From Rathayibacter sp. VKM Ac-2754 (GTDB taxonomy: Bacteria; Actinomycetota; Actinomycetes; Actinomycetales; Microbacteriaceae), in the NCBI RefSeq assembly GCF_009807095.1, contig NZ_WUCC01000005.1:124001-188000 (forward strand): a stretch of 64,000 nt of DNA, in the 5' to 3' direction. Shown piece by piece: positions 1 through 64,000 of the stretch. Position numbers and translations under genes: made by a program. Numbering within the stretch: position 1 is the stretch's first letter; every line of letters starts with the position of its first letter. The notes beneath the pieces are model-generated. The model was not told the DNA's origin. It searched no databases and saw only the letters and a program-made list of their open reading frames with translations.

Positions 1-428
1 GAGCCGTCGCCGCCGCCCGCGCCCATCAGGGTGTGCAGCTCGTCGATGAAGGTGATGATGCGGCCGTCGGAGTCGTTGATCTCCTTCAGGACGGCCTTGA
101 GGCGCTCCTCGAACTCGCCGCGGTACTTCGCGCCGGCGATCAGCGCCGAGAGGTCGAGGCTGACGAGGCGCTTGTCCTTCAGGCTGTCGGCGACGTCGCC
201 CGCCACGATCCGCTGGGCGAGGCCCTCGACGACGGCCGTCTTGCCGACGCCGGGCTCGCCGATGAGGACGGGGTTGTTCTTGGTGCGGCGCGTGAGCACC
301 TGGCTGACGCGCCGGATCTCGGCGTCGCGACCGATGACCGGGTCGAGCTTGCCGCTCGCCGCGATCGCCGTGAGGTCGACGCCGTACTGCTCGAGGGCGG
401 ACTGCTCGCCCTGCTGACCGGCCTGCAT
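1..428 (-). CDS. clpB: ClpB-type disaggregase lacking the N-domain (5' part)
   Basis: This is the first 142 residues of a Hsp100/ClpB AAA+ chaperone that threads aggregated protein with DnaK; the rest lies beyond the left edge. Visible are Walker A GEPGVGKT (residues 57-64), the pore-loop motif KYRG (101-104) and Walker B IITFIDE (124-130). The ATG at 428 has GGAGGAG 7-8 bases upstream, so the start is well supported. The protein therefore begins almost directly at the first AAA module ([10 protein letters not shown] at 26-35) and has no room for the roughly 145-residue N-terminal substrate domain of classical ClpB. A HAIR operator lies just upstream, which fits heat-shock control by HspR. 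ClpC is less likely, but the C-terminal half that would settle this is not in the window. Confidence 0.9.
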
Positions 429-453
429 CTGGTGATCTCCTCCGTGGTGATCG

Positions 454-480
454 AAAGTTGAGTTCGACTGACTCAACTTT
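454..480. promoter_or_regulatory. HAIR operator (HspR-binding inverted repeat)
   Basis: AAAGTTGAGT and ACTCAACTTT form a perfect 10-bp inverted repeat around a 7-base spacer. This matches the known HAIR consensus CTTGAGT-N7-ACTCAAG bound by the heat-shock repressor HspR in actinobacteria. It sits 26 bases upstream of the clpB start codon, so it probably overlaps the clpB promoter. Confidence 0.88.
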
Positions 481-532
481 ACCGCGCGTGGCTGTATTCC
501 CGGGCGGAGACGCGATTCCCGCCGGTGCGCAC

Positions 533-1021
533 TCAGGCCGTGCGGAGCTCGCCGCCGCGGAGCGTGCGCAGCGCCTCGCGGAGGACCACGCGGAGTCGCG
601 GCTCGCCGATCCCGGTGAGCGCGGCGATCTCTGGCTGCGTGTAGCGGCCGGCTGCGGCGAGGAGGAGGAGCTCGCGGTCGGGGCAGCTCAGGCCGAGCAC
701 GTCGTCGCCGAGCGGGCGGCGGGCGAGGCCGCGCGCCGAGCCGAGCGTCTCGCAGAGCACCTCGAGCAGCCAGAGCACGGGCCGATCGGAGGCGGCGCCG
801 TCTCGAGCGCGCCGCCAGACCTCGGTGAACGCCTCGGTGCAGAGCCGGTCCCGAACGGTGGGGTCGGTGTGCACGGTCGCGACGGAGGCGGCGAACAGAG
901 GAGCGAAGCGGTCGTAGAGCTCGGCGAACGCGGCTCGGTCGCCCGAGGCCACGGCCCGGAGGAGGCGCGACGCCTCCTCGACCGGTGCCGGGCAGCTCTG
1001 CCCGTCGATCTCTGCACTCAC
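533..1021 (-). CDS. ECF-like RNA polymerase sigma factor
   Basis: A 162-residue protein with the shape of a short sigma-70/ECF factor. A region-2-like helix block (residues 15-75: [16 protein letters not shown], then [11 protein letters not shown]) is followed by a region-4-like helix-turn-helix (about 120-158: [20 protein letters not shown], then LREALRTL). The start is GTG at 1021. No anti-sigma factor is adjacent; a DUF1206 gene lies upstream and clpB downstream, both on the same strand. Region 2 is less conserved than in typical ECFs, so a sigma-like regulator with weak core binding is possible. Targets cannot be predicted. Confidence 0.75.
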
Positions 1022-1214
1022 CTGCTCAGCGTGTCACCGCGACGAGGACGGCGGGACCGCTTGCGCAGATCGACGGACCCGAGTAGCACCCGCGATCGGG
1101 GGTCGCGGCCGAGACTCCGCGTCGATCCGCGTGCACAACCGAGGAGGAGAGGAGTCGAATCGGCGCTGCGGGGCCGATCGCCCGCCTCCGCCTCGGTTCT
1201 GCACGCCGGAGAGG

Positions 1215-2057
1215 TCAGAGGCGCGGCCAGCGCGCCCGCGCGAAGCAGAACACGCCGTACGCGATCAGTCCGACCGCGACTCCGCTGAGCAGCGGCACCC
1301 CGAACGGCAGCTCGACGAGCGACTTCAGCGCCTCGTCGAGCCCGCCCGCCTGGGACGGGTCGTGCTGCACCGCGGCGAGGATGACGAGCACCCCGAGGAC
1401 CGCGAGGACGACGCCCTTCGCCGCGTAGCCGACGATGCCGAGCCAGGTGACGACCGTGCCGGTCGTGCCCGCAGGCGTCGCGATGTTCTTCAGGAACCTC
1501 TTGGTGACTCCGCGGTACACGAAGACGCCGCCCACGACGAGGATCGCGAGTCCCACGATCACGAGGAGCACCACGCCGCCCGGCGCCTGGAGCACCTGCG
1601 CGCTCGCGCTCTCGGACGACTGCGACGAGCTCGAGCTGCCGCCCATCGCGAAGCGGAGGGTCGTGACGCCCAGCGCGGCGTAGACGATCGCCTTGGCCGC
1701 CTCCTTCGCGCGCTTGCCCCAGGTCTCGGCGGCGCTGTCGCCGGGCGAGACGAGGAAGACCTCGAGGACGCCCCACAGAGCGAGTCCGAGGAGGCCGATG
1801 GCGCAGACCCACAGCACGACGACTCCGCCCGGCTGCGCGGCGAGGGCGCTGAGGGCGCCGGTCTGGTCGGCCTCGCCGCCGCCTCCGCGCGCGACTCCGA
1901 GCGCGATGCCTCCGATGAGGAGGTGCACGAGTCCGTTCGCGGCGAAGCCGAAGCGCGCCAGTGTGCGCACCGCCGTCGAGTCCTGCGCCTCGTTCGCCGT
2001 GCGCTTGGCCTGATGTCCCGCCTGAGTATTCACAGGCTGGACCGTATCCGTTTCCAC
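1215..2057 (-). CDS. DUF1206 family membrane protein
   Basis: A 280-residue integral membrane protein with about six membrane segments arranged as three repeated two-helix units, the typical DUF1206 architecture (for example RFGFAANGLVHLLIGGIALG near residue 36, VIVYAALGVTTLRFAMG near 145). The cytoplasmic N-terminus is polar and the start is GTG at 2057. The function of the family is unknown. The gene is followed on the same strand by the sigma factor after a 193-bp gap. Upstream lies the segment with DnaA-box-like sites. Confidence 0.85.
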   Translation of the reverse strand: METDTVQPVNTQAGHQAKRTANEAQDSTAVRTLARFGFAANGLVHLLIGGIALGVARGGGGEADQTGALSALAAQPGGVVVLWVCAIGLLGLALWGVLEVFLVSPGDSAAETWGKRAKEAAKAIVYAALGVTTLRFAMGGSSSSSQSSESASAQVLQAPGGVVLLVIVGLAILVVGGVFVYRGVTKRFLKNIATPAGTTGTVVTWLGIVGYAAKGVVLAVLGVLVILAAVQHDPSQAGGLDEALKSLVELPFGVPLLSGVAVGLIAYGVFCFARARWPRL

Positions 2058-2138
2058 ATCCCCGCACAGCCCCCTTGCACCCCGTGCTCAGCGCTGTGCG
2101 GCGGATGCGGCGCCACCCGGGCACCGGTGGTCACCGGG

Positions 2139-2178
2139 TTGTCCACACCTCTCCACAGGGTTATCCACACCTGTGGAC
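2139..2178. promoter_or_regulatory. Pair of DnaA-box-like sites
   Basis: TTGTCCACA (2139-2147) and the perfect DnaA box TTATCCACA (2161-2169) start exactly 22 bp apart, about two helical turns. TCCACAGG lies between them (2152-2159) and CTGTGGAC follows directly (2171-2178) as an inverted half. The cluster is in the 232-bp space between the DUF1206 and DUF2017 genes. Binding by DnaA is inferred from the consensus only. Confidence 0.5.
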
Positions 2179-2289
2179 GGGGGTAGCAAGGCGCACCGGG
2201 GGAACCCTGCACCGCTGAGGGAGCCGACCCGCGCGGGCGGCCTGGTCGGCCCGGGGTTCCCTCGCCGCCGAGCCTGCGGCCGGCCCGGC

Positions 2290-2814
2290 TCAGACGTCGA
2301 CGGCGTGGACCAGGCCGTCCTGCACGCTGCCCAGCCAGTCGTAGACGCTGCGGATCGCGGCGGCGCTCTCACCCTCGGGCTCGACGTCGTCGGTGTCGAC
2401 GATGCCGAGGCGCACCGCGAGGGCGAGCCGCATGTCGGTGAGCGCGCGGAGCCAGGAGAGGGCCGGGCCGGGCTCGAGCCGGACGGCGACCTCGCCGAGC
2501 CCGGTGAAGATCCGACCGTGCCCCGAGCCGTCGCCGGCGTCGAGCGCCGCGGTGATCGCGCGCGCGTCGTCCATCTTGCGGCCGGCCAGGTCGGCGCCGG
2601 TGAAGCGGCGGAACTCCGCCGCCGCCTCGGCGTCGTCGCGGTAGGCGTCGGGCAGCAGCCGGGCGAGTGCCGGGTCGGAGCGCGCCTCCTCAGAGGTGGC
2701 GCCGCGGTCGAGCAGCTCGAGCATCTCGCCGGCGAGGTGGCGGAGGATGCCCGCCTCCTCGCGGTCGAAGCGGGCGACGGCGGCACCGGAGGAGTCGCGG
2801 CGGAACGCGCGCAT
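2290..2814 (-). CDS. DUF2017 family protein
   Basis: A 174-residue soluble helical protein of the actinobacterial DUF2017 family, which is typically encoded next to clpS. Recognisable family features are the N-terminal FDREEAGILRHLAGEMLELL stretch (about 17-36) and the C-terminal helix around VYDWLGSVQDGLV. The start at 2814 has CGGAG upstream. It follows clpS by 31 bp on the same strand, so the two are probably co-transcribed, suggesting a role near ClpS/ClpCP proteolysis. No biochemical function is established. Confidence 0.85.
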   Translation of the reverse strand: MRAFRRDSSGAAVARFDREEAGILRHLAGEMLELLDRGATSEEARSDPALARLLPDAYRDDAEAAAEFRRFTGADLAGRKMDDARAITAALDAGDGSGHGRIFTGLGEVAVRLEPGPALSWLRALTDMRLALAVRLGIVDTDDVEPEGESAAAIRSVYDWLGSVQDGLVHAVDV

Positions 2815-2845
2815 CAGACTCCGCCGTTCACTGCGCGTCGGCCGC

Positions 2846-3136
2846 TCACGCGTCGGCCCTCTGCAGCGTCGCCCACAGGCCGTAGCCGTGCATCGCCTCC
2901 ACGTGCCGCTCCATCTCCTCGCGGTTGCCGGTCGCGACGACCGCGCGACCCTCCGTGTGCACCTGCAGCATGAGCCGCTCGGCCTCGGCGCGGCCGAAGC
3001 CGAAGTAGCTGCGGAAGACGTAGGACACGTACGACATCAGGTTGACCGGGTCGTCCCAGACGAGCACGATCCACGGCACCTCGGCCGCGGAGCGGGTCCC
3101 CACGCGCTCGTCGGGGCGCTCGATCGTGTCAGCCAT
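2846..3136 (-). CDS. clpS: ATP-dependent Clp protease adaptor ClpS
   Basis: ClpS delivers N-degron substrates to the ClpC/ClpA unfoldase. From the ATG at 3136 the protein has 96 residues, normal for the family. It has a disordered N-terminal tail, then the core motifs VLVWDDPVNLMSYVSYVF (about 24-41), corresponding to the DD-P substrate-pocket segment, and MLQVHTEGRAVV (about 57-68), corresponding to the HxxG helix segment. An upstream in-frame start would add 19 basic residues without homology, so the shorter form is preferred. DUF2017 follows in the same transcript. Confidence 0.92.
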   Translation of the reverse strand: MADTIERPDERVGTRSAAEVPWIVLVWDDPVNLMSYVSYVFRSYFGFGRAEAERLMLQVHTEGRAVVATGNREEMERHVEAMHGYGLWATLQRADA

Positions 3137-3220
3137 CCCGTCCAGCCTAGGTCTGCGCGCGGTCACCCCCGGCGAGACTCCACGAGTCGTCATGCCCGCC
3201 GATCCGCCCGCCCACTCCTC

Positions 3221-3258
3221 GAAAGTCGCGGTAGTCGAGCGCGACTACCGCGACTTTC
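3221..3258. repeat. Palindromic repeat family B, copy 1 (terminator-like)
   Basis: GAAAGTCGCGGTAGTCG (3221-3237) and its exact complement (3242-3258) form a 17-bp perfect stem with the tetraloop AGCG. It lies between the 3' end of the monooxygenase at 3293 and the clpS start. A second element with the same GCGGTAGTCG core lies at 5898-5949. It could act as an intrinsic terminator, although no T-run follows. Confidence 0.75.
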
Positions 3259-3292
3259 GCGGAATCGGGGCGGGCGGGGAGCGCGGGCGGCG

Positions 3293-4219
3293 TCAGGCCG
3301 AGAGCTTCGGCAGCACCTCGCGGGCGAAGAAGTCGACGTGGTCGAGGTCGCGCAGGTCCATGAACTGCAGGTAGACCCGCTCGGCGCCGGCCTCGCGGAG
3401 CGACTCGAGGCGGTCGACCGTCTCGTCGACGCCGCCCGCGATGCCGTGCTCGCGCAGCTCGGCCGGCTCGCGGCCGATCGCCGCGGCACGGCGCGTGAAC
3501 TCGGCCTCGTCGCCTCCGCCGACCGCGATGAGCGCGACCGAGTGCACGAGGGAGGAGGGCTCGCGCCCGATCTCGCGGCAGGCGTCGTCGACGCGCGCGA
3601 AGGCCCCCGGGATCGCGTCGAACTCGGGGAACGGCAGGTTGAACTCGCTGGCGAAGCCGGCCGCGAGGGCCGGCGTGCGCTTGGGTCCGCCTCCGCCGAC
3701 GATGACCGGCAGCGGGAGACGCACCGGCTTGGGCAGCGCCGGCGAGTCGGTCAGCGTGTAGTGCTCGCCCGCGAACGAGTAGCGCTCGCCGACCGGAGTC
3801 GACCAGAGGCCGGTGACGATCTCGAGCTGCTCCTCGAGCAGGTCGAAGCGGCGCGACGGGAACGGGATGCCGTACGCGGCGTGCTCCTCCTCGAACCAGC
3901 CGGTGCCGAGTCCGAGCTCGACGCGTCCGCCCGACATCGCGTCGACCTGGGCGACCTGGATCGCGAGGATACCCGGCGGGCGGTAGGTGACGGAGGAGAC
4001 CAGGGTGCCGAGCGCGATCCGCTCGGTCTCGCGCGCGAGGCCCGCGAGGCTCGTCCAGGCGTCGGTCGGGCCGTAGCCGGGGTCGCCGTCGCCCATCCGG
4101 AGGTAGTGGTCGGAGCGGAAGAAGCCGTCGTAGCCGAGCGACTCGGTCGCCTGCGCGATGGCGAGGAGGTCGTCGTAGCTCGCGCCCTGCTGGGGTTCGG
4201 TGAAGACTCTGAACTGCAT
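3293..4219 (-). CDS. LLM class (luciferase-like) F420/FMN-dependent oxidoreductase
   Basis: A 308-residue TIM-barrel flavin or F420-dependent oxidoreductase of the bacterial luciferase-like superfamily. Typical features are the N-terminal strand MQFRVFTEPQQ, LGYDGFFRSDHYL (about 28-40), the glycine-rich VELGLGTGWFEEEHAAYG (about 100-117), and LPVIVGGGGPKRTPALAA (about 170-187), the usual cofactor-phosphate loop. The ATG at 4219 is chosen because the mature fold begins there; a GTG six codons earlier is possible. The substrate is unknown. It is separated from the divergent monooxygenase at 4525 by repeat family A. Confidence 0.87.
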   Translation of the reverse strand: MQFRVFTEPQQGASYDDLLAIAQATESLGYDGFFRSDHYLRMGDGDPGYGPTDAWTSLAGLARETERIALGTLVSSVTYRPPGILAIQVAQVDAMSGGRVELGLGTGWFEEEHAAYGIPFPSRRFDLLEEQLEIVTGLWSTPVGERYSFAGEHYTLTDSPALPKPVRLPLPVIVGGGGPKRTPALAAGFASEFNLPFPEFDAIPGAFARVDDACREIGREPSSLVHSVALIAVGGGDEAEFTRRAAAIGREPAELREHGIAGGVDETVDRLESLREAGAERVYLQFMDLRDLDHVDFFAREVLPKLSA

Positions 4220-4285
4220 CGCTCCAGCCTGCCGCACGGCGGGCGGGTTCGGGGCGGCGGCTCGGCGCGACTGCGTCCGCTCCGT

Positions 4286-4433
4286 GTGCGATCTCTAGAA
4301 GGCGCGCGTGCGATCTGCAGGAGGCGCGCGTGCGATTCGCAGGCGATCGCGCGGATGTGGTCGATCCTGCGTGCATCCGACCGCCGCTCCGCGGGGATCG
4401 CCTGCAGACCGCACGACCGCCTGCAGACCGCAC
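4286..4433. repeat. Palindromic repeat family A, copy 1
   Basis: Three forward units beginning GTGCGATCT or GTGCGATTC start at 4286, 4308 and 4330, exactly 22 bp apart. They are followed by two inverted units CCTGCAGACCGCAC at 4401 and 4420, 19 bp apart. The same layout with the same 22 and 19 bp spacings recurs at 18827-18952. This fills most of the 305-bp gap between two divergent monooxygenase genes. No ORF is apparent in it. Confidence 0.7.
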
Positions 4434-4524
4434 CGTCGCCGCGCCGGGTCGAGGTCGGCGGCGATCGGCGCGTACCTTCTGAACGGGACGAGCCGCAGAC
4501 CCTCGCGCCCCAGGAGGCCTCCGC

Positions 4525-5886
4525 ATGACCACGCCGCTCCGCTTCAACGCGTTCGTGATGAACACCCCCTCGCACACCCACCACGGTCAGTGGCGGCGAC
4601 CGGAGGCGCGCCACGAGTCGTTCGAGGACCTCTCGTACTGGGTCGAGATCGCGCAGACGCTCGAGCGCGGCGTCTTCGACGCGATCTTCTTCGCCGACGT
4701 CGTCGGCACCTACGGCCCGGTCGGCGCCTCGCTCGAGGTGAACGCGCGCGAGGGGCTGCAGCTCCCCAACAACGACCCGTCGATCCTGCTCGCCGCGCTG
4801 ATCGGCTCGACCGAGCACCTCGGCCTCGCGATGACGAGCTCGATCCTGCAGGCGCACCCGTTCGAGTTCGCCCGGCGGATGTCGACCCTCGACCACCTGT
4901 CGAAGGGCCGCGTCGCCTGGAACATCGTCACCAGCTACCAGGAGAACGCCGCCCGCAACTTCGGGCTCGGCCGCCTGACCGAGCACGACGCGCGCTACGC
5001 GCAGGCCGAGGAGTACCTCGACGTCGTCTACAAGCTCTGGGAGGGGTCGTGGGACGACGACGCGTCCTCGCGCGACAAGTCCGGCGCCTTCTCGCGCCCC
5101 GAGGCGATCCACCGGATCGACCACGTCGGCGAGCACTACCGCGTCGAGGGCCCCCACCTGTCGGCCCCGTCGCCGCAGCGCACGCCGTACCTCTTCCAGG
5201 CCGGCTCCTCTCCCGCGGGCCGCGCTTTCGCCGCGCGGCACGCCGAGGCGCAGTTCGTCGGCGGATCGACGATCGAGCAGACCCGCGAGCTGATCGCCTC
5301 GACGCGCGCGCTCACCGTGGCGGCGGGCCGGGACGCGGACGACGTGCTCTTCTTCGCTCCCCTCTCGATCATCGTCGGCAGCACCGAGCGGGAGGCCCGC
5401 GAGCGCGAGGCCGAGATCGACGCGCACACGAGCATCGAGGCGCACCTTCTGCACGCGGGGATGAGCGTCGACCAGGCCGACGGGCACCCGTTCCCGCCCG
5501 AGACGAGGCTCCGCGACATCACGACGAACGGCAACCGCAGCACGCTCGAGTCGATGATCCGCCTGCTGCCCGACCGCGACGCGACGGTCGCCGATCTCGG
5601 GCGTCTCGCCGTCAAGCGGCACCCGCGCCTGGTCGGCACTCCCGACCAGGTCGCCGACGGGCTCGCCGAGCTGCGCGACGCCGGCGTCGACGGGATCAAC
5701 CTCACGCACTGGACGCTGCCCGGCACCTACGTCGACATCGTCGACCACCTGATGCCGGTGCTGCAGGCGCGCGGGCTGGCGCGCTCGCACTACGAGCCCG
5801 GCGGGCTGCGCGAGCGCCTCACCGGCTCGCCGCGCGTGAGCCCGCGGCACCCGGCTGCCCGCTACCGCGGCGCCTTCCGCGCCTGA
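4525..5886 (+). CDS. NtaA/SnaA/DszA-family FMN-dependent monooxygenase
   Basis: A 453-residue class C flavin monooxygenase of the NtaA/SnaA/DszA group, which uses FMNH2 from a separate reductase. The signature TLDHLSKGRVAWNIVTSYQE (about 126-145), the N-terminal MTTPLRFNAFVMN strand and the Gln-Ala-Gly-Ser segment LFQAGSSPAGRAFAARHAE (about 223-241) are all present. An AGGAGG ribosome site precedes the ATG. It stands alone on the plus strand, is bounded by repeat families A and B, and has no visible partner reductase. The substrate (organosulfur compound, aminopolycarboxylate or other) is undetermined. Confidence 0.9.
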   Translation: MTTPLRFNAFVMNTPSHTHHGQWRRPEARHESFEDLSYWVEIAQTLERGVFDAIFFADVVGTYGPVGASLEVNAREGLQLPNNDPSILLAALIGSTEHLGLAMTSSILQAHPFEFARRMSTLDHLSKGRVAWNIVTSYQENAARNFGLGRLTEHDARYAQAEEYLDVVYKLWEGSWDDDASSRDKSGAFSRPEAIHRIDHVGEHYRVEGPHLSAPSPQRTPYLFQAGSSPAGRAFAARHAEAQFVGGSTIEQTRELIASTRALTVAAGRDADDVLFFAPLSIIVGSTEREAREREAEIDAHTSIEAHLLHAGMSVDQADGHPFPPETRLRDITTNGNRSTLESMIRLLPDRDATVADLGRLAVKRHPRLVGTPDQVADGLAELRDAGVDGINLTHWTLPGTYVDIVDHLMPVLQARGLARSHYEPGGLRERLTGSPRVSPRHPAARYRGAFRA

Positions 5887-5897
5887 CCGGCCCCTCC

Positions 5898-5949
5898 ATT
5901 CCTCACAAGTTGCGGTAGTCGCGCTCGACTACCGCAACTTCTGAGGAAT
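5898..5949. repeat. Palindromic repeat family B, copy 2 (bidirectional terminator-like)
   Basis: ATTCCTCA (5898-5905) plus AAGTTGCGGTAGTCG (5907-5921) pair with CGACTACCGCAACTT (5926-5940) plus TGAGGAAT (5942-5949). Only one base pair is mismatched and the loop is CGCT, so the stem is about 24 bp. It occupies the 69-bp gap between two convergent genes, as a bidirectional terminator would. The core matches copy 1 at 3221-3258. Confidence 0.8.
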
Positions 5950-5955
5950 CGCGGG

Positions 5956-6798
5956 CTACTGCGTGTTGGTGAAGATGGCGTCCTGGTAGTCGAAGCTCGG
6001 GCTGAGCTGCATGACGATGCTCGCCGGATCCGTGAGCGAGTACGCCTCCTTCCACGTGACCGTGCCGCCGGGCAGGATCACGGTCGAGGGGCTCGTGCTG
6101 ATGTCGCCGGCCACACCGTCGGTGTCGAAGATGCGCGACGCCTCCACTCCGCCCGAGGAGACGTCGGCGTAGGTGAAGGGGTCGAGGTTCTGGGCGGAGC
6201 CGTTCGTGATGGTGAGGGTGAAGACGACGTTCACCGCCTGGTCGGCGCCGGCCGCGTACTCCGTGGGCGTGAACTCGGCGGGCGCCGAGACCGAGAGGGT
6301 GACACCGTCGGTGTAGGTGAAGGTCTCGCCGAAGCCGACGGTCAGGTCGTCGGTGGCGGCGGGAGGCGCCTCCTCGGCGGGCTCCTCGTCGAGCGGCAGC
6401 GGCTCGGCGGTCGCCGACGTGGAGGGCGCGGAGAAGTCGCTGCTGTCGAAGTCGTCCAGAGTGCTCGCGAGCTGCACGACGGCGACGATCGTGACGACGA
6501 CCGCGATCAGGAAGCCGAGGACGCTCAGCACGAGGCCGGTGATCGAGAAGCCGCGCGGCGCCTTGCGGCGCACGAGCGCGATGATGCCGACGACCACTCC
6601 GGCGATCGCGACGGGGAAGGCGAGCCCGAACACGAGCGGCAGCACGGCCAGTACGACGGAGACGATGCCGAGCACCAGCGCGGTGATCGCGAGTCCGCTG
6701 CGCGCCGGAGCCGGCGGCGATCCGTACGCCGGGAGCGGCGCGTCGTTCGGCTCGGGAGCGGGCTGAGCAGGCGGGGCGGGGGGCGGCGGCATCGACAT
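5956..6798 (-). CDS. DUF4190 membrane protein with DUF4352-like extracellular domain
   Basis: A 280-residue protein with three parts. Residues 1-30 are Pro/Ala-rich and cytoplasmic. Three hydrophobic segments follow between 34 and 110 (GLAITALVLGIVSVVLAVLP, VAIAGVVVGIIALV, GLVLSVLGFLIAVVVTIVAV), the DUF4190 pattern. After an acidic Ser/Glu-rich linker, a beta-rich C-terminal domain (about 150-280, including VNVVFTLTITNGSAQNLDPF) resembles DUF4352-type immunoglobulin-like domains. It is probably a surface-exposed, membrane-anchored protein. ATG codons at 6798 and 6792 are both possible starts. Function is unknown. Confidence 0.8.
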   Translation of the reverse strand: MSMPPPPAPPAQPAPEPNDAPLPAYGSPPAPARSGLAITALVLGIVSVVLAVLPLVFGLAFPVAIAGVVVGIIALVRRKAPRGFSITGLVLSVLGFLIAVVVTIVAVVQLASTLDDFDSSDFSAPSTSATAEPLPLDEEPAEEAPPAATDDLTVGFGETFTYTDGVTLSVSAPAEFTPTEYAAGADQAVNVVFTLTITNGSAQNLDPFTYADVSSGGVEASRIFDTDGVAGDISTSPSTVILPGGTVTWKEAYSLTDPASIVMQLSPSFDYQDAIFTNTQ

Positions 6799-6915
6799 GC
6801 CGTCAGTATGCCAGCGCTGGGAAACCCCTGAGGGTGTCGCTCCCGGTGCTGGTGATCGGACCTTCCACGGGGCTCTTCCGCTCGACCGCGCCCGCGGGAA
6901 CGGGCGCGGGGCCGG

Positions 6916-7089
6916 TCAGCTGGGCGACGGAACGGCGGGCATCTCCTCGGGGTCGTCGTCGTCCGCGGTGCCCGGAGTCTCGGCCTCGTCGATCTCGGCC
7001 GGGTCCTCCGGCGGCACCGGCAGGGAGTCGCCGTCGGGGCGGGTGGTGTCGGTGACGTCCTCGGGGGCGTCGAATCCGAAGCTGCTCAT
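6916..7089 (-). CDS. Small acidic protein (57 aa), hypothetical
   Basis: A 57-residue ORF starting with MSSFGFDAPEDVTDTTRPD and ending EEMPAVPSPS. It is strongly acidic (a run of four Asp then Glu-Glu) with no predicted fold or membrane segment. GGAGAGG lies 6 bases upstream of the ATG at 7089, a good ribosome site. It precedes the DUF4190 gene on the same strand. I do not recognise a family; it looks like an intrinsically disordered short protein. Confidence 0.55.
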   Translation of the reverse strand: MSSFGFDAPEDVTDTTRPDGDSLPVPPEDPAEIDEAETPGTADDDDPEEMPAVPSPS

Positions 7090-7190
7090 GGTCGCCTCTC
7101 CGCAGCGCGCCGGGGAGGCGTCGCCGCTGTCGGCAGCCTAGGTCGCGCATCCGGAGCGGTCAGGGCCTTGACGGCGGCCGGCCCGCAGCG

Positions 7191-7530
7191 CCGACCTCGG
7201 GCTCGCAGGATCCCGTTCGGCTCGCAGGACTCGACCCACACAGCACCTTGGGCTCGCAGAATCAGGCCGGGCTCGTCAGAACCGCGGGATTCCGCGAGCC
7301 GAACCCGGTTCGACGAGCCGAAAGTCACTCCACGCCGGGCCCGGCTCGCAGAACCATGTCCGGCTCGCCAGAACCGCCGAATCCCGCGAGCCGAACCCGA
7401 TCTCGCGAGCCGGACGTCGGACGGCGCCCGCGCCCGGCTCGCAGAATCCCATTCGGCACGTCAGAAGCGTCGAATCCTGCGAGCCGGACCCGGTTGCGCG
7501 AGCCGAACCCGGTTCCGCGAGCCGGAGGTC
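7191..7530. repeat. Array of palindromic repeat family C
   Basis: About 340 bp of iterated half-palindromes built on GGCTCGCAG and its complement CTGCGAGCC or CGCGAGCCG. At least three successive modules are seen, each with forward units (7199, 7218, 7250, 7267; 7342, 7360; 7435) followed by inverted units (7302, 7322; 7386, 7404; 7477, 7497, 7516). The last inverted unit ends in CGAGCCGGAGGTCG, the same terminal sequence as the element at 13480-13564. The array fills the gap upstream of the small acidic protein and downstream of the beta-lactamase-like gene. No ORF is supported here. Confidence 0.75.
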
Positions 7531-7543
7531 GCGCCCCGGCGCC

Positions 7544-8446
7544 TCAGTGCACGTACTCCAGCAGGTCGACGCCGAGCGTCCGCATGCCCTCGAGGACGGC
7601 GAGGCGGTAGTGCAGGTTCGTGTCGTCGAACTGCGTGACGACCGCGTACGAGACTCCGGCCCGCGGGCCGCGCAGCACGCCCACCTCGGCGCGGACGCCG
7701 ACGTCGGTGCCGGTCGTGTTGACGAGCAGGACGCCGTGGTCGGGCTGGCGGTGCGACAGCGGGTCGAGGCCGAACGCCGAGGCCACCATCGAGAGGTCGT
7801 TGTTGAGCGAGAGCCAGCCGATCACCCGCGAGCTGACGGCGGCGTCGACGACCTCGCCGTTGGCGAGGGTCGCGAGCAGCCAGGTGAGCTCGCGCGCCGA
7901 GCCGATCGAGAGCTGCGGGGCGTCGTCGGGGCCGCGCTCGTCGCGCACGACGTCGAGCAGCGCGGTCCGCGAGAGGCCGAGCGACTCGGCGCGCTCGCGC
8001 ACGGCGTCGAGGCCGACCCGGCGGAGGAGCACGTTGGTCGCGAGGTTGTCGTTCGTGGCGCCCACGAACGCGGCGAGGTCGGCGACCGGCATCGAGGGGA
8101 TCTGCAGGTGCTGCCAGAGGCCCGCCTCGGCGACGGCGTCGACGGCCGTGCGGTCGACGAGGCGGAGGTTCTCCTGCGGCTCGTTCGCGAGCCGCGCGGC
8201 GACCTCGATCAGCAGCAGCACCGTGCCGACGCCCGCCGTGGGCATCGAGACGGAGTCGTCGACGGCGAACAGGGTGCGGCCGGTCGCCAGGTCGACGGCG
8301 CGGGCCGAGACCACGACTCCGTCGATCGCGAGTCGGCCGAGCGCGTCGAAGCCGCTCTGGAAGTTGTCGTGCTCGTGCGAGCCCTTGTGACGCCCTCGGC
8401 GGGCGCGCCGGTTCTCGCGGCGGGTCTCGGGGGTGGGGATCACCAC
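7544..8446 (-). CDS. Class A beta-lactamase-fold protein with missing catalytic residues
   Basis: About 300 residues from the GTG at 8446, which has GAGGGG upstream. The fold is recognisable as a class A beta-lactamase/serine-hydrolase domain: MPTAGVGTVLLLIEVAARL (about 68-86), ATNDNLATNVLLRR (about 135-148) and VNTTGTDVGVRAEVGVLRG (about 246-264). These line up with the SxxK, SDN and KTG boxes. The nucleophilic Ser is Gly72, the SxxK Lys is Thr75 and the KTG Lys is Thr, so the canonical catalytic machinery is absent. I read it as a pseudoenzyme, perhaps a ligand-binding or regulatory protein. No signal peptide is seen, so it may be cytoplasmic. Confidence 0.8.
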   Translation of the reverse strand: MVIPTPETRRENRRARRGRHKGSHEHDNFQSGFDALGRLAIDGVVVSARAVDLATGRTLFAVDDSVSMPTAGVGTVLLLIEVAARLANEPQENLRLVDRTAVDAVAEAGLWQHLQIPSMPVADLAAFVGATNDNLATNVLLRRVGLDAVRERAESLGLSRTALLDVVRDERGPDDAPQLSIGSARELTWLLATLANGEVVDAAVSSRVIGWLSLNNDLSMVASAFGLDPLSHRQPDHGVLLVNTTGTDVGVRAEVGVLRGPRAGVSYAVVTQFDDTNLHYRLAVLEGMRTLGVDLLEYVH

Positions 8447-8612
8447 GGGTACGGCCCCTCTACGGGTCGATGGAGCGGACGTGCGGAGGGAGGGACCGTG
8501 GTCCGTCGACGCGCCGCGGCGGCGCGCGATGAACGGACGAGCCCGGGGGCATCGGTCGGCTCTCGATGCCCGGGGTGCCTCGTCCGCGGTGCGGGAAGGC
8601 AGTCGCCGGTGA

Positions 8613-10577
8613 CTACCAGATGACGACGCGCTCGCTCGGCGGGAGCCAGAGGGAGTCGTCTTCGGTGACGTCAAAAGTAGCGTAGAAGTCGTCGATGTTG
8701 CGGACGATCTGGTTGCAGCGGAACTCGGCCGGAGCGTGCGGATCGATGGCGAGGAGGCGGATCGTCTCCTCGTCGCGGGACTTCTGCTGCCAGGCCTGCG
8801 CCCACGACAGGAAGAAGCGCTGGGCGCCGGTCAGACCGTCGATCACGGGCGGCTCCTCGCCGTCGAGCGAGAGCAGGTACGCCTTCCACGCGATGCTCAG
8901 GCCGCCGAGGTCGCCGATGTTCTCGCCGATCGTCAGGGCGCCGTTGACGTGGTGCCCGGGAGTCGTGGCGGGCGCGAGCGCGTCGTACTGCGCGATCAGC
9001 GCTCCGGTGCGCTCCTCGAAGGCGGCGCGGTCGTCGGCCGTCCACCAGTCGGTCAGGCGGCCGTCGCCGTCGAAGCGCGAGCCCTGGTCGTCGAAGCCGT
9101 GCCCGATCTCGTGGCCGATGACGGCTCCGATCGCCCCGTAGTTGGCGGCGGAGTCGCGGGACTCGTCGAAGAAGGGGAACTGCAGGATCGCCGCGGGGAA
9201 CACGATCTCGTTGAAGCCCGGGTTGTAGTACGCGTTGATCGTCTGCGGCGTCATGAACCACTCGTCGCGGTCGAGCGGGCGCCCGATCTTGCCGAGCTCG
9301 CGGTCGAACTCGAACGCGGCGACGCGGCGGGCGTTGCCGACGAGGTCGGCCGGATCGATCGAGAGCGCCGAGTAGTCGCGCCAGCGGACGGGGTAGCCGA
9401 TCTTGGGGGTGAACTTGGCGAGCTTCTCGAGCGCGTGCTCGCGGGTCTCGGCGCCCATCCAGTCGAGGTCGACGATCGAGCGGCGGTAGGCCTCGATGAG
9501 GTTCTCGACGAGGACGTCCATCGCCGCCTTGGCGCTCTCGGGGAAGTGGCGCTCGACGTAGATGCGGCCGACCGCCTCGCCGAGGGAGCCCTCGACGAGC
9601 GAGACGCCGCGCTTCCAGCGCTCGCGCTTCTGCGGGGTGCCGGTGAGGGTGCGGCCGTAGAAGTCGAAGTTGGCGTCGACGAAGTCGCTCGAGAGGTAGG
9701 CGGCCGCTCCGCGGACGACCTGCCACGAGAGCCAGTCGCGCCACGCGGGCAGGCGGTCGTCGGTCAGGAGCCCCGCGAGACCCTGGAGGAAGCTCGGCTG
9801 GCGGACGACGACCTCGGCGAGCGCTCCCTCCGGAGCGCCCATCGCGGTGAGCCAGACGCCCAGGTCGATGCCGGCGGCGAGCTCGTCGACCTCGGCCCAG
9901 GTGCGGAGGTTGTAGGTGGCCTGGCTGTCGCGGCTGCGCACCTTGTCCCAGTGCACGGACGCGATGTCGGTCTCGAGCTCGACGATCCGCTTCGCGCGGC
10001 CCTCTGCCGCGTCGACGCCGGCGAGCTCGAGCATGCGGGTGACGAAGGGGAGGTAGGCCTCGCGGACGGAGGCGAACTCGTCGTCGCGGTAGTAGCTCTC
10101 GTCCGGCAGGCCGAGGCCGCCCTGGTTGACGAAGACGAGGTAGCGCTCGGGGCTGCCCGGGTCGTTGTCGACGAAGAGGCCGAAGAGGCCGGGGACTCCC
10201 GAGCGCTCGAGCTGCCCGACGGTGGCGAGCAGGCCGGTGATCGAGTCGACGCGCTGCACGGTCGCGAGGTCGTCGGCGATCGGCGTCGCGCCCAGCTCCT
10301 CGGCGCGGGCCTCGTCCAGGAAGGAGGCGTACAGGTCGCCGAACAGGCGCTCCTGCGTGCCGTGGTGCGCGGTCTGCGCCTCGACGATGATGTCGCGGAC
10401 GGCCTTCTCGGCCTCCTCCTGCAGGACGTGGAAGGAGCCGTAGCGGGCCTTGTCGCTCGGGATCTCGGTGCGGTCGATCCAGAGGCCGTTGACGTACCGG
10501 TACAGGTCGTCCTGCGGGCGCGTCGCCGGGTCGAGTTCGGAGAGGTCGATACCGGAGCGAGGCGTCGTCGAGGTCAT
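8613..10577 (-). CDS. M13 family zinc metallopeptidase (neprilysin-like)
   Basis: A 654-residue M13 (neprilysin/PepO) endopeptidase. The zinc-binding HEIGH lies in VIGHEIGHGFDDQGSRFD near residue 488, the third ligand in the ENIGDLGG motif downstream, and the substrate-binding NAYYNP motif before it. There is no signal peptide, so like other bacterial PepO proteins it is probably cytoplasmic and degrades oligopeptides. The ATG at 10577 is preferred over a GTG two codons earlier. It lies between the beta-lactamase-like gene (167 bp downstream) and a family C hairpin. Confidence 0.93.
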   Translation of the reverse strand: MTSTTPRSGIDLSELDPATRPQDDLYRYVNGLWIDRTEIPSDKARYGSFHVLQEEAEKAVRDIIVEAQTAHHGTQERLFGDLYASFLDEARAEELGATPIADDLATVQRVDSITGLLATVGQLERSGVPGLFGLFVDNDPGSPERYLVFVNQGGLGLPDESYYRDDEFASVREAYLPFVTRMLELAGVDAAEGRAKRIVELETDIASVHWDKVRSRDSQATYNLRTWAEVDELAAGIDLGVWLTAMGAPEGALAEVVVRQPSFLQGLAGLLTDDRLPAWRDWLSWQVVRGAAAYLSSDFVDANFDFYGRTLTGTPQKRERWKRGVSLVEGSLGEAVGRIYVERHFPESAKAAMDVLVENLIEAYRRSIVDLDWMGAETREHALEKLAKFTPKIGYPVRWRDYSALSIDPADLVGNARRVAAFEFDRELGKIGRPLDRDEWFMTPQTINAYYNPGFNEIVFPAAILQFPFFDESRDSAANYGAIGAVIGHEIGHGFDDQGSRFDGDGRLTDWWTADDRAAFEERTGALIAQYDALAPATTPGHHVNGALTIGENIGDLGGLSIAWKAYLLSLDGEEPPVIDGLTGAQRFFLSWAQAWQQKSRDEETIRLLAIDPHAPAEFRCNQIVRNIDDFYATFDVTEDDSLWLPPSERVVIW

Positions 10578-10650
10578 GCGCACAGCCTACGTCGGGCCTC
10601 GGACACCGGGCTCGGGAGTCGGCGCGAGTGGCGCCTCCGGCCCCTGGAAA

Positions 10651-10695
10651 CGCGTCCGGCTCGCGGGAATCGGGGATTCCTGCGAGCCGGACGCG
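10651..10695. repeat. Palindromic repeat family C, single hairpin
   Basis: Two 21-base arms (10651-10671 and 10675-10695) containing CGTCCGGCTCGC pair with a single mismatch around a 3-base loop; the mismatch would be a G-U pair in RNA. A further inverted half, CACGAGCCGGAGGTCG, follows at about 10700-10715. The hairpin lies just downstream of metQ and upstream of the M13 peptidase, so it could terminate the met operon. Confidence 0.75.
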
Positions 10696-10733
10696 GTCTC
10701 ACGAGCCGGAGGTCGTCCGGGCGTGTGGCGGGG

Positions 10734-11582
10734 TCAGGAGACCGGGACGATGAGGCCGTCCCAGGTCTCGGTGAGGTGGTCCTTCGTGCGCTGGTCGGTG
10801 AGGAGGCCGTAGAGCGCCTCGATGCGCGGGTCGTCCTCGAGGTCGGGCGTCGTCGCGAGGATGTTGTAGTAGGTGCTGTCGGTGCCCTCGATGAGGATCG
10901 ACTGGTCCTCGGTGAGGCCGGCCGGCAGCGCGAAGGTCGCGGTCACGAAGACGGCGTCCTGGTCGGGCAGCGCGAGGGCGAGCGACGCGTTCTCGATCTC
11001 GGTGAACTCGAGGTCGCGCGGGTTCGAGGTGATCCCCTGCAGGTTGGTCACGTCGTCGTCGACCTCGATGATGCCCTCCGAGGCGAGCAGCTTGAGCGCG
11101 CGTCCCTCGTTCGTCGGGTCGTTCGGGATCGCGACCGTCGCGCCGTCCTCGAGGTCGTCGAGGCTCTCGAGCGACTCGGAGTAGAAGGCCGCGGCCGGCA
11201 GGTAGACCTCGCCGGCGCTCACCAGGTCGCCGCCGGCCTGCGAGTTGTAGGTCTCGAGGAACGTCGCGTTCTGGAAGAGGTTCGCGTCGGTGCTGCCGTC
11301 GGACAGCGCCGGGTTCGGCGTGTTGTAGTCGCTGAACTCGACGAACTCGATGTCGAGCCCCGCCTCCTCGGCGAGGTTCTCGTCGACCCAGGTCAGCAGA
11401 TCGCCGGCGGGCGTCGCGAGGGCGCCGACCCTGATCGTGCCGAGGTCGCCGGAGTCGGAGCCCGACCCGGCTCCGGCGGAACCGGAGTCGGAGGAGCAGG
11501 CGGCGAGGCCGACGAGGAGGGTGCCCGCGGCCGCGAGGGCGCCGAGTCGGACGAGCGGGGTGCGGAAGGAGGTGCGGTTCAT
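10734..11582 (-). CDS. metQ: MetQ methionine-binding lipoprotein
   Basis: A 282-residue substrate-binding lipoprotein of a D/L-methionine ABC importer (NlpA family). The signal peptide ends in the lipobox VGLAAC with the lipid-anchored Cys at 29. Next comes a Ser/Gly-rich linker, then IRVGALATPAGDLLTWVDENL and the typical DLEFTEIENASLALALPDQD segment. It is the last gene of metN-metI-metQ on the minus strand, 46 bp after metI. NlpA-family proteins also bind other ligands, but the gene context supports methionine. Confidence 0.92.
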   Translation of the reverse strand: MNRTSFRTPLVRLGALAAAGTLLVGLAACSSDSGSAGAGSGSDSGDLGTIRVGALATPAGDLLTWVDENLAEEAGLDIEFVEFSDYNTPNPALSDGSTDANLFQNATFLETYNSQAGGDLVSAGEVYLPAAAFYSESLESLDDLEDGATVAIPNDPTNEGRALKLLASEGIIEVDDDVTNLQGITSNPRDLEFTEIENASLALALPDQDAVFVTATFALPAGLTEDQSILIEGTDSTYYNILATTPDLEDDPRIEALYGLLTDQRTKDHLTETWDGLIVPVS

Positions 11583-11628
11583 GGGTCTTCTCTCGTTGCT
11601 GCGGGAGGTGCGGTGGGAGGGGAGGGGG

Positions 11629-12393
11629 TCAGGCGCGCGGGTCGCGGCCGTCCGCCTCGAGAGCGGCGATGGCCCGCTCGGGCTTCGCGCGCCGGTCGTG
11701 GCCGACGAGGCGCGCGGCGAGCGTCGCGAGGGCCTGCACGATCTGGACGATGACGAAGAGGACGACGATGACCGCGACGATGTGGATCCAGCTGTAGCGC
11801 TGGTAGCCGTAGGTGAGGGCGACGTTGCCCAGCCCGCCGCCCCCGACCACGCCGACCATCGCCGAGAAGTTGATGATCGAGGTGATCGTCGTCGACAGGC
11901 CCAGCACGATGGCCGGCCGCGCCTCGGTGAGCAGAACCCGCCGCACCAGCTGCCAGCGCGAGGCGCCCAGCGAGGACGCGGCCTCGTAGAGCCCTGGGTC
12001 CACCTCCTTGAGCGCGATCTCGACCATCCGCGCGAAGAACGGGATCGCGATGATCGCGAGCGGGACGATCGCGGCGGTCGAGCCGATGAACGTGCCGATG
12101 ATGAGCCGGGTCAGCGGGATCAGCGCGATCATCAGCACGATGAACGGCACGGAGCGGCCGAGGTTGACCACGAAGCCCAGCACTCGGTTGATCGCGGAGC
12201 CGAGCGCCCGCGAGCCGCCGACGCGCTCGAGGAACCCGCCGCGCTCGGTGCCGACGAGGACGATGCCGAGCGGCAGGCCGACGAGGATCGTCACCAGCGT
12301 CGCGACGCCGACCATGTAGAGGGTCTCGCCGGTGCCCTTGAGCACGACCTCGAGCAGGTCGCTCCAGAAGGTGGGGGAGTCGACGTCGATCAT
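11629..12393 (-). CDS. metI: MetI methionine ABC transporter permease
   Basis: A 254-residue inner-membrane permease with about five membrane segments. The EAA-type cytoplasmic loop (YEAASSLGASRWQLVRRVLL, about 156-175) contacts MetN. The periplasmic and membrane pattern YMVGVATLVTILVGLPLGIV matches MetI. Its ATG overlaps the metN stop codon by 4 bp (ATGA), indicating translational coupling. The C-terminus is about 30 residues longer than usual and charged. Confidence 0.93.
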   Translation of the reverse strand: MIDVDSPTFWSDLLEVVLKGTGETLYMVGVATLVTILVGLPLGIVLVGTERGGFLERVGGSRALGSAINRVLGFVVNLGRSVPFIVLMIALIPLTRLIIGTFIGSTAAIVPLAIIAIPFFARMVEIALKEVDPGLYEAASSLGASRWQLVRRVLLTEARPAIVLGLSTTITSIINFSAMVGVVGGGGLGNVALTYGYQRYSWIHIVAVIVVLFVIVQIVQALATLAARLVGHDRRAKPERAIAALEADGRDPRA

Positions 12394-13382
12394 GCGGGTC
12401 CTCCCCGGAGCCAGTCGACGGTGAGGCCCTGCGAGCGCAGGTCCTCGACGGCGCGGGCGACGGTGCCGCGGTCGCCGGGGAGCGCGAGGCGCGTGCGGCC
12501 GGCCTGGCTGCCTCCGATGGTCTCGATCACGGCCCCGAGGATCGACACGTCCATGCCGTAGCCGCGGGCGAGCTGCGCGATGACCGGGCGGTCGGCCGAG
12601 CCTCCCGAGAACGTGATGTCGATGATCGCCGAGCCGTCGTCCTCCGGGAGGGGGCCGAGCGGGAAGAGCTCGCGGGCGAGCGCCGAGCCGGGGGTCGACA
12701 CGAGGCGGACGAGCTCGCCCTGCTCGAGGATCCGGCCCGACTCCATCAGGGCCGCGGAGTCGCAGATGCGCTTCACGACGTCCATCTCGTGGGTGATCAG
12801 CAGCACCGTCAGCCCGAGCTCGCGGTTGAGGCTGCGGAGCAGGTCGAGGATCGAGCGCGTCGTCTCGGGGTCGAGCGCGCTGGTGGCCTCGTCCGAGAGC
12901 AGTACCCGCGGGCGGCCGGCGAGGGCGCGGGCGATGCCGACGCGCTGCTTCTGTCCGCCCGAGAGCTGCGCGGGGAAGCCGCCCGCGAGCGAGGACAGGC
13001 CGACGAGGTCGAGCATCTCGGCGGCGCGGCGCGAGCGCTCGGCCCCGTGGACGCCGATGGTCTCGAGGGCGAACTCGACGTTCTGCTGCACGGTGCGGTT
13101 CGACAGCAGGTTGAAGTGCTGGAACACCATGCCGATGTCGTGGCGCGCGCGGCGCAGGGCGCGCTCGTCGAGATCGGTGAGGGTGACGCCTCCGACCTCG
13201 ACCGTGCCGGCGTCGGGGCGCTCGAGCAGGTTGATCGCGCGGAGCAGCGTGCTCTTGCCGGCGCCGGACTGGCCGACGACGCCGAAGATCGTCCCCTCCT
13301 CGACGTGGAGGCTGACGTCGTCGAGGGCGCGGACAGCGCGTGAGCCGCCGAACGTCTTGGAGAGTCCGGTCGCGGTGATCAC
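12390..13382 (-). CDS. metN: MetN methionine ABC transporter ATPase
   Basis: A 330-residue ATP-binding subunit. It has Walker A GQSGAGKST (about 37-45), the signature LSGGQKQR (about 139-146), Walker B VLLSDEATSALD (about 160-171), and a C-terminal NIL domain (about 255-328) that senses cytoplasmic methionine for transinhibition. The start is GTG at 13382 with AGGAGC upstream. It is first gene of metNIQ. The leader is too short for a SAM riboswitch and I see no S-box; a family C repeat sits just upstream. Confidence 0.94.
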   Translation of the reverse strand: MITATGLSKTFGGSRAVRALDDVSLHVEEGTIFGVVGQSGAGKSTLLRAINLLERPDAGTVEVGGVTLTDLDERALRRARHDIGMVFQHFNLLSNRTVQQNVEFALETIGVHGAERSRRAAEMLDLVGLSSLAGGFPAQLSGGQKQRVGIARALAGRPRVLLSDEATSALDPETTRSILDLLRSLNRELGLTVLLITHEMDVVKRICDSAALMESGRILEQGELVRLVSTPGSALARELFPLGPLPEDDGSAIIDITFSGGSADRPVIAQLARGYGMDVSILGAVIETIGGSQAGRTRLALPGDRGTVARAVEDLRSQGLTVDWLRGGPA

Positions 13383-13479
13383 GGTCGGTGCTCCTGACGG
13401 ACGGGGGATGTGCGGTCTCTCAGGCTACGGCGCGCCGAGGAGGCGTCGCGACGCGAGATGACGAAGTGTGACGCGCCGC

Positions 13480-13564
13480 CGACCTCCGGCTCGCAGGAAC
13501 GCGTCCGGCTCGCAGGGTGGGGGGAATCCCGCGAGCCGGACGCGATCCCGCGAGCCGGAGGTCG
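13480..13564. repeat. Palindromic repeat family C, long hairpin
   Basis: Arms of 37 bases (13480-13516 and 13528-13564) beginning CGACCTCCGGCTCGC pair with about three mismatches around an 11-base loop. Each arm carries two copies of the GGCTCGC unit. It lies between the NmrA-type reductase stop (13574) and the metN start (13382), so it is downstream of the reductase and upstream of the met operon. Confidence 0.8.
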
Positions 13565-13573
13565 GCCGGAGGA

Positions 13574-14437
13574 TCAGCTCGCGGCGAGCACCTGCTCGAC
13601 GTACGCGCGGATCGGCGTGGTCGGGTGCCCGATCAGGCGCGCGAGCGAGCCGTCGGTCTCGCCGAGCAGGCCGTCGGCGATGTTCGCGTCGAGGCCGACG
13701 ACGAAGCCGACGCCGCCCTCGGGCACGCCCGCCCCGGTGAGGATCCGCGCGTGCTCCGCCGAGTCGACGTGCGTGATGGACGCCTCGCGGCCCGCGACCT
13801 CGGCGACCAGGGCCGCCAGCTCGTCGGTGCTCCAGGCGACGTCGCCCGAGAGCTCGTGCACCGAGCCGACCAGCGACGCGTCGGTGAGGGCGACGGCCGC
13901 CGCCTCCGCGTAGTCGCTGCGCGCGGCGCTCGAGACGCGGCCCTCGCCGGCGCTCGAGAGGGTGGTGCCGGTCGAGGCGAGCTCGCCGATCGTCTGCACG
14001 TAGTTCTCGTGGTACCAGCCGTTGCGGAGGATCACGGCGGGGACCCCCGCGGCGGCGATCGCCTCCTCCGTCGCCTTGTGCTCGGGCGCGAGGATCAGCG
14101 CGCTCGTGGTCGCCTTCGGAGCACTCGTGTAGACCAGGCGAGCGCCCGCGCGGGCGACCGCCTCGATGACGGCGGTGTGCTGCGCGACGCGCTTGCCCAC
14201 CTCCGACCCCGAGACGAGCAGGACGGCCTCGGCGCCCGCGAAGGCGGCGTCGAGGGAGGCGGCGTCCTCGAAGGAGGCGACGGCGGTGCGCACGCCGAGG
14301 TCGGCGGCGATCTTCTCGAGCTTCGCGGCGTCGCGGCCGGTGGCGACGATGTCGGAGGCGGCGGTGCCGCGAGCGAGCAGGTGCTCGACCGCGAGGCGGC
14401 CGAGGTGTCCGGTGGCTCCGGTGACGACGAGAGTCAT
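13574..14437 (-). CDS. NmrA/SDR-family NAD(P)-binding reductase (QorB-like)
   Basis: A 287-residue atypical short-chain dehydrogenase. The Rossmann motif GATGHLG (about 7-13) is at the N-terminus, followed by TGRDAAKLEKIA (NADP-binding region). NGWYHENYVQTIG (about 135-147) is typical of NmrA-like quinone oxidoreductase 2 proteins such as QorB. A GGAAGG ribosome site precedes the ATG. It is divergent from an HxlR regulator with an operator-like repeat between them. HxlR/QorR-type regulators commonly control such quinone reductases, so a role in electrophile or quinone stress is likely. Confidence 0.88.
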   Translation of the reverse strand: MTLVVTGATGHLGRLAVEHLLARGTAASDIVATGRDAAKLEKIAADLGVRTAVASFEDAASLDAAFAGAEAVLLVSGSEVGKRVAQHTAVIEAVARAGARLVYTSAPKATTSALILAPEHKATEEAIAAAGVPAVILRNGWYHENYVQTIGELASTGTTLSSAGEGRVSSAARSDYAEAAAVALTDASLVGSVHELSGDVAWSTDELAALVAEVAGREASITHVDSAEHARILTGAGVPEGGVGFVVGLDANIADGLLGETDGSLARLIGHPTTPIRAYVEQVLAAS

Positions 14438-14520
14438 GGGGGTGGTCCTTCCGTTCTGGGCGGCGTCGGGGCCGCACTGGGGGAGAACCGGAGGGTGATC
14501 CGAGAACTTCCCGGAATGCA

Positions 14521-14541
14521 GTACCCACTATTTGGTTAGTA
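14521..14541. promoter_or_regulatory. HxlR-type operator between divergent genes
   Basis: GTACCCAC (14521-14528) and GTTAGTAC (14534-14541) form an imperfect inverted repeat, GTACnnAC...GTnnGTAC, around an AT-rich centre. This resembles sites bound by HxlR-family repressors (tACTTACnnnnGTAAGTa type). It ends 5 bases before the hxlR-family start codon, so the regulator probably represses itself and the divergent reductase. Confidence 0.55.
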
Positions 14542-14546
14542 CCTTC

Positions 14547-14960
14547 ATGACCATCACGGATACCGCGGGGAGCCCGCTGCTCGTGGGCGACGTCTACGCC
14601 GCCGACTGCCCGAGCCGCGAGATCTTCGGCCACGTCACGAGCAAGTGGGGAGTGCTCGTGCTCGCGGCGCTCACCGACGGCACCCTCCGCTGGGGCGAGC
14701 TGCGGCGGAGGATCGGCGGCATCAGCGAGAAGATGCTCGCGCAGACCCTGCGCGTCCTCGAGGAGGACGGCTTCGTGCACCGGGAGGCGCACGAGGTGAT
14801 CCCGCCGCGGGTCGAGTACCGTCTGACCCCGCTCGGCGCCGATCTGGCGGCGCGCCTGCTGCCGGTCGTCGAGTGGATCTCGGGCAACGTCGCCACGGTG
14901 ATGGAGGCGCGCACGGCGCAGCGCACGTCCGTCTCCGCGCCGTCCGAGCAGGTGAGGTGA
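14547..14960 (+). CDS. HxlR-family transcriptional regulator
   Basis: A 137-residue winged-helix protein of the HxlR family. Its hallmarks are the cysteine in DCPSREIFGHVTSKWGVLVLAAL (about 20-42), LRWGELRRRIGGISEKMLAQ (recognition region) and the wing VIPPRVEYRLTPLG. The conserved Cys of the CPs motif is the redox/electrophile sensor in relatives such as YodB and QorR. The ATG at 14547 is only a few bases from the operator repeat and lacks a ribosome site, so the mRNA may be leaderless. It probably regulates the divergent NmrA-type reductase. Confidence 0.88.
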   Translation: MTITDTAGSPLLVGDVYAADCPSREIFGHVTSKWGVLVLAALTDGTLRWGELRRRIGGISEKMLAQTLRVLEEDGFVHREAHEVIPPRVEYRLTPLGADLAARLLPVVEWISGNVATVMEARTAQRTSVSAPSEQVR

Positions 14961-15083
14961 GCCTCACCTCGTTGTGAGACCGTTCACCTCTCGTTCAGGT
15001 GGGCGCCGACCCCGGGAGACTCGCGCGACCGCTCCCCCTGGTTTCCTCATCGGACCCCGCCTGCGATCGAAGGACGAACGACG

Positions 15084-17489
15084 ATGACCGACACCTCCCG
15101 CCGACTCCTGCTGCCCATGGCCGGGCACGTCAAGGGCAAGCGCAGCCCCGTGACCTGCGCCCTCAAGTGCGCCAACGCGTGCTCGACCGCGACCTGCAAC
15201 ACTTCGCACAACAGCTACTTCCGCGACATCGTCTCGTCGCAGATCTCGCGCCGCTCGGCGCTCGGCCTCGGTCTGGCCGGCGCGGTCACCATCGCCGTCG
15301 CCTCCCCCGCCGCACCGAGCGCGGAGGCGGCCGTCGCGACCGCCGCGGACGCCGTCTCCCCTCTCTCCTTCACCCCGATCGCGCCGGTCGCCACCACCGT
15401 CGACGAGTTCACCGTGCCCGAGGGCTTCGCCTGGCAGCCGCTGATCCGCTGGGGCGACCCGATCTTCGCCGACAGCCCCGCCTTCGACATCCAGAACCAG
15501 ACGGAGGCGGCGCAGGCCGCGCAGTTCGGCTACAACAACGACTACACCGACATCGTCGAGATCCCGGGCTCGAAGCGCCTGCGCGCGCTGCTCGTCGTGA
15601 ACCACGAGTACACGAACGAGAACATCATGTTCCCCGCCGCGCAGCTCGAGGCCGAGCCCGAGCGCGTGCGAGCGGTCGCCCGCGCCGCGCACGGGCTCAG
15701 CGTCGTCGAGCTCGTCCGCACCGCCGTCGACCGCCCCTGGGCGTACGTGCGCGGCGGCGAGCACAACCGCCGCTACCTGATCGACACCCCGTACGAGGTG
15801 ACCGGCGCCGCCGCCGGCTCCGACCTGCTGAAGACGGTCGCCGACCCCGAGGGACGCACCGTCCTCGGCACCCTCGGCAACTGCTCGGGCGGCACCACGC
15901 CGTGGGGCACCGTCCTCTCGGGCGAGGAGAACTTCAACGGCTACTTCCGCGCGACCGGCACGAGCGGCGCCGAGAAGCGCTACGGCCTCGCCGACGCCGA
16001 GACCGCGCGGCTCTGGGAGCTCGACGACCCGCGCTTCGACGCCCGCACCGCCGGCTACGAGAACGAGCCGAACCGCTTCGGCTGGATCGTCGAGTTCGAC
16101 CCCTTCGACCCGTCGTCGACCCCGAAGAAGCACACGGCTCTCGGCCGCCTGAAGCACGAGGGCGCCAACGTCATCATCGCCCCCGACGGCCGCGTCGTGG
16201 CGTACCAGGGCGACGACGAGCGCTTCGACTACCTCTACAAGTTCGTCTCGAAGAAGCGCTACATCGAGGGCGACCGCGCGCACAACAAGACGCTGCTCGA
16301 GGAGGGCGACCTCTTCGTCGCGAAGTTCACCGGCGACTCGCCCGTCGCCGAGATCACGGGAACCGGCGCCGTCCCCTCCGACGGCGGCTTCGACGGCATC
16401 GGCGCGTGGCTGCCGCTCGTCGTCGGCGGCGTCTCGGCGATCGCGGGGATGAGCGTCGAGGAGGTGCTCGTGCACACCCGCCAGGCGGCCGACATCGCCG
16501 GCGCCACCAAGATGGACCGCTGCGAGGACGTGCAGCCGAGCCTGATCACCGGCCGGATCTACGTCGCGTGCACCAACAACTCCAACCGCGGCACCGAGGG
16601 CACGGAGGGGCCGACCGAGGTCAACCCGCGCACCGAGAACCGCGACGGCCACATCGTCGAGATCATCGAGGACGGCGGCGACCAGACCGGCCTCACCTTC
16701 ACCTGGAACCTGCTGATGCTCTGCGGCGACGTGGCGCAGGGCGACGTCGTCTACTTCTCGGGCTTCCCGGCCGATCAGGTCTCGCCGATCTCGTGCCCCG
16801 ACAACCTGGCGTTCGACTCCGTCGGCGACCTCTGGATCTCGACCGACGGCGCACCGAGCGGCATCGGCTACAACGACGGGCTGTTCAAGGTGACCCTGGA
16901 CGGCGCCTCCCGCGGCAACGTCGAGCAGTTCCTGTCGGTCCCGCGCGACGCCGAGACCTGCGGCCCGATCGTGCACGACCAGGACCAGCACGTCTTCGTC
17001 GCCGTGCAGCACCCGGGCGAGGAGGGCAGCTTCGAGGAGCCGACCTCGTTCTTCCCGGACTTCGCGGCCACGGGAGCGGTTCCCGCCGGAGCCGTCGCAG
17101 CGCCCCGCCCGACGATCGTGCAGATCCTGCCGGCATCGCAGCTGATCGCCCCGACGCCGACGCCGACGGCCGGACCGACCACGGCTCCGACCCCGACGCC
17201 CACCGCGGCGCCGACGACCGCGCCGACCGCCGCGCCGACCGCGGGACCGACCGCCGCGCCGACCGCGACTCCGACGATGTCCCCGACGGTCGCGCCCACC
17301 GCGACTCCGACGGGCACCGCAGTGCCGCTGCCGACCGGCGGAACCGGAGGCGGACTCGCCTCGACCGGTGTCGAGAGCGTCGGCCTGATCGCCGGGGCGA
17401 CCGCCCTGCTCGCCGCGGGAGCCGCCGCGGTCGGGCTCGGCGCGCGCCGCCGCTCGGCGGGCGACGAGGACGCGGAGACGCAGGCCTGA
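15084..17489 (+). CDS. PhoX-family phosphatase, Tat-exported, LAXTG-anchored
   Basis: An 801-residue PhoX (DUF839) alkaline phosphatase. A cysteine-rich leader (Cys25, 29, 33, 38) precedes a twin-arginine signal (Arg56-Arg57) with cleavage likely near residue 82. The catalytic PhoX body spans about 95-690 with the typical TPWGTVLSGEENFNGYF near residue 271. It is followed by a Pro/Thr-Ala-rich stalk of about 60 residues (about 690-755). It ends with LASTG (about 758-762), a hydrophobic segment and ARRR: a LAXTG signal of class E sortases. PhoX enzymes use Ca/Fe cofactors to release phosphate from organic esters. A strong terminator follows. Confidence 0.9.
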   Translation: MTDTSRRLLLPMAGHVKGKRSPVTCALKCANACSTATCNTSHNSYFRDIVSSQISRRSALGLGLAGAVTIAVASPAAPSAEAAVATAADAVSPLSFTPIAPVATTVDEFTVPEGFAWQPLIRWGDPIFADSPAFDIQNQTEAAQAAQFGYNNDYTDIVEIPGSKRLRALLVVNHEYTNENIMFPAAQLEAEPERVRAVARAAHGLSVVELVRTAVDRPWAYVRGGEHNRRYLIDTPYEVTGAAAGSDLLKTVADPEGRTVLGTLGNCSGGTTPWGTVLSGEENFNGYFRATGTSGAEKRYGLADAETARLWELDDPRFDARTAGYENEPNRFGWIVEFDPFDPSSTPKKHTALGRLKHEGANVIIAPDGRVVAYQGDDERFDYLYKFVSKKRYIEGDRAHNKTLLEEGDLFVAKFTGDSPVAEITGTGAVPSDGGFDGIGAWLPLVVGGVSAIAGMSVEEVLVHTRQAADIAGATKMDRCEDVQPSLITGRIYVACTNNSNRGTEGTEGPTEVNPRTENRDGHIVEIIEDGGDQTGLTFTWNLLMLCGDVAQGDVVYFSGFPADQVSPISCPDNLAFDSVGDLWISTDGAPSGIGYNDGLFKVTLDGASRGNVEQFLSVPRDAETCGPIVHDQDQHVFVAVQHPGEEGSFEEPTSFFPDFAATGAVPAGAVAAPRPTIVQILPASQLIAPTPTPTAGPTTAPTPTPTAAPTTAPTAAPTAGPTAAPTATPTMSPTVAPTATPTGTAVPLPTGGTGGGLASTGVESVGLIAGATALLAAGAAAVGLGARRRSAGDEDAETQA

Positions 17490-17496
17490 TCACGGG

Positions 17497-17523
17497 GGGG
17501 GCGGCGGGTCTTCCGCCGCCCCC
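17497..17523 (+). terminator. Intrinsic terminator-like hairpin after phoX
   Basis: GGGGGCGGCGG (17497-17507) pairs perfectly with CCGCCGCCCCC (17513-17523) around the loop GTCTT. The 11-bp GC stem starts 7 bases after the PhoX stop codon. No U-run follows, as is common in actinobacterial terminators. Confidence 0.8.
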
Positions 17524-17544
17524 TCGTGCGCTAGGTTGAGCGCG

Positions 17545-18066
17545 ATGTCGACCCTCCGAAGCCGCGAGTCCGCCGTTGTCGTGGCCGTGCAGCGCGCGCC
17601 GCTGACCCGGCCCCTCCTCCCCGTCGCCCGCGGACTCAGCCTCATCGGCGAGCACGCGGCGGGCTGGCTGATCCTCGGGGTGATCGGCGCGTTCGTCGAT
17701 CCGTCGCGGTTCTGGGCCTGGGCCCTCTGCGACGTCGCGATCGTCGTCGCGCACGGGCTGTCGATCGTCCTGAAGCGCGTCGTCCGCCGCCCGCGCCCGC
17801 TGGGCGAGGGGGTGGAGGTGCGCGGCCACGCGCCGAGCAAGCTCAGCTTCCCGAGCTCGCACGCCTCGTCGACCACCGCGGCCGCGATCGTGTTCGCGGT
17901 GATGCTGCCCGCCCTCTGGCCGCTCGCGGTGCTCGTCGTGATCGCGATGCTCCTGTCGCGGCTGGCGCTCGGGATGCACTTCCCGACCGACCTGCTGGCC
18001 GGCGTCGTGCTCGGCACGCTCTCTGCGCTCGCCGTGCTGCCGCTCCTGCCACTGGCGTCGTTCTAG
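17545..18066 (+). CDS. PAP2-family membrane phosphatase
   Basis: A 173-residue integral membrane phosphatase of the PAP2 superfamily. The three catalytic motifs are present in short form: KRVVRRPRP (about 75-83), PSSHAS (about 101-106) and SRLALGMHFPTDLLAG (about 136-151). The His of the second and third motifs act as acid and nucleophile. Candidate substrates are undecaprenyl diphosphate or other lipid phosphates. The ATG at 17545 is preferred over a TTG three codons earlier. It lies downstream of phoX but is separated from it by a terminator. Confidence 0.87.
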   Translation: MSTLRSRESAVVVAVQRAPLTRPLLPVARGLSLIGEHAAGWLILGVIGAFVDPSRFWAWALCDVAIVVAHGLSIVLKRVVRRPRPLGEGVEVRGHAPSKLSFPSSHASSTTAAAIVFAVMLPALWPLAVLVVIAMLLSRLALGMHFPTDLLAGVVLGTLSALAVLPLLPLASF

Positions 18067-18256
18067 CTCGGGCCGCCGTCTGGCGGGATTGGCGCGCGAC
18101 TGACCCTCGCCCGAGCCGCACAACCAAGGCTGAAAGACGGAAAGGCGTGAAGATCCGCCGTTTCGAGACTCTCGTCCTTCGTTGTGAGGGCGAACCCCGC
18201 GACAGAGGGCGACGCTGCCCCTGTCGACACTCCCCGCCCCCGCAGGATCGGACCGC

Positions 18257-18847
18257 ATGAGCACCCTCGTCGTCACCGCCCACCCCGACCCGGACTCGCT
18301 CACGCACCACGTCGCGCGCCGGCTCGCCGGCTCGACGGGCGCGACGCTCGCCCACCTGGCGCAGGAGGGCTTCGACCCGCGCTTCACGCTCGAGGACCGC
18401 CGCGTCTACCTCGGCGAGGGCGCGCCCGCCGCCGACGTCGCGGCCGAGCAGCGGCGGATCGACGCGCACGAGCACCTCGTCCTCGTCTTCCCGGTCTACT
18501 GGTGGTCGATGCCGGCGCTGCTGAAGGGCTGGGTCGACCGGGTGTTCATCGCCGACTGGGCGTTCGGGATCGACGCGGCAGGCGGAGTCGTCCCGCGGCT
18601 CGAGCGCCTGAGCGTCCACCTGATCCCGGTGTCGGGCACGTCGGAGCGCTCGTTCGAGCGGCACGGGTACACGGAGTCGTTCCGCACGCAGATCGAGCGC
18701 GGCGTCATCGGCTACTGCGGGGCGCGGCACGGGGTGACGGCGTTCGTGCACGACTCGGAGGCGGAGGATCGCGACGCGACGGCGCGCTCGGTCGAGTCCG
18801 CGGTCGCGCGAGTCGCCGCAGCGCTCGTGCGATCTGCAGGAGGCTGA
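18257..18847 (+). CDS. NAD(P)H-dependent flavodoxin-fold oxidoreductase (NQO1/KefF-like)
   Basis: A 196-residue flavoprotein of the NAD(P)H quinone oxidoreductase group. AHPDPDSLTHHVARRL (about 8-23) and the FMN/quinone-site segment FPVYWWSMPALLKGWVDRVF (about 78-97) are diagnostic. ARHGVTAF near residue 156 matches the C-terminal part of the fold. The role is probably two-electron reduction of quinones or electrophiles. The last codons run into repeat family A (first unit at 18827), so the C-terminus has been shaped by the repeat. Confidence 0.9.
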   Translation: MSTLVVTAHPDPDSLTHHVARRLAGSTGATLAHLAQEGFDPRFTLEDRRVYLGEGAPAADVAAEQRRIDAHEHLVLVFPVYWWSMPALLKGWVDRVFIADWAFGIDAAGGVVPRLERLSVHLIPVSGTSERSFERHGYTESFRTQIERGVIGYCGARHGVTAFVHDSEAEDRDATARSVESAVARVAAALVRSAGG

Positions 18848-18952
18848 TGTGCGATTCGCAGGCGATGCGGCCGCTCCCGCGCGGCTCATGCGGCGGGAAG
18901 CATTCTCCGTCCGCGAACACCTCCAGACCGCACCGGCACCTGCAGATCGCAC
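18827..18952. repeat. Palindromic repeat family A, copy 2
   Basis: Forward units GTGCGATCTGCAGG (18827) and GTGCGATTCGCAGG (18849) are 22 bp apart. Inverted units CCTCCAGACCGCAC (18920) and CCTGCAGATCGCAC (18939) are 19 bp apart. The architecture matches copy 1 (4286-4433). The first unit includes the stop region of the oxidoreductase gene, and the element ends just before the convergent response regulator, so it may serve as a bidirectional terminator. Confidence 0.7.
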
Positions 18953-18961
18953 GGCGGAGGC

Positions 18962-19609
18962 TCAGAGCAGGCGGCGCGCCGACGCCCACGCGGTGAGCTC
19001 GTAGCGCGACGACAGCTGCAGCTTGCGCAGCACCGCCGACACGTGCGACTCGACCGTCTTGACCGAGATGTACAGCTCGGCCGCCGCCTCCTTGTACGCG
19101 TAGCCGCGCGCGATCAGCCGCATCACCTCGCGCTCGCGGGCCGACAGCCGGTCGAGCTCGTCCGGCGCCTCCGCCTGCTCGCCGGCGAGCGCTCCGAAGG
19201 CGTCGAGCACGAAGCCCGCCAGCCGCGGCGAGAACACCGCGTCGCCGCCCGCGACCGCGAGGACCGCGCGGCTCACCTCGGCCCCCGAGCTCGCCTTGGT
19301 GATGTAGCCGCGGGCGCCGGCCCGGATCACGCCGACGACGTCCTCGGCCGCGTCCGAGACGCTCAGCGCGAGGAACCGCACCGACTCGAGGAGCCCGGCG
19401 CTGCGCCGCAGGACCTCGGCGCCGCCTCCGCCCGCACCGCCCGGCAGGTGCACGTCGAGCAGCACGACGTCGGGCCGCGCCACCGCGACCAGCGCCACGG
19501 CGGCGTCGACGTCGGCCGCCTCGCCCAGCACCTCGAGCTCGGGCGCCAGGTCGGCGCGGAGGCCGGAGCGGAAGATCGAGTGGTCGTCGACCAGCACCAC
19601 GCGCGTCAT
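18962..19609 (-). CDS. NarL/LuxR-family response regulator
   Basis: A 215-residue two-component regulator. The receiver domain (about 1-120) has the acidic pair DD at 8-9, the phosphoacceptor Asp52 in LLDVHLPG and Lys of the TKA segment near 106. A LuxR-type helix-turn-helix follows (about 148-210: LSAREREVMRLIARGYAYKE, then SVKTVESHVSAVLRKL). Its ATG overlaps the sensor kinase stop codon by 4 bp, so the two are translationally coupled. The divergent PspC protein gene is the probable target, by analogy with actinobacterial envelope-stress loci. Confidence 0.92.
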   Translation of the reverse strand: MTRVVLVDDHSIFRSGLRADLAPELEVLGEAADVDAAVALVAVARPDVVLLDVHLPGGAGGGGAEVLRRSAGLLESVRFLALSVSDAAEDVVGVIRAGARGYITKASSGAEVSRAVLAVAGGDAVFSPRLAGFVLDAFGALAGEQAEAPDELDRLSAREREVMRLIARGYAYKEAAAELYISVKTVESHVSAVLRKLQLSSRYELTAWASARRLL

Positions 19610-20778
19610 CGCTCGGCCCCCGTGGGCAGGCGGAGGTGCACCTCGGTGCCCGTGCCGCCCGCTCCCGGCCGGACGGTCGCGCTGCCGCCGGCGCGCGCCA
19701 TCCGTCCGATGATCGACTCCCGGATGCCCAGCCGGTCGCCGGGCAGCGCGCCGAGGTCGACTCCCGGCCCGCGGTCGCGGACGAAGACGTCGACGCCCGC
19801 GGCGGTGCACTCGAGGTAGACCGACACGTCGCCGCCCGCGTGCCGCGCGGAGTTGAGCATGGCCTCCCGCGTCGCCGCGAGCACCGGAGCAGCGCCCGGC
19901 ACGGATGCGCCCACCGCGACCACCTCGAGCTGCACCGGGTAGTCGAGCTCGATCGCCGCGGCGATGGCGCGGATCTCGGCGGCCAGATCGTTGGCGACCG
20001 GCACGTCGCGTTCGAACAGCCAGTCGCGCAGCTCCCGCTCCTGCGCGCGGGCGATGCGGGCCACCTCGGTCGAGGCGCCCGCGCGGTTCTGGATCAGCGC
20101 GAGCGTCTGCAGCACCGAGTCGTGCAGGTGCGCGGCGATCTCGGCGCGCTGCTCCTCGCGCACCCGGGCCGCGCGCTCGCCCATCAGCTCGGTCCAGAGC
20201 GTGACGATGCGGGGCGCGGCGAGCACCCCGGCCGCCACCAGCAGCACGCCGACGGCGAGCACGGCGTTGACCGCGCTGGGCCGCGCCACCAGCACCGCGA
20301 CTCCGGCGACGACGAGCACCGCGCAGGAGGCGAGACGCACCGCGGAGGAGGAGCGCGCCGATCGCGACGGGTCGCCCCGGTCGGGGCCGAGACTCCAGCC
20401 GACGGCGCCGCCGGCCAGGGCCGCGACCGCGGCGAGCGCCCGGGTGACCTCGGAGTCGTCGCCGGAGCCGATCGCGACGAGGACGGCGACCGTCGCGACG
20501 CCGGCCGCCACGGCGAGCAGGGCGGCGACCGGAGTGGCGCGGCGCACGCCGGCGTCCTCCGAGGCGGAGTCGGCGAGCGGCACGAGCGCCCACAGCCAGA
20601 GGTAGAAGAGCGCGCCGCCCCCGCCGAGCAGGGTCGCGACGACGAACACGAGCCGCACCGCTCGCACGCTCCGACCCAGGTGCACGGCCAGGCCCGCGCT
20701 GACACCTCCGAGGGCCGCGCTGCGCGGTCGCCGGAGCGATGGGCGGACCGCAGCGACGGGCAGGGTGGGGATGCTCAC
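19606..20778 (-). CDS. Sensor histidine kinase with N-terminal PspC domain
   Basis: A 390-residue membrane kinase from the GTG at 20778. Residues about 14-72 form a PspC domain (LGGVSAGLAVHLGRSVRAVR, then LFYLWLWALVPLAD). Several membrane helices follow between about 80 and 190. A HisKA_3 dimerisation helix (AEIAAHLHDSVLQTLALI) carries the phosphoacceptor His219 next to Asp. The C-terminal HATPase domain has VRDRGPGVDL and GTGTEVHLRLP. Using PspC as the input domain suggests sensing of membrane stress. It is coupled to the response regulator and divergent from a second PspC protein. Confidence 0.92.
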   Translation of the reverse strand: MSIPTLPVAAVRPSLRRPRSAALGGVSAGLAVHLGRSVRAVRLVFVVATLLGGGGALFYLWLWALVPLADSASEDAGVRRATPVAALLAVAAGVATVAVLVAIGSGDDSEVTRALAAVAALAGGAVGWSLGPDRGDPSRSARSSSAVRLASCAVLVVAGVAVLVARPSAVNAVLAVGVLLVAAGVLAAPRIVTLWTELMGERAARVREEQRAEIAAHLHDSVLQTLALIQNRAGASTEVARIARAQERELRDWLFERDVPVANDLAAEIRAIAAAIELDYPVQLEVVAVGASVPGAAPVLAATREAMLNSARHAGGDVSVYLECTAAGVDVFVRDRGPGVDLGALPGDRLGIRESIIGRMARAGGSATVRPGAGGTGTEVHLRLPTGAER

Positions 20779-20882
20779 CCCTGCATCCAAACAGACGGGC
20801 GCGTCGCCCGGGGGTCGCGTCAGGGTCCGGTCAGGGGTTCCCCCGATAGCCCGGCGCCCACCGCCCACGGGACACTCGAGCC

Positions 20883-22469
20883 ATGACAGCAGCGAGCACC
20901 ACCCCGCCGACCGGCGGACCCGACGATCAGGGCGCGGACGACCGGGCGGCCGGACCCGGCGCACCGACCGCCACGTCGACCGCCGACCCGGGCACCGCCG
21001 GCGATCCGCCGAAGGAGAACCGCTTCTTCCTCTGGCTGCGCGCCCTCGACCTCCCCCGCCGGCCCGGCTGGATCGGCGGCGTCTGCGCCGGCGTCGCCGA
21101 GCGCCTCGGGATCGATCCGCTGATCGTCCGCGGAGTGTTCGTGGTCGTCGCCGTCCTCGGCGGGCCCGCGTTCCTCTTCTATGCGGCGGCCTGGCTGCTG
21201 CTGCCCGACCAGGACGACTCGCTGCCGGTCGAGCGGCTGGCCCGCGGCGACCTCGACCGCGTGCACGCCGGGATCGGGGTGCTGGTCCTGGCGTCGATGC
21301 TCCCGGTCGCCCAGGGCTTCTGGTCGCTCGGCGGCGTCTACACCGGGGCGACCGCGTGGGGGGCGTCCACGGGACGCGCCCTGTGGACCGCGGTCGTCGT
21401 CGCGGCGGCGATCGGCCTCGTCCTCTGGATCGTGCGCCGCTCCGGTCGCGCCTCGACGCCGACCGTCACTCCGGAGACCGTTCCCGCGACGACCGACGGG
21501 CGCCCCGAGAGCATCCCGTACCCCGAGCGGCCGACGGACGCCCGCCCCGAGGCGCCCGAGGACGTCGCCGCCTGGCGTGAGCGCCAGGAGCAGTGGAAGG
21601 CCGAGCGCGAGGCGTTCCGCGCCCAGGAGGCGGCGACCGCCCGCGAGACCGCGCGGCAGCGGGCGGAGGAGGCGCGCCTCCGAGCCCACGCCGTCACGGC
21701 CGCGCGTCTCGAGCGCCAGCGGCTGCGCCGGGCGGCGAACCCGCGGCTGCGGTTCAGCGCGACGCTGCTCGTGCTCGGCGCCGCGGCCCTCGTCGGGTCG
21801 CTCGTCTCGCTCTCGACGACCGGATCGACCTCGACCGTCGTCGGATTCGCCTCCGCCACGCTCGTGCTGGCCGCCGCGATCGTGATCGCCGGCCTCCTCC
21901 GCCGCCGCGCCGTGCTGCTGGTCGCGGTCTCGCTGGTCACGGTGCTGACGGCGTCGACGGCGGCGTTGCTGCCGCCGGATCGCGCGGTGCTGGGCACGGT
22001 CGGGTCGTACAGCCTCTCGAACGCGGCCCCCGGCGACTACGCGGTCCTGGCCGGAGACGTGCAGGTCACCGTCTCGCCCGACTTCGACGTCGCGGGCGGC
22101 GCCCTCGACGTCTGGCAGGGCGCCGGGTCGATCCAGCTGACGGCGATGGAGGGGACCGCCGTCAGGCTCGAGTCGTCGTCGAGCGACGGGGCCACCTGGC
22201 TCACGCGACGGGACGGCGACGAGTACAGCCCCGCCGAACCGGAGGGCGTGCGCTACGTCGACGGCCGCTGGCGGTGGACGCAGACCTTCGGCGATCCGGA
22301 CGCAGAGCCGTTCGTCGTGCGTGTCGAGCAGGGCGGCGGATCGATCAGCGTCTTCGACGAGACGGGCGCGAGCGCCTCCGCCGAGACGAGCACCGGCACC
22401 GACCCGACCACCGCAGACCCGACCACCACCGACCCGACCACGACCGAGCCGACAGGGGCAGCGCGATGA
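20883..22469 (+). CDS. PspC domain-containing multi-pass membrane protein
   Basis: A 528-residue protein with a disordered Pro/Thr-rich N-terminus, then a PspC domain (about 60-112: GWIGGVCAGVAERLGIDPLI, then AAAWLLLPDQDD). Further membrane helices include VLVLASMLPVAQGF and TAVVVAAAIGLVLWIV. A long Arg/Glu/Ala coiled-coil-like stretch lies at about 222-285. More membrane segments (about 295-370) follow, then a beta-rich C-terminal domain with an Asp/Thr-Pro tail. It is divergent from the PspC-type kinase and is probably its target or partner in an envelope-stress response. A small membrane protein is translationally coupled downstream. Confidence 0.85.
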   Translation: MTAASTTPPTGGPDDQGADDRAAGPGAPTATSTADPGTAGDPPKENRFFLWLRALDLPRRPGWIGGVCAGVAERLGIDPLIVRGVFVVVAVLGGPAFLFYAAAWLLLPDQDDSLPVERLARGDLDRVHAGIGVLVLASMLPVAQGFWSLGGVYTGATAWGASTGRALWTAVVVAAAIGLVLWIVRRSGRASTPTVTPETVPATTDGRPESIPYPERPTDARPEAPEDVAAWRERQEQWKAEREAFRAQEAATARETARQRAEEARLRAHAVTAARLERQRLRRAANPRLRFSATLLVLGAAALVGSLVSLSTTGSTSTVVGFASATLVLAAAIVIAGLLRRRAVLLVAVSLVTVLTASTAALLPPDRAVLGTVGSYSLSNAAPGDYAVLAGDVQVTVSPDFDVAGGALDVWQGAGSIQLTAMEGTAVRLESSSSDGATWLTRRDGDEYSPAEPEGVRYVDGRWRWTQTFGDPDAEPFVVRVEQGGGSISVFDETGASASAETSTGTDPTTADPTTTDPTTTEPTGAAR

Positions 22470-22735
22470 GCACCGAGACCCTCCCCGAGACCACCGCGGT
22501 GACCGCCATCGCGCCCCCGCGCCCCCGGATCCGCGCCGGCGCGATCGTCTGGGGAGCCGTCGTCGCCGCCTTCTCCGTCTTCCTGCTGCTGGTCGCCTCC
22601 GACACCGCCCTGCGCGCCGACGTCGTCGACCGAGCGCTCGCCCTCGGCGGGGGAGGCGCGACCGCGCTGACCATCGCCGTCCTCGGCGGCATCGCGCTGC
22701 TCGTCGGCCTCGTGCGGGTGCTCGACCGGAGGTAG
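22466..22735 (+). CDS. Small two-helix membrane protein
   Basis: An 89-residue protein whose ATG overlaps the PspC gene stop by 4 bp (ATGA). After a polar N-terminus ending RPRIRAG it has two membrane segments (AIVWGAVVAAFSVFLLLVA about 26-44, ALTIAVLGGIALLVGLVRVL about 67-86) separated by an Asp/Arg loop. I do not recognise a named family. The coupling suggests it works with the upstream PspC protein. Confidence 0.75.
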   Translation: MSTETLPETTAVTAIAPPRPRIRAGAIVWGAVVAAFSVFLLLVASDTALRADVVDRALALGGGGATALTIAVLGGIALLVGLVRVLDRR

Positions 22736-22751
22736 CCGCCGCGCACCGTCC

Positions 22752-22799
22752 GCTGAGAGGCTCCGTCATCGACCATCGTGCGTGACGAGGCCTCTCAGC
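22752..22799 (+). terminator. Terminator-like hairpin after the PspC operon
   Basis: GCTGAGAGGC (22752-22761) pairs exactly with GCCTCTCAGC (22790-22799). Inside, GTCA and TGAC can extend the stem. It lies 16 bases after the stop codon of the small membrane protein. Confidence 0.6.
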
Positions 22800-22950
22800 T
22801 GACGTCGTGCACGGCACAACCCCCTGCCCCGCCCGAGCACGGGCGCGCAGACTCGTCGGAGTCCCCCGAGCACACCGCGTCTCGCGCGCGCCCGGGGCCC
22901 GACCCCGGAGACGAGACCATGCCCCCTCCCGCGCACGCCCCGCAGCACTG

Positions 22951-24672
22951 ATGGAACTCGCCATCGCGGCGATCGTCGCCGTCTCGGTCCTCGTCGCCGT
23001 CGCCGTCTTCGCCAAGCGCCTCGGCGTCGCGGCGCCCATCGTCCTCGTGCTCGCCGGAGTCGGACTCTCGTTCCTCCCCGGCGTGCCCGAGGTGGTCGTC
23101 CCGCACGAGTGGGTGCTCGACGGCGTGCTGCCCCCGCTGCTCTACGCCGCGGCGATCAGCGTCCCGTTCCTCGACTTCCGCCGCAATCTGGCCACCATCA
23201 CGGGGCTCTCGGTGATCCTCGTCGTGATCTCGGCCGCCGGAGTCGGGGTGCTGCTCTTCGCCCTGCTGCCCGAGCTCGGCCTGCCGCTCGCGATCGCCGT
23301 CGGCGCGATCATCAGCCCGCCGGATGCGGTGGCCGCCACCTCGGTCGGGCGCCGGCTCGGCCTCCCGCCGCGCCTGCTCACCCTGCTCGAGGGCGAGGGG
23401 CTGATCAACGACGCGACCGCGCTGGTCCTCCTCCGCTCCGCGCTCGCCGCGGCCGCCGGCACGCTCGCCACCCCGTGGGCGGCCGTGGGCGACTTCCTCT
23501 ACGCCGTGGTGATGGCGGTGGCCGTCGGCCTCGTCGCGAGCATCGTCACCGTCTTCGTGCGCTCGCGCCTCGAGGATCCGGTGCTCAACACCGTCATCTC
23601 GTTCATCGTGCCGTTCGTCGCCTTCATCCCCGCCGAGGGCCTCGGCGCCTCGGGCGTGCTCGCGGTCGTCGTCGCGGGGCTGCACACGGGCCACGCCTCC
23701 TCGCGCGCCTTCACCGCGCAGTCGCGGGTGAACGACCGCATCAACTGGCGCACCGTGCAGTTCCTGCTCGAGAACGGCGTGTTCCTCCTGATCGGGCTCG
23801 AGATCCGCGGCCTGATCCAGGACGCCGACAGCGCCGTGCTCGGAATCCCGGCCGCGGTCGGCATCGGACTGATCGCGACCGTCGGGCTGATCGTCGTGCG
23901 CTTCCTCTGGGTCGGACCCGTGCTGCTCGGCGAGCGCTGGCAGACCCAGCGCGCCGAGCGGCGGGCCCGGCAGCAGAAGGAGCTGCTCGACTCGACCGGC
24001 GGCGTGCGCCTGCCGCGCGAGGAGCGGAGGAAGGCCCGGCGGCGCTTCGAGCTGCGCCGTGCCGACTACCGGCACTTCAGCCGCAACGACATCGGCTGGC
24101 GCGGCGGGCTCGTGCTCGGCTGGTCGGGAATGCGCGGAGTCGTGACGCTCGCTGCCGCGCAGTCGCTGCCCGAGGACATCCCCTACCGCGCTCAGCTCGT
24201 GCTGATCGCCTTCACCGTGGCGGTCTCGACCCTGCTCGTGCAGGGCAGCACGCTCCCCCTGCTCATCCGCGCGACCGGGATCCGCGGAGTCGACGTGCCG
24301 GAGGACCAGCGCGAGCTCGCCGGGCTGCTCGACGAGATCACCGAGAAGGGCCTCTCGGTGCTCGAGAGCCCCGGCGACGTGGTCGAGGGGGTCGAGGAGG
24401 TGGACCCCGACGTGCTCGAGCGCGTGCGGCAGACGTCGTTCCTGCGGTCGGAGGCGGCGTGGGAGCGGTCCCGCGGCACCCGGCGCGACGTGGCCGACAC
24501 TCCGCACCGCCTGTACCGCGCCCTGCGGCTGGCGGTCGTCACGGCCGAGCGGGAGGCGCTGCTCGACGCGCGCTCGCGCCGGGCCTACCCGCAGCGCATC
24601 CTCGCCCAGGCGCAGTCGATGCTCGACCTCGAGGAGACCCGACTGCGGCTGCGCCGCGGGACCACGACGTGA
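22951..24672 (+). CDS. CPA1-family Na+/H+ antiporter
   Basis: A 573-residue cation:proton antiporter with about twelve membrane helices (residues 1-410) and a hydrophilic C-terminal tail of roughly 150 residues. Signature segments are SPPDAVAATSVGRRLGLP (about 124-141) and EGEGLINDATALVLL (about 147-161), whose Asn-Asp pair is the ion-binding site of NhaP-type exchangers. A cytoplasmic insertion rich in Arg/Gln lies near 330-370. The ATG at 22951 is chosen because hydrophobic sequence starts there; upstream sequence in frame is basic and non-homologous. It probably expels Na+ at alkaline pH. Confidence 0.9.
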   Translation: MELAIAAIVAVSVLVAVAVFAKRLGVAAPIVLVLAGVGLSFLPGVPEVVVPHEWVLDGVLPPLLYAAAISVPFLDFRRNLATITGLSVILVVISAAGVGVLLFALLPELGLPLAIAVGAIISPPDAVAATSVGRRLGLPPRLLTLLEGEGLINDATALVLLRSALAAAAGTLATPWAAVGDFLYAVVMAVAVGLVASIVTVFVRSRLEDPVLNTVISFIVPFVAFIPAEGLGASGVLAVVVAGLHTGHASSRAFTAQSRVNDRINWRTVQFLLENGVFLLIGLEIRGLIQDADSAVLGIPAAVGIGLIATVGLIVVRFLWVGPVLLGERWQTQRAERRARQQKELLDSTGGVRLPREERRKARRRFELRRADYRHFSRNDIGWRGGLVLGWSGMRGVVTLAAAQSLPEDIPYRAQLVLIAFTVAVSTLLVQGSTLPLLIRATGIRGVDVPEDQRELAGLLDEITEKGLSVLESPGDVVEGVEEVDPDVLERVRQTSFLRSEAAWERSRGTRRDVADTPHRLYRALRLAVVTAEREALLDARSRRAYPQRILAQAQSMLDLEETRLRLRRGTTT

Positions 24673-24699
24673 CAGACCGGAACCACGGCATGACGGACC

Positions 24700-24730
24700 G
24701 GGGCGGAGTCGACCCGAACGACTCCGCCCC
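24700..24730 (+). terminator. Intrinsic terminator-like hairpin after the antiporter
   Basis: A perfect 12-bp stem, GGGGCGGAGTCG (24700-24711) with CGACTCCGCCCC (24719-24730), around a 7-base loop. It begins 27 bases after the antiporter stop. Confidence 0.8.
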
Positions 24731-24807
24731 GATGGCGATCACTGTAGGTGCCGCGCGCCGAGTTCGCTGGGGGCGTTGACTTCCGGGTTGGACGTCCGGA
24801 GGAGCGC

Positions 24808-25029
24808 TCAGAGCGCGCCCGGCGGCACCGGCGGCGCGTCGGGCACGTCGAACACCGCCGAGCGGGGGAAGAGCAGTGTCGGCATCCGCTGCGCCGGTGC
24901 GATGTCCAGCAGCTCGCGGGCGTCGGACAGCACGTGTGCGGCGTACCCCGCGTCGACCGCCCCCGGGTCGGCGAACGCGTCGATCAGTGCGCGGAGCACA
25001 GGGCGCGACGAATCGCTGAGGGACGGCAT
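24808..25029 (-). CDS. Small hypothetical protein (73 aa)
   Basis: A 73-residue ORF from the ATG at 25029, beginning MPSLSDSSRPVLRALIDAFA and ending in a Pro-rich tail. It contains amphipathic helices (VLRALIDAFADPGAVDAGYA, VLSDARELLDIAP) and no membrane segment. No clear ribosome site is visible. It lies between the antiporter (convergent) and the DPPR synthase (same strand). I do not recognise a family; coding status is uncertain. Confidence 0.45.
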   Translation of the reverse strand: MPSLSDSSRPVLRALIDAFADPGAVDAGYAAHVLSDARELLDIAPAQRMPTLLFPRSAVFDVPDAPPVPPGAL

Positions 25030-25222
25030 GACGGCTCGACTCGTTCGGCGGGTTCCGCGGCGCGAGAGCGCGCAACGGTGAGAGGAGGTTTCGGGCCTCC
25101 TGCGGCGTTCCAGGTGCCACGACGCTACCGAAGAGCCCGCCCCGTCCGGAGGACGGTTGACAGACGCCGGGAGCAGCCCGTCGACCCGCGTCCCGAGTGG
25201 CCGACCGCGCCTGACGAGGGGG

Positions 25223-26107
25223 TCAGACCCCCGGCGACCGCGTCAGGATCGCGACGACGAACAGCGCCGCCCAGAGCGCCCCGCAGATCAGCAGGCGCAA
25301 GTTGCCGAGCACGATGTCCTCGGGAGCCGACGCGCGGCCCCGCTCGATGTCGAGCGCGTAGAGGAAGAGCGCGGCGCCGAACGGCACCACCGAGGCCATC
25401 GACCAGAGCGAGTCGTCTCCGTTGAGGAAGAGGGCCCACAGCGCGTACGAGATCATCGTCAACGACGCCGCGACCGACCAGATGAAGCGCAGGTAGCCCG
25501 CCGTGTAGACCTTGAGCGTCGAGCGCGTGTGGCTCTCCTCCTTGCCCTCGCTCTGCAGCTTCTCGGAGTAGCGCTTGCCCGCCACCATGAAGAGCGAGCC
25601 CGACGACACGGCCAGGAGGAACCACTGCGTCAGCGGGATGTCGGCCACCGCGGCGCCCGAGATCGCGCGCAGAACGAAGCCGCCCGCCACGATCAGGATG
25701 TCGATCACCGGCTCGTGCTTGAGCCAGATGCAGTACGAGATCTGCATGACCAGGTACCCGGCGAGCGTCGCCGCGAACCAGGTGAACCCGGCGAGGAACG
25801 TGACCAGCGGCGGCACGATCATCAGCACGAAGGCCGCGATCCACGCCACGCGCACCGGCAGCGCCCCCGACGCGATCGCGCGGAAGCGCTTCTTGGGGTG
25901 GGCGCGGTCCGACTCGATGTCGAGCAGGTCGTTGAGCATGTAGCCGCCGGAGGAGGCGAGGCTGAAGGCGACGGCCGCGATGATCGCGGCGACCAGCACC
26001 TCGGGCTCGACGATCCGCGCGGAGGCGATCGGAGCGGCGAGGACCAGGACGTTCTTGAGCCACTGCCGGGGGCGCATGGCGGCAACGAGGGCACGAGCGG
26101 TACTCAC
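25223..26107 (-). CDS. Decaprenyl-phosphate phosphoribosyltransferase (UbiA family)
   Basis: A 294-residue UbiA-superfamily membrane transferase with about nine helices. It moves 5-phosphoribose from PRPP to decaprenyl phosphate, the first committed step of the arabinose-donor pathway (mycobacterial Rv3806c type). Diagnostic are MRPRQWLKNVLVLAAPIAS near the N-terminus and the Mg-binding motif NDLLDIESDRAHPKKR (about 59-74), with a second Asp-rich site EPVIDILIVAGGFVLRAISG. It is divergent from gtrA-dprE1-dprE2, giving a complete pathway in one place except for the 5-phosphatase. Confidence 0.9.
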   Translation of the reverse strand: MSTARALVAAMRPRQWLKNVLVLAAPIASARIVEPEVLVAAIIAAVAFSLASSGGYMLNDLLDIESDRAHPKKRFRAIASGALPVRVAWIAAFVLMIVPPLVTFLAGFTWFAATLAGYLVMQISYCIWLKHEPVIDILIVAGGFVLRAISGAAVADIPLTQWFLLAVSSGSLFMVAGKRYSEKLQSEGKEESHTRSTLKVYTAGYLRFIWSVAASLTMISYALWALFLNGDDSLWSMASVVPFGAALFLYALDIERGRASAPEDIVLGNLRLLICGALWAALFVVAILTRSPGV

Positions 26108-26164
26108 GGCGTCTTCCTCTGCTGATCAGGGGGAGCGGACGCTGAGTGCGAGCCGCGACGGATT

Positions 26165-26193
26165 TTCGCATGGAGCGACGCTCAATCTACAAT
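26165..26193 (+). promoter_or_regulatory. Candidate promoter for gtrA-dprE1-dprE2
   Basis: A TACAAT -10 hexamer (26188-26193) lies 17 bp after TTCGCA (26165-26170), a four-of-six match to TTGACA, within an unusually AT-rich stretch 72 bases before the gtrA start. Confidence 0.45.
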
Positions 26194-26264
26194 CGCCTCT
26201 GACCCGCGGTGCCCGCTCCTGGCGCGGCGCGCGGGCGACCACGATCGGCACGGAGAGAAGGCGC

Positions 26265-26675
26265 ATGCGGACCACCGTGCTCTACGTGGCCTTCGCCGCG
26301 CTGGCGACCGCGGTGAATCTCGGCACCCAGATGCTCGTCGAGCTGGTGATGACGGGCGACTGGGCGACGATCGTCGCCGTCCTCGCGGGCACCCTGACGG
26401 GGGTGGTCGCCAAGTACGTCCTCGACAAGCGCTACATCTTCCGGCACGAGACGATGAACGCGGCGCACGGCGTGAAGACCTTCTTCCTCTACGGCGTGAT
26501 GAGCGGCGTGACGACGCTGATCTTCTGGGGCTTCGAGTTCGGCTTCCTCCACCTCTTCGGCACCGACGTCGCCCGCTACACCGGTGCCGTGATCGGTCTG
26601 GCCATCGGCTACGTCGCCAAGTACCACCTCGACAAGAACGTCACCTTCCAGGGCCCTCGTGAGGAGCCAGCATGA
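26265..26675 (+). CDS. GtrA-family membrane protein
   Basis: A 136-residue four-helix membrane protein of the GtrA family, often proposed to help flip polyprenyl-linked sugars. AGTLTGVVAKYVLDKRYIFR (about 41-60) and GLAIGYVAKYHLDKNVTF (about 113-130) are the two repeated GtrA motifs. GGAGAGAAGG precedes the ATG at 26265. It overlaps dprE1 by 4 bp. In this context it is a candidate transporter for decaprenylphosphoryl arabinose or a related lipid-linked sugar. Confidence 0.9.
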   Translation: MRTTVLYVAFAALATAVNLGTQMLVELVMTGDWATIVAVLAGTLTGVVAKYVLDKRYIFRHETMNAAHGVKTFFLYGVMSGVTTLIFWGFEFGFLHLFGTDVARYTGAVIGLAIGYVAKYHLDKNVTFQGPREEPA

Positions 26676-27970
26676 CTGCAGCCGTCTCCTCCTGGGGCCT
26701 GCTCTCGCGCGACCAGCACCGCGTCGTCGCCATCACGAGCGCCGAGCAGGCGCAGGACGCCCTGTCGCATGGCGACGGGGGCATCGCGCACGGCGTCGGT
26801 CGCAGCTACGGCGACGTCGCCCTCAACGGCGGCGGCGTGATCTGGGACTTCAGCGGCTTCGACCGCCTGCTGTCGTTCGACGACGAGACCGGCGTGCTCC
26901 GGGCCGAGCCGGGCGTGCTGCTCAAGGACGTGCAGGCGGTGTTCTCGCCGCGGGGCTGGATGCTGCCGGTGACTCCCGGCACCAAGAACGTCACCCTGGC
27001 GGGCGCGATCGCGAACGACGTGCACGGCAAGAACCACGCCTCGGCCGGCACGATCGGGCGGCACGTCGTGTCGTTCACGCTGCTCCGGAGCGACGGCTCG
27101 TCGTCGCGCTGCAGCCCGACCGAGAACGTCGAGCTCTTCGAGGCGACCATCGGCGGGCTGGGGCTCACCGGCCTCGTCGTCGAGGTCGAGCTGCGGCTCA
27201 AGCGCGTGCCGGGCCCGTGGCTGGTGACCGAGGACGTCCCCTTCCAGACGCTCGAGTCGTACCTCGACCTCGTGCACGAGTCGATGGACTCGTTCGAGCA
27301 CACGGTGGCCTGGATCGACGTGACCACCGGAGGCGGCCGCCGCGGGGTCTACTCGCGCGGCGACACGACCGCGGCTCCCGAACTGCCGTCCTCCCGTGCC
27401 GGCTCGCTGCGGGTGCCGTTCGCCTTCCCGCTGTCGGTCGTGAACCGCGCGACACTGCCCCTGCTGAACCGCGCCTACTACCGCCTCAAGGCCACGGGCG
27501 CCGGCCGCTCGGTGCAGCACTACGAGCAGTTCTACTACCCGCTCGACGCGATCGAGGGCTGGAACACCATGTACGGCCCGCGCGGCTTCTACCAGTACCA
27601 GAGCACCGTGCCGTGGGAGGGGGCGCTCGAGGTCACCCGCGAGATGCTCGCGCTGATCGCGGCGTCCGGCACCGGCTCCTTCCTCGGCGTGCTGAAGACG
27701 TTCGGGGCGCTCGAGTCGCCGGGGATGCTGAGCTTCCCCGCGCCGGGCGTGTGCTTCGCGCTCGACTTCCCCAACACGCCCGCCGCCCTGCCGCTGTTCG
27801 CGCGGCTCGACGAGCTGGTGACGGCGGTCGGCGGCCGGCTGTACGCCGCCAAGGACGCGCGGATGTCGCGCGAGATGTTCGAGGCCGGGTACCCGCGCCT
27901 CGCGGAATTCACCGCTCAGCGCGACCCGGGGATCTCCTCCGGCTTCTCGCGCCGAGTGCTCGGGAGCTGA
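26672..27970 (+). CDS. dprE1: Decaprenylphosphoryl-beta-D-ribose oxidase DprE1
   Basis: A 432-residue FAD-dependent oxidase that converts decaprenylphosphoryl ribose to the 2-keto intermediate. The VAO-type FAD domain shows HGVGRSYGDVALNGGG (about 40-55) and VTPGTKNVTLAGAIANDVHG (about 104-123). YGPRGFYQYQSTVPWEG (about 301-317) is typical of DprE1. The position aligned with mycobacterial Cys387, target of benzothiazinones, appears to be Ala here (FALDFP instead of CVDFP); this alignment is by eye. It is translationally coupled to gtrA and followed one base later by dprE2. Confidence 0.92.
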   Translation: MTAAVSSWGLLSRDQHRVVAITSAEQAQDALSHGDGGIAHGVGRSYGDVALNGGGVIWDFSGFDRLLSFDDETGVLRAEPGVLLKDVQAVFSPRGWMLPVTPGTKNVTLAGAIANDVHGKNHASAGTIGRHVVSFTLLRSDGSSSRCSPTENVELFEATIGGLGLTGLVVEVELRLKRVPGPWLVTEDVPFQTLESYLDLVHESMDSFEHTVAWIDVTTGGGRRGVYSRGDTTAAPELPSSRAGSLRVPFAFPLSVVNRATLPLLNRAYYRLKATGAGRSVQHYEQFYYPLDAIEGWNTMYGPRGFYQYQSTVPWEGALEVTREMLALIAASGTGSFLGVLKTFGALESPGMLSFPAPGVCFALDFPNTPAALPLFARLDELVTAVGGRLYAAKDARMSREMFEAGYPRLAEFTAQRDPGISSGFSRRVLGS

Positions 27971-27971
27971 C

Positions 27972-28721
27972 GTGACCACTGGAACCCCTTCGAAGATCGT
28001 CGTCGTCGGAGCGACCTCGGCCATCGCCGAGCAGACGCTGCGCCTCTGGCTCGGCACCGGCGCGCGCTCGGCGCTGCTGGTCGGGCGCGACGCCGCCCGC
28101 CTCGAGAAGCTCGCCACCGACCTGCGCGTGCGCTTCCCGGCGGCCGCCCTCTCGGTGTCCGCCGTCGACCTGACCGACCCGGCCGCGATCTCCTCCGTCG
28201 TCGAGTCGTCCCTCGAGGGCGGCGCCCCCGACACCGTGCTGATCGCGCACGGCGCGATGACGACCCAGGAGGAGGCGTCGGCCGACCTCGCCGTCGCCCG
28301 CGACGTCCTCGTGGTCACCGGCGTCTCGGTGGCCCTGTGGATGGAGGCGTACGCGAACGCGCTGACCTCCGGCACCATCGGCGTGATCGGCTCCGTCGCC
28401 GGCGACCGCGGCCGCAAGACCAACTACGTCTACGGCTCGGCGAAGGGCCTCGTCGAGCGCTTCGCGCAGGGCCTGCAGCACCGCCTCGCCGGCTCGCGGC
28501 TCTCGGTCGTGCTGATCAAGCCGGGCCCGACCGACACTCCGATGACCGCGTCGATGAAGCAGAGCGGAGCGTCGCTCGCCCCGGTCGAGTCGGTCGCGAA
28601 GGACGTGGCGTCGGCGATGTCCTCCGGGAACGCCGTCGCCTACGCGCCGGTGAAGTGGCGCGTGATCATGACCGTGATCAAGCTGCTGCCGGCCCCGATC
28701 TTCAACAGGCTCAACATCTGA
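27972..28721 (+). CDS. dprE2: Decaprenylphosphoryl-2-keto-beta-D-erythro-pentose reductase DprE2
   Basis: A 249-residue short-chain dehydrogenase that completes epimerisation of decaprenylphosphoryl ribose to arabinose with DprE1. The Rossmann motif GATSAIAE (about 13-20), the catalytic YVYGSAK (about 156-162) and KPGPTDTPMT near 190 are present, and SMKQSGASLAPVESVAKDVA matches DprE2 proteins. The start is GTG at 27972. A degenerate copy of the 3' part occurs at 29922-30011. Confidence 0.92.
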   Translation: MTTGTPSKIVVVGATSAIAEQTLRLWLGTGARSALLVGRDAARLEKLATDLRVRFPAAALSVSAVDLTDPAAISSVVESSLEGGAPDTVLIAHGAMTTQEEASADLAVARDVLVVTGVSVALWMEAYANALTSGTIGVIGSVAGDRGRKTNYVYGSAKGLVERFAQGLQHRLAGSRLSVVLIKPGPTDTPMTASMKQSGASLAPVESVAKDVASAMSSGNAVAYAPVKWRVIMTVIKLLPAPIFNRLNI

Positions 28722-28734
28722 CCGGAGGCCTGCT

Positions 28735-28755
28735 GCCCGCTCGAAGGGTGCGGGC
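28735..28755 (+). terminator. Terminator after dprE2
   Basis: GCCCGC (28735-28740) pairs with GCGGGC (28750-28755) around a 9-base loop and is followed by the pyrimidine-rich CCTCTCTCTTTC, resembling a Rho-independent terminator 13 bases after the dprE2 stop. Confidence 0.65.
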
Positions 28756-28876
28756 CCTCTCTCTTTCAAGCTTCAGTGCGATTCATCCGATCCGTAGAGA
28801 ACGTGCTTCGACGCGGCGCGGTCTGTCGCTGAGCCCGCAGACCGAACGACGAGAGCCGCGTCCGGAACGCTTGCTG

Positions 28877-28905
28877 TTGTTATACATCGGCCCGATCTAT
28901 AACAA
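28877..28905. promoter_or_regulatory. AT-rich 29-bp near-perfect palindrome
   Basis: TTGTTATACATCGG and CCGATCTATAACAA are 14-base arms with a single mismatch around a one-base centre. In this GC-rich sequence it stands out as a likely binding site for a dimeric regulator. The nearest downstream start is the AraC-like gene at 29251. The flanking stretch 28906-29250 shows no supported gene. Confidence 0.55.
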
Positions 28906-29250
28906 GAAGCCCGTTACGCCTCCGCCGCGTCGGGCCCTTCCGCCCACACGTCGTACCGTGCGGGCATTCGCACCCTCCGGTACTGGATCAACGTGGCCTG
29001 GGCGACGCCGTGCGCCCGCTCTCGGCACCTCGGAGCTCGGGAACGGCGCGATCGCGAGGCGCTACGTCCCGACCGGGAGTCGCTGAGCTCACTCCGACCG
29101 ACGCCGTCCGCACGGGCGGCACTCGCGTGACCTGCTGGGGCGAGCCCTCCGCCCACGCCGAGCCGCCCGGTCTGCCGGGGGTGGCGCGCCAAGCGGTGAG
29201 TGATTCGTGCCGAGGACGTCACTTCGGGCTCTCGGGTCCGTCTCATCACC

Positions 29251-29694
29251 ATGGCACTCACCCTCCCCGCCCTTCAGAACCTCCCCTCGATCGACGCACG
29301 CGCGCGCAGACGCCGGCAGCGTCGACTCGACGCTCAGGCGATCGCCGCCGCCGCACTCGTCAACGAGCGCTACCTCGACCCCCGCTTCACCATCCCGGCC
29401 CTCGCCCGCGAGCTCCGCGTCCCGCCGCTCCTGCTGCGCGCCCGCTTCCGCCGGTTCTACCGGCTCCCCCTCGACGAGCACCTCGCCCTGCAGCGCATCG
29501 AGCTCGCGACCCTCCTGATGTCCGCCGCCCCGCACCGCCTCGGCGCGCTCGAGGAGATCGCGCACTCGAGCGGCTATCCCGACGCGGGAGCGCTCGACCG
29601 GGACTTCCAGCACTACTGCCGCACCCCGGCCCTCGCCGCCTGGTTCCGCCGGGGACGCACCCGCGTCGAGCCGACCATCGGAACCAGAGCGTGA
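29251..29694 (+). CDS. AraC-type helix-turn-helix protein without effector domain
   Basis: A 147-residue protein consisting mainly of an AraC-family DNA-binding domain. The first helix-turn-helix is at FTIPALARELRVPPLLLRAR (about 49-68). The second is in LEEIAHSSGYPDAGALDRDF (about 101-120), ending FQHYCRTPALAAWFRRG. The N-terminus is short and basic, with no sensing domain. The ATG at 29251 lacks a clear ribosome site; an earlier in-frame ATG at 29200 is possible. A small ORF is coupled at its end. Targets are unknown; the palindrome at 28877 is a candidate. Confidence 0.7.
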   Translation: MALTLPALQNLPSIDARARRRRQRRLDAQAIAAAALVNERYLDPRFTIPALARELRVPPLLLRARFRRFYRLPLDEHLALQRIELATLLMSAAPHRLGALEEIAHSSGYPDAGALDRDFQHYCRTPALAAWFRRGRTRVEPTIGTRA

Positions 29695-29855
29695 GCCCGC
29701 AGCCGCGCCTCCGCCGCACCCGCCTGCGTGCCGCGCTCCGCGCATTCCTCGGCCTTCCCACACCCTTCGACGAGGACCAGGACGACTACTGGACCGCCCT
29801 CCCCCGCACCGCCCGCAGCGACGGCGGGACCGAGCACACGACGGCCCAGCCCTGA
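29691..29855 (+). CDS. Small hypothetical protein (54 aa) coupled to the AraC-like gene
   Basis: A 54-residue ORF whose GTG overlaps the preceding stop codon (GTGA). The sequence has a basic N-terminal helix (RLRRTRLRAALRAFLGLP) and an acidic FDEDQDDYWTALP segment. No family is recognised. The overlap supports translation, but it could be fortuitous. Confidence 0.4.
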   Translation: MSPQPRLRRTRLRAALRAFLGLPTPFDEDQDDYWTALPRTARSDGGTEHTTAQP

Positions 29856-29921
29856 GTGTGGGAGAGGTCCCCCGAGCCCGCGCCGGCCTCGAGCCCCTCG
29901 AGGAGAGCGACCCTCGCACGC

Positions 29922-30011
29922 TGAAGCAGAGCGGGGCGTCGCTCGCCTCCGTCGAGTCGGTCGCCCGCAACGTCGCTCTCACCTCCGGCCGTGCCGTCGC
30001 CTGCGCCCAGG
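29922..30011 (+). pseudogene. Remnant of a dprE2 3' segment
   Basis: Bases 29922-29964 match dprE2 28555-28597 at 40 of 43 positions, and weaker similarity continues to about 30011. In the same frame both encode KQSGASLA-VESVA, then SG-AVA-A. There is no start, Rossmann fold or catalytic Tyr/Lys, so it is a fragment. It lies 1.2 kb downstream of the intact gene and just before the hydrolase gene stop, marking a local duplication or insertion scar. Confidence 0.7.
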
Positions 30012-30024
30012 CGAGGACCGCCGC

Positions 30025-30705
30025 TCAGACGATGCGGAGGGAGATCTCCCCCACGCCGTCGACTCCCGCCTCGAGGCGGTCGCCGCGCTGAATCGGCCCG
30101 ACGCCCGCCGGCGTCCCCGTGAACACGAGATCGCCCGGGCGGAGGGCGACGGACCTCGAGAGCGCCGAGACGATCTCGGGGATCGACCAGATCATGTCGC
30201 CGAGGTCGCCGGTCTGGCGACGCTCGCCGTTGACGTCCAGCCAGATGCCGCCCGCCTCGAGCACGTCGTCCCGACGGCGGATCGCGCCGACGGGAGCGGA
30301 TCGGTCGAAGGCCTTTCCCCACTCCCACGGGCGCCCGTGCTTCTTCGCCTCGGCCTGCAGATCGCGCCGAGTGAGGTCGATGCCCACCGCGTAGCCGAAG
30401 ACGGTGCGGGCCGCCTCCGTCACCGAGACGTCGACGGCCGCGGTGCCGATGGCCACGACCAGCTCGATCTCGTGGTGCAGGTCTCCGGTCAGCGGCGGGT
30501 ACGGGATGTCGCCGCCGGCCTCGACGACCGCGTCGGCGGGCTTCATGAAGAAGAACGGAGCCTCGCGCTCGGGGTCCCCGCCCATCTCGCGGGTGTGCTC
30601 GGCGTAGTTCCGCCCCACGCAGAACACGCGTCGGACGGGCCACAGCTCGCTCGACTCCGCGAGGGCCACGGTCGTCCGTGCGGGCGGCGGGATCACGTAC
30701 TGCAT
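30025..30705 (-). CDS. Fumarylacetoacetate hydrolase (FAH) family protein
   Basis: A 226-residue FAH-fold hydrolase or decarboxylase acting on acylpyruvate-type 2-oxo acids. The family core is visible: FCVGRNYAEHTREMG (about 27-41), FFMKPADAVV (about 51-60), and the metal ligands in HHEIELVVAIG (about 76-86) with Asp in GIDLTRRDLQ (about 107-116). VFTGTPAGVGPIQRGD closes the fold. GAGAAGGAG precedes the ATG at 30705. It is last in the exporter operon, 64 bp after a DHA2-type transporter, so it may process a cleavage product made by the monooxygenases. Confidence 0.9.
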   Translation of the reverse strand: MQYVIPPPARTTVALAESSELWPVRRVFCVGRNYAEHTREMGGDPEREAPFFFMKPADAVVEAGGDIPYPPLTGDLHHEIELVVAIGTAAVDVSVTEAARTVFGYAVGIDLTRRDLQAEAKKHGRPWEWGKAFDRSAPVGAIRRRDDVLEAGGIWLDVNGERRQTGDLGDMIWSIPEIVSALSRSVALRPGDLVFTGTPAGVGPIQRGDRLEAGVDGVGEISLRIV

Positions 30706-30769
30706 CAGCGTCTCCTTCTCTCGATGTCCCGGTCCCGTCACCAGCGGCGGACCTCCTGGTCGCTGCAGG

Positions 30770-32191
30770 TCAGCCGTCCCGCCAGAGCACCGCGGCGACC
30801 GCCCCCGCGACCGACGACAGCCCGAGCACGGCGGCGGCCACCACGAAGCCGGTCGGATCGCCGACGGCCCGCCCCGCGAGCGCCCCGCTGCCCGAGAAGG
30901 CGGTGACGACTCCGAACACCGCGGCGGTGCTCAGCATCAGCGAGCCGTTGTGCAGGACGGAGCGGAAGCCGTTGGCGACCGCTCGCCGGTCGGCCGCGAC
31001 GCCCTGCATCACCCGCCGGGTGAGCGCCGCCATCACGATCCCCTCCCCGAGGCCGACGGGGATCAGCGCCGGCACGATCCACGCGGGCTCCGCTCCGACG
31101 GCGAAGTCCACCGCCAGCCAGCCGAGCCCGACGGCGACGAGGACGCCTCCGCCGATGGTGAGCGCCCGCGCCGACACCCAGCGACCGGCCCAGCCGGCGC
31201 CGGGTGCTCCGATCATCATGGCCGCGCCCATCGGCACGGCCATCGCGCCGGCCTCGAGCGCACTCGCTCCGCGGATCGCCTGGAGGTACAGGGCGACGAG
31301 AACGACGACGGAGCCGAAAGCGAACGAGATGCACAGGCTCGCGAGGTACACCAGCGCCCGCGGCCCGACGATCACCGCGGGATCCAGCAGCGGCTCCCGC
31401 GCACCGCCGCGTGCCAGTCGCGACTGCGAGTACGCGAAGACGACCACGACGAGGAGCGCACCGCCGAGGAGGAGCCAGCTCGCCGGCGCGGTCGGCTCGG
31501 CCGAGAGCCGCTCCCCCGCGAGGAGCACGCCGCCGATCCCCGCGAGCGAGAGCAGGGCACCCGCGAGGTCGAAGCGGAATCGGCGGATCGGAGGCGCATG
31601 CACGTGCGCCAGGGCGCGCCAGCCGAAGCCGATCGCCACGGCGGCGAGGGGCAGGGTCGCCACGAAGACCGCTCGCCAGTCGAAGTGCTCGAGCAGCAGC
31701 CCGCCCAGGAGGGGGCCCGCCAGAGTCGACAGGCCGCCGATCGTGACGTTGAGGCCGAGTACGAGGGGGAGCTGCGCGAGCGGGATCACGTCGCTGAGGA
31801 CGGCGGTGGAGTTCGCGACCGCACTCGCGGCGGCGAGACCCTGCACCGCTCGCGCCGCGATCAGCACGCCGTCCGAGCTCGCGAGGCAGCACACGAGCGA
31901 CCCGACGAGGAACGCGATCACCCCGCCGAGGTAGAACCAGCGTCGACCGAGCAGGTCGGACAGCTTGGCGAAGACCAGGATCGCCGCCGAGTTGCCGAGC
32001 AGGAACGCGAGGATCATCCAGGCCGCCGAGTCGGCGCCGCCCGCGAGCGTCGCGCTCATCGAGGGGATGGCGACGCTCAGCGCTCCGGCGGAGCCGAAGA
32101 CCATGAAGCCCGAGACGGACGTCGTCGTCAGGACGGCCGCGCGCACCCCCGCGCTGGGCACGACCGGCGACTCGAGCACTGTCGCGCTCAT
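30770..32191 (-). CDS. MFS transporter, DHA2 (EmrB/QacA) type, copy 1
   Basis: A 473-residue proton-driven multidrug-type transporter with about fourteen membrane helices. MFS motif A is seen in LGRRWFYLGG (about 85-94) and the antiporter motif C region in AGPLLGGLLLEHFDWRAVF (about 158-176). Its ATG overlaps the stop of the next transporter upstream by 4 bp (ATGA). It is more divergent than the other two transporters of this island. The exported compound is unknown. Confidence 0.87.
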   Translation of the reverse strand: MSATVLESPVVPSAGVRAAVLTTTSVSGFMVFGSAGALSVAIPSMSATLAGGADSAAWMILAFLLGNSAAILVFAKLSDLLGRRWFYLGGVIAFLVGSLVCCLASSDGVLIAARAVQGLAAASAVANSTAVLSDVIPLAQLPLVLGLNVTIGGLSTLAGPLLGGLLLEHFDWRAVFVATLPLAAVAIGFGWRALAHVHAPPIRRFRFDLAGALLSLAGIGGVLLAGERLSAEPTAPASWLLLGGALLVVVVFAYSQSRLARGGAREPLLDPAVIVGPRALVYLASLCISFAFGSVVVLVALYLQAIRGASALEAGAMAVPMGAAMMIGAPGAGWAGRWVSARALTIGGGVLVAVGLGWLAVDFAVGAEPAWIVPALIPVGLGEGIVMAALTRRVMQGVAADRRAVANGFRSVLHNGSLMLSTAAVFGVVTAFSGSGALAGRAVGDPTGFVVAAAVLGLSSVAGAVAAVLWRDG

Positions 32192-33642
32192 GCCGCGGCC
32201 TCGTCCTCGCGGCGGTCGACACGCGGGACGACCGCGATCGACCCCGTCTGCGGCAGCGCGCTCCTCCTCCACGGTCCACCGCGCGCCAGTGCGCAGACGA
32301 GCGCGAGCAGCGCGCCGGCTGCCAGCACCAGCATGGCCAGGGTGAACCCCGCCTCCGCGGCCGGGCTCGCGTCGGGCTCGGCGTAGCTGTCGATCCCGGA
32401 GGCGGTGATCACGAGGAGCGAGACGCTCGTGCCCAGGGTCGCCGCGCTGTTGTAGAGCATCGACCGCACCGCGTTCGCCACGGTGCGCCGCGCCGGCTGC
32501 ACTCCGTGCATGATCGCGGCGGTGTTCGGCGTGGTGAAGACGCCGATCCCGACGCCGACGAGCACCAGCCACAGGCTCACGGTGAGCACGTCCGCCCCGC
32601 GGGAGAAGAAGGCGAGCCCGGCGAGCCCGAGCACCAGCAGCCCGCCGCCGACCGCCGCGAGCGTGCGCACGGTGAGCACCCCCGAGAGCCGGCCGGCCAG
32701 CGGCGTCGCCAGGACCATCGCGAGGGCCATCACCATGATCACGACCCCGGCTTCGGCGGCGGACCGACCGCCGACGATCTGCTGGTGGAGGACGACCAGC
32801 AGGGTCACGCCGGCCCGCGCGAAGGAGTTGAAGAACGCGGCCCCGTAGGCCAGGGCCCTCTTGCGATCGTTCACCAGGGCGACGTCGACCAGCGGATGCC
32901 GGACGCGCCGCTCCACCAGGACGAAGAGCGTGATCAGCACGGCTCCGAGGGCCAGGCACGCCCAGACCCAGGGGTCGCCGGGCCCCGAGGCGGACACGCG
33001 GTTCACCCCGTACAGCACGGCGGCCAGGCCCGCCGCCGACAGGACCGCTCCCGCGTAGTCGAAGCGCTCACCGGCCGCGCCCGACCGGGTCGACGGTAGG
33101 AAGCGGATGCCGAGAGCGAGCGCGGCGACTCCGAAGGGCACGTTCACGAGGAACACCGACTGCCAGCCGAAGGTCGAGACCAGCACGCCTCCGACCGCGG
33201 GGCCGATCGTGTTCGCGACCGCCGCGGCCGTGAGGTTGAGGCTGAGACCGTAGGCCAGCCGCTTCGCAGGGAAGGCGTCGGCCACCAGGGCGGAGGTGTT
33301 CGCGACGATCGTCGCAGCGGAGACACCCTGCAGTGCGCGCACGGCGATGAAGGTGCCGGCGTCGGGAGCGATCACGGCGAGCCCGCTCAGCACCATGAAG
33401 GCGGCCATGCCCCACAGATAGATGCGCTTGCGGCCGATCATGTCCGAGATCCGCCCGAAGACGAGGATCGACGCCGTGTTGGCCAGCAGGAACGCGAGCA
33501 GGAACCAGTCGGCGAGGGCGGCCGGCGCTCCGAAGTCGTCCGAGAGCGCCGGCAGCGCCACGGTGACAGAGGTGGCGTTGATCAGGATGAGCATCAGTCC
33601 GAGGCTGGTGACCGCCAGGACCGAGTAGGCCGAGCGCATCAT
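32188..33642 (-). CDS. MFS transporter, DHA2 (EmrB/QacA) type, copy 2
   Basis: A 484-residue fourteen-helix transporter. Motif A is IGRKRIYLWGMAAF (about 69-82) and motif C is IGPAVGGVLVSTFGWQSVFL (about 146-165). LVVLHQQIVGG and GVNRVSASG are shared with the transporter at 37502, so the two are paralogues. Start ATG at 33642 (or the adjacent ATG at 33639). It heads a three-gene unit with the second transporter and the FAH-family enzyme, separated from the ABC importer by a hairpin at 33724. Confidence 0.87.
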   Translation of the reverse strand: MMRSAYSVLAVTSLGLMLILINATSVTVALPALSDDFGAPAALADWFLLAFLLANTASILVFGRISDMIGRKRIYLWGMAAFMVLSGLAVIAPDAGTFIAVRALQGVSAATIVANTSALVADAFPAKRLAYGLSLNLTAAAVANTIGPAVGGVLVSTFGWQSVFLVNVPFGVAALALGIRFLPSTRSGAAGERFDYAGAVLSAAGLAAVLYGVNRVSASGPGDPWVWACLALGAVLITLFVLVERRVRHPLVDVALVNDRKRALAYGAAFFNSFARAGVTLLVVLHQQIVGGRSAAEAGVVIMVMALAMVLATPLAGRLSGVLTVRTLAAVGGGLLVLGLAGLAFFSRGADVLTVSLWLVLVGVGIGVFTTPNTAAIMHGVQPARRTVANAVRSMLYNSAATLGTSVSLLVITASGIDSYAEPDASPAAEAGFTLAMLVLAAGALLALVCALARGGPWRRSALPQTGSIAVVPRVDRREDEAAA

Positions 33643-33723
33643 CGCCGGCTCGACCGCACGTGGTGAGGACGTGGTGGTTCAACTCCTTCAGCGGAACGGG
33701 GGTGGAGACGGCGCGGAGGAGAG

Positions 33724-33752
33724 GAGGGGACCGGTGCACGGCCGGTCCCCTC
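33724..33752 (-). terminator. Terminator-like hairpin after the substrate-binding protein gene
   Basis: GAGGGGACCGG (33724-33734) and CCGGTCCCCTC (33742-33752) form a perfect 11-bp stem with a 7-base loop, 3 bases past the SBP stop codon. It probably ends the long minus-strand transcript that starts at 42007 and separates it from the exporter unit. Confidence 0.75.
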
Positions 33753-33755
33753 TGC

Positions 33756-35489
33756 TCACTCGGTCGCCGAGATGTTCCCGAAGTCGATCGCGTTCTCGGA
33801 GCGGTAGGCGAAGCCCGTCACGCTGGTGCGGAAGACCTGCGAGGGCTGGATCGAGCAGACGAAGATCTCGGGCGCCGACTCGATGAGCACCGTCTGCGCC
33901 TGGATCCAGAGCTCGCCCGCCTCCTCGCTCAACGGGTCCGGCAGTGCCTGCGCGGCGTCGACGTGGGTCCAGAAGGTCGCAGCCGACGCGTCCTCCCAGC
34001 GCGACGGGTTCGAGGCGTCGTTGTCGGGCTTGAAGAAGATGGTGCAGGAGTAGGTGGGCGTCTGGACCTGGCAGCGGTTGCGGTAGATGATCGCCTGACC
34101 CGTCGCCTGCGCCCTCGTGGTCCCGAAGTCGGCAGCGGGCATCTGGTTGATCTCGATGTCGAAGCCGGCGTCCTTCGCGTAGGACTGGATCAGCACGCTG
34201 GCGTCGATGAGGTCGGTCGTCGCAGTCGAGACCGACAGCGTGTACGCGACCCGGTCGACTCCCGCCTCCTCCAGCAGCGCGAGCGCCTTCTCGGGGTCGT
34301 ACTCGTAGGTGGGCAGCGAGTCGACCGAGTAGTTCTTCGTGGACGGGTTGATGTTGCCGATCGTCGTCGTCGCCCGGCCCGAGTAGATCTGCTCCATGAT
34401 CTCCGCGTACGGGACCGCGTAGGCCATCGCCTGGCGGACGCGCTCGTCATCGAAGGGGGCCTTGTTCGTCACAAGGGTGAGGTCGACGTACTCGATCGGG
34501 TTCTCGGCCGACGGCACGACGACTCCCTGGGCGTTCGCCAGGCGGCTCTGATCGGTCGGGCGGCAGCCCTCCGCCATGTCGACGTCGCCCGTCGACACGA
34601 GGGTCGCCCGCGTCCCCGCATCGCCGACGACCCGGAGGGTCACCTTGGCGATCGAGGGCTCGCCGTAGGCGTAGCCGCTGTTCGCGGTGAGGACCATCTC
34701 CTGATCGGGGGTCTGCGACGTGACGTGATAGGGCCCGTGACCCCAGCCTCCGTTGGTCTTCGCCCAGGTGACCGCGTAGGGGTCCTCGGCCGTCGTGTTC
34801 GCGAGGAGGGCGACGGAGTCGTAGATGTGGCCCTGCAGGTTCGCCAGCAGGCCCAGGAAGGTCAGACCGAACCCTGCGCTGGTGAGGGTGAAGGTCACCG
34901 TCGCGTCGTCGACCTTCGCGAGCGCCTCCGGCCCTGCGAAGCCGGCCAGCCAGACGCTCTTGGAGTACGTCCCGACGTTCCACTTGCGCTCGAAGGAGTA
35001 GAGCACGTCATCGGCCGTCAGCGGGTTGCCCAGGGGCGACACCACGTCGGGACGCAACCGGAAGGTGTAGACCAGCCCGTCGTCCGAGACCTCGTACGAC
35101 TCCGCGAGGTAGCCGACGTACTCGTTGAAGTCCTGCACGACGGTGCCCTCCGTCTCGCCGTCGATGTAGGGGTTCCGGACGAGACCGGCCTGGAGGTTCG
35201 CGTTCATCTCGAACGACTCCAGCGTCAGACCGCCTCCGCCGACCACTCCGTCGAGGGTCGGGGCGAGCGCGGGGACCGCGACGACGAGCTCGGTCTTCGA
35301 GGCGCCCGACGCCTGCGGCGCCGCAGTCGACGAGCCCGTGCAGGCGGCGAGAGCGAGGGCGGCCAGACCGGAGACGCCTCCGGCGAGCACGGCGCGACGA
35401 CCGATGGCAGCAGAGAGGATGCCGGCGCCGCGTGCGGAGAAGGAGGTGCTGGAGGGCGGGGCGAGGCGGGAGTTCGGGGTGGGATTCAC
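33756..35489 (-). CDS. Peptide/opine-type ABC substrate-binding lipoprotein (SBP_bac_5)
   Basis: A 577-residue family 5 solute-binding protein. The long N-terminus ends in a twin-arginine-like signal (IGRRAVLAGG) and lipobox LALAAC, with the anchored Cys at 50, so it may be a Tat-dependent lipoprotein. Family segments include VYTFRLRPDVVSPLGNPLTA and MAYAVPYAEIMEQIYSGRA. The GTG at 35489 has AGAGGAA upstream. It ends the importer operon with two permeases and two ATPases. Relatives carry dipeptides, opines, nickel or heterocyclic compounds; the ligand here is unknown. Confidence 0.92.
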   Translation of the reverse strand: MNPTPNSRLAPPSSTSFSARGAGILSAAIGRRAVLAGGVSGLAALALAACTGSSTAAPQASGASKTELVVAVPALAPTLDGVVGGGGLTLESFEMNANLQAGLVRNPYIDGETEGTVVQDFNEYVGYLAESYEVSDDGLVYTFRLRPDVVSPLGNPLTADDVLYSFERKWNVGTYSKSVWLAGFAGPEALAKVDDATVTFTLTSAGFGLTFLGLLANLQGHIYDSVALLANTTAEDPYAVTWAKTNGGWGHGPYHVTSQTPDQEMVLTANSGYAYGEPSIAKVTLRVVGDAGTRATLVSTGDVDMAEGCRPTDQSRLANAQGVVVPSAENPIEYVDLTLVTNKAPFDDERVRQAMAYAVPYAEIMEQIYSGRATTTIGNINPSTKNYSVDSLPTYEYDPEKALALLEEAGVDRVAYTLSVSTATTDLIDASVLIQSYAKDAGFDIEINQMPAADFGTTRAQATGQAIIYRNRCQVQTPTYSCTIFFKPDNDASNPSRWEDASAATFWTHVDAAQALPDPLSEEAGELWIQAQTVLIESAPEIFVCSIQPSQVFRTSVTGFAYRSENAIDFGNISATE

Positions 35490-35572
35490 GGTGATTCCTC
35501 TGATTCGGGCACAGCTGGACGAGGGTCCGACGGCGTCGGACCCCGAGTGCAGGGGGACAGTGGTGCGGGCAG

Positions 35573-36457
35573 TCAGCGAGCTGCGGCGGGGCCCCGGGTC
35601 AGCCGGGTCAGTGCTCCGGTCACGCCCGAGGCCGAGGCCACGGCGATGCAGAGCGCGAGAGCGGGGAACAGGGTGGTCCACCAGCCGCCGAGCATGACGT
35701 CCGAGACTCCGCTCGAGATCATCACTCCCCACTCCGGTGTCGGCGGATTGAGACCCACGCCGAGGAAGCCGAGTGACGCCGAGACGATGATCGAGATGCC
35801 GAAGATGGTCGAGCTGTTCTCGATCGCGGGGCGGGCCGAGTTCGGCAGCACGTGCCGGAGCATGATCCGCCACGGCCGCAGCCCTGCCATCACGGCGGCG
35901 TCCACGTAGGCGTCGCTGCGCACCTTCAGCACCTCCGCCCGGGTGAGCCGCACCTGGTTCGGGAGCAGGATCAGCGAGAGCGCGATGCTGAGGCTGAGGA
36001 CCGATGGGCCGAACAGGCCGACCACGACGACGCCGACGATCAGCGGAGGGACAGCGTCTGTCAGGTCGATGAAGCGATTGACCCCGCGGCCGGCGACCCC
36101 CATCACTCCTGTCGTCGCCTCGTTCATCCCGACGATCAGACCGATGACCAGACCGAGGACCGTGGCGAAGATCGTGACCAGGAACGCCATCAGCAGATTG
36201 ATCTGCGTGGCCGCGATCGTCCGCGAGAAGACGTCCATGCCGGTCGCGTCCGTGCCGAAGAGGTGGGTCGCGTCCGGCGCGAGGTTCGACGGGCCCGCCA
36301 CCCGCTCGGGGTCGAACGGCACGATGACCCGGGCGAAGAGCGTGATGAGCACCAGGATCCCGAACGGGACGGCGCCGATCCAGACGGGTGCGCGCCTCCG
36401 AGTGACCTCGGAGCGGAGGCGCGGCTGCGGGAGCCGCAGGCGGGTGAGGGTGGTCAT
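35573..36457 (-). CDS. DppC-type ABC permease
   Basis: A 294-residue permease with six membrane helices and the N-terminal OppC/DppC extension (LFARVIVPFDPERVAGPSNL, then HLFGTDATGMDVFSR at about 68-82). The EAA loop is DAAVMAGLRPWRIMLRHVLP (about 186-205). It follows the DppB-type permease by 4 bp and precedes the substrate-binding protein, so it is part of one importer. Confidence 0.92.
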   Translation of the reverse strand: MTTLTRLRLPQPRLRSEVTRRRAPVWIGAVPFGILVLITLFARVIVPFDPERVAGPSNLAPDATHLFGTDATGMDVFSRTIAATQINLLMAFLVTIFATVLGLVIGLIVGMNEATTGVMGVAGRGVNRFIDLTDAVPPLIVGVVVVGLFGPSVLSLSIALSLILLPNQVRLTRAEVLKVRSDAYVDAAVMAGLRPWRIMLRHVLPNSARPAIENSSTIFGISIIVSASLGFLGVGLNPPTPEWGVMISSGVSDVMLGGWWTTLFPALALCIAVASASGVTGALTRLTRGPAAAR

Positions 36458-36461
36458 GGTG

Positions 36462-37505
36462 TCATCCGTCCACTCGTGCGCCGGGTCGCCGGCGCGGATC
36501 GAGGAGCATGTTGGCGATGTCGACGAGGAAGAAGACGACCAGGCACAGGGCGGCGATCACGACCAGGAAGCCCTGCAGGCCGAGGAAGTCGAGAGTCTCG
36601 ACGGAGGTGATCGCGAACGTGCCGACTCCGCCGAATCCGAAGAGCTGCTCGATCACGACGACACCGCCGATGAGACCGCCGAACATCGCCCCCAGCATCA
36701 CGACGGAGGAGGCGCTCGCGCGTCGCAGGATGCTGCGGTAGATGGAGGAGCGCGTCGCCCCGGAGGCGATCTTGAACAGCGTCGACGGGGCCGACACCTG
36801 CTCCTCGACTCCCAGATTCAGCTGCTTCCACAGGCTGGGCGTGTGCACCAGGACGATCACGGCCAACGGCAGCGCGTAGTGGGCCCAGAGCGACGCGAAG
36901 CCGACCCAGTCGCCGCTGATCACCGTGTCGATCAGAGGGAAGCCGGTGACGACGGGCAGCGTGGCTCCTGGATCGACCCGGCCGATGGGCGCCGGGACGA
37001 TGCGCAGGAATGTGTAGAAGAGCACGAGGCCGAGGATGGCGACCGCGAAGTCCGGCACCGATCCCGCCAGACGTCCGTAGAAGCGCAGCGCCGCGTGCAG
37101 CTGCCGGTTGCTCGTCAGCATCGTCACGAGCGCGAGCGTGAGCGCCAGAGCGACGGCACCGAGCAGCCCCAGGGCGACGAGCTCGATCGTCGACGGGAGC
37201 CGCGTCATGATCTCTGTCCAGACCGGGCGTCCCGTGATGGGCGAGGTCCCGAGGTCGAGGCCCAGGAGCTGCCGCCAGAACGCGACGAGCTGGTCCCAGA
37301 GCGACCCGCCGAGACCCATCGACTCGGCGGCCGCGTCGTAGTCCTCGGTGGTGAAGCCGGCACTCGTGTCCATCCGCGCGAGCACGGGGTCGCCGGGCAC
37401 GAGCCGGACGAGGAAGAACGCGACGGTCGCGAAGACCGCGATGTGGAGCGGGAGCACCAGGGCGCGGGTGATCCACCAGCGGTTGCGGTTCAGGAACGTG
37501 GTCAC
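36462..37505 (-). CDS. DppB-type ABC permease
   Basis: A 347-residue permease of the DppB/OppB class. FLVRLVPGDPVLARM (about 31-45) is the typical first-loop motif, and the cytoplasmic coupling loop is in ASGATRSSIYRSILRRASAS (about 242-261). The start is GTG at 37505, overlapping the stop of the upstream exporter gene (GTGA). It forms the permease pair with the DppC-type gene that follows after 4 bp. Confidence 0.92.
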   Translation of the reverse strand: MTTFLNRNRWWITRALVLPLHIAVFATVAFFLVRLVPGDPVLARMDTSAGFTTEDYDAAAESMGLGGSLWDQLVAFWRQLLGLDLGTSPITGRPVWTEIMTRLPSTIELVALGLLGAVALALTLALVTMLTSNRQLHAALRFYGRLAGSVPDFAVAILGLVLFYTFLRIVPAPIGRVDPGATLPVVTGFPLIDTVISGDWVGFASLWAHYALPLAVIVLVHTPSLWKQLNLGVEEQVSAPSTLFKIASGATRSSIYRSILRRASASSVVMLGAMFGGLIGGVVVIEQLFGFGGVGTFAITSVETLDFLGLQGFLVVIAALCLVVFFLVDIANMLLDPRRRPGARVDG

Positions 37506-38989
37506 AGGCCTTCTCCTCTCAGAGCGGGTGTCGGGGTGGTCTCCCGCTGGACAGCGGTGGTCGGAGGGCCGACGGGCCGGGCAAGAGCGAGCCAGGACCC
37601 TCCGCGGGAGATCGACGCGACGGTCGCGGCGATCCCGAACGCGGCGAGGAGCAGCCCGGCGGCGACGAAGGCCGAAGCGACGGCCGCCCGATTCGAGACG
37701 ACTGTGTCGTAGCCGTCGATGCCCACCGCGGCGAGGCCGGCGGTGACGAGCACCAGCGCGACGGCGGTGCCCGTCGTCTGAGCCCCGTTGAAGAGGAGGG
37801 AGCGCACGCCGTTCGCGATGCCCCGCCGCGACACGGGCAGCCCTGTCATGATCGCGGCGGTGTTGGGGGCGGTGAAGACGCCGTTGCCGGCACCCACCAG
37901 CAGCAGGCCGGCGATCAGCAGGCCGCTCGATGCCTGGCCGAACGAGGCGGCGGTGAGCCCGTAGCCGACCGCCGAGAGCGCGCAGCCGGTCGAGGACACG
38001 GTCCGCGACGAGAACCTCCTGGCCAGGACACCGGCCATCGGCGACGTGACCACGAGAGCCGCCGCGGTCACGGCCGCGATCAGACCGGCCTGCACGCTCG
38101 AGACTCCGAGCACGAGCTGCTGGTGCAGCACGACCAGCACGAGGACGGCGGACTGCGGGAACGCCATCAGGAAGGCGCTCGTCAGCGCGAGCGCTCTGGC
38201 CCGCTCGATCAGGATCGACGTGTCGATCAGGGCGACCGTCGTGCGCCGCTCCACCACCGCGAAGATCATCCCGAGGACCAGCGCGAGGGCGAAGAGGGTC
38301 AGCACGCGCGGGTCGTCGAGGCCCCAGACCGACACCCGGTTCACGCCGAGCAGGAGCGCCGCGAGGGCCGCCGCGACGAGGACGGCGCCCACGACGTCGA
38401 AGCGATCGCCGGCGGAGCGCGACCGGTGGTCCTTCGGGAGGATGAGCATCCCGAGGATCAGGGCGAGGACACCGAACGGCACGTTCACCAGGAACAGCGA
38501 GCGCCAGCCCATCGATTCGAGGAGCACGCCACCCAGGACGGGTCCCACGATCGAGGCGGCGGAGGCGGCCATGATGTTGATGCTCAAGCCGAGAGTCAGC
38601 ATCGTGGGCGGGAACGTGTCCGAGATGATCGCGTTCGCGTTCGGGATGATCGACGCCGCGGCCACCCCCTGCAGAGCGCGCAGGACGATCAGGGTGATCG
38701 GATCGACGACGACGGAGGCGATCAGGCTGGCCGCGATCATCAGGACGAGTCCCGCGAGGTAGAGCCGACGCCGGCCGACCATGTCCGACAGCCGCGAGAA
38801 GACGAGCACGGTCATCGACAGCGCGAGCATGTACGCCAGCAGGAACCAGTCGGCGGTCGCCGCGGTCACGCCCAGGTCGCCCGAGATCGCCGGCAGCGCG
38901 ACGTTGATCGACGTCGCGTTGACGAACATCAGCATGCTTCCGAGCGTGGTGACGACGAGGACCGCCCACGGAGAGCGCAGTGCCGCCAT
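37502..38989 (-). CDS. MFS transporter, DHA2 type, copy 3 (inside the ABC operon)
   Basis: A 495-residue fourteen-helix transporter. Motif A is VGRRRLYLAGLVLM (about 70-83) and motif C is VGPVLGGVLLESMGWRSLFL (about 147-166). LVVLHQQLVLG and GVNRVSVWG mark it as a paralogue of the transporter at 32188. It sits between the ATPase and permease genes of the ABC importer, with overlaps on both sides (1 bp and 4 bp), so import and export are expressed together. Confidence 0.88.
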   Translation of the reverse strand: MAALRSPWAVLVVTTLGSMLMFVNATSINVALPAISGDLGVTAATADWFLLAYMLALSMTVLVFSRLSDMVGRRRLYLAGLVLMIAASLIASVVVDPITLIVLRALQGVAAASIIPNANAIISDTFPPTMLTLGLSINIMAASAASIVGPVLGGVLLESMGWRSLFLVNVPFGVLALILGMLILPKDHRSRSAGDRFDVVGAVLVAAALAALLLGVNRVSVWGLDDPRVLTLFALALVLGMIFAVVERRTTVALIDTSILIERARALALTSAFLMAFPQSAVLVLVVLHQQLVLGVSSVQAGLIAAVTAAALVVTSPMAGVLARRFSSRTVSSTGCALSAVGYGLTAASFGQASSGLLIAGLLLVGAGNGVFTAPNTAAIMTGLPVSRRGIANGVRSLLFNGAQTTGTAVALVLVTAGLAAVGIDGYDTVVSNRAAVASAFVAAGLLLAAFGIAATVASISRGGSWLALARPVGPPTTAVQRETTPTPALRGEGL

Positions 38990-39822
38990 CAGGCCGTCAA
39001 CTCCGCCTGGATGGGTTCGACCGGAACGAGGTGACGTGGAGCGCGGGTGTACGCGTCGAGGAGGGAGACCGTGTAGGGATGCGCGGGGCTGTCGAGCACC
39101 TGATCGGTCGGGCCGTGCTCGACGACCGCTCCGTCGCGCATGACGAGGAGCGAGTCGGCGACGAAGGCGGTGGCGGGCAGGCCGTGCGACACGAAGCCGA
39201 GCCCGACCTGATAGGTCTCGCAGTAGTCGCGGATCATGTTCAGCACGGCGCCCTGGACCGAGACGTCCAGGGCCGAGACGACCTCGTCGCACAGGAGCAC
39301 CCGCGGGCGCACGACCAGGGACCGCGCGAGCGAGAACCGCTGGCGCTGACCGCCCGAGAGCTGGCTCGGATAGCGCCCGAGATGCGCCGGGTCGAGACGG
39401 AGCAGCTCGAGCACCTCGAGGATCTCGGACTCCGCGGCGTCGCCTGTGACGCCGCGGAGGACTCGGAGCGGGGTCGCCACCGCATCGCGGAGGGTGCGCC
39501 GCGGATCGAACGACGAGAACGTGTCCTGAGCGACGTACTGGACGCTCCTGCGCAGTTCGAGTGTCCCGGCCGCCGTCCGCTGCAGCAGCTGCAGCGACCG
39601 GCCGTTCAGGGTCACGTCGCCGGCGGTCGGCTTCTCGAGGCCGACGAGCAGGCGCGACAGCGTGGACTTCCCGGACCCCGACTCGCCGACGATCCCGAGC
39701 GAGGTCCGCGAGTTGATCTCGAGATCGACGGGCTTCACCGCGACGTGCCGGCTCGCTCCCCGTCCGAAGCTCTTGGTGACTCCCTCCGCCCGCAGCGAGA
39801 CGAGCTCACGGACCGCGTTCAC
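38989..39822 (-). CDS. DppF-type ABC ATPase
   Basis: A 277-residue ATP-binding subunit. It has Walker A GESGSGKST (about 45-53), signature LSGGQRQR (about 151-158), Walker B VLLCDEVVSALD (about 172-183), and a C-terminal HPYTVSLLDAYTR segment typical of oligopeptide ATPases. It overlaps the second ATPase gene by 4 bp. The switch-region Glu of Walker B is retained. Confidence 0.92.
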   Translation of the reverse strand: MNAVRELVSLRAEGVTKSFGRGASRHVAVKPVDLEINSRTSLGIVGESGSGKSTLSRLLVGLEKPTAGDVTLNGRSLQLLQRTAAGTLELRRSVQYVAQDTFSSFDPRRTLRDAVATPLRVLRGVTGDAAESEILEVLELLRLDPAHLGRYPSQLSGGQRQRFSLARSLVVRPRVLLCDEVVSALDVSVQGAVLNMIRDYCETYQVGLGFVSHGLPATAFVADSLLVMRDGAVVEHGPTDQVLDSPAHPYTVSLLDAYTRAPRHLVPVEPIQAELTA

Positions 39823-40685
39823 GCCGACACTGCTTCGTCGAGGTCGATCCGGCCCTGGTCGGCGAGGGTGGGCAGGCGGTGCATGCGCGCCGTCTGGAGG
39901 GTGGGCACGCAGGCCGTCAGCGCGCGGGTGTAGGGGTGGGTCGCGTCCTCCTCGATGCGGTCGGCCCGGCAGATGTCGACGATCCGCCCGTGGTACATCA
40001 CGATCACCCGGTCCACGTACATCCGGCAGAGCTCGATGTCGTGGCTGACGATCAGGAGGCTCGCACCGGTCCGCTGCGTCATGTCGGCGAGCAGGTCCAT
40101 CACGTCGCGGCTGACGGAGGCGTCGAGCGCCGACGTCGGCTCGTCCGCTATCAGCAGCCGCGGCTCACTGCAGATCGCCAGCGCGATCATCACCCGCTGG
40201 CGCATGCCTCCGGAGAGTTCGTAGGGGCGCAGCTTCAGGATGCGCTCGGTGTCCGAGAGGCCGACGCGACGCAGCCACTCGGCGGCGCGCTCTCTCGCGG
40301 CCCGTCGGCCGAGCCGGCCGACGCCGCGGAGCACGTCCGTGAACTGGCTGCCTACCGTGGCGACCGGGTCGAGCGAGGTCATCGCGTCCTGGAACACCAT
40401 CGACATCCCCGGCGTCCGGTGGGGCACGGTGCGCAGGGCTCCGCGGACCACGTCCTCGCCGTCGAAGCGGAAGGTCCCGAACCGGCGCTGGACCGACGCA
40501 TCGGTCAGCAGGCCGGCGACGGCCAGGGCCAGGGTCGTCTTGCCCGAGCCGGACTCGCCCACGATGGCGACGTGCTCGCCGCGCTCGAGGGTGAACGCCG
40601 CGTCGTGCACGGCGATGTGCCGGTCGGCGCCGCTGCCGTAGCTGACCTCGGCGTCCGTGATCGTGAGAAGGGGATCGGTGCTCAC
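39819..40685 (-). CDS. DppD-type ABC ATPase
   Basis: A 288-residue ATPase from GTG at 40685 (GAGGAC upstream); an ATG at 40700 would add five residues. It has Walker A GESGSGKTT, signature ELSGGMRQRV, Walker B LLIADEPTSALD, and the C-terminal THPYTRALTACVPTLQ segment of DppD/OppD proteins. It follows the monooxygenase at 40706 by about 20 bp and is paired with the DppF-type subunit to energise the importer. Confidence 0.92.
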   Translation of the reverse strand: MSTDPLLTITDAEVSYGSGADRHIAVHDAAFTLERGEHVAIVGESGSGKTTLALAVAGLLTDASVQRRFGTFRFDGEDVVRGALRTVPHRTPGMSMVFQDAMTSLDPVATVGSQFTDVLRGVGRLGRRAARERAAEWLRRVGLSDTERILKLRPYELSGGMRQRVMIALAICSEPRLLIADEPTSALDASVSRDVMDLLADMTQRTGASLLIVSHDIELCRMYVDRVIVMYHGRIVDICRADRIEEDATHPYTRALTACVPTLQTARMHRLPTLADQGRIDLDEAVSA

Positions 40686-40705
40686 AAGCTGTCCTCGCAT
40701 CGTCT

Positions 40706-42007
40706 CTAGAACTCGAGCAGGTTGTCGCGGAAGGTGTCGAACGAGTACTCGGTCCGGGTCAGACCGCGGCGCTGCAGCGCCGGCACCAGCCCGTCGGCGA
40801 TCTCGCTGACGTAGCGGCGGTTCAGGTCGAAGTTGGCGATCAGGAAGCCGTCTCCGCCGACCTCCTGCATCACCTCGTCCATCTGAGCCGCGACGGTGGC
40901 CGGAGTGCCGACCAGTTCGAGGGAGCCGGTCCCCTTGGTCAGGAACTCCCGGGGCGTCTTGCCGATCGCCTGCGCGAGCATCTGCTGGTGGCCGTTCGTC
41001 GTCGCCGTGGCCGGGATCGGCTCGTCGATGGGGAACTGCGCGAAGTCGATGCCCGAGTGCCGCGAGAGGTGCAGAAGACCGAGCTCGGGGTGGGCCTGGG
41101 CGAACGCCTTCTGCCGAGCCGACTTCTCGTGGGCCTCCGCATCCGTCTCGCCGAGGACCGGCGAGACCATGAACAGCACCTTCACGTCGTCGGGGTTGCG
41201 GCCCGCGACGACCGCTTCTCGCCGGATGTCCTCGCGGAACGTCTTCATCGCCTCCGGGCCGCCTTCGACCCCGGAGATGACCGAGTTCGCCGTGCGGGCG
41301 GCGAACCTCTTGCCGCGGGGGGATCCTCCGGCCTGCGTGAAGACTGGGCGGCCCTGGGGTGAGCGCGGAGCGTTCAGCGGGCCGCGGGAGCGGTAGAACT
41401 TCCCCTCGAAGTCGAGGGTGTGCACCTTCTCGAAGTCGGCCCAGACCCCGTTCTCCTCGTCGACGACCACGGCGTCCTCGTCCCACGACTCCCACAGCTG
41501 GCAGGCGAGATCGAAGAACTCGTCGGCCATGTCGTAGCGGAGGTCGTGCTCCTCGAGCAGGTCCTTCCCGTAGTTCTGCGCGCCGCGGTGGCTGGACGAG
41601 GTCACCACGTTCCAGCCCGTCCGCCCCTGGGACATGTGATCGAGGGTGTTGATCTTGCGGGCGAGCATGTACGGGTGGTACTCGGTGATCGACAGGGTCG
41701 GCACCACTCCGATGTGGCTCGTCAGGTGCGACATGATCGGCGCGAGCACCGAGGGGTCCATCTTGGGAGTCGCCGTGGCGCTCGAGAGGTAGGCCTTCGA
41801 GTCGCCGCCGTAGGCGTCGGGGACGTAGTTGGAGTCCTCGATGATGATGTAGTCGAACCGTGCGCGCTCGAGCGCCTGCGCGGTGTCGACCCACAGCTGC
41901 GGGCTCGCCCAGTCGACTCCTCCGCGACCCGACCAGGTCCGGTTCCACGACTTCACGCCGAACCCGCCGGCGCCGAACCAGGCGAGGTGGAAGGGTTTCG
42001 CTGACAT
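40706..42007 (-). CDS. NtaA/DmoA-type FMN-dependent monooxygenase 1 (with ABC importer)
   Basis: A 433-residue class C flavin monooxygenase. The family hallmarks are MSAKPFHLAWF, TLDHMSQGRTGWNVVTSSSH (about 122-141), HTLDFEGKFYRSRGPLNAP and FTQAGGSPRGKRFAARTA (about 225-242). It heads the transcript that includes the ABC importer, which suggests the imported molecule is its substrate. No FMN reductase is encoded nearby. A GGCGTAA-type motif lies 106-125 bases upstream. Confidence 0.92.
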   Translation of the reverse strand: MSAKPFHLAWFGAGGFGVKSWNRTWSGRGGVDWASPQLWVDTAQALERARFDYIIIEDSNYVPDAYGGDSKAYLSSATATPKMDPSVLAPIMSHLTSHIGVVPTLSITEYHPYMLARKINTLDHMSQGRTGWNVVTSSSHRGAQNYGKDLLEEHDLRYDMADEFFDLACQLWESWDEDAVVVDEENGVWADFEKVHTLDFEGKFYRSRGPLNAPRSPQGRPVFTQAGGSPRGKRFAARTANSVISGVEGGPEAMKTFREDIRREAVVAGRNPDDVKVLFMVSPVLGETDAEAHEKSARQKAFAQAHPELGLLHLSRHSGIDFAQFPIDEPIPATATTNGHQQMLAQAIGKTPREFLTKGTGSLELVGTPATVAAQMDEVMQEVGGDGFLIANFDLNRRYVSEIADGLVPALQRRGLTRTEYSFDTFRDNLLEF

Positions 42008-42112
42008 CTCGTTCGCTCCTTGTGACTCCGCTGCTGCGGGAGGGTGGTGCTCGATCGGTTCCGGTGGTGGTCTCCACGGTAGGCAGCCCGTGTTTCATCG
42101 CCGGTCGCAAGG

Positions 42113-42132
42113 GGTGAAGAGGCGATTACGCC
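42113..42132 (-). promoter_or_regulatory. GGCGTAA-type operator candidate before the importer operon
   Basis: Read on the minus strand the site is GGCGTAAT, seven bases, TCACC. The same words with the same 7-base spacing occur at 48682-48701 upstream of the second oxygenase operon. A third related site precedes the double GntR gene. It is a candidate binding site for that regulator. Confidence 0.45.
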
Positions 42133-42251
42133 ATGCCCCCGATTGAGGAATCCCAGGTCAGCGGGTCGTTCCCGCGCGGGATGGCTCGGTGTTCGCCGCA
42201 TCGGGACCGACCAGCGCTCGGCATCGGAGCGTCGGTGGCTCCGATGCTCCG

Positions 42252-42303
42252 ACGACGAAGGCCGCCGCGGCGCCCTCGGGGGTGCTGCGGCGGCCTCCGT
42301 CGT
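42252..42303 (-). terminator. Terminator-like hairpin after the oxygenase operon
   Basis: ACGACG (42252) with CGTCGT (42298) and GCCGCCGC (42261) with GCGGCGGC (42287) pair in a long interrupted stem that ends 2 bases before the stop codon side of the gene at 42306. It fits termination of the minus-strand oxygenase operon. Confidence 0.7.
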
Positions 42304-42305
42304 GC

Positions 42306-43622
42306 TCAGTAGGCGAGCAGGTTGTCCTTGAAGTGCTCTCCGTCGTAGGAGCTGCGGATCAGCCCGCGACGACGCAGCTCCGGGGCGAGGCCGGAGGCGA
42401 TCTCATCGATGTAGCGACGCGTGTGCGTGAGGCCGGTCTCGGCACGGATGAGGAAGCCGTCGCCTCCGACCTCGTCCACGATCTCCTCCATCCGATCCGC
42501 CACCTGGGCGATCGTCCCGACCATCTGCGGCCCGAGCTGGGCGCGCTCGGGCAGCGCCTCCCGGAGGGTCTTCCCCTCGTTGCGCTTCATGAAGTCCTCG
42601 AGGATCGACTGGTGGCCGTTCGTCGTGAGGTCCTGCGGCATCGGGGCGTCCAGGTCGAACTGGAAGAAGTCGATCTCGGTGACCGCGGAGATCATCGCGA
42701 GCGTCTGCTCCACCTGGAGGGGATCACCCATGCCGTAGGTCCGCTCCCACACCATCCGCGCCTCGGCCTCGGTCTCGCCCAGCACCGGAGCCGCGTGGAA
42801 GAGGACCTTGACGTCGTCGGGGTTGCGGCCGGCCCGTTCCGCCCGCTCCCGGACGTCGGCTCGATAGGCCTTCATCTTGGCGACGTTCGGGTTGCTGGCG
42901 ACGATCACGTTCGCGTTCCGGGCCGCGAAGTCCCGGCCCTTCGGCGATCCGCCCGCCTGGCACAGCACCGGTCGGCCCTGCGGTCCCGCCGGCATGTTGA
43001 GGGGTCCGCGCGAGGAGTGGTACCTGCCCTCGTAGTGGATCGGGTGCACCTTGGTATGGTCCGCGTAGAAGCCGGTCGTGCGGTCCTGGACGATCGCGCC
43101 CGGTTCCCAGGAGTCCCAGAGCTTCGTCACGATCTCGACGAACTCCTCGGCGCGGTCGTAGCGCTCGTCGTGAGGCGGCAGCGTCGCCATGCCGTAGTTC
43201 TGCGCCGCGATGTCCTCGGAGGAGGTGACGATGTTCCAGCCGACGCGACCGCCGGTCAGATGGTCCATCGTGGCCATCACCCGGGCGAGGATGAACGGCG
43301 AGTAGAACGACGTCGACCCCGTCGCGACGAAGCCGATGTGCTTCGTCGCGCGCGCCAGCACCGGGAGCAGCGGGAACGGATCGAGCTTGGGCGAGTGCAG
43401 GCTGTGCTTGAGGTCCATCAGTGCCGAGCCGCCACCCGCCTCCGAGACCATGGTCGAGTCCTCGAACATCATGAAGTCGAAGCCGGCGCGCTCGAGCTGC
43501 TTCGCCATCGAGACGTAGTACTCGCCGGACATCCACTCGGTGCCGGTGTCGCCGCCCCAGTCGGAGCGCCACGCGGGGGCGGTGAACGAGGTGAACCACG
43601 CGAGGTGGAACGGTGCGGTCAT
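42306..43622 (-). CDS. NtaA/DszA-type monooxygenase 2
   Basis: A 438-residue family member: MTAPFHLAWFTSF at the N-terminus, TMDHLTGGRVGWNIVTSSED (about 122-141) and LCQAGGSPKGRDFAARNANV (about 223-242). It has intact length and motifs. It overlaps the upstream oxygenase gene by one base (TGATG), so it is translationally coupled and is the last gene of the oxygenase operon. Confidence 0.92.
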   Translation of the reverse strand: MTAPFHLAWFTSFTAPAWRSDWGGDTGTEWMSGEYYVSMAKQLERAGFDFMMFEDSTMVSEAGGGSALMDLKHSLHSPKLDPFPLLPVLARATKHIGFVATGSTSFYSPFILARVMATMDHLTGGRVGWNIVTSSEDIAAQNYGMATLPPHDERYDRAEEFVEIVTKLWDSWEPGAIVQDRTTGFYADHTKVHPIHYEGRYHSSRGPLNMPAGPQGRPVLCQAGGSPKGRDFAARNANVIVASNPNVAKMKAYRADVRERAERAGRNPDDVKVLFHAAPVLGETEAEARMVWERTYGMGDPLQVEQTLAMISAVTEIDFFQFDLDAPMPQDLTTNGHQSILEDFMKRNEGKTLREALPERAQLGPQMVGTIAQVADRMEEIVDEVGGDGFLIRAETGLTHTRRYIDEIASGLAPELRRRGLIRSSYDGEHFKDNLLAY

Positions 43623-44962
43623 CAGGCGACCCTCTCTTCGGTCTGCTGTGCCCCGGTCGGCAGGGCTCCGGTCCGGTCGATGCGCGGGTCGGCCGCGCGG
43701 GGGTCGATGCTGTCCAGGCCGAAGTGGCTCAGGATGGTCGATCCCTCGTAGGCGGTGCGGAAGAGTCCGCGCTCCTGCAGGATCGGGACGACGGAGTCGA
43801 CGAAGTCGTCGATGGTCCGGGGCAGGATCGGAGCGACGAGCGAGTAGCCGTCGCAGGCACCCGCGCGGAACCAGGTCTCCATCGTGTCCGCGACCTGCAC
43901 CGCGGTGCCGGTCGCGACGAACTGCATGTTGGCGAGACCCCCGACGTACGAGCGGTAGGCGACCTCCGCGATCGTCAGGCCCTCCTCCCGGGCCATCCGC
44001 GTGAACAGGCTCGCCTGGCTGATGCTCGCGGTCCTGACCGTCGGCAGCAGGTCGAACGGCAGGGGGCCGTCGGGGTCGTAGACCGTGAGATCGTGCTCGA
44101 GCAGACCCGAGAGGTGGGCGATCACGTCGGCCCCCTCGGCGTGGTTGTCGTCGAGCGCCGTCTGCAGCGCCCGCGCCTCCGCCTCGGTCTCGCCGAGGAA
44201 CGGTGCGATGCCGAGCAGCACCTTCACGCTGTCGGGGTCCCGACCGTAGGCGGCCGCGCGCCGTTTGATGTCGTCGTAGTACTCCTGGGCGCGCTCGAGG
44301 GTCGAGCCGCCCGCGTAGATGGCGTCCGCCCATCGCGCAGCCAGGTCGCGCCCTTCCGAGGAGGAGCCGGCCTGGACGATCACGGGTCGGCCGGCCGGCG
44401 GCTGCGCGACGTCGAGCGCCGCGTCGACATCGAAGTGCTTGCCGTGGTGCCGGATCCGCTCGGCGGCCAGCTCCGGAGTCGCCGCCGCCGCCCAGAGCTT
44501 CGTCACGACCTCGATGAACTCGTTCGACCGCTCGTAGCGCTCGTCGTGCGGCAGCTGCGCGGCGCGGCCGAAGTTGCGCGCGGTCGCGTCACCGGAGGAG
44601 GCGACGTAGTTGATCCCGAGGCGCCCGCCCATGATCGACGCGGTGGACGCGGCTCGCCGGGCGACGTCGAAGGGCTCGTTGTAGCTCGTCGAGAGCGTCG
44701 CGATGATCGCGATGCTGGACGTGCAGGCGGCGAGCGCCGAGGCGAGCTCGAGCGGGTCCAGGCGGGTGCTCGTCGAGCTCGATCGACCCCAGTTGTGCAC
44801 CGGGGTGTCGGCGATGAACGCCTGATCGAACAGACCGCGCTCGGCCGCCTGCACCGTGTGCACGTAGGCGGCGGTGTTCGGGATCCCCGTGAGGTCGCTC
44901 TCGGGATGGCGCCAGGCTCCGGAGTGCCTCCCGTACTCGCTCAGATTCACGCTGAGATGCAT
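43622..44962 (-). CDS. NtaA/DszA-type monooxygenase 3
   Basis: A 446-residue member with divergent signature sequences: STASIMGGRLGINYVASSGD (about 105-124) replaces the usual GWN-VTS, and IVQAGSSSEGRDLAARWADA lies near 215. It retains the overall length and a tail rich in Asp/Arg/Thr. GAGGAAG precedes the ATG at 44962. It lies 8 bases after the short oxygenase-like gene. Confidence 0.9.
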   Translation of the reverse strand: MHLSVNLSEYGRHSGAWRHPESDLTGIPNTAAYVHTVQAAERGLFDQAFIADTPVHNWGRSSSTSTRLDPLELASALAACTSSIAIIATLSTSYNEPFDVARRAASTASIMGGRLGINYVASSGDATARNFGRAAQLPHDERYERSNEFIEVVTKLWAAAATPELAAERIRHHGKHFDVDAALDVAQPPAGRPVIVQAGSSSEGRDLAARWADAIYAGGSTLERAQEYYDDIKRRAAAYGRDPDSVKVLLGIAPFLGETEAEARALQTALDDNHAEGADVIAHLSGLLEHDLTVYDPDGPLPFDLLPTVRTASISQASLFTRMAREEGLTIAEVAYRSYVGGLANMQFVATGTAVQVADTMETWFRAGACDGYSLVAPILPRTIDDFVDSVVPILQERGLFRTAYEGSTILSHFGLDSIDPRAADPRIDRTGALPTGAQQTEERVA

Positions 44963-44970
44963 CGTCTTCC

Positions 44971-45918
44971 TCACGCCGCTCGCCCTCCGTAGCTCATCCG
45001 ATCGGTGATCCCCAGTGCGTCGGCGAGCGTCGGCCCGCCGTCGCGCGCGGCTCCCAGCCGCTGGGCCAGGCTCGCGATCCCGCCGGCCGCCGACAGCGGC
45101 CCGCTCAGGCAGACCCCATCGACGCCGAGCTCGTCGACGAGCACACCGATGGATCCGGCGGGGCCGACGGTGAGCCCGTCCCCCCCTGCGCTCGCCGCGA
45201 TCGCGAGCAGGACCAGCGGGACACCGCGCGTCGCGGCGACGAGGCGCTCCGCCTCCGATCGGTCGCGGGCGACCACGATCCCGACGTCGAGCACCGGGGC
45301 GAGGCGGGCTGCCTCGTCCTCGCTCCCGATGCTGCCGAACAGCACCGGACGGCGCGCGGGCGAGGGCGGCACGTCGAGCGGGCCGGCGACGCGGAACGAC
45401 GTGGAGCGGTAGTCGATCGGGTGGATCCGCGCGTCGTCCTTGAAGTCGCCGGTGACGGCGTCCGGCCACTGGGAGCCGTCCTCCCAGCTGTCCCAGAGCT
45501 CGAGGGCGATCTCTGCGTACTCGGTGGCTCGGTGCAGCTCGTCGGCGGGGCCGATCCTCGAGCGCCAGTCGTAGGCCGACGCTTCGGCGGGGCCGGTCAC
45601 CGTCCTCAGCAGCCAGCCGGAGCGGCCCTGCGCCAGGTGGTCGAGCGTCGCCAGCCGTCGCGCGGCGTGGTACGGGAATCCGTAGAGCGCGGAGTTCGCG
45701 GCGATGATCCCGATCGTCGAGGTCGTCATCGCGAGATGAGCGGCGAGGGTCGTCGACTCGAACGGCGCGACGCCTCCGGAGCCGGCCGCGTCGAGGACCG
45801 CGACAGCGGCGACGCCGGCGCGCTCCAGGGCCGCGGCGGCTTCGACCGTCTCGGCCAGTGCGGTTCCGGGGTCGAGGGTGGTGCCGGGGTCGAGCGAGAG
45901 CAGGGCGGTGACGATCAT
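44971..45918 (-). CDS. Shortened NtaA-like monooxygenase-fold protein
   Basis: A 315-residue protein, about 120 residues shorter than its neighbours. It keeps the barrel beginning, TLDHLAQGRSGWLLRTVTGP (about 91-110) and the WDSWEDGSQWPDAVTGDF segment. The Gln-Ala-Gly-Gly-Ser cofactor loop is altered to LFGSIGSEDEAARLA, and the roughly 100-residue insertion and C-terminal region are missing. It could be a degenerate or non-catalytic subunit. The reading frame is open and lies between full-length genes in the operon (28-bp and 8-bp gaps), so it appears to be maintained. Confidence 0.8.
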   Translation of the reverse strand: MIVTALLSLDPGTTLDPGTALAETVEAAAALERAGVAAVAVLDAAGSGGVAPFESTTLAAHLAMTTSTIGIIAANSALYGFPYHAARRLATLDHLAQGRSGWLLRTVTGPAEASAYDWRSRIGPADELHRATEYAEIALELWDSWEDGSQWPDAVTGDFKDDARIHPIDYRSTSFRVAGPLDVPPSPARRPVLFGSIGSEDEAARLAPVLDVGIVVARDRSEAERLVAATRGVPLVLLAIAASAGGDGLTVGPAGSIGVLVDELGVDGVCLSGPLSAAGGIASLAQRLGAARDGGPTLADALGITDRMSYGGRAA

Positions 45919-45946
45919 GTCCGGTCCTTCCGGTCTGTCGGGCGCA

Positions 45947-47254
45947 TCAGTAGGCCATGAGGTTGTCGCGGAAGGTGTCGAACTCGTACTGCTTCCGCGT
46001 GAGTCCGCGGCGCTGCAGCTCCGGGACCAGTCCGTCGCAGATCTCGAGCGAGTAGCGCCGCGAGAAGTAGCTGTTCGCGATCAGGAACCCGTCGCCGCCC
46101 ACCTCCTGCATCACCTCGTCCATATAGCCGGCGACGCTGTCCGGAGTCCCGACGTAGCCGCGCGCCCCCGCGCTCAACGGGTTGCCCGTGATCACCTCGC
46201 GGAGGACCCGGCCCTCCCACTGGGCGACCATCGACTGGTGCCCGTTCGAGACCAGCGTCGAGGGAAGCGGCTCGTCGAGATCGAACTGCGCGAAGTCGAT
46301 CCCCGACTGCCGCGACAGCGAGGCGAGCTGGTACTCGACCTCGTCCGCGTCGAGGACCGAGAGCCGCGTGTAGCGCTCCAGCGCCCGCTCCTCGGTCTCG
46401 TCGATGACGGGAGAGACCAGGAACATGAGCTTGGTGCGGTCGGGATCGCGCCCTGCGGCGAGGGCGCCCGCCCGCACGTCGTCGCGGTAGGCCTTCATCT
46501 TCTCCGGGGTGCCGGCCGAGACGATGATCGTCTCCGCCCACTCCGAGGCGAAGCGGCGGCCGCGTGCGGAGCCGCCCGCCTGGCAGATGACGGGCGAGCC
46601 CTGGGGCGATCGCGGCGAGGAGAGCGGGCCGCGCGAGCGGAAGTACTTCCCCTCGAAGTCCAGCGGGTGCACCTTCGACCCGTCGGCGAACACGCCGTTC
46701 TCGAGGTCGAGGACCAGCGCGTCCTCCTCCCAGCCCGCCCAGAGGCCGTGCGCCACCTGCATGAACTCGTCGGCCATGTCGTAGCGCTCGTCGTGGGGGT
46801 ACTGCTTGTCGCGGCCGTAGTTCTGCGCGCCGCCGTCGTTCGACCCCGTCACCACGTTCCAGCCGATGCGCCCGTCCGACACGTGGTCGAACGTGTTCAT
46901 CATCCGCGCGAGCATGAAGGGGTGGTACTCGGTCGTCGAGCAGGTGACGACGATGCCGAGGTTCTCGGTCGCCTCGATGAGGAACGGAGCGAGGATCGAC
47001 GGGTCGAGCTTCGGGGTGTCCACCGAGTGCCGCAGGTAGGCGTCGTGGGAGCCCTGGTAGGTGTACGGCACGTTCGAGGAGTCCTCGATCATGAAGTAGT
47101 CGAACCCGGCCCGCTCCATCGCCCGCGCGTGGTCGACCGCGAAGTCGGGCCGCGCGAAGCGGGAGACCGCCGAGCCGGCCCAGGCGTGCTTCCACGCCTT
47201 CGGCCCGAATCCCTTCGAGTAGAACCAGCCGAGGTGGAACGGGGAGGCCGTCAT
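45947..47254 (-). CDS. NtaA/DmoA-type monooxygenase 4
   Basis: A 435-residue class C flavin monooxygenase: MTASPFHLGWFYSKGFGPKA, TFDHVSDGRIGWNVVTGSND (about 121-140), ICQAGGSARGRRFASEWAET (about 224-243) and the terminal FDTFRDNLMAY. It is highly similar along its whole length to the gene immediately upstream (47304-48605), so the pair arose by tandem duplication. The substrate is unknown. Confidence 0.92.
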   Translation of the reverse strand: MTASPFHLGWFYSKGFGPKAWKHAWAGSAVSRFARPDFAVDHARAMERAGFDYFMIEDSSNVPYTYQGSHDAYLRHSVDTPKLDPSILAPFLIEATENLGIVVTCSTTEYHPFMLARMMNTFDHVSDGRIGWNVVTGSNDGGAQNYGRDKQYPHDERYDMADEFMQVAHGLWAGWEEDALVLDLENGVFADGSKVHPLDFEGKYFRSRGPLSSPRSPQGSPVICQAGGSARGRRFASEWAETIIVSAGTPEKMKAYRDDVRAGALAAGRDPDRTKLMFLVSPVIDETEERALERYTRLSVLDADEVEYQLASLSRQSGIDFAQFDLDEPLPSTLVSNGHQSMVAQWEGRVLREVITGNPLSAGARGYVGTPDSVAGYMDEVMQEVGGDGFLIANSYFSRRYSLEICDGLVPELQRRGLTRKQYEFDTFRDNLMAY

Positions 47255-47303
47255 GCGGTGCTGCTTTCTCTGCGGGGGAGGGAGGAGGAGTCCGGCCGGC
47301 GCA

Positions 47304-48605
47304 TCAGAACGCCATCAGGTTCTCGCGGAGCGTGCTGTGCTCGTAGGCCGTTCGGGTGAGTCCGCGCTTCTGCAGCTCGGGCACGAGGCCGTCGCAGATC
47401 TCGGTGACGTACCGGCGCGAGAAGTAGCTCTCGTTCAGCAGGAAGCCGTCGCCGCCGACCTCCTGCATCAGCTCGTCCATCTCGGCCGCAACGTCCTTCG
47501 CGGTGCCAGAGAGGGGAACGCACTCGAGACTCCGCTGGTAGCGCAGGACGTCGCGGAGGACCTTGCCCTCCATCGCCGCGGCGCTCGACTGGTGGCCGTT
47601 GGAGATCAGGCGCGGGAGCGGCTCGTCGAGATCGAACTGCGCGAAGTCGATCCCCGTCCCGCGCGAGAGCGAGGCGAGACCGAACTCGACCTCGCGCTCC
47701 GCGAAGTCGTACCGCGCCTGCCGCCGTTCGAGGGCCGCCTCCGTCGTCTCGTCGATGAGGGGCGAGATCAGGAACAGGACCTTGATCGAGTCGGGATCCC
47801 GGCCGGCGAGCGCCGCCTTCGCGCGCACGTCCTCGCGGTAGGCCTTCATCTGGTCGACACCTCGGGCGGCGCAGATGATCGTCTCCGCCCACTGCGCGGC
47901 GAACGTGCGCCCGCGGCCCGAGCCTCCCGCCTGGCAGATGACCGGTGAGCCCTGCGGGGAGCGAGGGGAGGAGAGCGGTCCGCGCGAGCGGAAGTACGTC
48001 CCCTCGTGATGGATCGGGTGCACCTTCGACCCGTCGGCGAAGACTCCGTTCTCGAGATCGAGCACCAGCGCGTCCTCGTCCCACGAGCGCCAGAGCCCGT
48101 GGGCGACGGTGAGGAACTCGTCCGCCATGTCGTAGCGCTCGTCGTGCGGGTACTGCTTCTCGCGCCCGTAGTTCTGCGCCCCGCCGTCGTTGGATCCGGT
48201 GACGACGTTCCAGCCGATCCGGCCCTCCGACACGTGATCCAGGGCATTCATCTTCCGCGCCAGCATGAACGGGTGGTACTCGGTCGTCGAGCAGGTCACC
48301 ACGACCCCGAGGTTGCTCGTGGCGGCCGTGATGAAGGGCGCCAGCACGATCGGATCGAGCTTGGGAGTGTCGACCGAGTGACGCAGATAAGCGTCGTGCG
48401 AGCCCTGGTACGTGTACGGGACGTTCGAGGAGTCCTCGAGCATCAGGTAGTCGAAGCCGGCGCGCTCCATCGCGCGAGCCAGGTCGACGGCGTTGTCCGG
48501 CTTCGTGAACCGCGCGACGGCGGAACCCGCCCAGTCGTGCTTCCAGGCTTTCGGGCCGAACCCTTTCGAATAGAACCAGCCGAGATGGAAGGGATCAGAA
48601 GACAT
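47304..48605 (-). CDS. NtaA/DmoA-type monooxygenase 5
   Basis: A 433-residue enzyme beginning MSSDPFHLGWFYSKGFGPKA, with ALDHVSEGRIGWNVVTGSND and ICQAGGSGRGRTFAAQWAET. It is the first gene of the oxygenase operon and a tandem paralogue of the gene at 45947. ATG at 48605 is used; an in-frame start three codons earlier is possible. Its upstream region carries a GGCGTAA-type operator candidate and is shared with the divergent double GntR regulator. Confidence 0.92.
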   Translation of the reverse strand: MSSDPFHLGWFYSKGFGPKAWKHDWAGSAVARFTKPDNAVDLARAMERAGFDYLMLEDSSNVPYTYQGSHDAYLRHSVDTPKLDPIVLAPFITAATSNLGVVVTCSTTEYHPFMLARKMNALDHVSEGRIGWNVVTGSNDGGAQNYGREKQYPHDERYDMADEFLTVAHGLWRSWDEDALVLDLENGVFADGSKVHPIHHEGTYFRSRGPLSSPRSPQGSPVICQAGGSGRGRTFAAQWAETIICAARGVDQMKAYREDVRAKAALAGRDPDSIKVLFLISPLIDETTEAALERRQARYDFAEREVEFGLASLSRGTGIDFAQFDLDEPLPRLISNGHQSSAAAMEGKVLRDVLRYQRSLECVPLSGTAKDVAAEMDELMQEVGGDGFLLNESYFSRRYVTEICDGLVPELQKRGLTRTAYEHSTLRENLMAF

Positions 48606-48681
48606 GCACACCACCGGTGAAGTGAGGGATTCGGGACGATTCCGAACCTATCGACGGCGTATTTCGGCTTCGCCCTGCGGC

Positions 48682-48701
48682 GGTGACATCGTCATTACGC
48701 C
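48682..48701 (-). promoter_or_regulatory. GGCGTAA-type operator candidate before the oxygenase operon
   Basis: On the minus strand GGCGTAAT, seven bases, TCACC, located 77-96 bases upstream of the monooxygenase start. It shares eight plus five bases and the same spacing with the site at 42113-42132. Its inner CGATGT is also present in the site before the GntR-type gene. Confidence 0.45.
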
Positions 48702-48924
48702 GGAGGCGGCGCCCGGACCGCAGTCGATCGCGACGGGCTCGCACCGCTCTCCCGCGCGGGATCCAGCCCGGTCGGCGCCCCGCCGACAGCCCGGATCCGG
48801 GGCTGATCGCCGGTCGTGGACGGCGCGGCGGGCGCCCGGATGCGGGGGCGGAGGCGGCGGACAGCGCCGCGTCCCCCCGGCGAACGGGTGTCGGAGGCGG
48901 CCGGCACAGGACCGCGCCCTCAGT

Positions 48925-48946
48925 GGCGTAACAGCGATGTAATGCC
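48925..48946 (+). promoter_or_regulatory. Imperfect palindrome before the double GntR gene
   Basis: A 22-base site starting GGCGTAAC and ending GTAATGCC, with 16 of 22 positions symmetric. It shares GGCGTAA-N3-CGATGT with the site at 48682-48701. It lies 106-127 bases before the regulator start, so it is a candidate autoregulatory operator. Confidence 0.45.
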
Positions 48947-49051
48947 GAGGCGCACGTGTGTGTAATGCGCGGAGAGGATCCTTGTCGCCCAAGGATCCCA
49001 GCGTCGCGAATCCCTTCGACTCGACCGCGCAGTCATTCGTCTGGAGATCAC

Positions 49052-50767
49052 ATGGACCACTCGGCTCATCACGGCGGCACTGTCCGAGATCACTCGGCGC
49101 AGAACGGTTCGGCACAGAACGGTTCGGCGCAGAACGACTCGGCGCAGAGCGATTCTGCGCAGAACGATTCGGCGCAGGGGAGCTCCGCGCAGAAGGACTC
49201 CGCGCAGCGGGAGTTCCGCCGGCTGGCGCGTGAACGCGCCTCCGAGCAGAAGGTCGTGCGGATGCGCTCGGTGCTGAGCGTGCACGGCGCCCTGCGCACC
49301 GGACTCCGGACGGGCACCATCGCGCCGTCCGACCGGCTCGAGGAGTCGGTGCTCGTGCGCAAGTACTCGGTCAGCCGGAACGCGGTGCGCGCTGCCCTCC
49401 GCCTCCTCGTCGACGAGGGCGTCGTCTCGCGAGCCCCGCGCGCCGGGACGGTCATCCTCTGCGGCCTTGCCGACGTCCGCATCGACAACGGGGTCGCCTG
49501 GGCGAGAGCAGAGGACGCCGACCACGAACTGGTGACGACCGAGAGCCGCTGGATCCCCTCCACGCCGATCACACGGACCATGCTCGACACCGACGACGCT
49601 CAGGTGCACTGCACCGAGATGGTCGATCTTCTCGACGGCGAGCCGAGCCTCCTGTACGCCAGGTTCTGCCTCGCGGCGGGCGCCGGTCGCGCCTCGGTCT
49701 CGGGTGGTCGCGACGGCAGCTTCGAGGCCCTGTTCGCCGAGACCTACGGCAGCCGGATCGGCTCGATCGACTGCTGGGTCGAGGCGAAGGGCGCCGACGA
49801 GCGTGCGGCGGCACAGCTCGGGGTGGCTCCGGGCACGGCGCTGCTCGTGAAGTCCCGGCAGATCCGGGGAGAGGACGGCGTGCCGCGCGAGTACAGCGTG
49901 ACCCACTACCTCGCCTCCCGGGTGGCACTGACGACGGTCCTCGACGGGGCGTCGACGCACGCGCCGACCGCCGTCCCACGGGTCCGCTTCGAGCACGGCG
50001 GGCCTGCGGTGTCGGCGTCCGTCGAGGAGCCGGGGGCGAGCGTGCACCGCCGCTCCGTTCTGGATGCGCACTCCGAGCTGCGCGCCGCCCTCCGCGGCAA
50101 GCTCTTCCGCGTCGACGAGCAGCTCGTCGAGGACGATCTCGCACGAGAGTTCGGCACGTCGCGCAACACCATGCGCACCGCGCTCGCGCAGCTCGTCGAC
50201 GAGGGCCTCATCCGCCGCGACCGCCGACACGGCACGGTGGTCACGACGCCCATCGCCGAGCTGACCATCGACAACGCGATGGGATGGTACCCGGAGGACG
50301 CCGGACGCCACCGCACCGAGAGCCTCTTCGCCGTGACGATCCCGACTCCGCCGACCGTCGGGGAACGACTGGGCACGGGCAGTCCCACCGTGTCGGTCGA
50401 TCACTTCCTCTCGCACCGCGATGGACGGCCCTTCGTCATCTACATCCGCTACTCCGAGCCGGCCGAGCACCCTCGCCCGCTCACGGATCCGACCCGGATG
50501 GACTTCGACGATCTCTTCCGCCACAGCTACGGGGTATCGCTCGACCGCATCGAGACGAGCGTCCACGCCGTCCGCGCCGGTGAACGCGCCGCCGGACTGC
50601 TCGGTGTGGCACCGGGGACGCTCCTCCTCCTCAAGGAGCGCCTGCTCGTGGGCGAGGACGGCCGCGCTCGCGAGTTCAGCCACAGCTACTACGTCGCCGC
50701 CGGCGTCGTGCTCTCGACGCGGCGGTCGGCGAGTCCGGAGGCGCGCGCGATCCGAGCGGCCGCCTGA
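49052..50767 (+). CDS. Double GntR-UTRA transcriptional regulator with SAQ repeats
   Basis: A 571-residue fusion of two complete HutC/GntR-type regulators. HTH1 is at about 66-130 (VLVRKYSVSRNAVRAALRLL) with an effector UTRA-like domain at about 150-300 (RAAAQLGVAPGTALLVKSRQ). HTH2 is at about 335-400 (DLAREFGTSRNTMRTALAQL) with a second UTRA-like domain at about 420-565 (RAAGLLGVAPGTLLLLKERL). The N-terminus carries eight SAQ-type pentapeptide repeats (residues 15-54). GGAG lies 7 bases upstream of the ATG. Single GntR proteins act as dimers; one chain here already holds two DNA-binding units. It is divergent from the oxygenase operon and is its probable regulator. Confidence 0.88.
   Translation: MDHSAHHGGTVRDHSAQNGSAQNGSAQNDSAQSDSAQNDSAQGSSAQKDSAQREFRRLARERASEQKVVRMRSVLSVHGALRTGLRTGTIAPSDRLEESVLVRKYSVSRNAVRAALRLLVDEGVVSRAPRAGTVILCGLADVRIDNGVAWARAEDADHELVTTESRWIPSTPITRTMLDTDDAQVHCTEMVDLLDGEPSLLYARFCLAAGAGRASVSGGRDGSFEALFAETYGSRIGSIDCWVEAKGADERAAAQLGVAPGTALLVKSRQIRGEDGVPREYSVTHYLASRVALTTVLDGASTHAPTAVPRVRFEHGGPAVSASVEEPGASVHRRSVLDAHSELRAALRGKLFRVDEQLVEDDLAREFGTSRNTMRTALAQLVDEGLIRRDRRHGTVVTTPIAELTIDNAMGWYPEDAGRHRTESLFAVTIPTPPTVGERLGTGSPTVSVDHFLSHRDGRPFVIYIRYSEPAEHPRPLTDPTRMDFDDLFRHSYGVSLDRIETSVHAVRAGERAAGLLGVAPGTLLLLKERLLVGEDGRAREFSHSYYVAAGVVLSTRRSASPEARAIRAAA
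49094..49213 (+). repeat. 15-bp tandem repeat (eight units) in the regulator N-terminus
   Basis: Seven 15-bp units plus a partial eighth, consensus TCGGCGCAGAACGRT, encode Ser-Ala-Gln-(Asn/Ser/Gly/Lys)-(Gly/Asp/Ser). The repeat stays in frame, so copy number can change without breaking the gene, as in a VNTR. Confidence 0.85.
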
Positions 50768-50786
50768 GCCGGTCGCGCAGGCCCGC

Positions 50787-51467
50787 TCAGCTCCGAGGGG
50801 CGGGGTCCGGCGCGAACGACTCCGCAACGGCGAGCAGCTGCTCGACGCTGGGGTAGGCCCAGCGGAGATAGGCCGCCGGGATGCGGCTCCGCTCGGCGAC
50901 GAGCTCGTGGGTCACCTCGGCCGGGTCGACCTCGACGACTGTTCTGGCGATCGCCGCGAGCCGGTGCGCCTCCCGATCCCGACGGATCTGCTCGAGATCC
51001 GCGGTCCGCTTGGGGCCGGGGCGGACGGCGGCGCGTCGACGCGATGACTCCGCCGCCTGCTCGCGCGCCCAGGTCCGGGTCGCCGCGATGTCCCGCCCGA
51101 GCTGCTGGACGAGCGCCTCGGTGTCCCGGTAGCGGCGTTGCGGCCGGAGCTTGGCGCACAGCTCGACCGTGATCTCGTGGCCGTAGAGCGAGCCGGAGAA
51201 GTCGAGGAGGTGCGCCTCGAGCAGCCGCTGCCCGTCGCGCCCGTAGAAGCTCGTGCGGCGCCCGACCGAGACCGCGGCGGTGTGCACGGAGTCCTCGGCG
51301 CTGTCGCGGACGATGCCCGCGTAGACGCCGTCGGCCAGACCGCAGTCGGCGAGCGGGATGTTCGCGGTCGGGAAGCCGAGGAGGCGGCCGCGGCGATCGC
51401 CGGGGACGACCACCCCGGTCACGGTGAACAGGGCGTCGGAGGCGTCGAGACGAGTGGTGACGGTCAT
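50787..51467 (-). CDS. Stand-alone riboflavin kinase with extra C-terminal helical region
   Basis: A 226-residue protein whose first 130 residues form a flavokinase domain (RibF C-terminal half) that makes FMN from riboflavin and ATP. GFPTANIPL (about 31-39) is the conserved GxPTAN motif, EAHLLDFSGSLYGHEITVEL (about 85-104) holds the catalytic Glu, and LRPQRRYRDTEALVQQLGRD completes it. The FAD synthetase domain is absent. Residues about 145-226 are helical and end like a TetR-type helix-turn-helix (VAERSRIPAAYLRWAYPSVE). AGAGG precedes the ATG at 51467. It sits beside FMN-dependent oxygenases and could supply their cofactor. Confidence 0.82.
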   Translation of the reverse strand: MTVTTRLDASDALFTVTGVVVPGDRRGRLLGFPTANIPLADCGLADGVYAGIVRDSAEDSVHTAAVSVGRRTSFYGRDGQRLLEAHLLDFSGSLYGHEITVELCAKLRPQRRYRDTEALVQQLGRDIAATRTWAREQAAESSRRRAAVRPGPKRTADLEQIRRDREAHRLAAIARTVVEVDPAEVTHELVAERSRIPAAYLRWAYPSVEQLLAVAESFAPDPAPRS

Positions 51468-51640
51468 GGCGGCGATCCTCTCGGGTACACCCGTCGATCG
51501 GGCGCCCTCCCAGTAGAGCGCGCCCCCGTTACACCCCGATGACCCGGCCCTTTCGATCGCATTGCGCCGGTTCCCTCCCCTGCGGCGCGTGATCGTGACG
51601 GTCATCAAGGCGTCCGTGATGGGGTCGAGCGCTGACCACG

Positions 51641-51895
51641 GTCAGGCCGTGGGGCGTCTTCTCCCACTTGTGCGGGCTGAAGACGATCTGCCAGGCCGCA
51701 CGCCAGGCCGAGATCGAGTGCAGCACCCAGTAGACGGGGTTCAGCACCGCGAAGGCCGCGACCCGCCAGTTGTAGCGCTTCCACGCCGCGATCCCCGACA
51801 CCACGATCATCAGCGCGTTCGAGAACAGCATGTTCGTCGTCCCCGCGACGATCAGCCACTCCGGAATGTCGAGCCCCAGGAACTGCACGCCGATG
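51641..51895 (-). pseudogene. Duplicated 3' fragment of the GT2 synthase gene
   Basis: This 255-bp segment is nearly identical (about 5 differences, no gaps) to 53352-53606, inside the glycosyltransferase gene at 53312. It encodes the last membrane region from QFLGLDIPEWL to KTPHGLT and lacks the catalytic part and the original stop. It reads on into unrelated codons. Together with the intact copy it forms a direct repeat around the ATPase cassette. Confidence 0.85.
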
Positions 51896-51920
51896 CAGCA
51901 CCTGTTTCAGTCTTTACCAC

Positions 51921-51943
51921 GCTTTATCCGATCTGGATAAAGC
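51921..51943. promoter_or_regulatory. Palindrome upstream of the ATPase gene
   Basis: GCTTTATCC and GGATAAAGC are perfect 9-base arms around GATCT. Outside them CTTTAC (51912-51917) and GTAAAG (51956-51961) give a second inverted pair. The region is AT-rich compared with its surroundings and ends 26 bases before the ATPase start, so it is a probable operator or promoter. Confidence 0.6.
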
Positions 51944-51969
51944 ACCCTAACTCCAGTAAAGTCCGACAC

Positions 51970-53196
51970 GTGGACGCCATCGACAACCCCTACACGCCGA
52001 ACGCAGGTGCGCGGCCAGAGATCCTCATCGGCCGTGACGAGCAGACGGAGGCGTTCCGAACGCTGCTCGGTCGACTCCGCCGCGGGCGGACGGAGCAGTC
52101 GATGATCATGACCGGGCTGCGGGGAGTCGGAAAGACCGTCCTGCTGAACAGCTTCCGCTCCATCGCACTCGAAGAACACTGGGAGGTCATCGAGTTCGAG
52201 GCGGTCAAGCACGGCGAGGGTCGCTTCCGCCACACCATCGCGTCCCAGCTCAAGGCCGCGTTGCTCCGCCTGTCACCGCGTGCGAAGTGGACCGCAGCAG
52301 GACGACGAGCCGCCGAGGTGCTCAGCTCGTTCGCTGTCTCCGTCAACTCCGAGGGAACCTGGTCACTCGGCTGGGATGTCCCCGCCGCAGAGGGCCTTGC
52401 CGATCACGGCGATCTGGGCATGGACCTCGCGGATGTCCTGGTGGCGGTCGGAGAAGCAGCCGCCGAGCAGGGCGAGGGCATCGTCCTGCTCATCGACGAG
52501 GTCCAGTTCCTCGATTCGACGCAGCTCGAGGCGCTCATCCAGGCGATCCACAAGACCGTTCAGCGGAGCCTCCCGGTCACGTTCGTCGGCGCGGGTCTCC
52601 CTCAGATCGCAGAACTCGTCGGAGACGCGAAGTCGTACGCCGAGCGGCTCTTCAAGTTCCCCCGTATCGACTCGCTCGACGACGAGGATGCCAGAGCCGC
52701 CCTCACCGAGCCGGCCGCCACGGAGGGCGCGGTGTACGCGGATGACGCCGTCGACCTCGCCGTCGAGATCACGCGCGGCTACCCGTACTTCATCCAGGAG
52801 CTCGGTTACCAGGTATGGACGATCGCGAAGAGCGGCCGGATCTGGAGAGAGGATGTCGAGTTGGCGAGGGACGCCTACGAGGCGAAGCTGGACAGCTCGT
52901 TCTTCCGCGTCCGCCTCGACCGCGCCACGCCCCTGCAGACCGCCTACATGCGGGCGATGGCTGAGCTGGGGCCGGCGCCGCAGAAAGCCGGCGATGTCGC
53001 CCTGCTGATGAGCCGGACCTCGACGCAACTCGGACCGACTCGCGCGGAACTCATCGAGATGGGCCTCCTCTACACCCCTGAGCACGGCTACGCGGCCTTC
53101 ACTGTGCCCGACTTCGACCGCTTCATGAAGCGAGCCGTCCCCACGCTCGAGGTGCCCGCCGTCGGCGCGCGACGTCAGCGGCGCCCCTCCGTCTGA
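51970..53196 (+). CDS. AAA-type ATPase (AAA_16/STAND-like), cassette gene
   Basis: A 408-residue ATPase from the GTG at 51970. It has Walker A TGLRGVGKT (about 47-55), Walker B VLLIDEVQ (about 176-183), a sensor-like VTFVGAGLPQIAEL (about 201-214) and, at the C-terminus, a winged-helix-like region (about 310-395: GDVALLMSRTSTQLGPTRAE). This resembles archaeal-type Orc/ATPase-plus-wHTH proteins common in actinobacteria, whose role is unknown. It is the only gene in a 1.46-kb insert flanked by a 255-bp direct duplication, with its own operator-like palindrome before it and hairpins after it. Confidence 0.85.
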   Translation: MDAIDNPYTPNAGARPEILIGRDEQTEAFRTLLGRLRRGRTEQSMIMTGLRGVGKTVLLNSFRSIALEEHWEVIEFEAVKHGEGRFRHTIASQLKAALLRLSPRAKWTAAGRRAAEVLSSFAVSVNSEGTWSLGWDVPAAEGLADHGDLGMDLADVLVAVGEAAAEQGEGIVLLIDEVQFLDSTQLEALIQAIHKTVQRSLPVTFVGAGLPQIAELVGDAKSYAERLFKFPRIDSLDDEDARAALTEPAATEGAVYADDAVDLAVEITRGYPYFIQELGYQVWTIAKSGRIWREDVELARDAYEAKLDSSFFRVRLDRATPLQTAYMRAMAELGPAPQKAGDVALLMSRTSTQLGPTRAELIEMGLLYTPEHGYAAFTVPDFDRFMKRAVPTLEVPAVGARRQRRPSV

Positions 53197-53208
53197 GCAC
53201 GCCGCCTC

Positions 53209-53272
53209 GATCCATCCGTCGAAGACGGCCCGTTCGAGCACGAGAGCACGGTGCTTTCGTGACGGATCGATC
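53209..53272 (+). terminator. Nested inverted repeats after the ATPase gene
   Basis: GATCCATCCGTC (53209-53220) and GACGGATCGATC (53261-53272) pair with one mismatch. Inside, CACGAGAGCAC (53239-53249) and GTGCTTTCGTG (53251-53261) form an 11-bp arm pair with one mismatch. The structure lies 12 bases past the ATPase stop and may terminate transcription or mark the end of the cassette. Confidence 0.55.
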
Positions 53273-53311
53273 CCACCGACAGGGTGACGAGGCGCCGCGC
53301 GAGAAGCCGCC

Positions 53312-55246
53312 CTACGCCGGCGCCCCGATCGTCGAGTCCTCGTAGTCCTCCGTCAGCCCGTGGGGCGTCTTCTCCCACTTGTGCGGGCTGAAGACGATCT
53401 GCCAGGCCGCACGCCAGGCCGAGATCGAGTGCAGCACCCAGTAGACGGGGTTCAGCACCGCGAAGGCCGCGACCCGCCAGTTGTAGCGCTTCCACGCCGC
53501 GATCCCCGACACCACGATCATCAGAGCGTTCGAGAACAGCATGTTCGTCGTGCCCGCGACGATCAGCCACTCCGGGATGTCGAGACCGAGGAACTGCACG
53601 CCGATGTAGGTGATGATCGTGAAGCCCAGCACCAGCGGGTACAGGAGGAACGCCACCGGCGTCCCCATGATCAGCGCGACCAGGCTCAGCGTGCCGAGGA
53701 TCCCGTTGACGCGGAACCAGCGCACGGGGTGCCGCGTGTTCACGCCCGCGGTCATCATGTAGCCCTTGATCCAGCGGGTGCGCTGCTTGATCCACGCGGG
53801 GACCTCGGCGCACGCCTCCTCCCAGGTGTTCGAGTCGACGACGCCCACGCGGTAGCCGTGCGCGGCCACGCGGAGGCCGAGGTCGGCGTCCTCCGTGACG
53901 TTGTACGGGTCCCAGGCGCCGAGCTCGCGCAGCACGCGCGTCTCGAAGTGGTTGGAGGTGCCTCCGAGCGGGATCGGCAGGTGCGACTGGTCGAGGCCGG
54001 GCAGCATCGCGCCGAACCAGTGCGCGTACTCGACCGCGAACATCCGGGTCAGCACGTTGTAGTCGGCGTTGAAGTAGCTCAGCGCGCCCTGCAGGCACAC
54101 CAGCTGCTTCTGCGACGGGTCCACGTGCCGGCGCTCGAACTCGTCCTCGCGGAACAGCCGCACGCACTTGCGCAGCTGGTCGGGGTCGGGCCGGTCCTCG
54201 GCGTCGTAGATCACGACGAACTCGCCGCGGGCGAAGCTGAGGCCGTAGTTGCACGCGCGCGGCTTGGTCTGCGGGCCGCCCGGCGGCACGATCACCATGC
54301 GCACGTACTCGGGCGGGTTCATCCGCCGCACCGCGCCGATCGTCTCGTCGTCGTCGGCCTCGAGCAGCACGAGCACCTCGAGCTTGGCCTTGGGGTAGTC
54401 GAGCGCGCCGAGGTTCACCAGCAGCTTGCTGATGATGTTGGCCTCCTTGTAGGCCGGGACGAGGATCGTGTAGATCGGCAGCTCGTCGTCGGTCATGCGC
54501 GGAGGCGACACCGCGAGACCGCGGCGGCCGCGCTCGAGCGCCACCTCCTCCTCCCATGCCGTGACCGAGCTCTTGTTGAGCGGCGCGCGGAGCCCTGCCA
54601 GGGCCTTGAAGGCGATGTTCATCAGGAACAGCAGATTCGCGGCGGCGAGCACGATCACGAAGGTGATGCTCGGCGCGAGCACGACCCCCACGATCACCAC
54701 GGCGGCCAGCACGAGCGGGGTGACGACCTGCCAGCGCCGCAGCCCCGACTTGGCCGACTCGTCGCCGCTCTCGACGGCGAGCGCGTCGGCGGCACCGAAC
54801 AGCAGCGCGGCGCGGCAGGCGTTCTCGACCGCCATGAAGATGTCCCAGTCGGTGGTCGTGCGCACCGTGATCCGGGAGACGCCCATCAGCTCGCGCGCGC
54901 GCGCCAGCACCGTCTCGGTCGGCGGCACCGAGGTGGCGATCACGCCGGTGCCGTCCTCGAGCACCCGCCAGGGCACCCAGCCCTCGTCGACGAGGGTGAT
55001 CGGGCCGATGCGCGCGAGGGTCTTCGCCTCGGGGGGCTCCTCGACCAGGTCGACCATCGGGGCGTCCCACTGCTCGGCGAGCGCCGCGTACATCTCGCGC
55101 CGGGTGACGGCTCCGTCGATGATGAGGTGCCGGCCGAGCAGGCCGCCCTCGCGGGCCTGGCGGCGCAGCGCCTCGTCGAGCTGCTCCCGGCTGATGAGCC
55201 CGCGGTCGAGGAGGATCTCGCCCACGCGTGCCGTCGTCGTCGCCAT
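53312..55246 (-). CDS. Processive GT2 glycan synthase with N-terminal MshEN-like domain
   Basis: A 644-residue membrane synthase. Residues about 6-155 resemble an MshEN (GspE N-terminal) domain, with the tandem c-di-GMP-binding motifs starting VGEILLDRGLISREQL and LGRHLIIDGAVTRREM, each ending in a helix with terminal Gln. Two membrane helices (about 178-215) precede the GT2 catalytic domain: ILVPAYKEANI (about 263), DAEDRPDPD (about 345), TEDADLG (about 450) and QRTRW (about 485), the D, DxD, ED and QxxRW signature of processive beta-glycan synthases. Further C-terminal helices follow. The partner genes are just upstream. Its 3' end is duplicated at 51641-51895. Confidence 0.9.
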   Translation of the reverse strand: MATTTARVGEILLDRGLISREQLDEALRRQAREGGLLGRHLIIDGAVTRREMYAALAEQWDAPMVDLVEEPPEAKTLARIGPITLVDEGWVPWRVLEDGTGVIATSVPPTETVLARARELMGVSRITVRTTTDWDIFMAVENACRAALLFGAADALAVESGDESAKSGLRRWQVVTPLVLAAVVIVGVVLAPSITFVIVLAAANLLFLMNIAFKALAGLRAPLNKSSVTAWEEEVALERGRRGLAVSPPRMTDDELPIYTILVPAYKEANIISKLLVNLGALDYPKAKLEVLVLLEADDDETIGAVRRMNPPEYVRMVIVPPGGPQTKPRACNYGLSFARGEFVVIYDAEDRPDPDQLRKCVRLFREDEFERRHVDPSQKQLVCLQGALSYFNADYNVLTRMFAVEYAHWFGAMLPGLDQSHLPIPLGGTSNHFETRVLRELGAWDPYNVTEDADLGLRVAAHGYRVGVVDSNTWEEACAEVPAWIKQRTRWIKGYMMTAGVNTRHPVRWFRVNGILGTLSLVALIMGTPVAFLLYPLVLGFTIITYIGVQFLGLDIPEWLIVAGTTNMLFSNALMIVVSGIAAWKRYNWRVAAFAVLNPVYWVLHSISAWRAAWQIVFSPHKWEKTPHGLTEDYEDSTIGAPA

Positions 55247-55248
55247 GC

Positions 55249-56925
55249 TCAGCCTCCGAGCCGCTCGTAGATCACGTAGATGCCCTGCGAGAACACGGGC
55301 CGGTAGCGGGTGTCGAACGAGGAGTCGCGCGTGATCGCGTCGTAGACGAGGTCTGCGACGCCGGTCTCGGAGAGCTCGGGGGCGTCGGCGGTGGTCACGA
55401 ACACCCACTTCGCGTGCGTGTAGGGCGCGGCGAGGGCCTCGTCGAAGAGCTCGCCGGCCGAGCGGTTGTAGTACTCCGAGAGCGGGATGCCGATCTCGGG
55501 CAGCAGCGCGTTGCCGGCGGCGCTCTCGTCGATCAGGACTCCTCCGCCGTCGTAGTTCTCACCGAGGAAGCGAGCGGCGGCGGTCGCGCCCGACGCCTCC
55601 TTGAGGCCGACGTAGCCGCTCGCCTCGGCGATCACCGCGTTGCGGTCGAGGTCCTGCGCCCACCACGCGGTCTGCGCGCCGAGCAGCACGAGCACGAGAC
55701 CCAGGGCACCGGCGCCCACCCGCGGGAGGCGCCGCAGCGCGTCGACGAGCACCGCCGCGAGCACCGCGAGGAACGGCAGCACCGACAGCGCGTAGCGGTT
55801 GTTCCACCAGTTCGTCGGCAGTGTCTGGTCGTTGTTCATGTGGGTCTGGCCGAGGTAGAGGCTGAGGAGCGAGAAGGCGTACGAGACGATCATCAGCCAG
55901 ATCACGAGGGCGTCGTCCGAGATCCCGCGGCGCCACGCGAGCACCAGCGCTCCGGCGATCCCGAGCGCGACCGTGACGAGCCCCGAGGTCTCGAGCACCG
56001 CCCAGTTGTACGACCACAGCGTCAGGCCGGCGTTGCCCTGGTAGGCGAGCAGCCCCGCGTCGGCGACCGCCTTCTGCAGGTTCGCGGCCGAGTACTGCCC
56101 GTTCATGAACTCGAGCGGGTTGCTGTAGACCGTGAAGTTGTAGACCAGCCACCAGACGATCGAGATCAGCGGCAGCACGCCGAACGCGCTCGCCATCTTG
56201 ATCGCGTACCGGAGCGACCTCTTGCGGCGCCACGCGACGATCAGCACCACGAGCGTGCCGCCGAACACGAGCACCCAGCCCTCGTAGCGCGAGAGCGTCG
56301 CGGCAGCGGCGGGCAGGCCGCAGAACACCATCATCTCGCCGGCCATCAGCGTGCGGCGGCTGGTCACCCAGTGCGAGAGCCCCGCGAAGCAGCCGACCAT
56401 CGTGACGATGAGCACCGGCTCCGTCATCGCGGTCGAGAACGCGTAGAGCACCCCGGGGTTGGCGAGCACCAGCAGCACGGCGGTGATGCGCCCCGCGCGG
56501 AGGTGACCCACGCGCGCCGAGATCCGGTACACGCCGCAGGCGGTGCCGGCCAGGCAGATCATGCCGAGCAGGCCCGCCGCCCAGCCGGTGTGCCACAGCC
56601 AGAGCGACTGCACGAACGGGATGAGGATGAGGCTCGGGACGGGCAGCCAGACCGTGCCGAGCTGCGTGAACCCGGGCGCCTTCGAGTCGAAGATGCGCCG
56701 CGAGATCGCGAGGTGGCTCTGCGTGTCGGCGTAGGCGAGGTTGATGCCGGAGGAGGTGGTCACGAGGCAGGCGGCGAAGCCCACCAGGAGCGACACCACC
56801 AGCACGACGACCGTGCCGGGCACCTGCCGGCCGGTGACGGGCTGCCCGAGGCGGTCCCAGGCGCGCAGCCACCACCGGCGGGCCGCGGGCGGCGCGACCG
56901 GAGCAGGGGCGATCGTGCTGGTCAC
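55249..56925 (-). CDS. Membrane glycosyltransferase (GT39/PMT-like fold)
   Basis: A 558-residue protein with about ten or more membrane helices and a soluble C-terminal part of roughly 130 residues. The first loop carries the Asp-containing LAYADTQSHLAISRRIFDSK (about 63-82), typical of GT-C polyprenyl-sugar transferases, and MTEPVL and SRYEGWV are later landmarks. It is in tight operon arrangement (2 bp before the GT2 synthase, 7 bp after the BcsB-like gene). It may decorate the polysaccharide or transfer lipid-linked sugars; the substrate is unknown. The start is GTG at 56925. Confidence 0.82.
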   Translation of the reverse strand: MTSTIAPAPVAPPAARRWWLRAWDRLGQPVTGRQVPGTVVVLVVSLLVGFAACLVTTSSGINLAYADTQSHLAISRRIFDSKAPGFTQLGTVWLPVPSLILIPFVQSLWLWHTGWAAGLLGMICLAGTACGVYRISARVGHLRAGRITAVLLVLANPGVLYAFSTAMTEPVLIVTMVGCFAGLSHWVTSRRTLMAGEMMVFCGLPAAAATLSRYEGWVLVFGGTLVVLIVAWRRKRSLRYAIKMASAFGVLPLISIVWWLVYNFTVYSNPLEFMNGQYSAANLQKAVADAGLLAYQGNAGLTLWSYNWAVLETSGLVTVALGIAGALVLAWRRGISDDALVIWLMIVSYAFSLLSLYLGQTHMNNDQTLPTNWWNNRYALSVLPFLAVLAAVLVDALRRLPRVGAGALGLVLVLLGAQTAWWAQDLDRNAVIAEASGYVGLKEASGATAAARFLGENYDGGGVLIDESAAGNALLPEIGIPLSEYYNRSAGELFDEALAAPYTHAKWVFVTTADAPELSETGVADLVYDAITRDSSFDTRYRPVFSQGIYVIYERLGG

Positions 56926-56932
56926 GGCATGC

Positions 56933-59002
56933 TCAGTCGGAGGAGGCGGGGCGCGCCGGCGGAGTAGCCGAGGGGTCGGCCGCGTGCTGGCCGTGCGGTG
57001 CGGAGTCCGGCTCCTGGGTGGCGCGCTCCTGCGCGTCGACGTAGGCCGCGACCCGGCGTGCCCGGCGACGGCGGGCGAGCCAGCCGAGCAGGATGAGCAG
57101 CCCGATGACGACGACCGCGACGACGAACCAGATCGCGTACGACGAGTAGTCGTCCTTGACCTCGTCCTGCGGCGTGATCTCGTTGCTGTCGATCTGCACG
57201 GGCTCGGTCGCCACTGCCCCCGTCACGGCGAGGTTGCCCGAGAGCGAGGTCCAGCCCTCCTCGGCGGCGAACGCGCCGATCGAGGCCTGCAGCGCGGAGG
57301 AGGCGGTCGCGTCGCCGTCGGGGCTCCAGCCGCCGAGCAGCACGAGATCGCGGCCCTCGGTCGTGAAGGCCTCGAGGGCCGCGTAGGGCGCGTCGGTGCC
57401 CACTCCGTAGCTCAGGCTCGAGGAGTCGATGGCGGTGAACTCGGCCAGGCGCAGCGGGGTCCGCAGCGCCTCCGCCTCCTCGGCGCCGGCCGCGACGACG
57501 AGGCCCGAGCGGTCGGAGTCGACGAAGTCGTCGAGGCCGACGACCGAGACGGCGAGCGGCGTGGAGTCGACCCGCTGCAGGGCGGCCACGAGGTCGCCCG
57601 CGCTGCGGAGCGCGTCGGCGCCGGTGGCCGACTCGCCGAAGGCCACGGCGAGCTCGCCGCCGAAGGCCTGCGGGAAGCGGCCGAAGCCGGGCGCGGCCGA
57701 CTCGCCGCGGACCCCGGTGACGGTGGAGGAGGCTCCGTCGACGAAGAACTCGATCGGCACGGAGTCGGCCGAGCCGATGCAGAGCCCGTCGCTGTCGCGG
57801 ACGGCCGAGAGGCGGACCGAGAGGCCGTTCGAGGATCCGAGCTGGCCGGTCGGGACCGACAGCTCCATGTCGACGGCGGTGTCGGCGCCGAGGACGCTCG
57901 AGCCGATCAGGAAGTCGTTCCAGTAGACGTTCGCCGTCGCCGTGATGCCCTCGGGGATCGCGGAGTGCGTGCCGACCAGCTCGAGGTCGACCGCGGAGAC
58001 GGGGCCGCCGAACGCGGACTGCGTGATGGTCGTGTAGCTCGCCGCCGCTCCGGTGCTGCCCAGCGCGAGGCGGTCGGCGCCGAAGTCGGCAAGGGTGTGC
58101 TCGAGCGAGCTCGACGGCACGACCTTCTGCGCGAGGCCGGTCGTGCTGGCGCTCGAGGCGAGCCCGCGGTACTCGCTGCCGAGCGCGGCTCCGGCGGCGG
58201 CGAGGTCGCCCGAGGCGCCGGTGAGCGTCAGGACCGGCGTTCCGCCTTCGTCGCTGATCGACGTGACGACGTCGCCGTCCGCCGCTTCGAAGCGCACGAT
58301 GCGGCCCTGAGCGGCGTCGAGATCGACGATCCCCTCGGTCGCGCCGTCCTCCGCCACGGTGATCGCGACACCGGAGGAGGGGTAGCGCGCGGCCAGGGAG
58401 GCGGCGGCCGACAGCCCCGCGGCGCGCAGGGCGTCGTCGGCGGCGTCGGGCACGACGATCGAGACGTCGGTGACCGAGTCGCCGAAGAAGTCGGCGACCG
58501 TGGTGGGCGCCGCGGCGACGCCGTCGCCGACGATCCCGACGTCGGAGACGGTGAGCGAGCGGCCCTGCACCTCGCAGAGAGCGCCGGCCGAGCCGGTCGC
58601 CCCGGTGAGCTGGAAGCCGATCGCGAGGACGCCGTCGACCGCGTCGCCCGGCTGGAGCGGGACGTCGAGCCGGGTCGCGGTCGCCGCGTCGATCGTCTGC
58701 ACGGTGCGACCCGACACGATGACCGCGAGCGAGCCGCTCAGCGGCTCGAGCGCCTGGAGCGTGGCGAGCACGCGGGTGGGGGTGACGCCGTCGGCGACCG
58801 GGAGGGTCAGGTACTCGAGCCCGGCACCGGCGGTGACGGTGAGGGTCGAGGGGCTGGCGGCGGCCTGCACGACGGCTCCGGTCGCCGGGTCGACGAAGTC
58901 GGCCGCGGAGGCGCTCGACGCGGCGCCGAACACGAGGACGGCGCAGAGCGCGGGGGCGGCGACGGCCGCGAGAGCACGCCGGTGCAGGGAAGGAGAGGTC
59001 AT
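56933..59002 (-). CDS. BcsB-like exported accessory protein of the glycan synthase
   Basis: A 689-residue protein with a signal peptide (residues 1-34, ending SASA), a large beta-rich extracellular region, and one membrane helix near 620-645 (YAIWFVVAVVVIGLLILLGW) followed by a basic stop-transfer and a short Pro-rich tail. The repeated jelly-roll-plus-flavodoxin-like pattern (YLTLPVADGVTPTRVLATL, then DVSIVVPDAADDALRAAGLS) and position next to a processive synthase match BcsB-type subunits. The identification rests on architecture and context rather than strong motifs. Confidence 0.72.
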   Translation of the reverse strand: MTSPSLHRRALAAVAAPALCAVLVFGAASSASAADFVDPATGAVVQAAASPSTLTVTAGAGLEYLTLPVADGVTPTRVLATLQALEPLSGSLAVIVSGRTVQTIDAATATRLDVPLQPGDAVDGVLAIGFQLTGATGSAGALCEVQGRSLTVSDVGIVGDGVAAAPTTVADFFGDSVTDVSIVVPDAADDALRAAGLSAAASLAARYPSSGVAITVAEDGATEGIVDLDAAQGRIVRFEAADGDVVTSISDEGGTPVLTLTGASGDLAAAGAALGSEYRGLASSASTTGLAQKVVPSSSLEHTLADFGADRLALGSTGAAASYTTITQSAFGGPVSAVDLELVGTHSAIPEGITATANVYWNDFLIGSSVLGADTAVDMELSVPTGQLGSSNGLSVRLSAVRDSDGLCIGSADSVPIEFFVDGASSTVTGVRGESAAPGFGRFPQAFGGELAVAFGESATGADALRSAGDLVAALQRVDSTPLAVSVVGLDDFVDSDRSGLVVAAGAEEAEALRTPLRLAEFTAIDSSSLSYGVGTDAPYAALEAFTTEGRDLVLLGGWSPDGDATASSALQASIGAFAAEEGWTSLSGNLAVTGAVATEPVQIDSNEITPQDEVKDDYSSYAIWFVVAVVVIGLLILLGWLARRRRARRVAAYVDAQERATQEPDSAPHGQHAADPSATPPARPASSD

Positions 59003-59124
59003 GGAGCGACGATCCGATCGGCATACGGGAGAACGGGACGGCCGTCACTCGAGGATGGAGTCGAACGGTCGTGCCCGGGCCTCGGCGCGAGCCGTGGAAT
59101 CGGCTCCGACGCCCCGTTCTGGCG

Positions 59125-61458
59125 TCAGTCTAGGGAGTGCAGGGCGACCGAGCCGGTCGTCAGCAATCGGTGCTCCGCCCCCGTCCGAGTGTCAGGACGA
59201 CCGAAGACGTACCCCTGCACATCGGTGACTCCGAGCCCGCGGAGGAGGGCGATCGTCTCGAGGTCCTCGGCCCCCTCGACGATGACGCGCACCCCCGTGG
59301 CCACCGCGTACGACTGCAGTGCCCGGACGAGCTCGCGCTTGCGGACCTCGGTCGCGAGCCCGGTGATCAGGGCCCGGTCGAGCTTCACGATGTCGAGCGG
59401 GAAGGTCGCCACCGACGCCGCGGAGGAGCCCAGCGCGCCGTAGTCGTCGAGCGCGATCAGCACTCCTCGGTCGCGCAGGCTCTGAGCGTGCCGTCGCAGG
59501 TCGTCGGTCGCCGTGTCGAGGGTGCGCTCGTTGAGCTCGATGCAGAGCTGCACCCCGGGGAAGCGCCCGGGCATCTCCGCCAGGTGATCGCCGAGCCGCT
59601 CGGGCGCCAGCTGCTCGAGGTCGACGTTGACCGTCATGCACTCGATGCCGACCCCGGTGTCGCGGAAGCTCTCGGCCGCGGCCATCGCCTTCTCGACGAC
59701 TTGCACGGTGAGGTCGTCGAGGAGGTCGAGCTCGCGGACCTTCTCGATGAGGTCGGGCGGGGCGATCCGGCCGACGACCGGATCCTCGAGCCGCACCAGC
59801 GCCTCGAACGCCCAGATGCGGTTGCTCGCGAGCTCGACGATCGGCTGGTAGGCGACGTCGAGGGTGCGGTCGCGGACGGCTCGCGACGCCGCCTCCCGCA
59901 CCGGATCGGCGACGACCGAGGTGACGTCGATGGCGCTCGCGCGCTCGCGGCCGGAGCGGCCCCTCCCCCGCTTGAGCGCGAGCATGCTGCGATCGGCCTC
60001 GATCACGATCGTCGACGGATCGAGCTCCTCGTGCGCCGAGAACGCGACTCCGACGCTGACCACCGGCGCCAGCGTGTCACCGCCGACCGTCGCGGTCGCG
60101 CTGACCGTCTCGACCAGCGCCTCCGCGCGCCGGCGCGCATCCGCTGCCGAGCGAAGACCCCGCAGGATCAGCACGAACTCGTCCCCGCCGATGCGGGCCG
60201 CGAAGCCGCCCTCGGCGGTGGACTCGGCCAGCCGCTGACCCACCAGGCGGAGCATCTTGTCGCCGACGTGGTGCCCGCGTCCGTCGTTCAGGTCCTTGAA
60301 GTCGTCGAGGTCCATGAAGAGCACGGCGATGCCCTCGAACGGCCGGCGGTCGCGGTTGTAGGTCGCGAGGGCCGACTGGAACGCCCGCTGGTTCGGCAGA
60401 CCCGTGAGCGGGTCGCGGTCGACGTAGCGGCGCAGCGACTCCACGTCGTCGCGGGCGCCGAGCGTGTCGGTGCCCATGTGCGCGAGGGCGTCGAGGATCT
60501 GCTCGTCCTCGGTGCTGAACGGCACCGGGCTGAGGCGCTTCGAGGCGACGACGTAGCGGGTGCGGCCGCCGGGCACCAGCATCACCGAGCCGATCTCGCT
60601 GCCCGAGGCCGGCTCGTCGCGCACCTCGATCCGGTCGGCCTCGATCGACGTCCGCGCGTGGGCGACGAGGGCGCCCTCGGCCTGCGAGACCCCGCCCCAC
60701 GGCAGCTCGAGCGCCGCGTCCAGGACGCCGGCGAGCCGCCTCCGCACCCGCCGCACCTCGATCCGCTTCGCCACGCTGAAGACCAGCGCGCTCACGACGA
60801 GCAGCAGGAGGGGGCTCTGCTCGATCGCCGGGTCGCCCGCCATCGCCGGGACCACCACGCTGTCGAGGAACCAGACGGCGGTGCCGAGCACCCAGAGCAG
60901 CGCGATCATCAGAGCGACCCGGCGCGGCACGAGCGCGCTCGTCCCGACCTCCCAGTCCAGGCCCCAGCGCCCGCGCTGGCGGAGGACGTCGACGAGCAGG
61001 ATGACCAGGACGAACACGACGGTCGCCGGCAGCAGCGCGAGCGGTTCGCCGATCGGGCCCCGGAGCAGGTCGAACACGTGCAGGTGGGCGTCCGCGGCGA
61101 GCGCCCCGAGACCCGTGACGTAGAACGCGATCGGGACGCTGCGGGTCTGCACCAGCTGGACGACGAGCGACGCCGCCGTCCACACTCCGAGCAGGCGCAG
61201 CGGATCCACGCCCGGCTGCACGACGACCAGCAGCGTCACCGTCAGCCCCACCACGGGCATCCCGGAGCGACGGCCGAGCGGGATCCGGAGCGCGGCGGTG
61301 AGCGCGACGGCCACGCCGAACGCGACGACGAACGCCCAGCTGAGCGGCGGCGTGATGATCAGCAGGCGGGCCGAGTTCGCGATCAGCGCGAGTGCGAACG
61401 CCCCGAGCAGCCCGGCGATCACGACGTCGAGGGGCCGGAGCCCGTGGGTGCGCTGCAT
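59125..61458 (-). CDS. Membrane GGDEF-EAL c-di-GMP turnover protein
   Basis: A 777-residue protein. Seven or more membrane helices fill residues 1-235, and a GAF-like sensor lies at about 240-340. The GGDEF domain (about 350-510) has intact RIGGDEF. The EAL domain (about 520-765) has FEALVRLED, the acidic CIELNERT, DD in ALDDYGALGSS, Lys in DIVKLDR and VEGAED. Both active sites look largely complete, so it could make or break c-di-GMP; the DDFGTG loop is altered to DDYGAL. It lies 122 bp upstream of the BcsB-like gene on the same strand and probably controls the MshEN-type synthase. Confidence 0.92.
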   Translation of the reverse strand: MQRTHGLRPLDVVIAGLLGAFALALIANSARLLIITPPLSWAFVVAFGVAVALTAALRIPLGRRSGMPVVGLTVTLLVVVQPGVDPLRLLGVWTAASLVVQLVQTRSVPIAFYVTGLGALAADAHLHVFDLLRGPIGEPLALLPATVVFVLVILLVDVLRQRGRWGLDWEVGTSALVPRRVALMIALLWVLGTAVWFLDSVVVPAMAGDPAIEQSPLLLLVVSALVFSVAKRIEVRRVRRRLAGVLDAALELPWGGVSQAEGALVAHARTSIEADRIEVRDEPASGSEIGSVMLVPGGRTRYVVASKRLSPVPFSTEDEQILDALAHMGTDTLGARDDVESLRRYVDRDPLTGLPNQRAFQSALATYNRDRRPFEGIAVLFMDLDDFKDLNDGRGHHVGDKMLRLVGQRLAESTAEGGFAARIGGDEFVLILRGLRSAADARRRAEALVETVSATATVGGDTLAPVVSVGVAFSAHEELDPSTIVIEADRSMLALKRGRGRSGRERASAIDVTSVVADPVREAASRAVRDRTLDVAYQPIVELASNRIWAFEALVRLEDPVVGRIAPPDLIEKVRELDLLDDLTVQVVEKAMAAAESFRDTGVGIECMTVNVDLEQLAPERLGDHLAEMPGRFPGVQLCIELNERTLDTATDDLRRHAQSLRDRGVLIALDDYGALGSSAASVATFPLDIVKLDRALITGLATEVRKRELVRALQSYAVATGVRVIVEGAEDLETIALLRGLGVTDVQGYVFGRPDTRTGAEHRLLTTGSVALHSLD

Positions 61459-61628
61459 GGGGGCATGCTAGGGCCTGCCGAACGCGATTCCACCTGCTCC
61501 GCACGGCCCGATCTGCGGCGTCTCGGGCTCGATCGACCTCGGGCGGCGGCCGATGCCGACATTCTGTGCAGCGCGAACGCCCCTGTCCTAGGGTCTGTAC
61601 AGGTCGGGTGCGGACGCATAGTGAGGCC

Positions 61629-62879
61629 ATGCCCCTTCTCTCCGTCGCCGCTGCCGAGCTCACTCGCCGCGGCCTCTTCGCCGCCCCCCTCGGCGCCACC
61701 CTCGCCACCGCCGATCCCGACGCCCCCGTCCTGCACTCCGAGATCGCCGCGCCCAGCGGGGTCGCGGGGCTCGACGCCTCCGGTCTCGTGCCCCTCGCGC
61801 AGCTCCCCGAGGCGGTGCGCACCGACTCCGGCGAGCGCCCCGTCGCCAAGGGCGAGCTCGTCTACAACGTGCAGGACTACGGTGCGACCGGCGACGGCAG
61901 CACCGACGACCTGCCCGCGATCGACGCGGCGATCGACGCCGCCCTCGCCACCTACGGCGGCGTCGTCTACTTCCCCCGCGGCATCTACCGCATCGCCGGA
62001 TCGATCGGCCGTGCCAGCGGGCTCTCGAGCATCGCGTTCCGGGGGGCGGGCGAGCTGTCGACGCGCATCCGCTCACTGACGAACGCGCCGGTGGTCACCG
62101 GGGCCTTCTCGGCCTGCCGCTTCGACAACCTGATCCTCGACGCGAACGGTCTGGGCGGCGCGTGCGTCTCGGCGCACCTCGACAAGACCGTGCTCGACTC
62201 GCTGCAGCTCTACGGCTGGACCGACTACGGCATGCGCCTGAACGACGGCACCTTCGGCGACCTCGGGCTGCTCAACCGCATCCAGCGCTGCAGCATCGAC
62301 CAGTGCACGGGCACCGGCATCTGGACGGGCTACCGGATGATCGACTCCTGGATCGTCGAGAACAACATCGGCGCCTCCTACGCCGACCTCTCGATCGAGG
62401 GCGGGCCGATCCGCATCCTGGGCAACCACCTCGACGGCTCGCCGCAGATCAACATCGAGCTGCGCGGCAACCGGCGCGTGACGATCGCGAACAACATCAT
62501 GGAGGGGGCGCGGCGCCAGTCCCTCGTCTACACGATGCCGCCGTGGCTGACGGAGGATCTGGCGCAGATCCAGATCGTCGGCAACGCGATCAGCAACGGA
62601 GGCAAGGCCGCCGCGAACACGTACCCCGCGATCGCGATCACCGGCGTCTCCTCGGCGGCGCGCACCGTGGGCTTCAGCATCACCGGCAACATCTTCGCGT
62701 GCGAGGACGCGGGCGCCGGCTGGACGCACTGCGTCGAGGCCGTGAACGCGCGCGCCGTCTCGGTGCTGGGCAACCAGTGGGCGACCGGGCACATGAACGC
62801 GAAGCCCGTGCGCGCGGTGGGCAGCACGGCGTACGAGGTGATCGGCAACCACGGCGACAACGCGGTACGGACCACCTGA
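61629..62879 (+). CDS. Pectate-lyase-3-like right-handed beta-helix protein
   Basis: A 416-residue beta-helix protein. The entry motif VQDYGATGDGSTDDLPAIDA (about 80-99) and GGVVYFPRGIYRIAGSI (about 110-126) are diagnostic of the Pectate_lyase_3/GH28-like fold. Repeated helix turns follow to the end (for example NRRVTIANNIMEGAR, VSVLGNQWATG). The N-terminus TRRGLFAAPLGATLATA is compatible with a Tat signal. It is divergent from the c-di-GMP and polysaccharide genes and could trim or bind the secreted polymer. The catalytic residues cannot be assigned by eye. Confidence 0.82.
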   Translation: MPLLSVAAAELTRRGLFAAPLGATLATADPDAPVLHSEIAAPSGVAGLDASGLVPLAQLPEAVRTDSGERPVAKGELVYNVQDYGATGDGSTDDLPAIDAAIDAALATYGGVVYFPRGIYRIAGSIGRASGLSSIAFRGAGELSTRIRSLTNAPVVTGAFSACRFDNLILDANGLGGACVSAHLDKTVLDSLQLYGWTDYGMRLNDGTFGDLGLLNRIQRCSIDQCTGTGIWTGYRMIDSWIVENNIGASYADLSIEGGPIRILGNHLDGSPQINIELRGNRRVTIANNIMEGARRQSLVYTMPPWLTEDLAQIQIVGNAISNGGKAAANTYPAIAITGVSSAARTVGFSITGNIFACEDAGAGWTHCVEAVNARAVSVLGNQWATGHMNAKPVRAVGSTAYEVIGNHGDNAVRTT

Positions 62880-62950
62880 GCGCGGCCACCTGAGCCGTCG
62901 CGGCCAGAATCGAGGGGTGCCCCTCCTCGTCTCCTCCGCCGGCCCGCGCC

Positions 62951-63913
62951 GTGGCTGACGCCCGCGGCGGCGTCGCCTCGCTCGAGCGCCACCAGATCGC
63001 CTGGTACCTCGGTGCGATCGCGGCGGGGCTGGCGCTCGGGCTCCTCCTGCCCGGGGCGGCGCGGCTCGACGTCGCGATCACCCCGGTGCTGGGGCTGCTG
63101 CTCTACGCCACGTTCCTCGCGGTGCCATTCGGCTCGGTGCTGCGCGCGTTCCGCGACGGGCGCTTCCTGAGCGCCGTGCTGCTGGTGAACTTCGTCGTGG
63201 TGCCGGTCGTCGCCCTCGCCCTGTCGCGGTTCGTCGCCGAGGAGCCGGCGCTGGTCTTCGGGGTTCTGCTGGTGCTCCTCACGCCGTGCGTCGACTACGT
63301 GATCGTCTTCAGCGGTCTCGCGGGCGGGGCGGCGGCGCGGCTGCTGGCGGCCGCGCCCCTCCTGATGCTGGTGCAGATCCTGCTGCTGCCCGTCCTCCTC
63401 CGCGTGATGCTGGGAGCGGAGGCGGTGTCCGCGGTCGAGATCGGCCCGTTCGCCGAGGCGTTCCTGCTGCTCATCGTCCTGCCGCTCATCGCGGCGGCGG
63501 CGACCCAGGCGCTCGCGGCGCGGACGGCGGTGGGGCGGCGGATCGAGGGCGCCGTGCAGGCGGCGATGGTGCCGCTGATGGTGGCGACGCTCCTCACCGT
63601 CGTGGCGTCGCAGGCGGGCGCGGTCGGAGCCGCGCTCCCCCGGCTCGGGGTGCTGGTGGCCGTCTACGCCGCCTTCGTCGTGGTGATGACGGCGATCGGA
63701 GTCGCAGCGGGGCGGATCGCGCGCCTCGACGTCCCGGCGCGGCGGGCGCTGCTGTTCAGCGGGGTCACCCGCAACTCGCTGGTGGTGCTGCCGCTCGCCC
63801 TCGCGCTGCCGCCCGCGCTGGCGCTCGCTCCGGTGGTCGTGGTGACGCAGACCCTCGTCGAGCTCGTCGCGATGGTGGCGCTGGTGCGCCTGGTGCCGCG
63901 CCTCGTGCGGTGA
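62951..63913 (+). CDS. BASS/ACR3-type transporter (arsenite or bile-acid-type symporter)
   Basis: A 320-residue membrane protein with about ten helices, GTG start. LLTPCVDYVIVFSGLAGGAA (about 110-129) with a Cys in the fourth-helix motif is characteristic of ArsB/ACR3 arsenite efflux relatives, and SGVTRNSLVVLPLALALP (about 273-290) is the second conserved region of the bile acid:sodium symporter superfamily. No arsR or arsC is adjacent, so the substrate is uncertain. It lies 71 bp after the beta-helix gene. Confidence 0.82.
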   Translation: MADARGGVASLERHQIAWYLGAIAAGLALGLLLPGAARLDVAITPVLGLLLYATFLAVPFGSVLRAFRDGRFLSAVLLVNFVVVPVVALALSRFVAEEPALVFGVLLVLLTPCVDYVIVFSGLAGGAAARLLAAAPLLMLVQILLLPVLLRVMLGAEAVSAVEIGPFAEAFLLLIVLPLIAAAATQALAARTAVGRRIEGAVQAAMVPLMVATLLTVVASQAGAVGAALPRLGVLVAVYAAFVVVMTAIGVAAGRIARLDVPARRALLFSGVTRNSLVVLPLALALPPALALAPVVVVTQTLVELVAMVALVRLVPRLVR

Positions 63914-63937
63914 CCCCCCGGCGGGCGGTCGCCCCGA

Positions 63938-64000
63938 TCAGCGCCGCGGCGCGGGGCGCGCGACCAGCACCAGCAGGCCGGCGACGGCGATCGAGGCGGC
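63938..64000 (-). CDS. C-terminus of a membrane protein (cut by the window edge)
   Basis: The minus strand reads AASIAVAGLLVLVARPAPRR and then a stop at 63938, the end of a hydrophobic helix with a basic tail. Only 20 residues are visible. It is convergent with the preceding transporter. The family cannot be named. Confidence 0.45.
   Translation of the reverse strand, partial: AASIAVAGLLVLVARPAPRR

Follow-up and report, generated by a model that had tools for sequence, protein, structure and literature searches.

The window analysed in this study, a stretch of 64,000 nucleotides from Rathayibacter sp. VKM Ac-2754 (contig NZ_WUCC01000005.1, positions 124,001 to 188,000 of the forward strand) with a G+C content of about 72%, carries on its minus strand a row of four genes at 53312-61458. 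In the order of transcription they encode a GGDEF-EAL protein of 777 aa (59125..61458), a membrane-anchored extracytoplasmic BcsB-like protein of 689 aa (56933..59002), a GT-C-like polytopic membrane protein of 558 aa with a GTG start, which is conserved in the operon and is putatively a glycosyltransferase (55249..56925), and a putative glycan synthase of 644 aa in which an N-terminal MshEN-type domain is joined to a GT2 catalytic domain (53312..55246, stop included). The last two genes are separated by a gap of 2 nt; the open frame of the synthase extends to 55408, and the start compatible with its family is the ATG at 55246. The initial annotation had placed a BcsB-like gene and a GGDEF-EAL gene in one row with the synthase, as we also find; the 558-aa gene between the BcsB-like and GT2 genes was absent from it. 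Among the best 80 of 587 relatives, the closest named one at the locus is Rathayibacter iranicus, with 91% protein identity. A search of 44000-64000 with Rfam returned nothing at the gathering threshold, hence no known c-di-GMP riboswitch lies there, and a promoter and terminator scan, which is uninformative for an actinobacterium, gave zero hits.

Several features flank the row. Divergent from the GGDEF-EAL gene lies a gene for a beta-helix, pectate-lyase-like protein (61392-62879; PF12708, 5.3e-14); the stretch is kept in two relatives, and the protein might cut or bind a glycan. On the other side, the 3' end of the synthase gene (53347-53609) has a 97% copy at 51636..51898, also on the minus strand, and a plus-strand gene for an AAA_16 ATPase lies between this 3' end and its duplicate (window 51562-53609). 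Homologous AAA genes occur elsewhere in three genomes of the genus at 83-85% identity, and three more are 38-40% identical; in the two relatives compared, no AAA gene follows the synthase within the stretch fetched. Beyond the duplicate are a gene with a riboflavin kinase domain (50787-51608; PF01687, 7.5e-31) and a C-terminal extension of no known kind, and a gene for a 603-aa protein with two GntR and two UTRA domains (48956-50767), that is, a single-chain double regulator, which has a short repeated stretch at its N terminus. The riboflavin kinase gene is close to a set of flavin-dependent monooxygenase-like genes, a run of similar frames of the luciferase-like FMN-dependent type (40706-48614), of which the single frame scanned, 47304-48614, matches PF00296 at 5.8e-45.

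The synthase and its partner proteins

The catalytic domain of the synthase covers residues 259-495 (53762..54472, minus strand; PF13641) and contains D298/D299, DAED (348-351), TED (451-453) and QRTRW (488-492), that is, the D, DxD, ED and QxxRW motifs of cellulose-type enzymes. When its AlphaFold model (mean pLDDT 87.1, pTM 0.87) was compared with the folds in the PDB, ranks 1-16 were all taken by BcsA (E. coli, Rhodobacter) or hyaluronan synthase, and chitin synthases and others, including PcManGT, TarS and RmlT, followed at lower ranks; the 50 listed matches are glycosyltransferases only, with no MshEN structure among them. The protein scores 37.5 bits against the CelA equivalog (cut-off 699.1) and 25.3 bits against that of NfrB (cut-off 1170). 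Orthology with NfrB is ruled out by the curated score and the domain order, as is orthology with BcsA by the curated scores and the order of domains.

The BcsB-like protein is left unmatched by Pfam BcsB, which recognises one of nine aligned members, the window's included (E 5.8e-5), and a sequence profile search gave no significant PDB match for it. Its AlphaFold model is of modest confidence (pLDDT 68.9, pTM 0.57), and in a Foldseek search of the PDB this model has BcsB chains at all of the ranks 1-22, with a best E of 6.2e-27. The likeness to BcsB, nearly invisible in sequence, is therefore clear by fold as far as the predicted model tells. For the GT-C-like protein, neither a Pfam match of its own nor a PDB match by profile was obtained; PMT_2 matches one of ten aligned members (E 7.6e-6), and the similarity to NCBIfam LA_3751-like (E 0.00096) is below the cut-off. 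The putative GT-C label of the middle gene, drawn from that one member in ten, is thus weaker than the BcsB label. The GGDEF-EAL protein is matched by PF00990 (3.4e-34) and PF00563 (1e-45) with the signature letters of both domains present; its best NCBIfam equivalog scores, all below cut-off, are those of phosphodiesterases. There are two GGDEF matches in the genome, one of them in the synthase row.

The putative N-terminal sensor domain

The N terminus of the synthase carries a tandem of MshEN motifs, motif I at residues 7-30 (RVGEILLDRGLISREQLDEALRRQ; 55157..55228, minus strand) and motif II at residues 36-59 (LLGRHLIIDGAVTRREMYAALAEQ; 55070..55141, minus strand), with a spacer of 5 residues. 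Both were located with the NCBIfam model NF053729 'c-di-GMP_motif', which matches residues 7-59 with 58.2 bits (E 5e-16, cut-off 38), and motif II was also aligned to PilF GSPII-B. The C-terminal subdomain of MshEN follows at residues 61-143 (54818..55066, minus strand; PF05157, 26.1 bits, E 8.7e-6, cut-off 23.1), and this sensor is the single PF05157 match of the genome, in which a second MshEN was not found. PF07238, the PilZ model, matches nothing in the synthase or in the whole genome, and 27 of the 29 genomes examined gave no match to it. The initial annotation had described the synthase as a cellulose-type enzyme with a tandem MshEN motif in place of PilZ, and each part of this description has been borne out by the motifs located, by the two cut-offs passed and by the zero PilZ matches.

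At the positions that contact the ligand in MshE, motif I of the window has R, V, G, G, L, L, Q and motif II has L, L, G, G, M, L, Q, so that 11 of the 14 positions scored are identical, two are conservatively changed (L10V and L54M), and Arg38 is replaced by Leu. The extended contact consensus, which admits R, K or L at positions 9 and 38 as reported in PMC11731258 and reads R/K/L9, G11, Q32, R/K/L38, G40, Q61, is satisfied by the window with R, G, Q, L, G, Q. The same report gives a Leu (L196) at the first position of motif II in Thermus PilF GSPII-B, which binds c-di-GMP with a KD of 6 nM (PMC11731258), and in our alignment motif II of that domain starts with LLGR, as does the window's. Since Leu38 is the residue of a 6 nM binder, the odd residue speaks for binding rather than against it, and the missing arginine of motif II is rejected as a mark of a dead site.

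Among solved structures, those nearest to the window domain are the Thermus PilF GSPII domains, with MshE next. The binding GSPII-B structures are matched at 3.9e-8 (8pdk) and 2e-8 (8pfa) and the non-binding GSPII-A (9g1w, with residues as PilF 1-154) at 3.4e-8, which is just as good; what tells the two apart is the contact residues, and by these the window belongs with the binders, having Gln, Leu, Gly and Gln at positions 32, 38, 40 and 61, where GSPII-A is described to have His, Ser, Ala and Arg (PMC12002112). However, restoring the consensus in GSPII-A alone was reported to give no binding back (PMC12002112), and on this precedent a good consensus is insufficient for c-di-GMP binding. A profile built from 10 orthologues matches c-di-GMP-binding structures (5htl at 3.2e-13, 8pdk at 1e-9) as well as BcsA structures (7lby at 4.2e-14, 4p00 at 2.5e-7). 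Judged from its sequence, the sensor probably binds c-di-GMP.

Distribution of the synthase and conservation of its contacts

A GT2 match at E <=1e-30 was obtained in 29 of 199 genomes of the family, the window's included, the 199 being a sample of a larger group. Ten of the fetched loci (L032-L041) have a GT2 of the window's type; BcsB-like and GT-C-like neighbours accompany it in nine (the exception, L037, is at the edge of its contig), and seven have GGDEF and/or EAL genes nearby. A second group of GT2 proteins, comprising clade B and its kin, is 32-47% identical and has none of these neighbours. The best 80 of 587 confirmed relatives come from Actinomycetota, Chloroflexota, Acidobacteriota, Gemmatimonadota, Bacteroidota, Pseudomonadota and others, and the fetched stretch contains a BcsB-like HMM match above 25 bits in 49 of 109 rows, those from Bacteroidota being weak (27-61 bits). 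From this spread it follows that a GT2 of the N-terminal MshEN type with a BcsB-like gene nearby is widespread; the window is the actinobacterial form of this arrangement, with the GT-C gene added.

Within the genus, nine of 15 genomes have the synthase, the same nine have a GGDEF match, and the other six have neither. The trio of BcsB-like, GT-C-like and GT2 genes is found in all nine, although in G282 two of the three are in broken frames, as is rpoB of that genome. A GGDEF-EAL gene stands within the row in seven of the nine, and the other two (G279 and G282) carry a GGDEF gene elsewhere. Fisher's test of the association gives p 0.0002 for any GGDEF match and p 0.007 for GGDEF matches outside the cluster (7/9 vs 0/6). 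On an rpoB tree of the genus with several weak branches, presence of the synthase switches at least six times; in all five independent supported pairs GGDEF and synthase occur together (sign test p 0.0625, the smallest value attainable with five pairs), and for GGDEF outside the cluster three pairs go the same way, none the opposite way and two show no difference. Since the cluster itself mostly includes one GGDEF gene, this co-switching is partly plain linkage. Each of the nine synthases found in the genus has Gly11, Gln32, Gly40 and Gln61 intact; one of them (L148) has Ala at Gly47.

Across the homologues the contacts were counted over 109 rows, from which L069 and L070, taken as repeats of L036 and L038, are left out; L061 and L062, as weak GT2 matches, are left out of the residue tables. 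Both of the guanine-binding glycines, Gly11 and Gly40, are intact in 52 of 109, and all 52 are in GGDEF-bearing genomes; none of the 37 homologues from GGDEF-less genomes has both, and 20 of the 72 from GGDEF-bearing genomes have lost one or both, or the whole stretch (Fisher p 1e-14, the rows being related). When relatedness is controlled, the 109 rows yield 7 independent supported pairs that differ in these residues; GGDEF changes in the same direction in an average of 1.2 of them (0-3) and never in the opposite one, a result short of significance. The fetched flanks contain GGDEF or EAL genes for 23 of the 52 homologues with both glycines and for 1 of the 57 without, neighbours being under-counted where contig ends limit the flanks; as several genomes are incomplete MAGs, absence of GGDEF may sometimes be missing sequence.

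The BcsB-like and GT-C-like genes are both present at 26 loci, and a letter at Gly11 is available in 21 (L069 repeats L036); L038, L070, L071, L072 and L078 have none and stand outside this table. In the 21 operon loci scored, Gly11 and Gly40 are each kept in 21, Gln61 in 18 and Gln32 in 15. Six orthologues of the Arthrobacter group with the same operon have both glycines and Ala at Gln32; five of them have adjacent GGDEF genes, and one, L065, scores 42.1 bits, above the curated motif cut-off. L038 has the same three genes in a genome rated 99% complete with zero GGDEF matches; there motif I is broken off at the frame end, and Phe, Ala and Ser stand at Gln32, Gly40 and Gln61. Among the GT2s of Microbacteriaceae, L047, L050, L051, L055 and L057 are without the MshEN N-terminal part and L054 has a degenerate remnant only, and no GGDEF match was found in the genomes of these six. 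The motif stretch is missing from L071, L074 and L100, in whose genomes GGDEF is present. In homologues from Bacteroidota the contact residues are gone, and a GGDEF match is nearly always absent, L125 having two weak ones.

For clade B, 16 rows from 15 loci (L042-L046, L048, L049, L052, L053, L056, L058-L060, L097 and L104) were scored, and members of the branch that lack the stretch were excluded. The clade retains the MshEN-type domain with its contacts replaced by a conserved ARxxKxRTGxHID pattern, having Asp at Gly40 in 16/16 and Lys at Gln32 in 13/16, also in GGDEF-bearing genomes; this pattern possibly reflects an altered ligand.

The initial annotation proposed control of the synthase by c-di-GMP and a search for MshEN-GT2 fusions with adjacent GGDEF genes, and stated that it would be contradicted if orthologues had lost the contact residues. 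The comparison, though it is one of sequences, supports such control by the intact contacts of the genus, the GGDEF matches in exactly the synthase-bearing genomes and the Leu shared with a 6 nM binder, and fusions with nearby GGDEF and/or EAL genes were found; for the contact residues the outcome is mixed, as they stand throughout the genus, are gone in clade B and Bacteroidota, and change at Gln32 in the Arthrobacter group.

Proposed mechanism and alternatives

In our reading, to which we give a probability of roughly three in four, the genes of the row make and export an extracellular polysaccharide under the control of c-di-GMP, which, bound to MshEN, switches on a synthase like BcsA/BcsB. 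This reading builds on the observed domains, GT2 and BcsB folds, conservation of operon and residues, and co-occurrence with GGDEF genes, and from these we infer c-di-GMP binding, activation rather than inhibition, a polymeric product and a role for the GT-C-like protein. The GT2 protein would polymerise a nucleotide-sugar at the cytoplasmic side and, like BcsA and hyaluronan synthase, would pass the chain across the membrane through its own helices. The N-terminal MshEN would bind one c-di-GMP, by which autoinhibition would be relieved, and its fold would do the job of the C-terminal PilZ of BcsA. The BcsB-like protein would sit outside the membrane at the exit of the channel, the GT-C-like protein would probably use a polyprenyl-linked sugar to decorate the chain as it emerges, and the neighbouring GGDEF-EAL protein would set c-di-GMP, either locally or globally. 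For activation through MshEN, E. coli NfrB offers a good analogy.

An alternative is that the GT2 transfers single sugar residues onto a lipid carrier or a lipoglycan used by the GT-C, with c-di-GMP tuning the decoration of an envelope glycan. The GT-C-like enzyme in the operon, the sub-threshold HMM resemblance of the GT2 to many GT2 types, and the presence of PcManGT, TarS and RmlT in the list of fold neighbours would all suit it; we consider it unlikely in view of QxxRW and TED, of a BcsB-fold partner and of the sixteen top fold ranks, all held by processive synthases. It is quite improbable, too, that the MshEN-like domain is structural, serves in docking or takes another ligand, with GGDEF genes as neighbours for other reasons, since the four contact residues are intact throughout the genus, where synthase and GGDEF genes switch together; in its favour, clade B retains the domain with other contacts, also in GGDEF-bearing genomes, and PilF GSPII-A, which has the fold without binding (PMC12002112), is equally similar to the window domain. 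Repression of the synthase by c-di-GMP, released by a GGDEF-EAL protein acting mainly as a phosphodiesterase, would fit the best equivalog scores of that protein and is very improbable, because c-di-GMP is reported to activate NfrB and BcsA (PMC8669469, PMC8669472) and the joint loss of GGDEF genes and synthase fits activation better.

A c-di-GMP-activated polysaccharide synthase at this locus would be of interest for several reasons. We know of few c-di-GMP outputs in Gram-positive actinobacteria outside Streptomyces, and here the messenger enzyme, the putative sensor and the output enzyme are all in one gene row. The genomes form a natural series of knock-outs, in which synthase and GGDEF are lost jointly and the sensor is decayed where GGDEF is absent, and they offer a sequence rule for live versus dead sensors, namely Gly11 and Gly40, with Gln32 and Gln61 less strict. 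The arrangement further suggests that BcsB-type partners can occur outside PilZ-gated cellulose synthases. More tentatively, and with considerable doubt, MshEN-GT2 with a BcsB-fold partner might constitute a second, trans-phylum class of c-di-GMP-gated synthases beside the PilZ-gated BcsA/BcsB; the genus might keep c-di-GMP mainly or only for it, hence the joint gain and loss, the sensor might decay or drop out without c-di-GMP, and one branch of Microbacteriaceae might have re-specialised to another ligand, marked by ARxxKxRTGxHID.

Comparison with known systems

A full-text literature search found no paper on this actinobacterial operon and none pairing Rathayibacter with c-di-GMP. The sensor of the window has the same tandem motif as Thermus PilF GSPII-B and MshE, and shares with PilF GSPII-B the Leu at the first position of motif II; in PilF and MshE, however, MshEN is fused to a pilus ATPase and not to a glycosyltransferase. 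With BcsA-BcsB the window shares a membrane GT2, a partner of BcsB fold and, putatively, control by c-di-GMP, but PilZ stands at the C terminus of BcsA, whereas the window has MshEN at the N terminus.

The concept of an MshEN-glycosyltransferase is itself already known. Such fusions were stated to be possible in 2016 (PMC5013675), and in 2021 NfrB of E. coli was reported as a c-di-GMP-activated GT2 of the NGR glycan, with a KD of 1.0 uM for c-di-GMP in its MshEN-bearing part (PMC8669469, PMC8669472). According to the same reports, c-di-GMP is required, the cognate cyclase DgcJ acts locally, and infection by phage N4, a read-out of the NfrB glycan, requires both the active site and the c-di-GMP site, being abolished or reduced by G491L and G519S; by spacing, G491 and G519 correspond to Gly11 and Gly40. 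They also mention a BcsB homologue adjoining nfrB in A. xylosoxidans and an NfrB homologue in the Gram-positive Eggerthella lenta (PMC8669469, PMC8669472). Like NfrB, the window synthase joins a GT2 with DxD, TED and QxxRW to an MshEN domain; unlike it, it has this domain at the N terminus, while NfrB is described with a C-terminal MshEN and an outer-membrane partner, NfrA.

Closer in domain order, by its published description, is Sfz2 of stalk-forming Zetaproteobacteria, in which an N-terminal T2SS EpsE-like domain (IPR007831) precedes a GT2 and which clusters with Sfz1, a protein with two BcsB-like domains (PMC8250860); genes related to Sfz were likened there to xagBCD of Xanthomonas. By its architecture of N-terminal MshEN, GT2 and a BcsB-like gene the window synthase is a candidate for the Sfz2/XagB type, and L111 from Xanthomonas cucurbitae is a homologue of the window GT2. 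The Sfz system differs in being Gram-negative; its N-terminal domain was treated as EpsE-like, with RxxD and RxxxR sites sought and not the MshEN motif, and the account of its cluster describes no GT-C or GGDEF-EAL gene (PMC8250860). With NfrB and with Sfz2 beside Sfz1 already published, what the window adds is an operon from a Gram-positive bacterium in which GT-C and GGDEF-EAL genes are also present, together with the comparative evidence.
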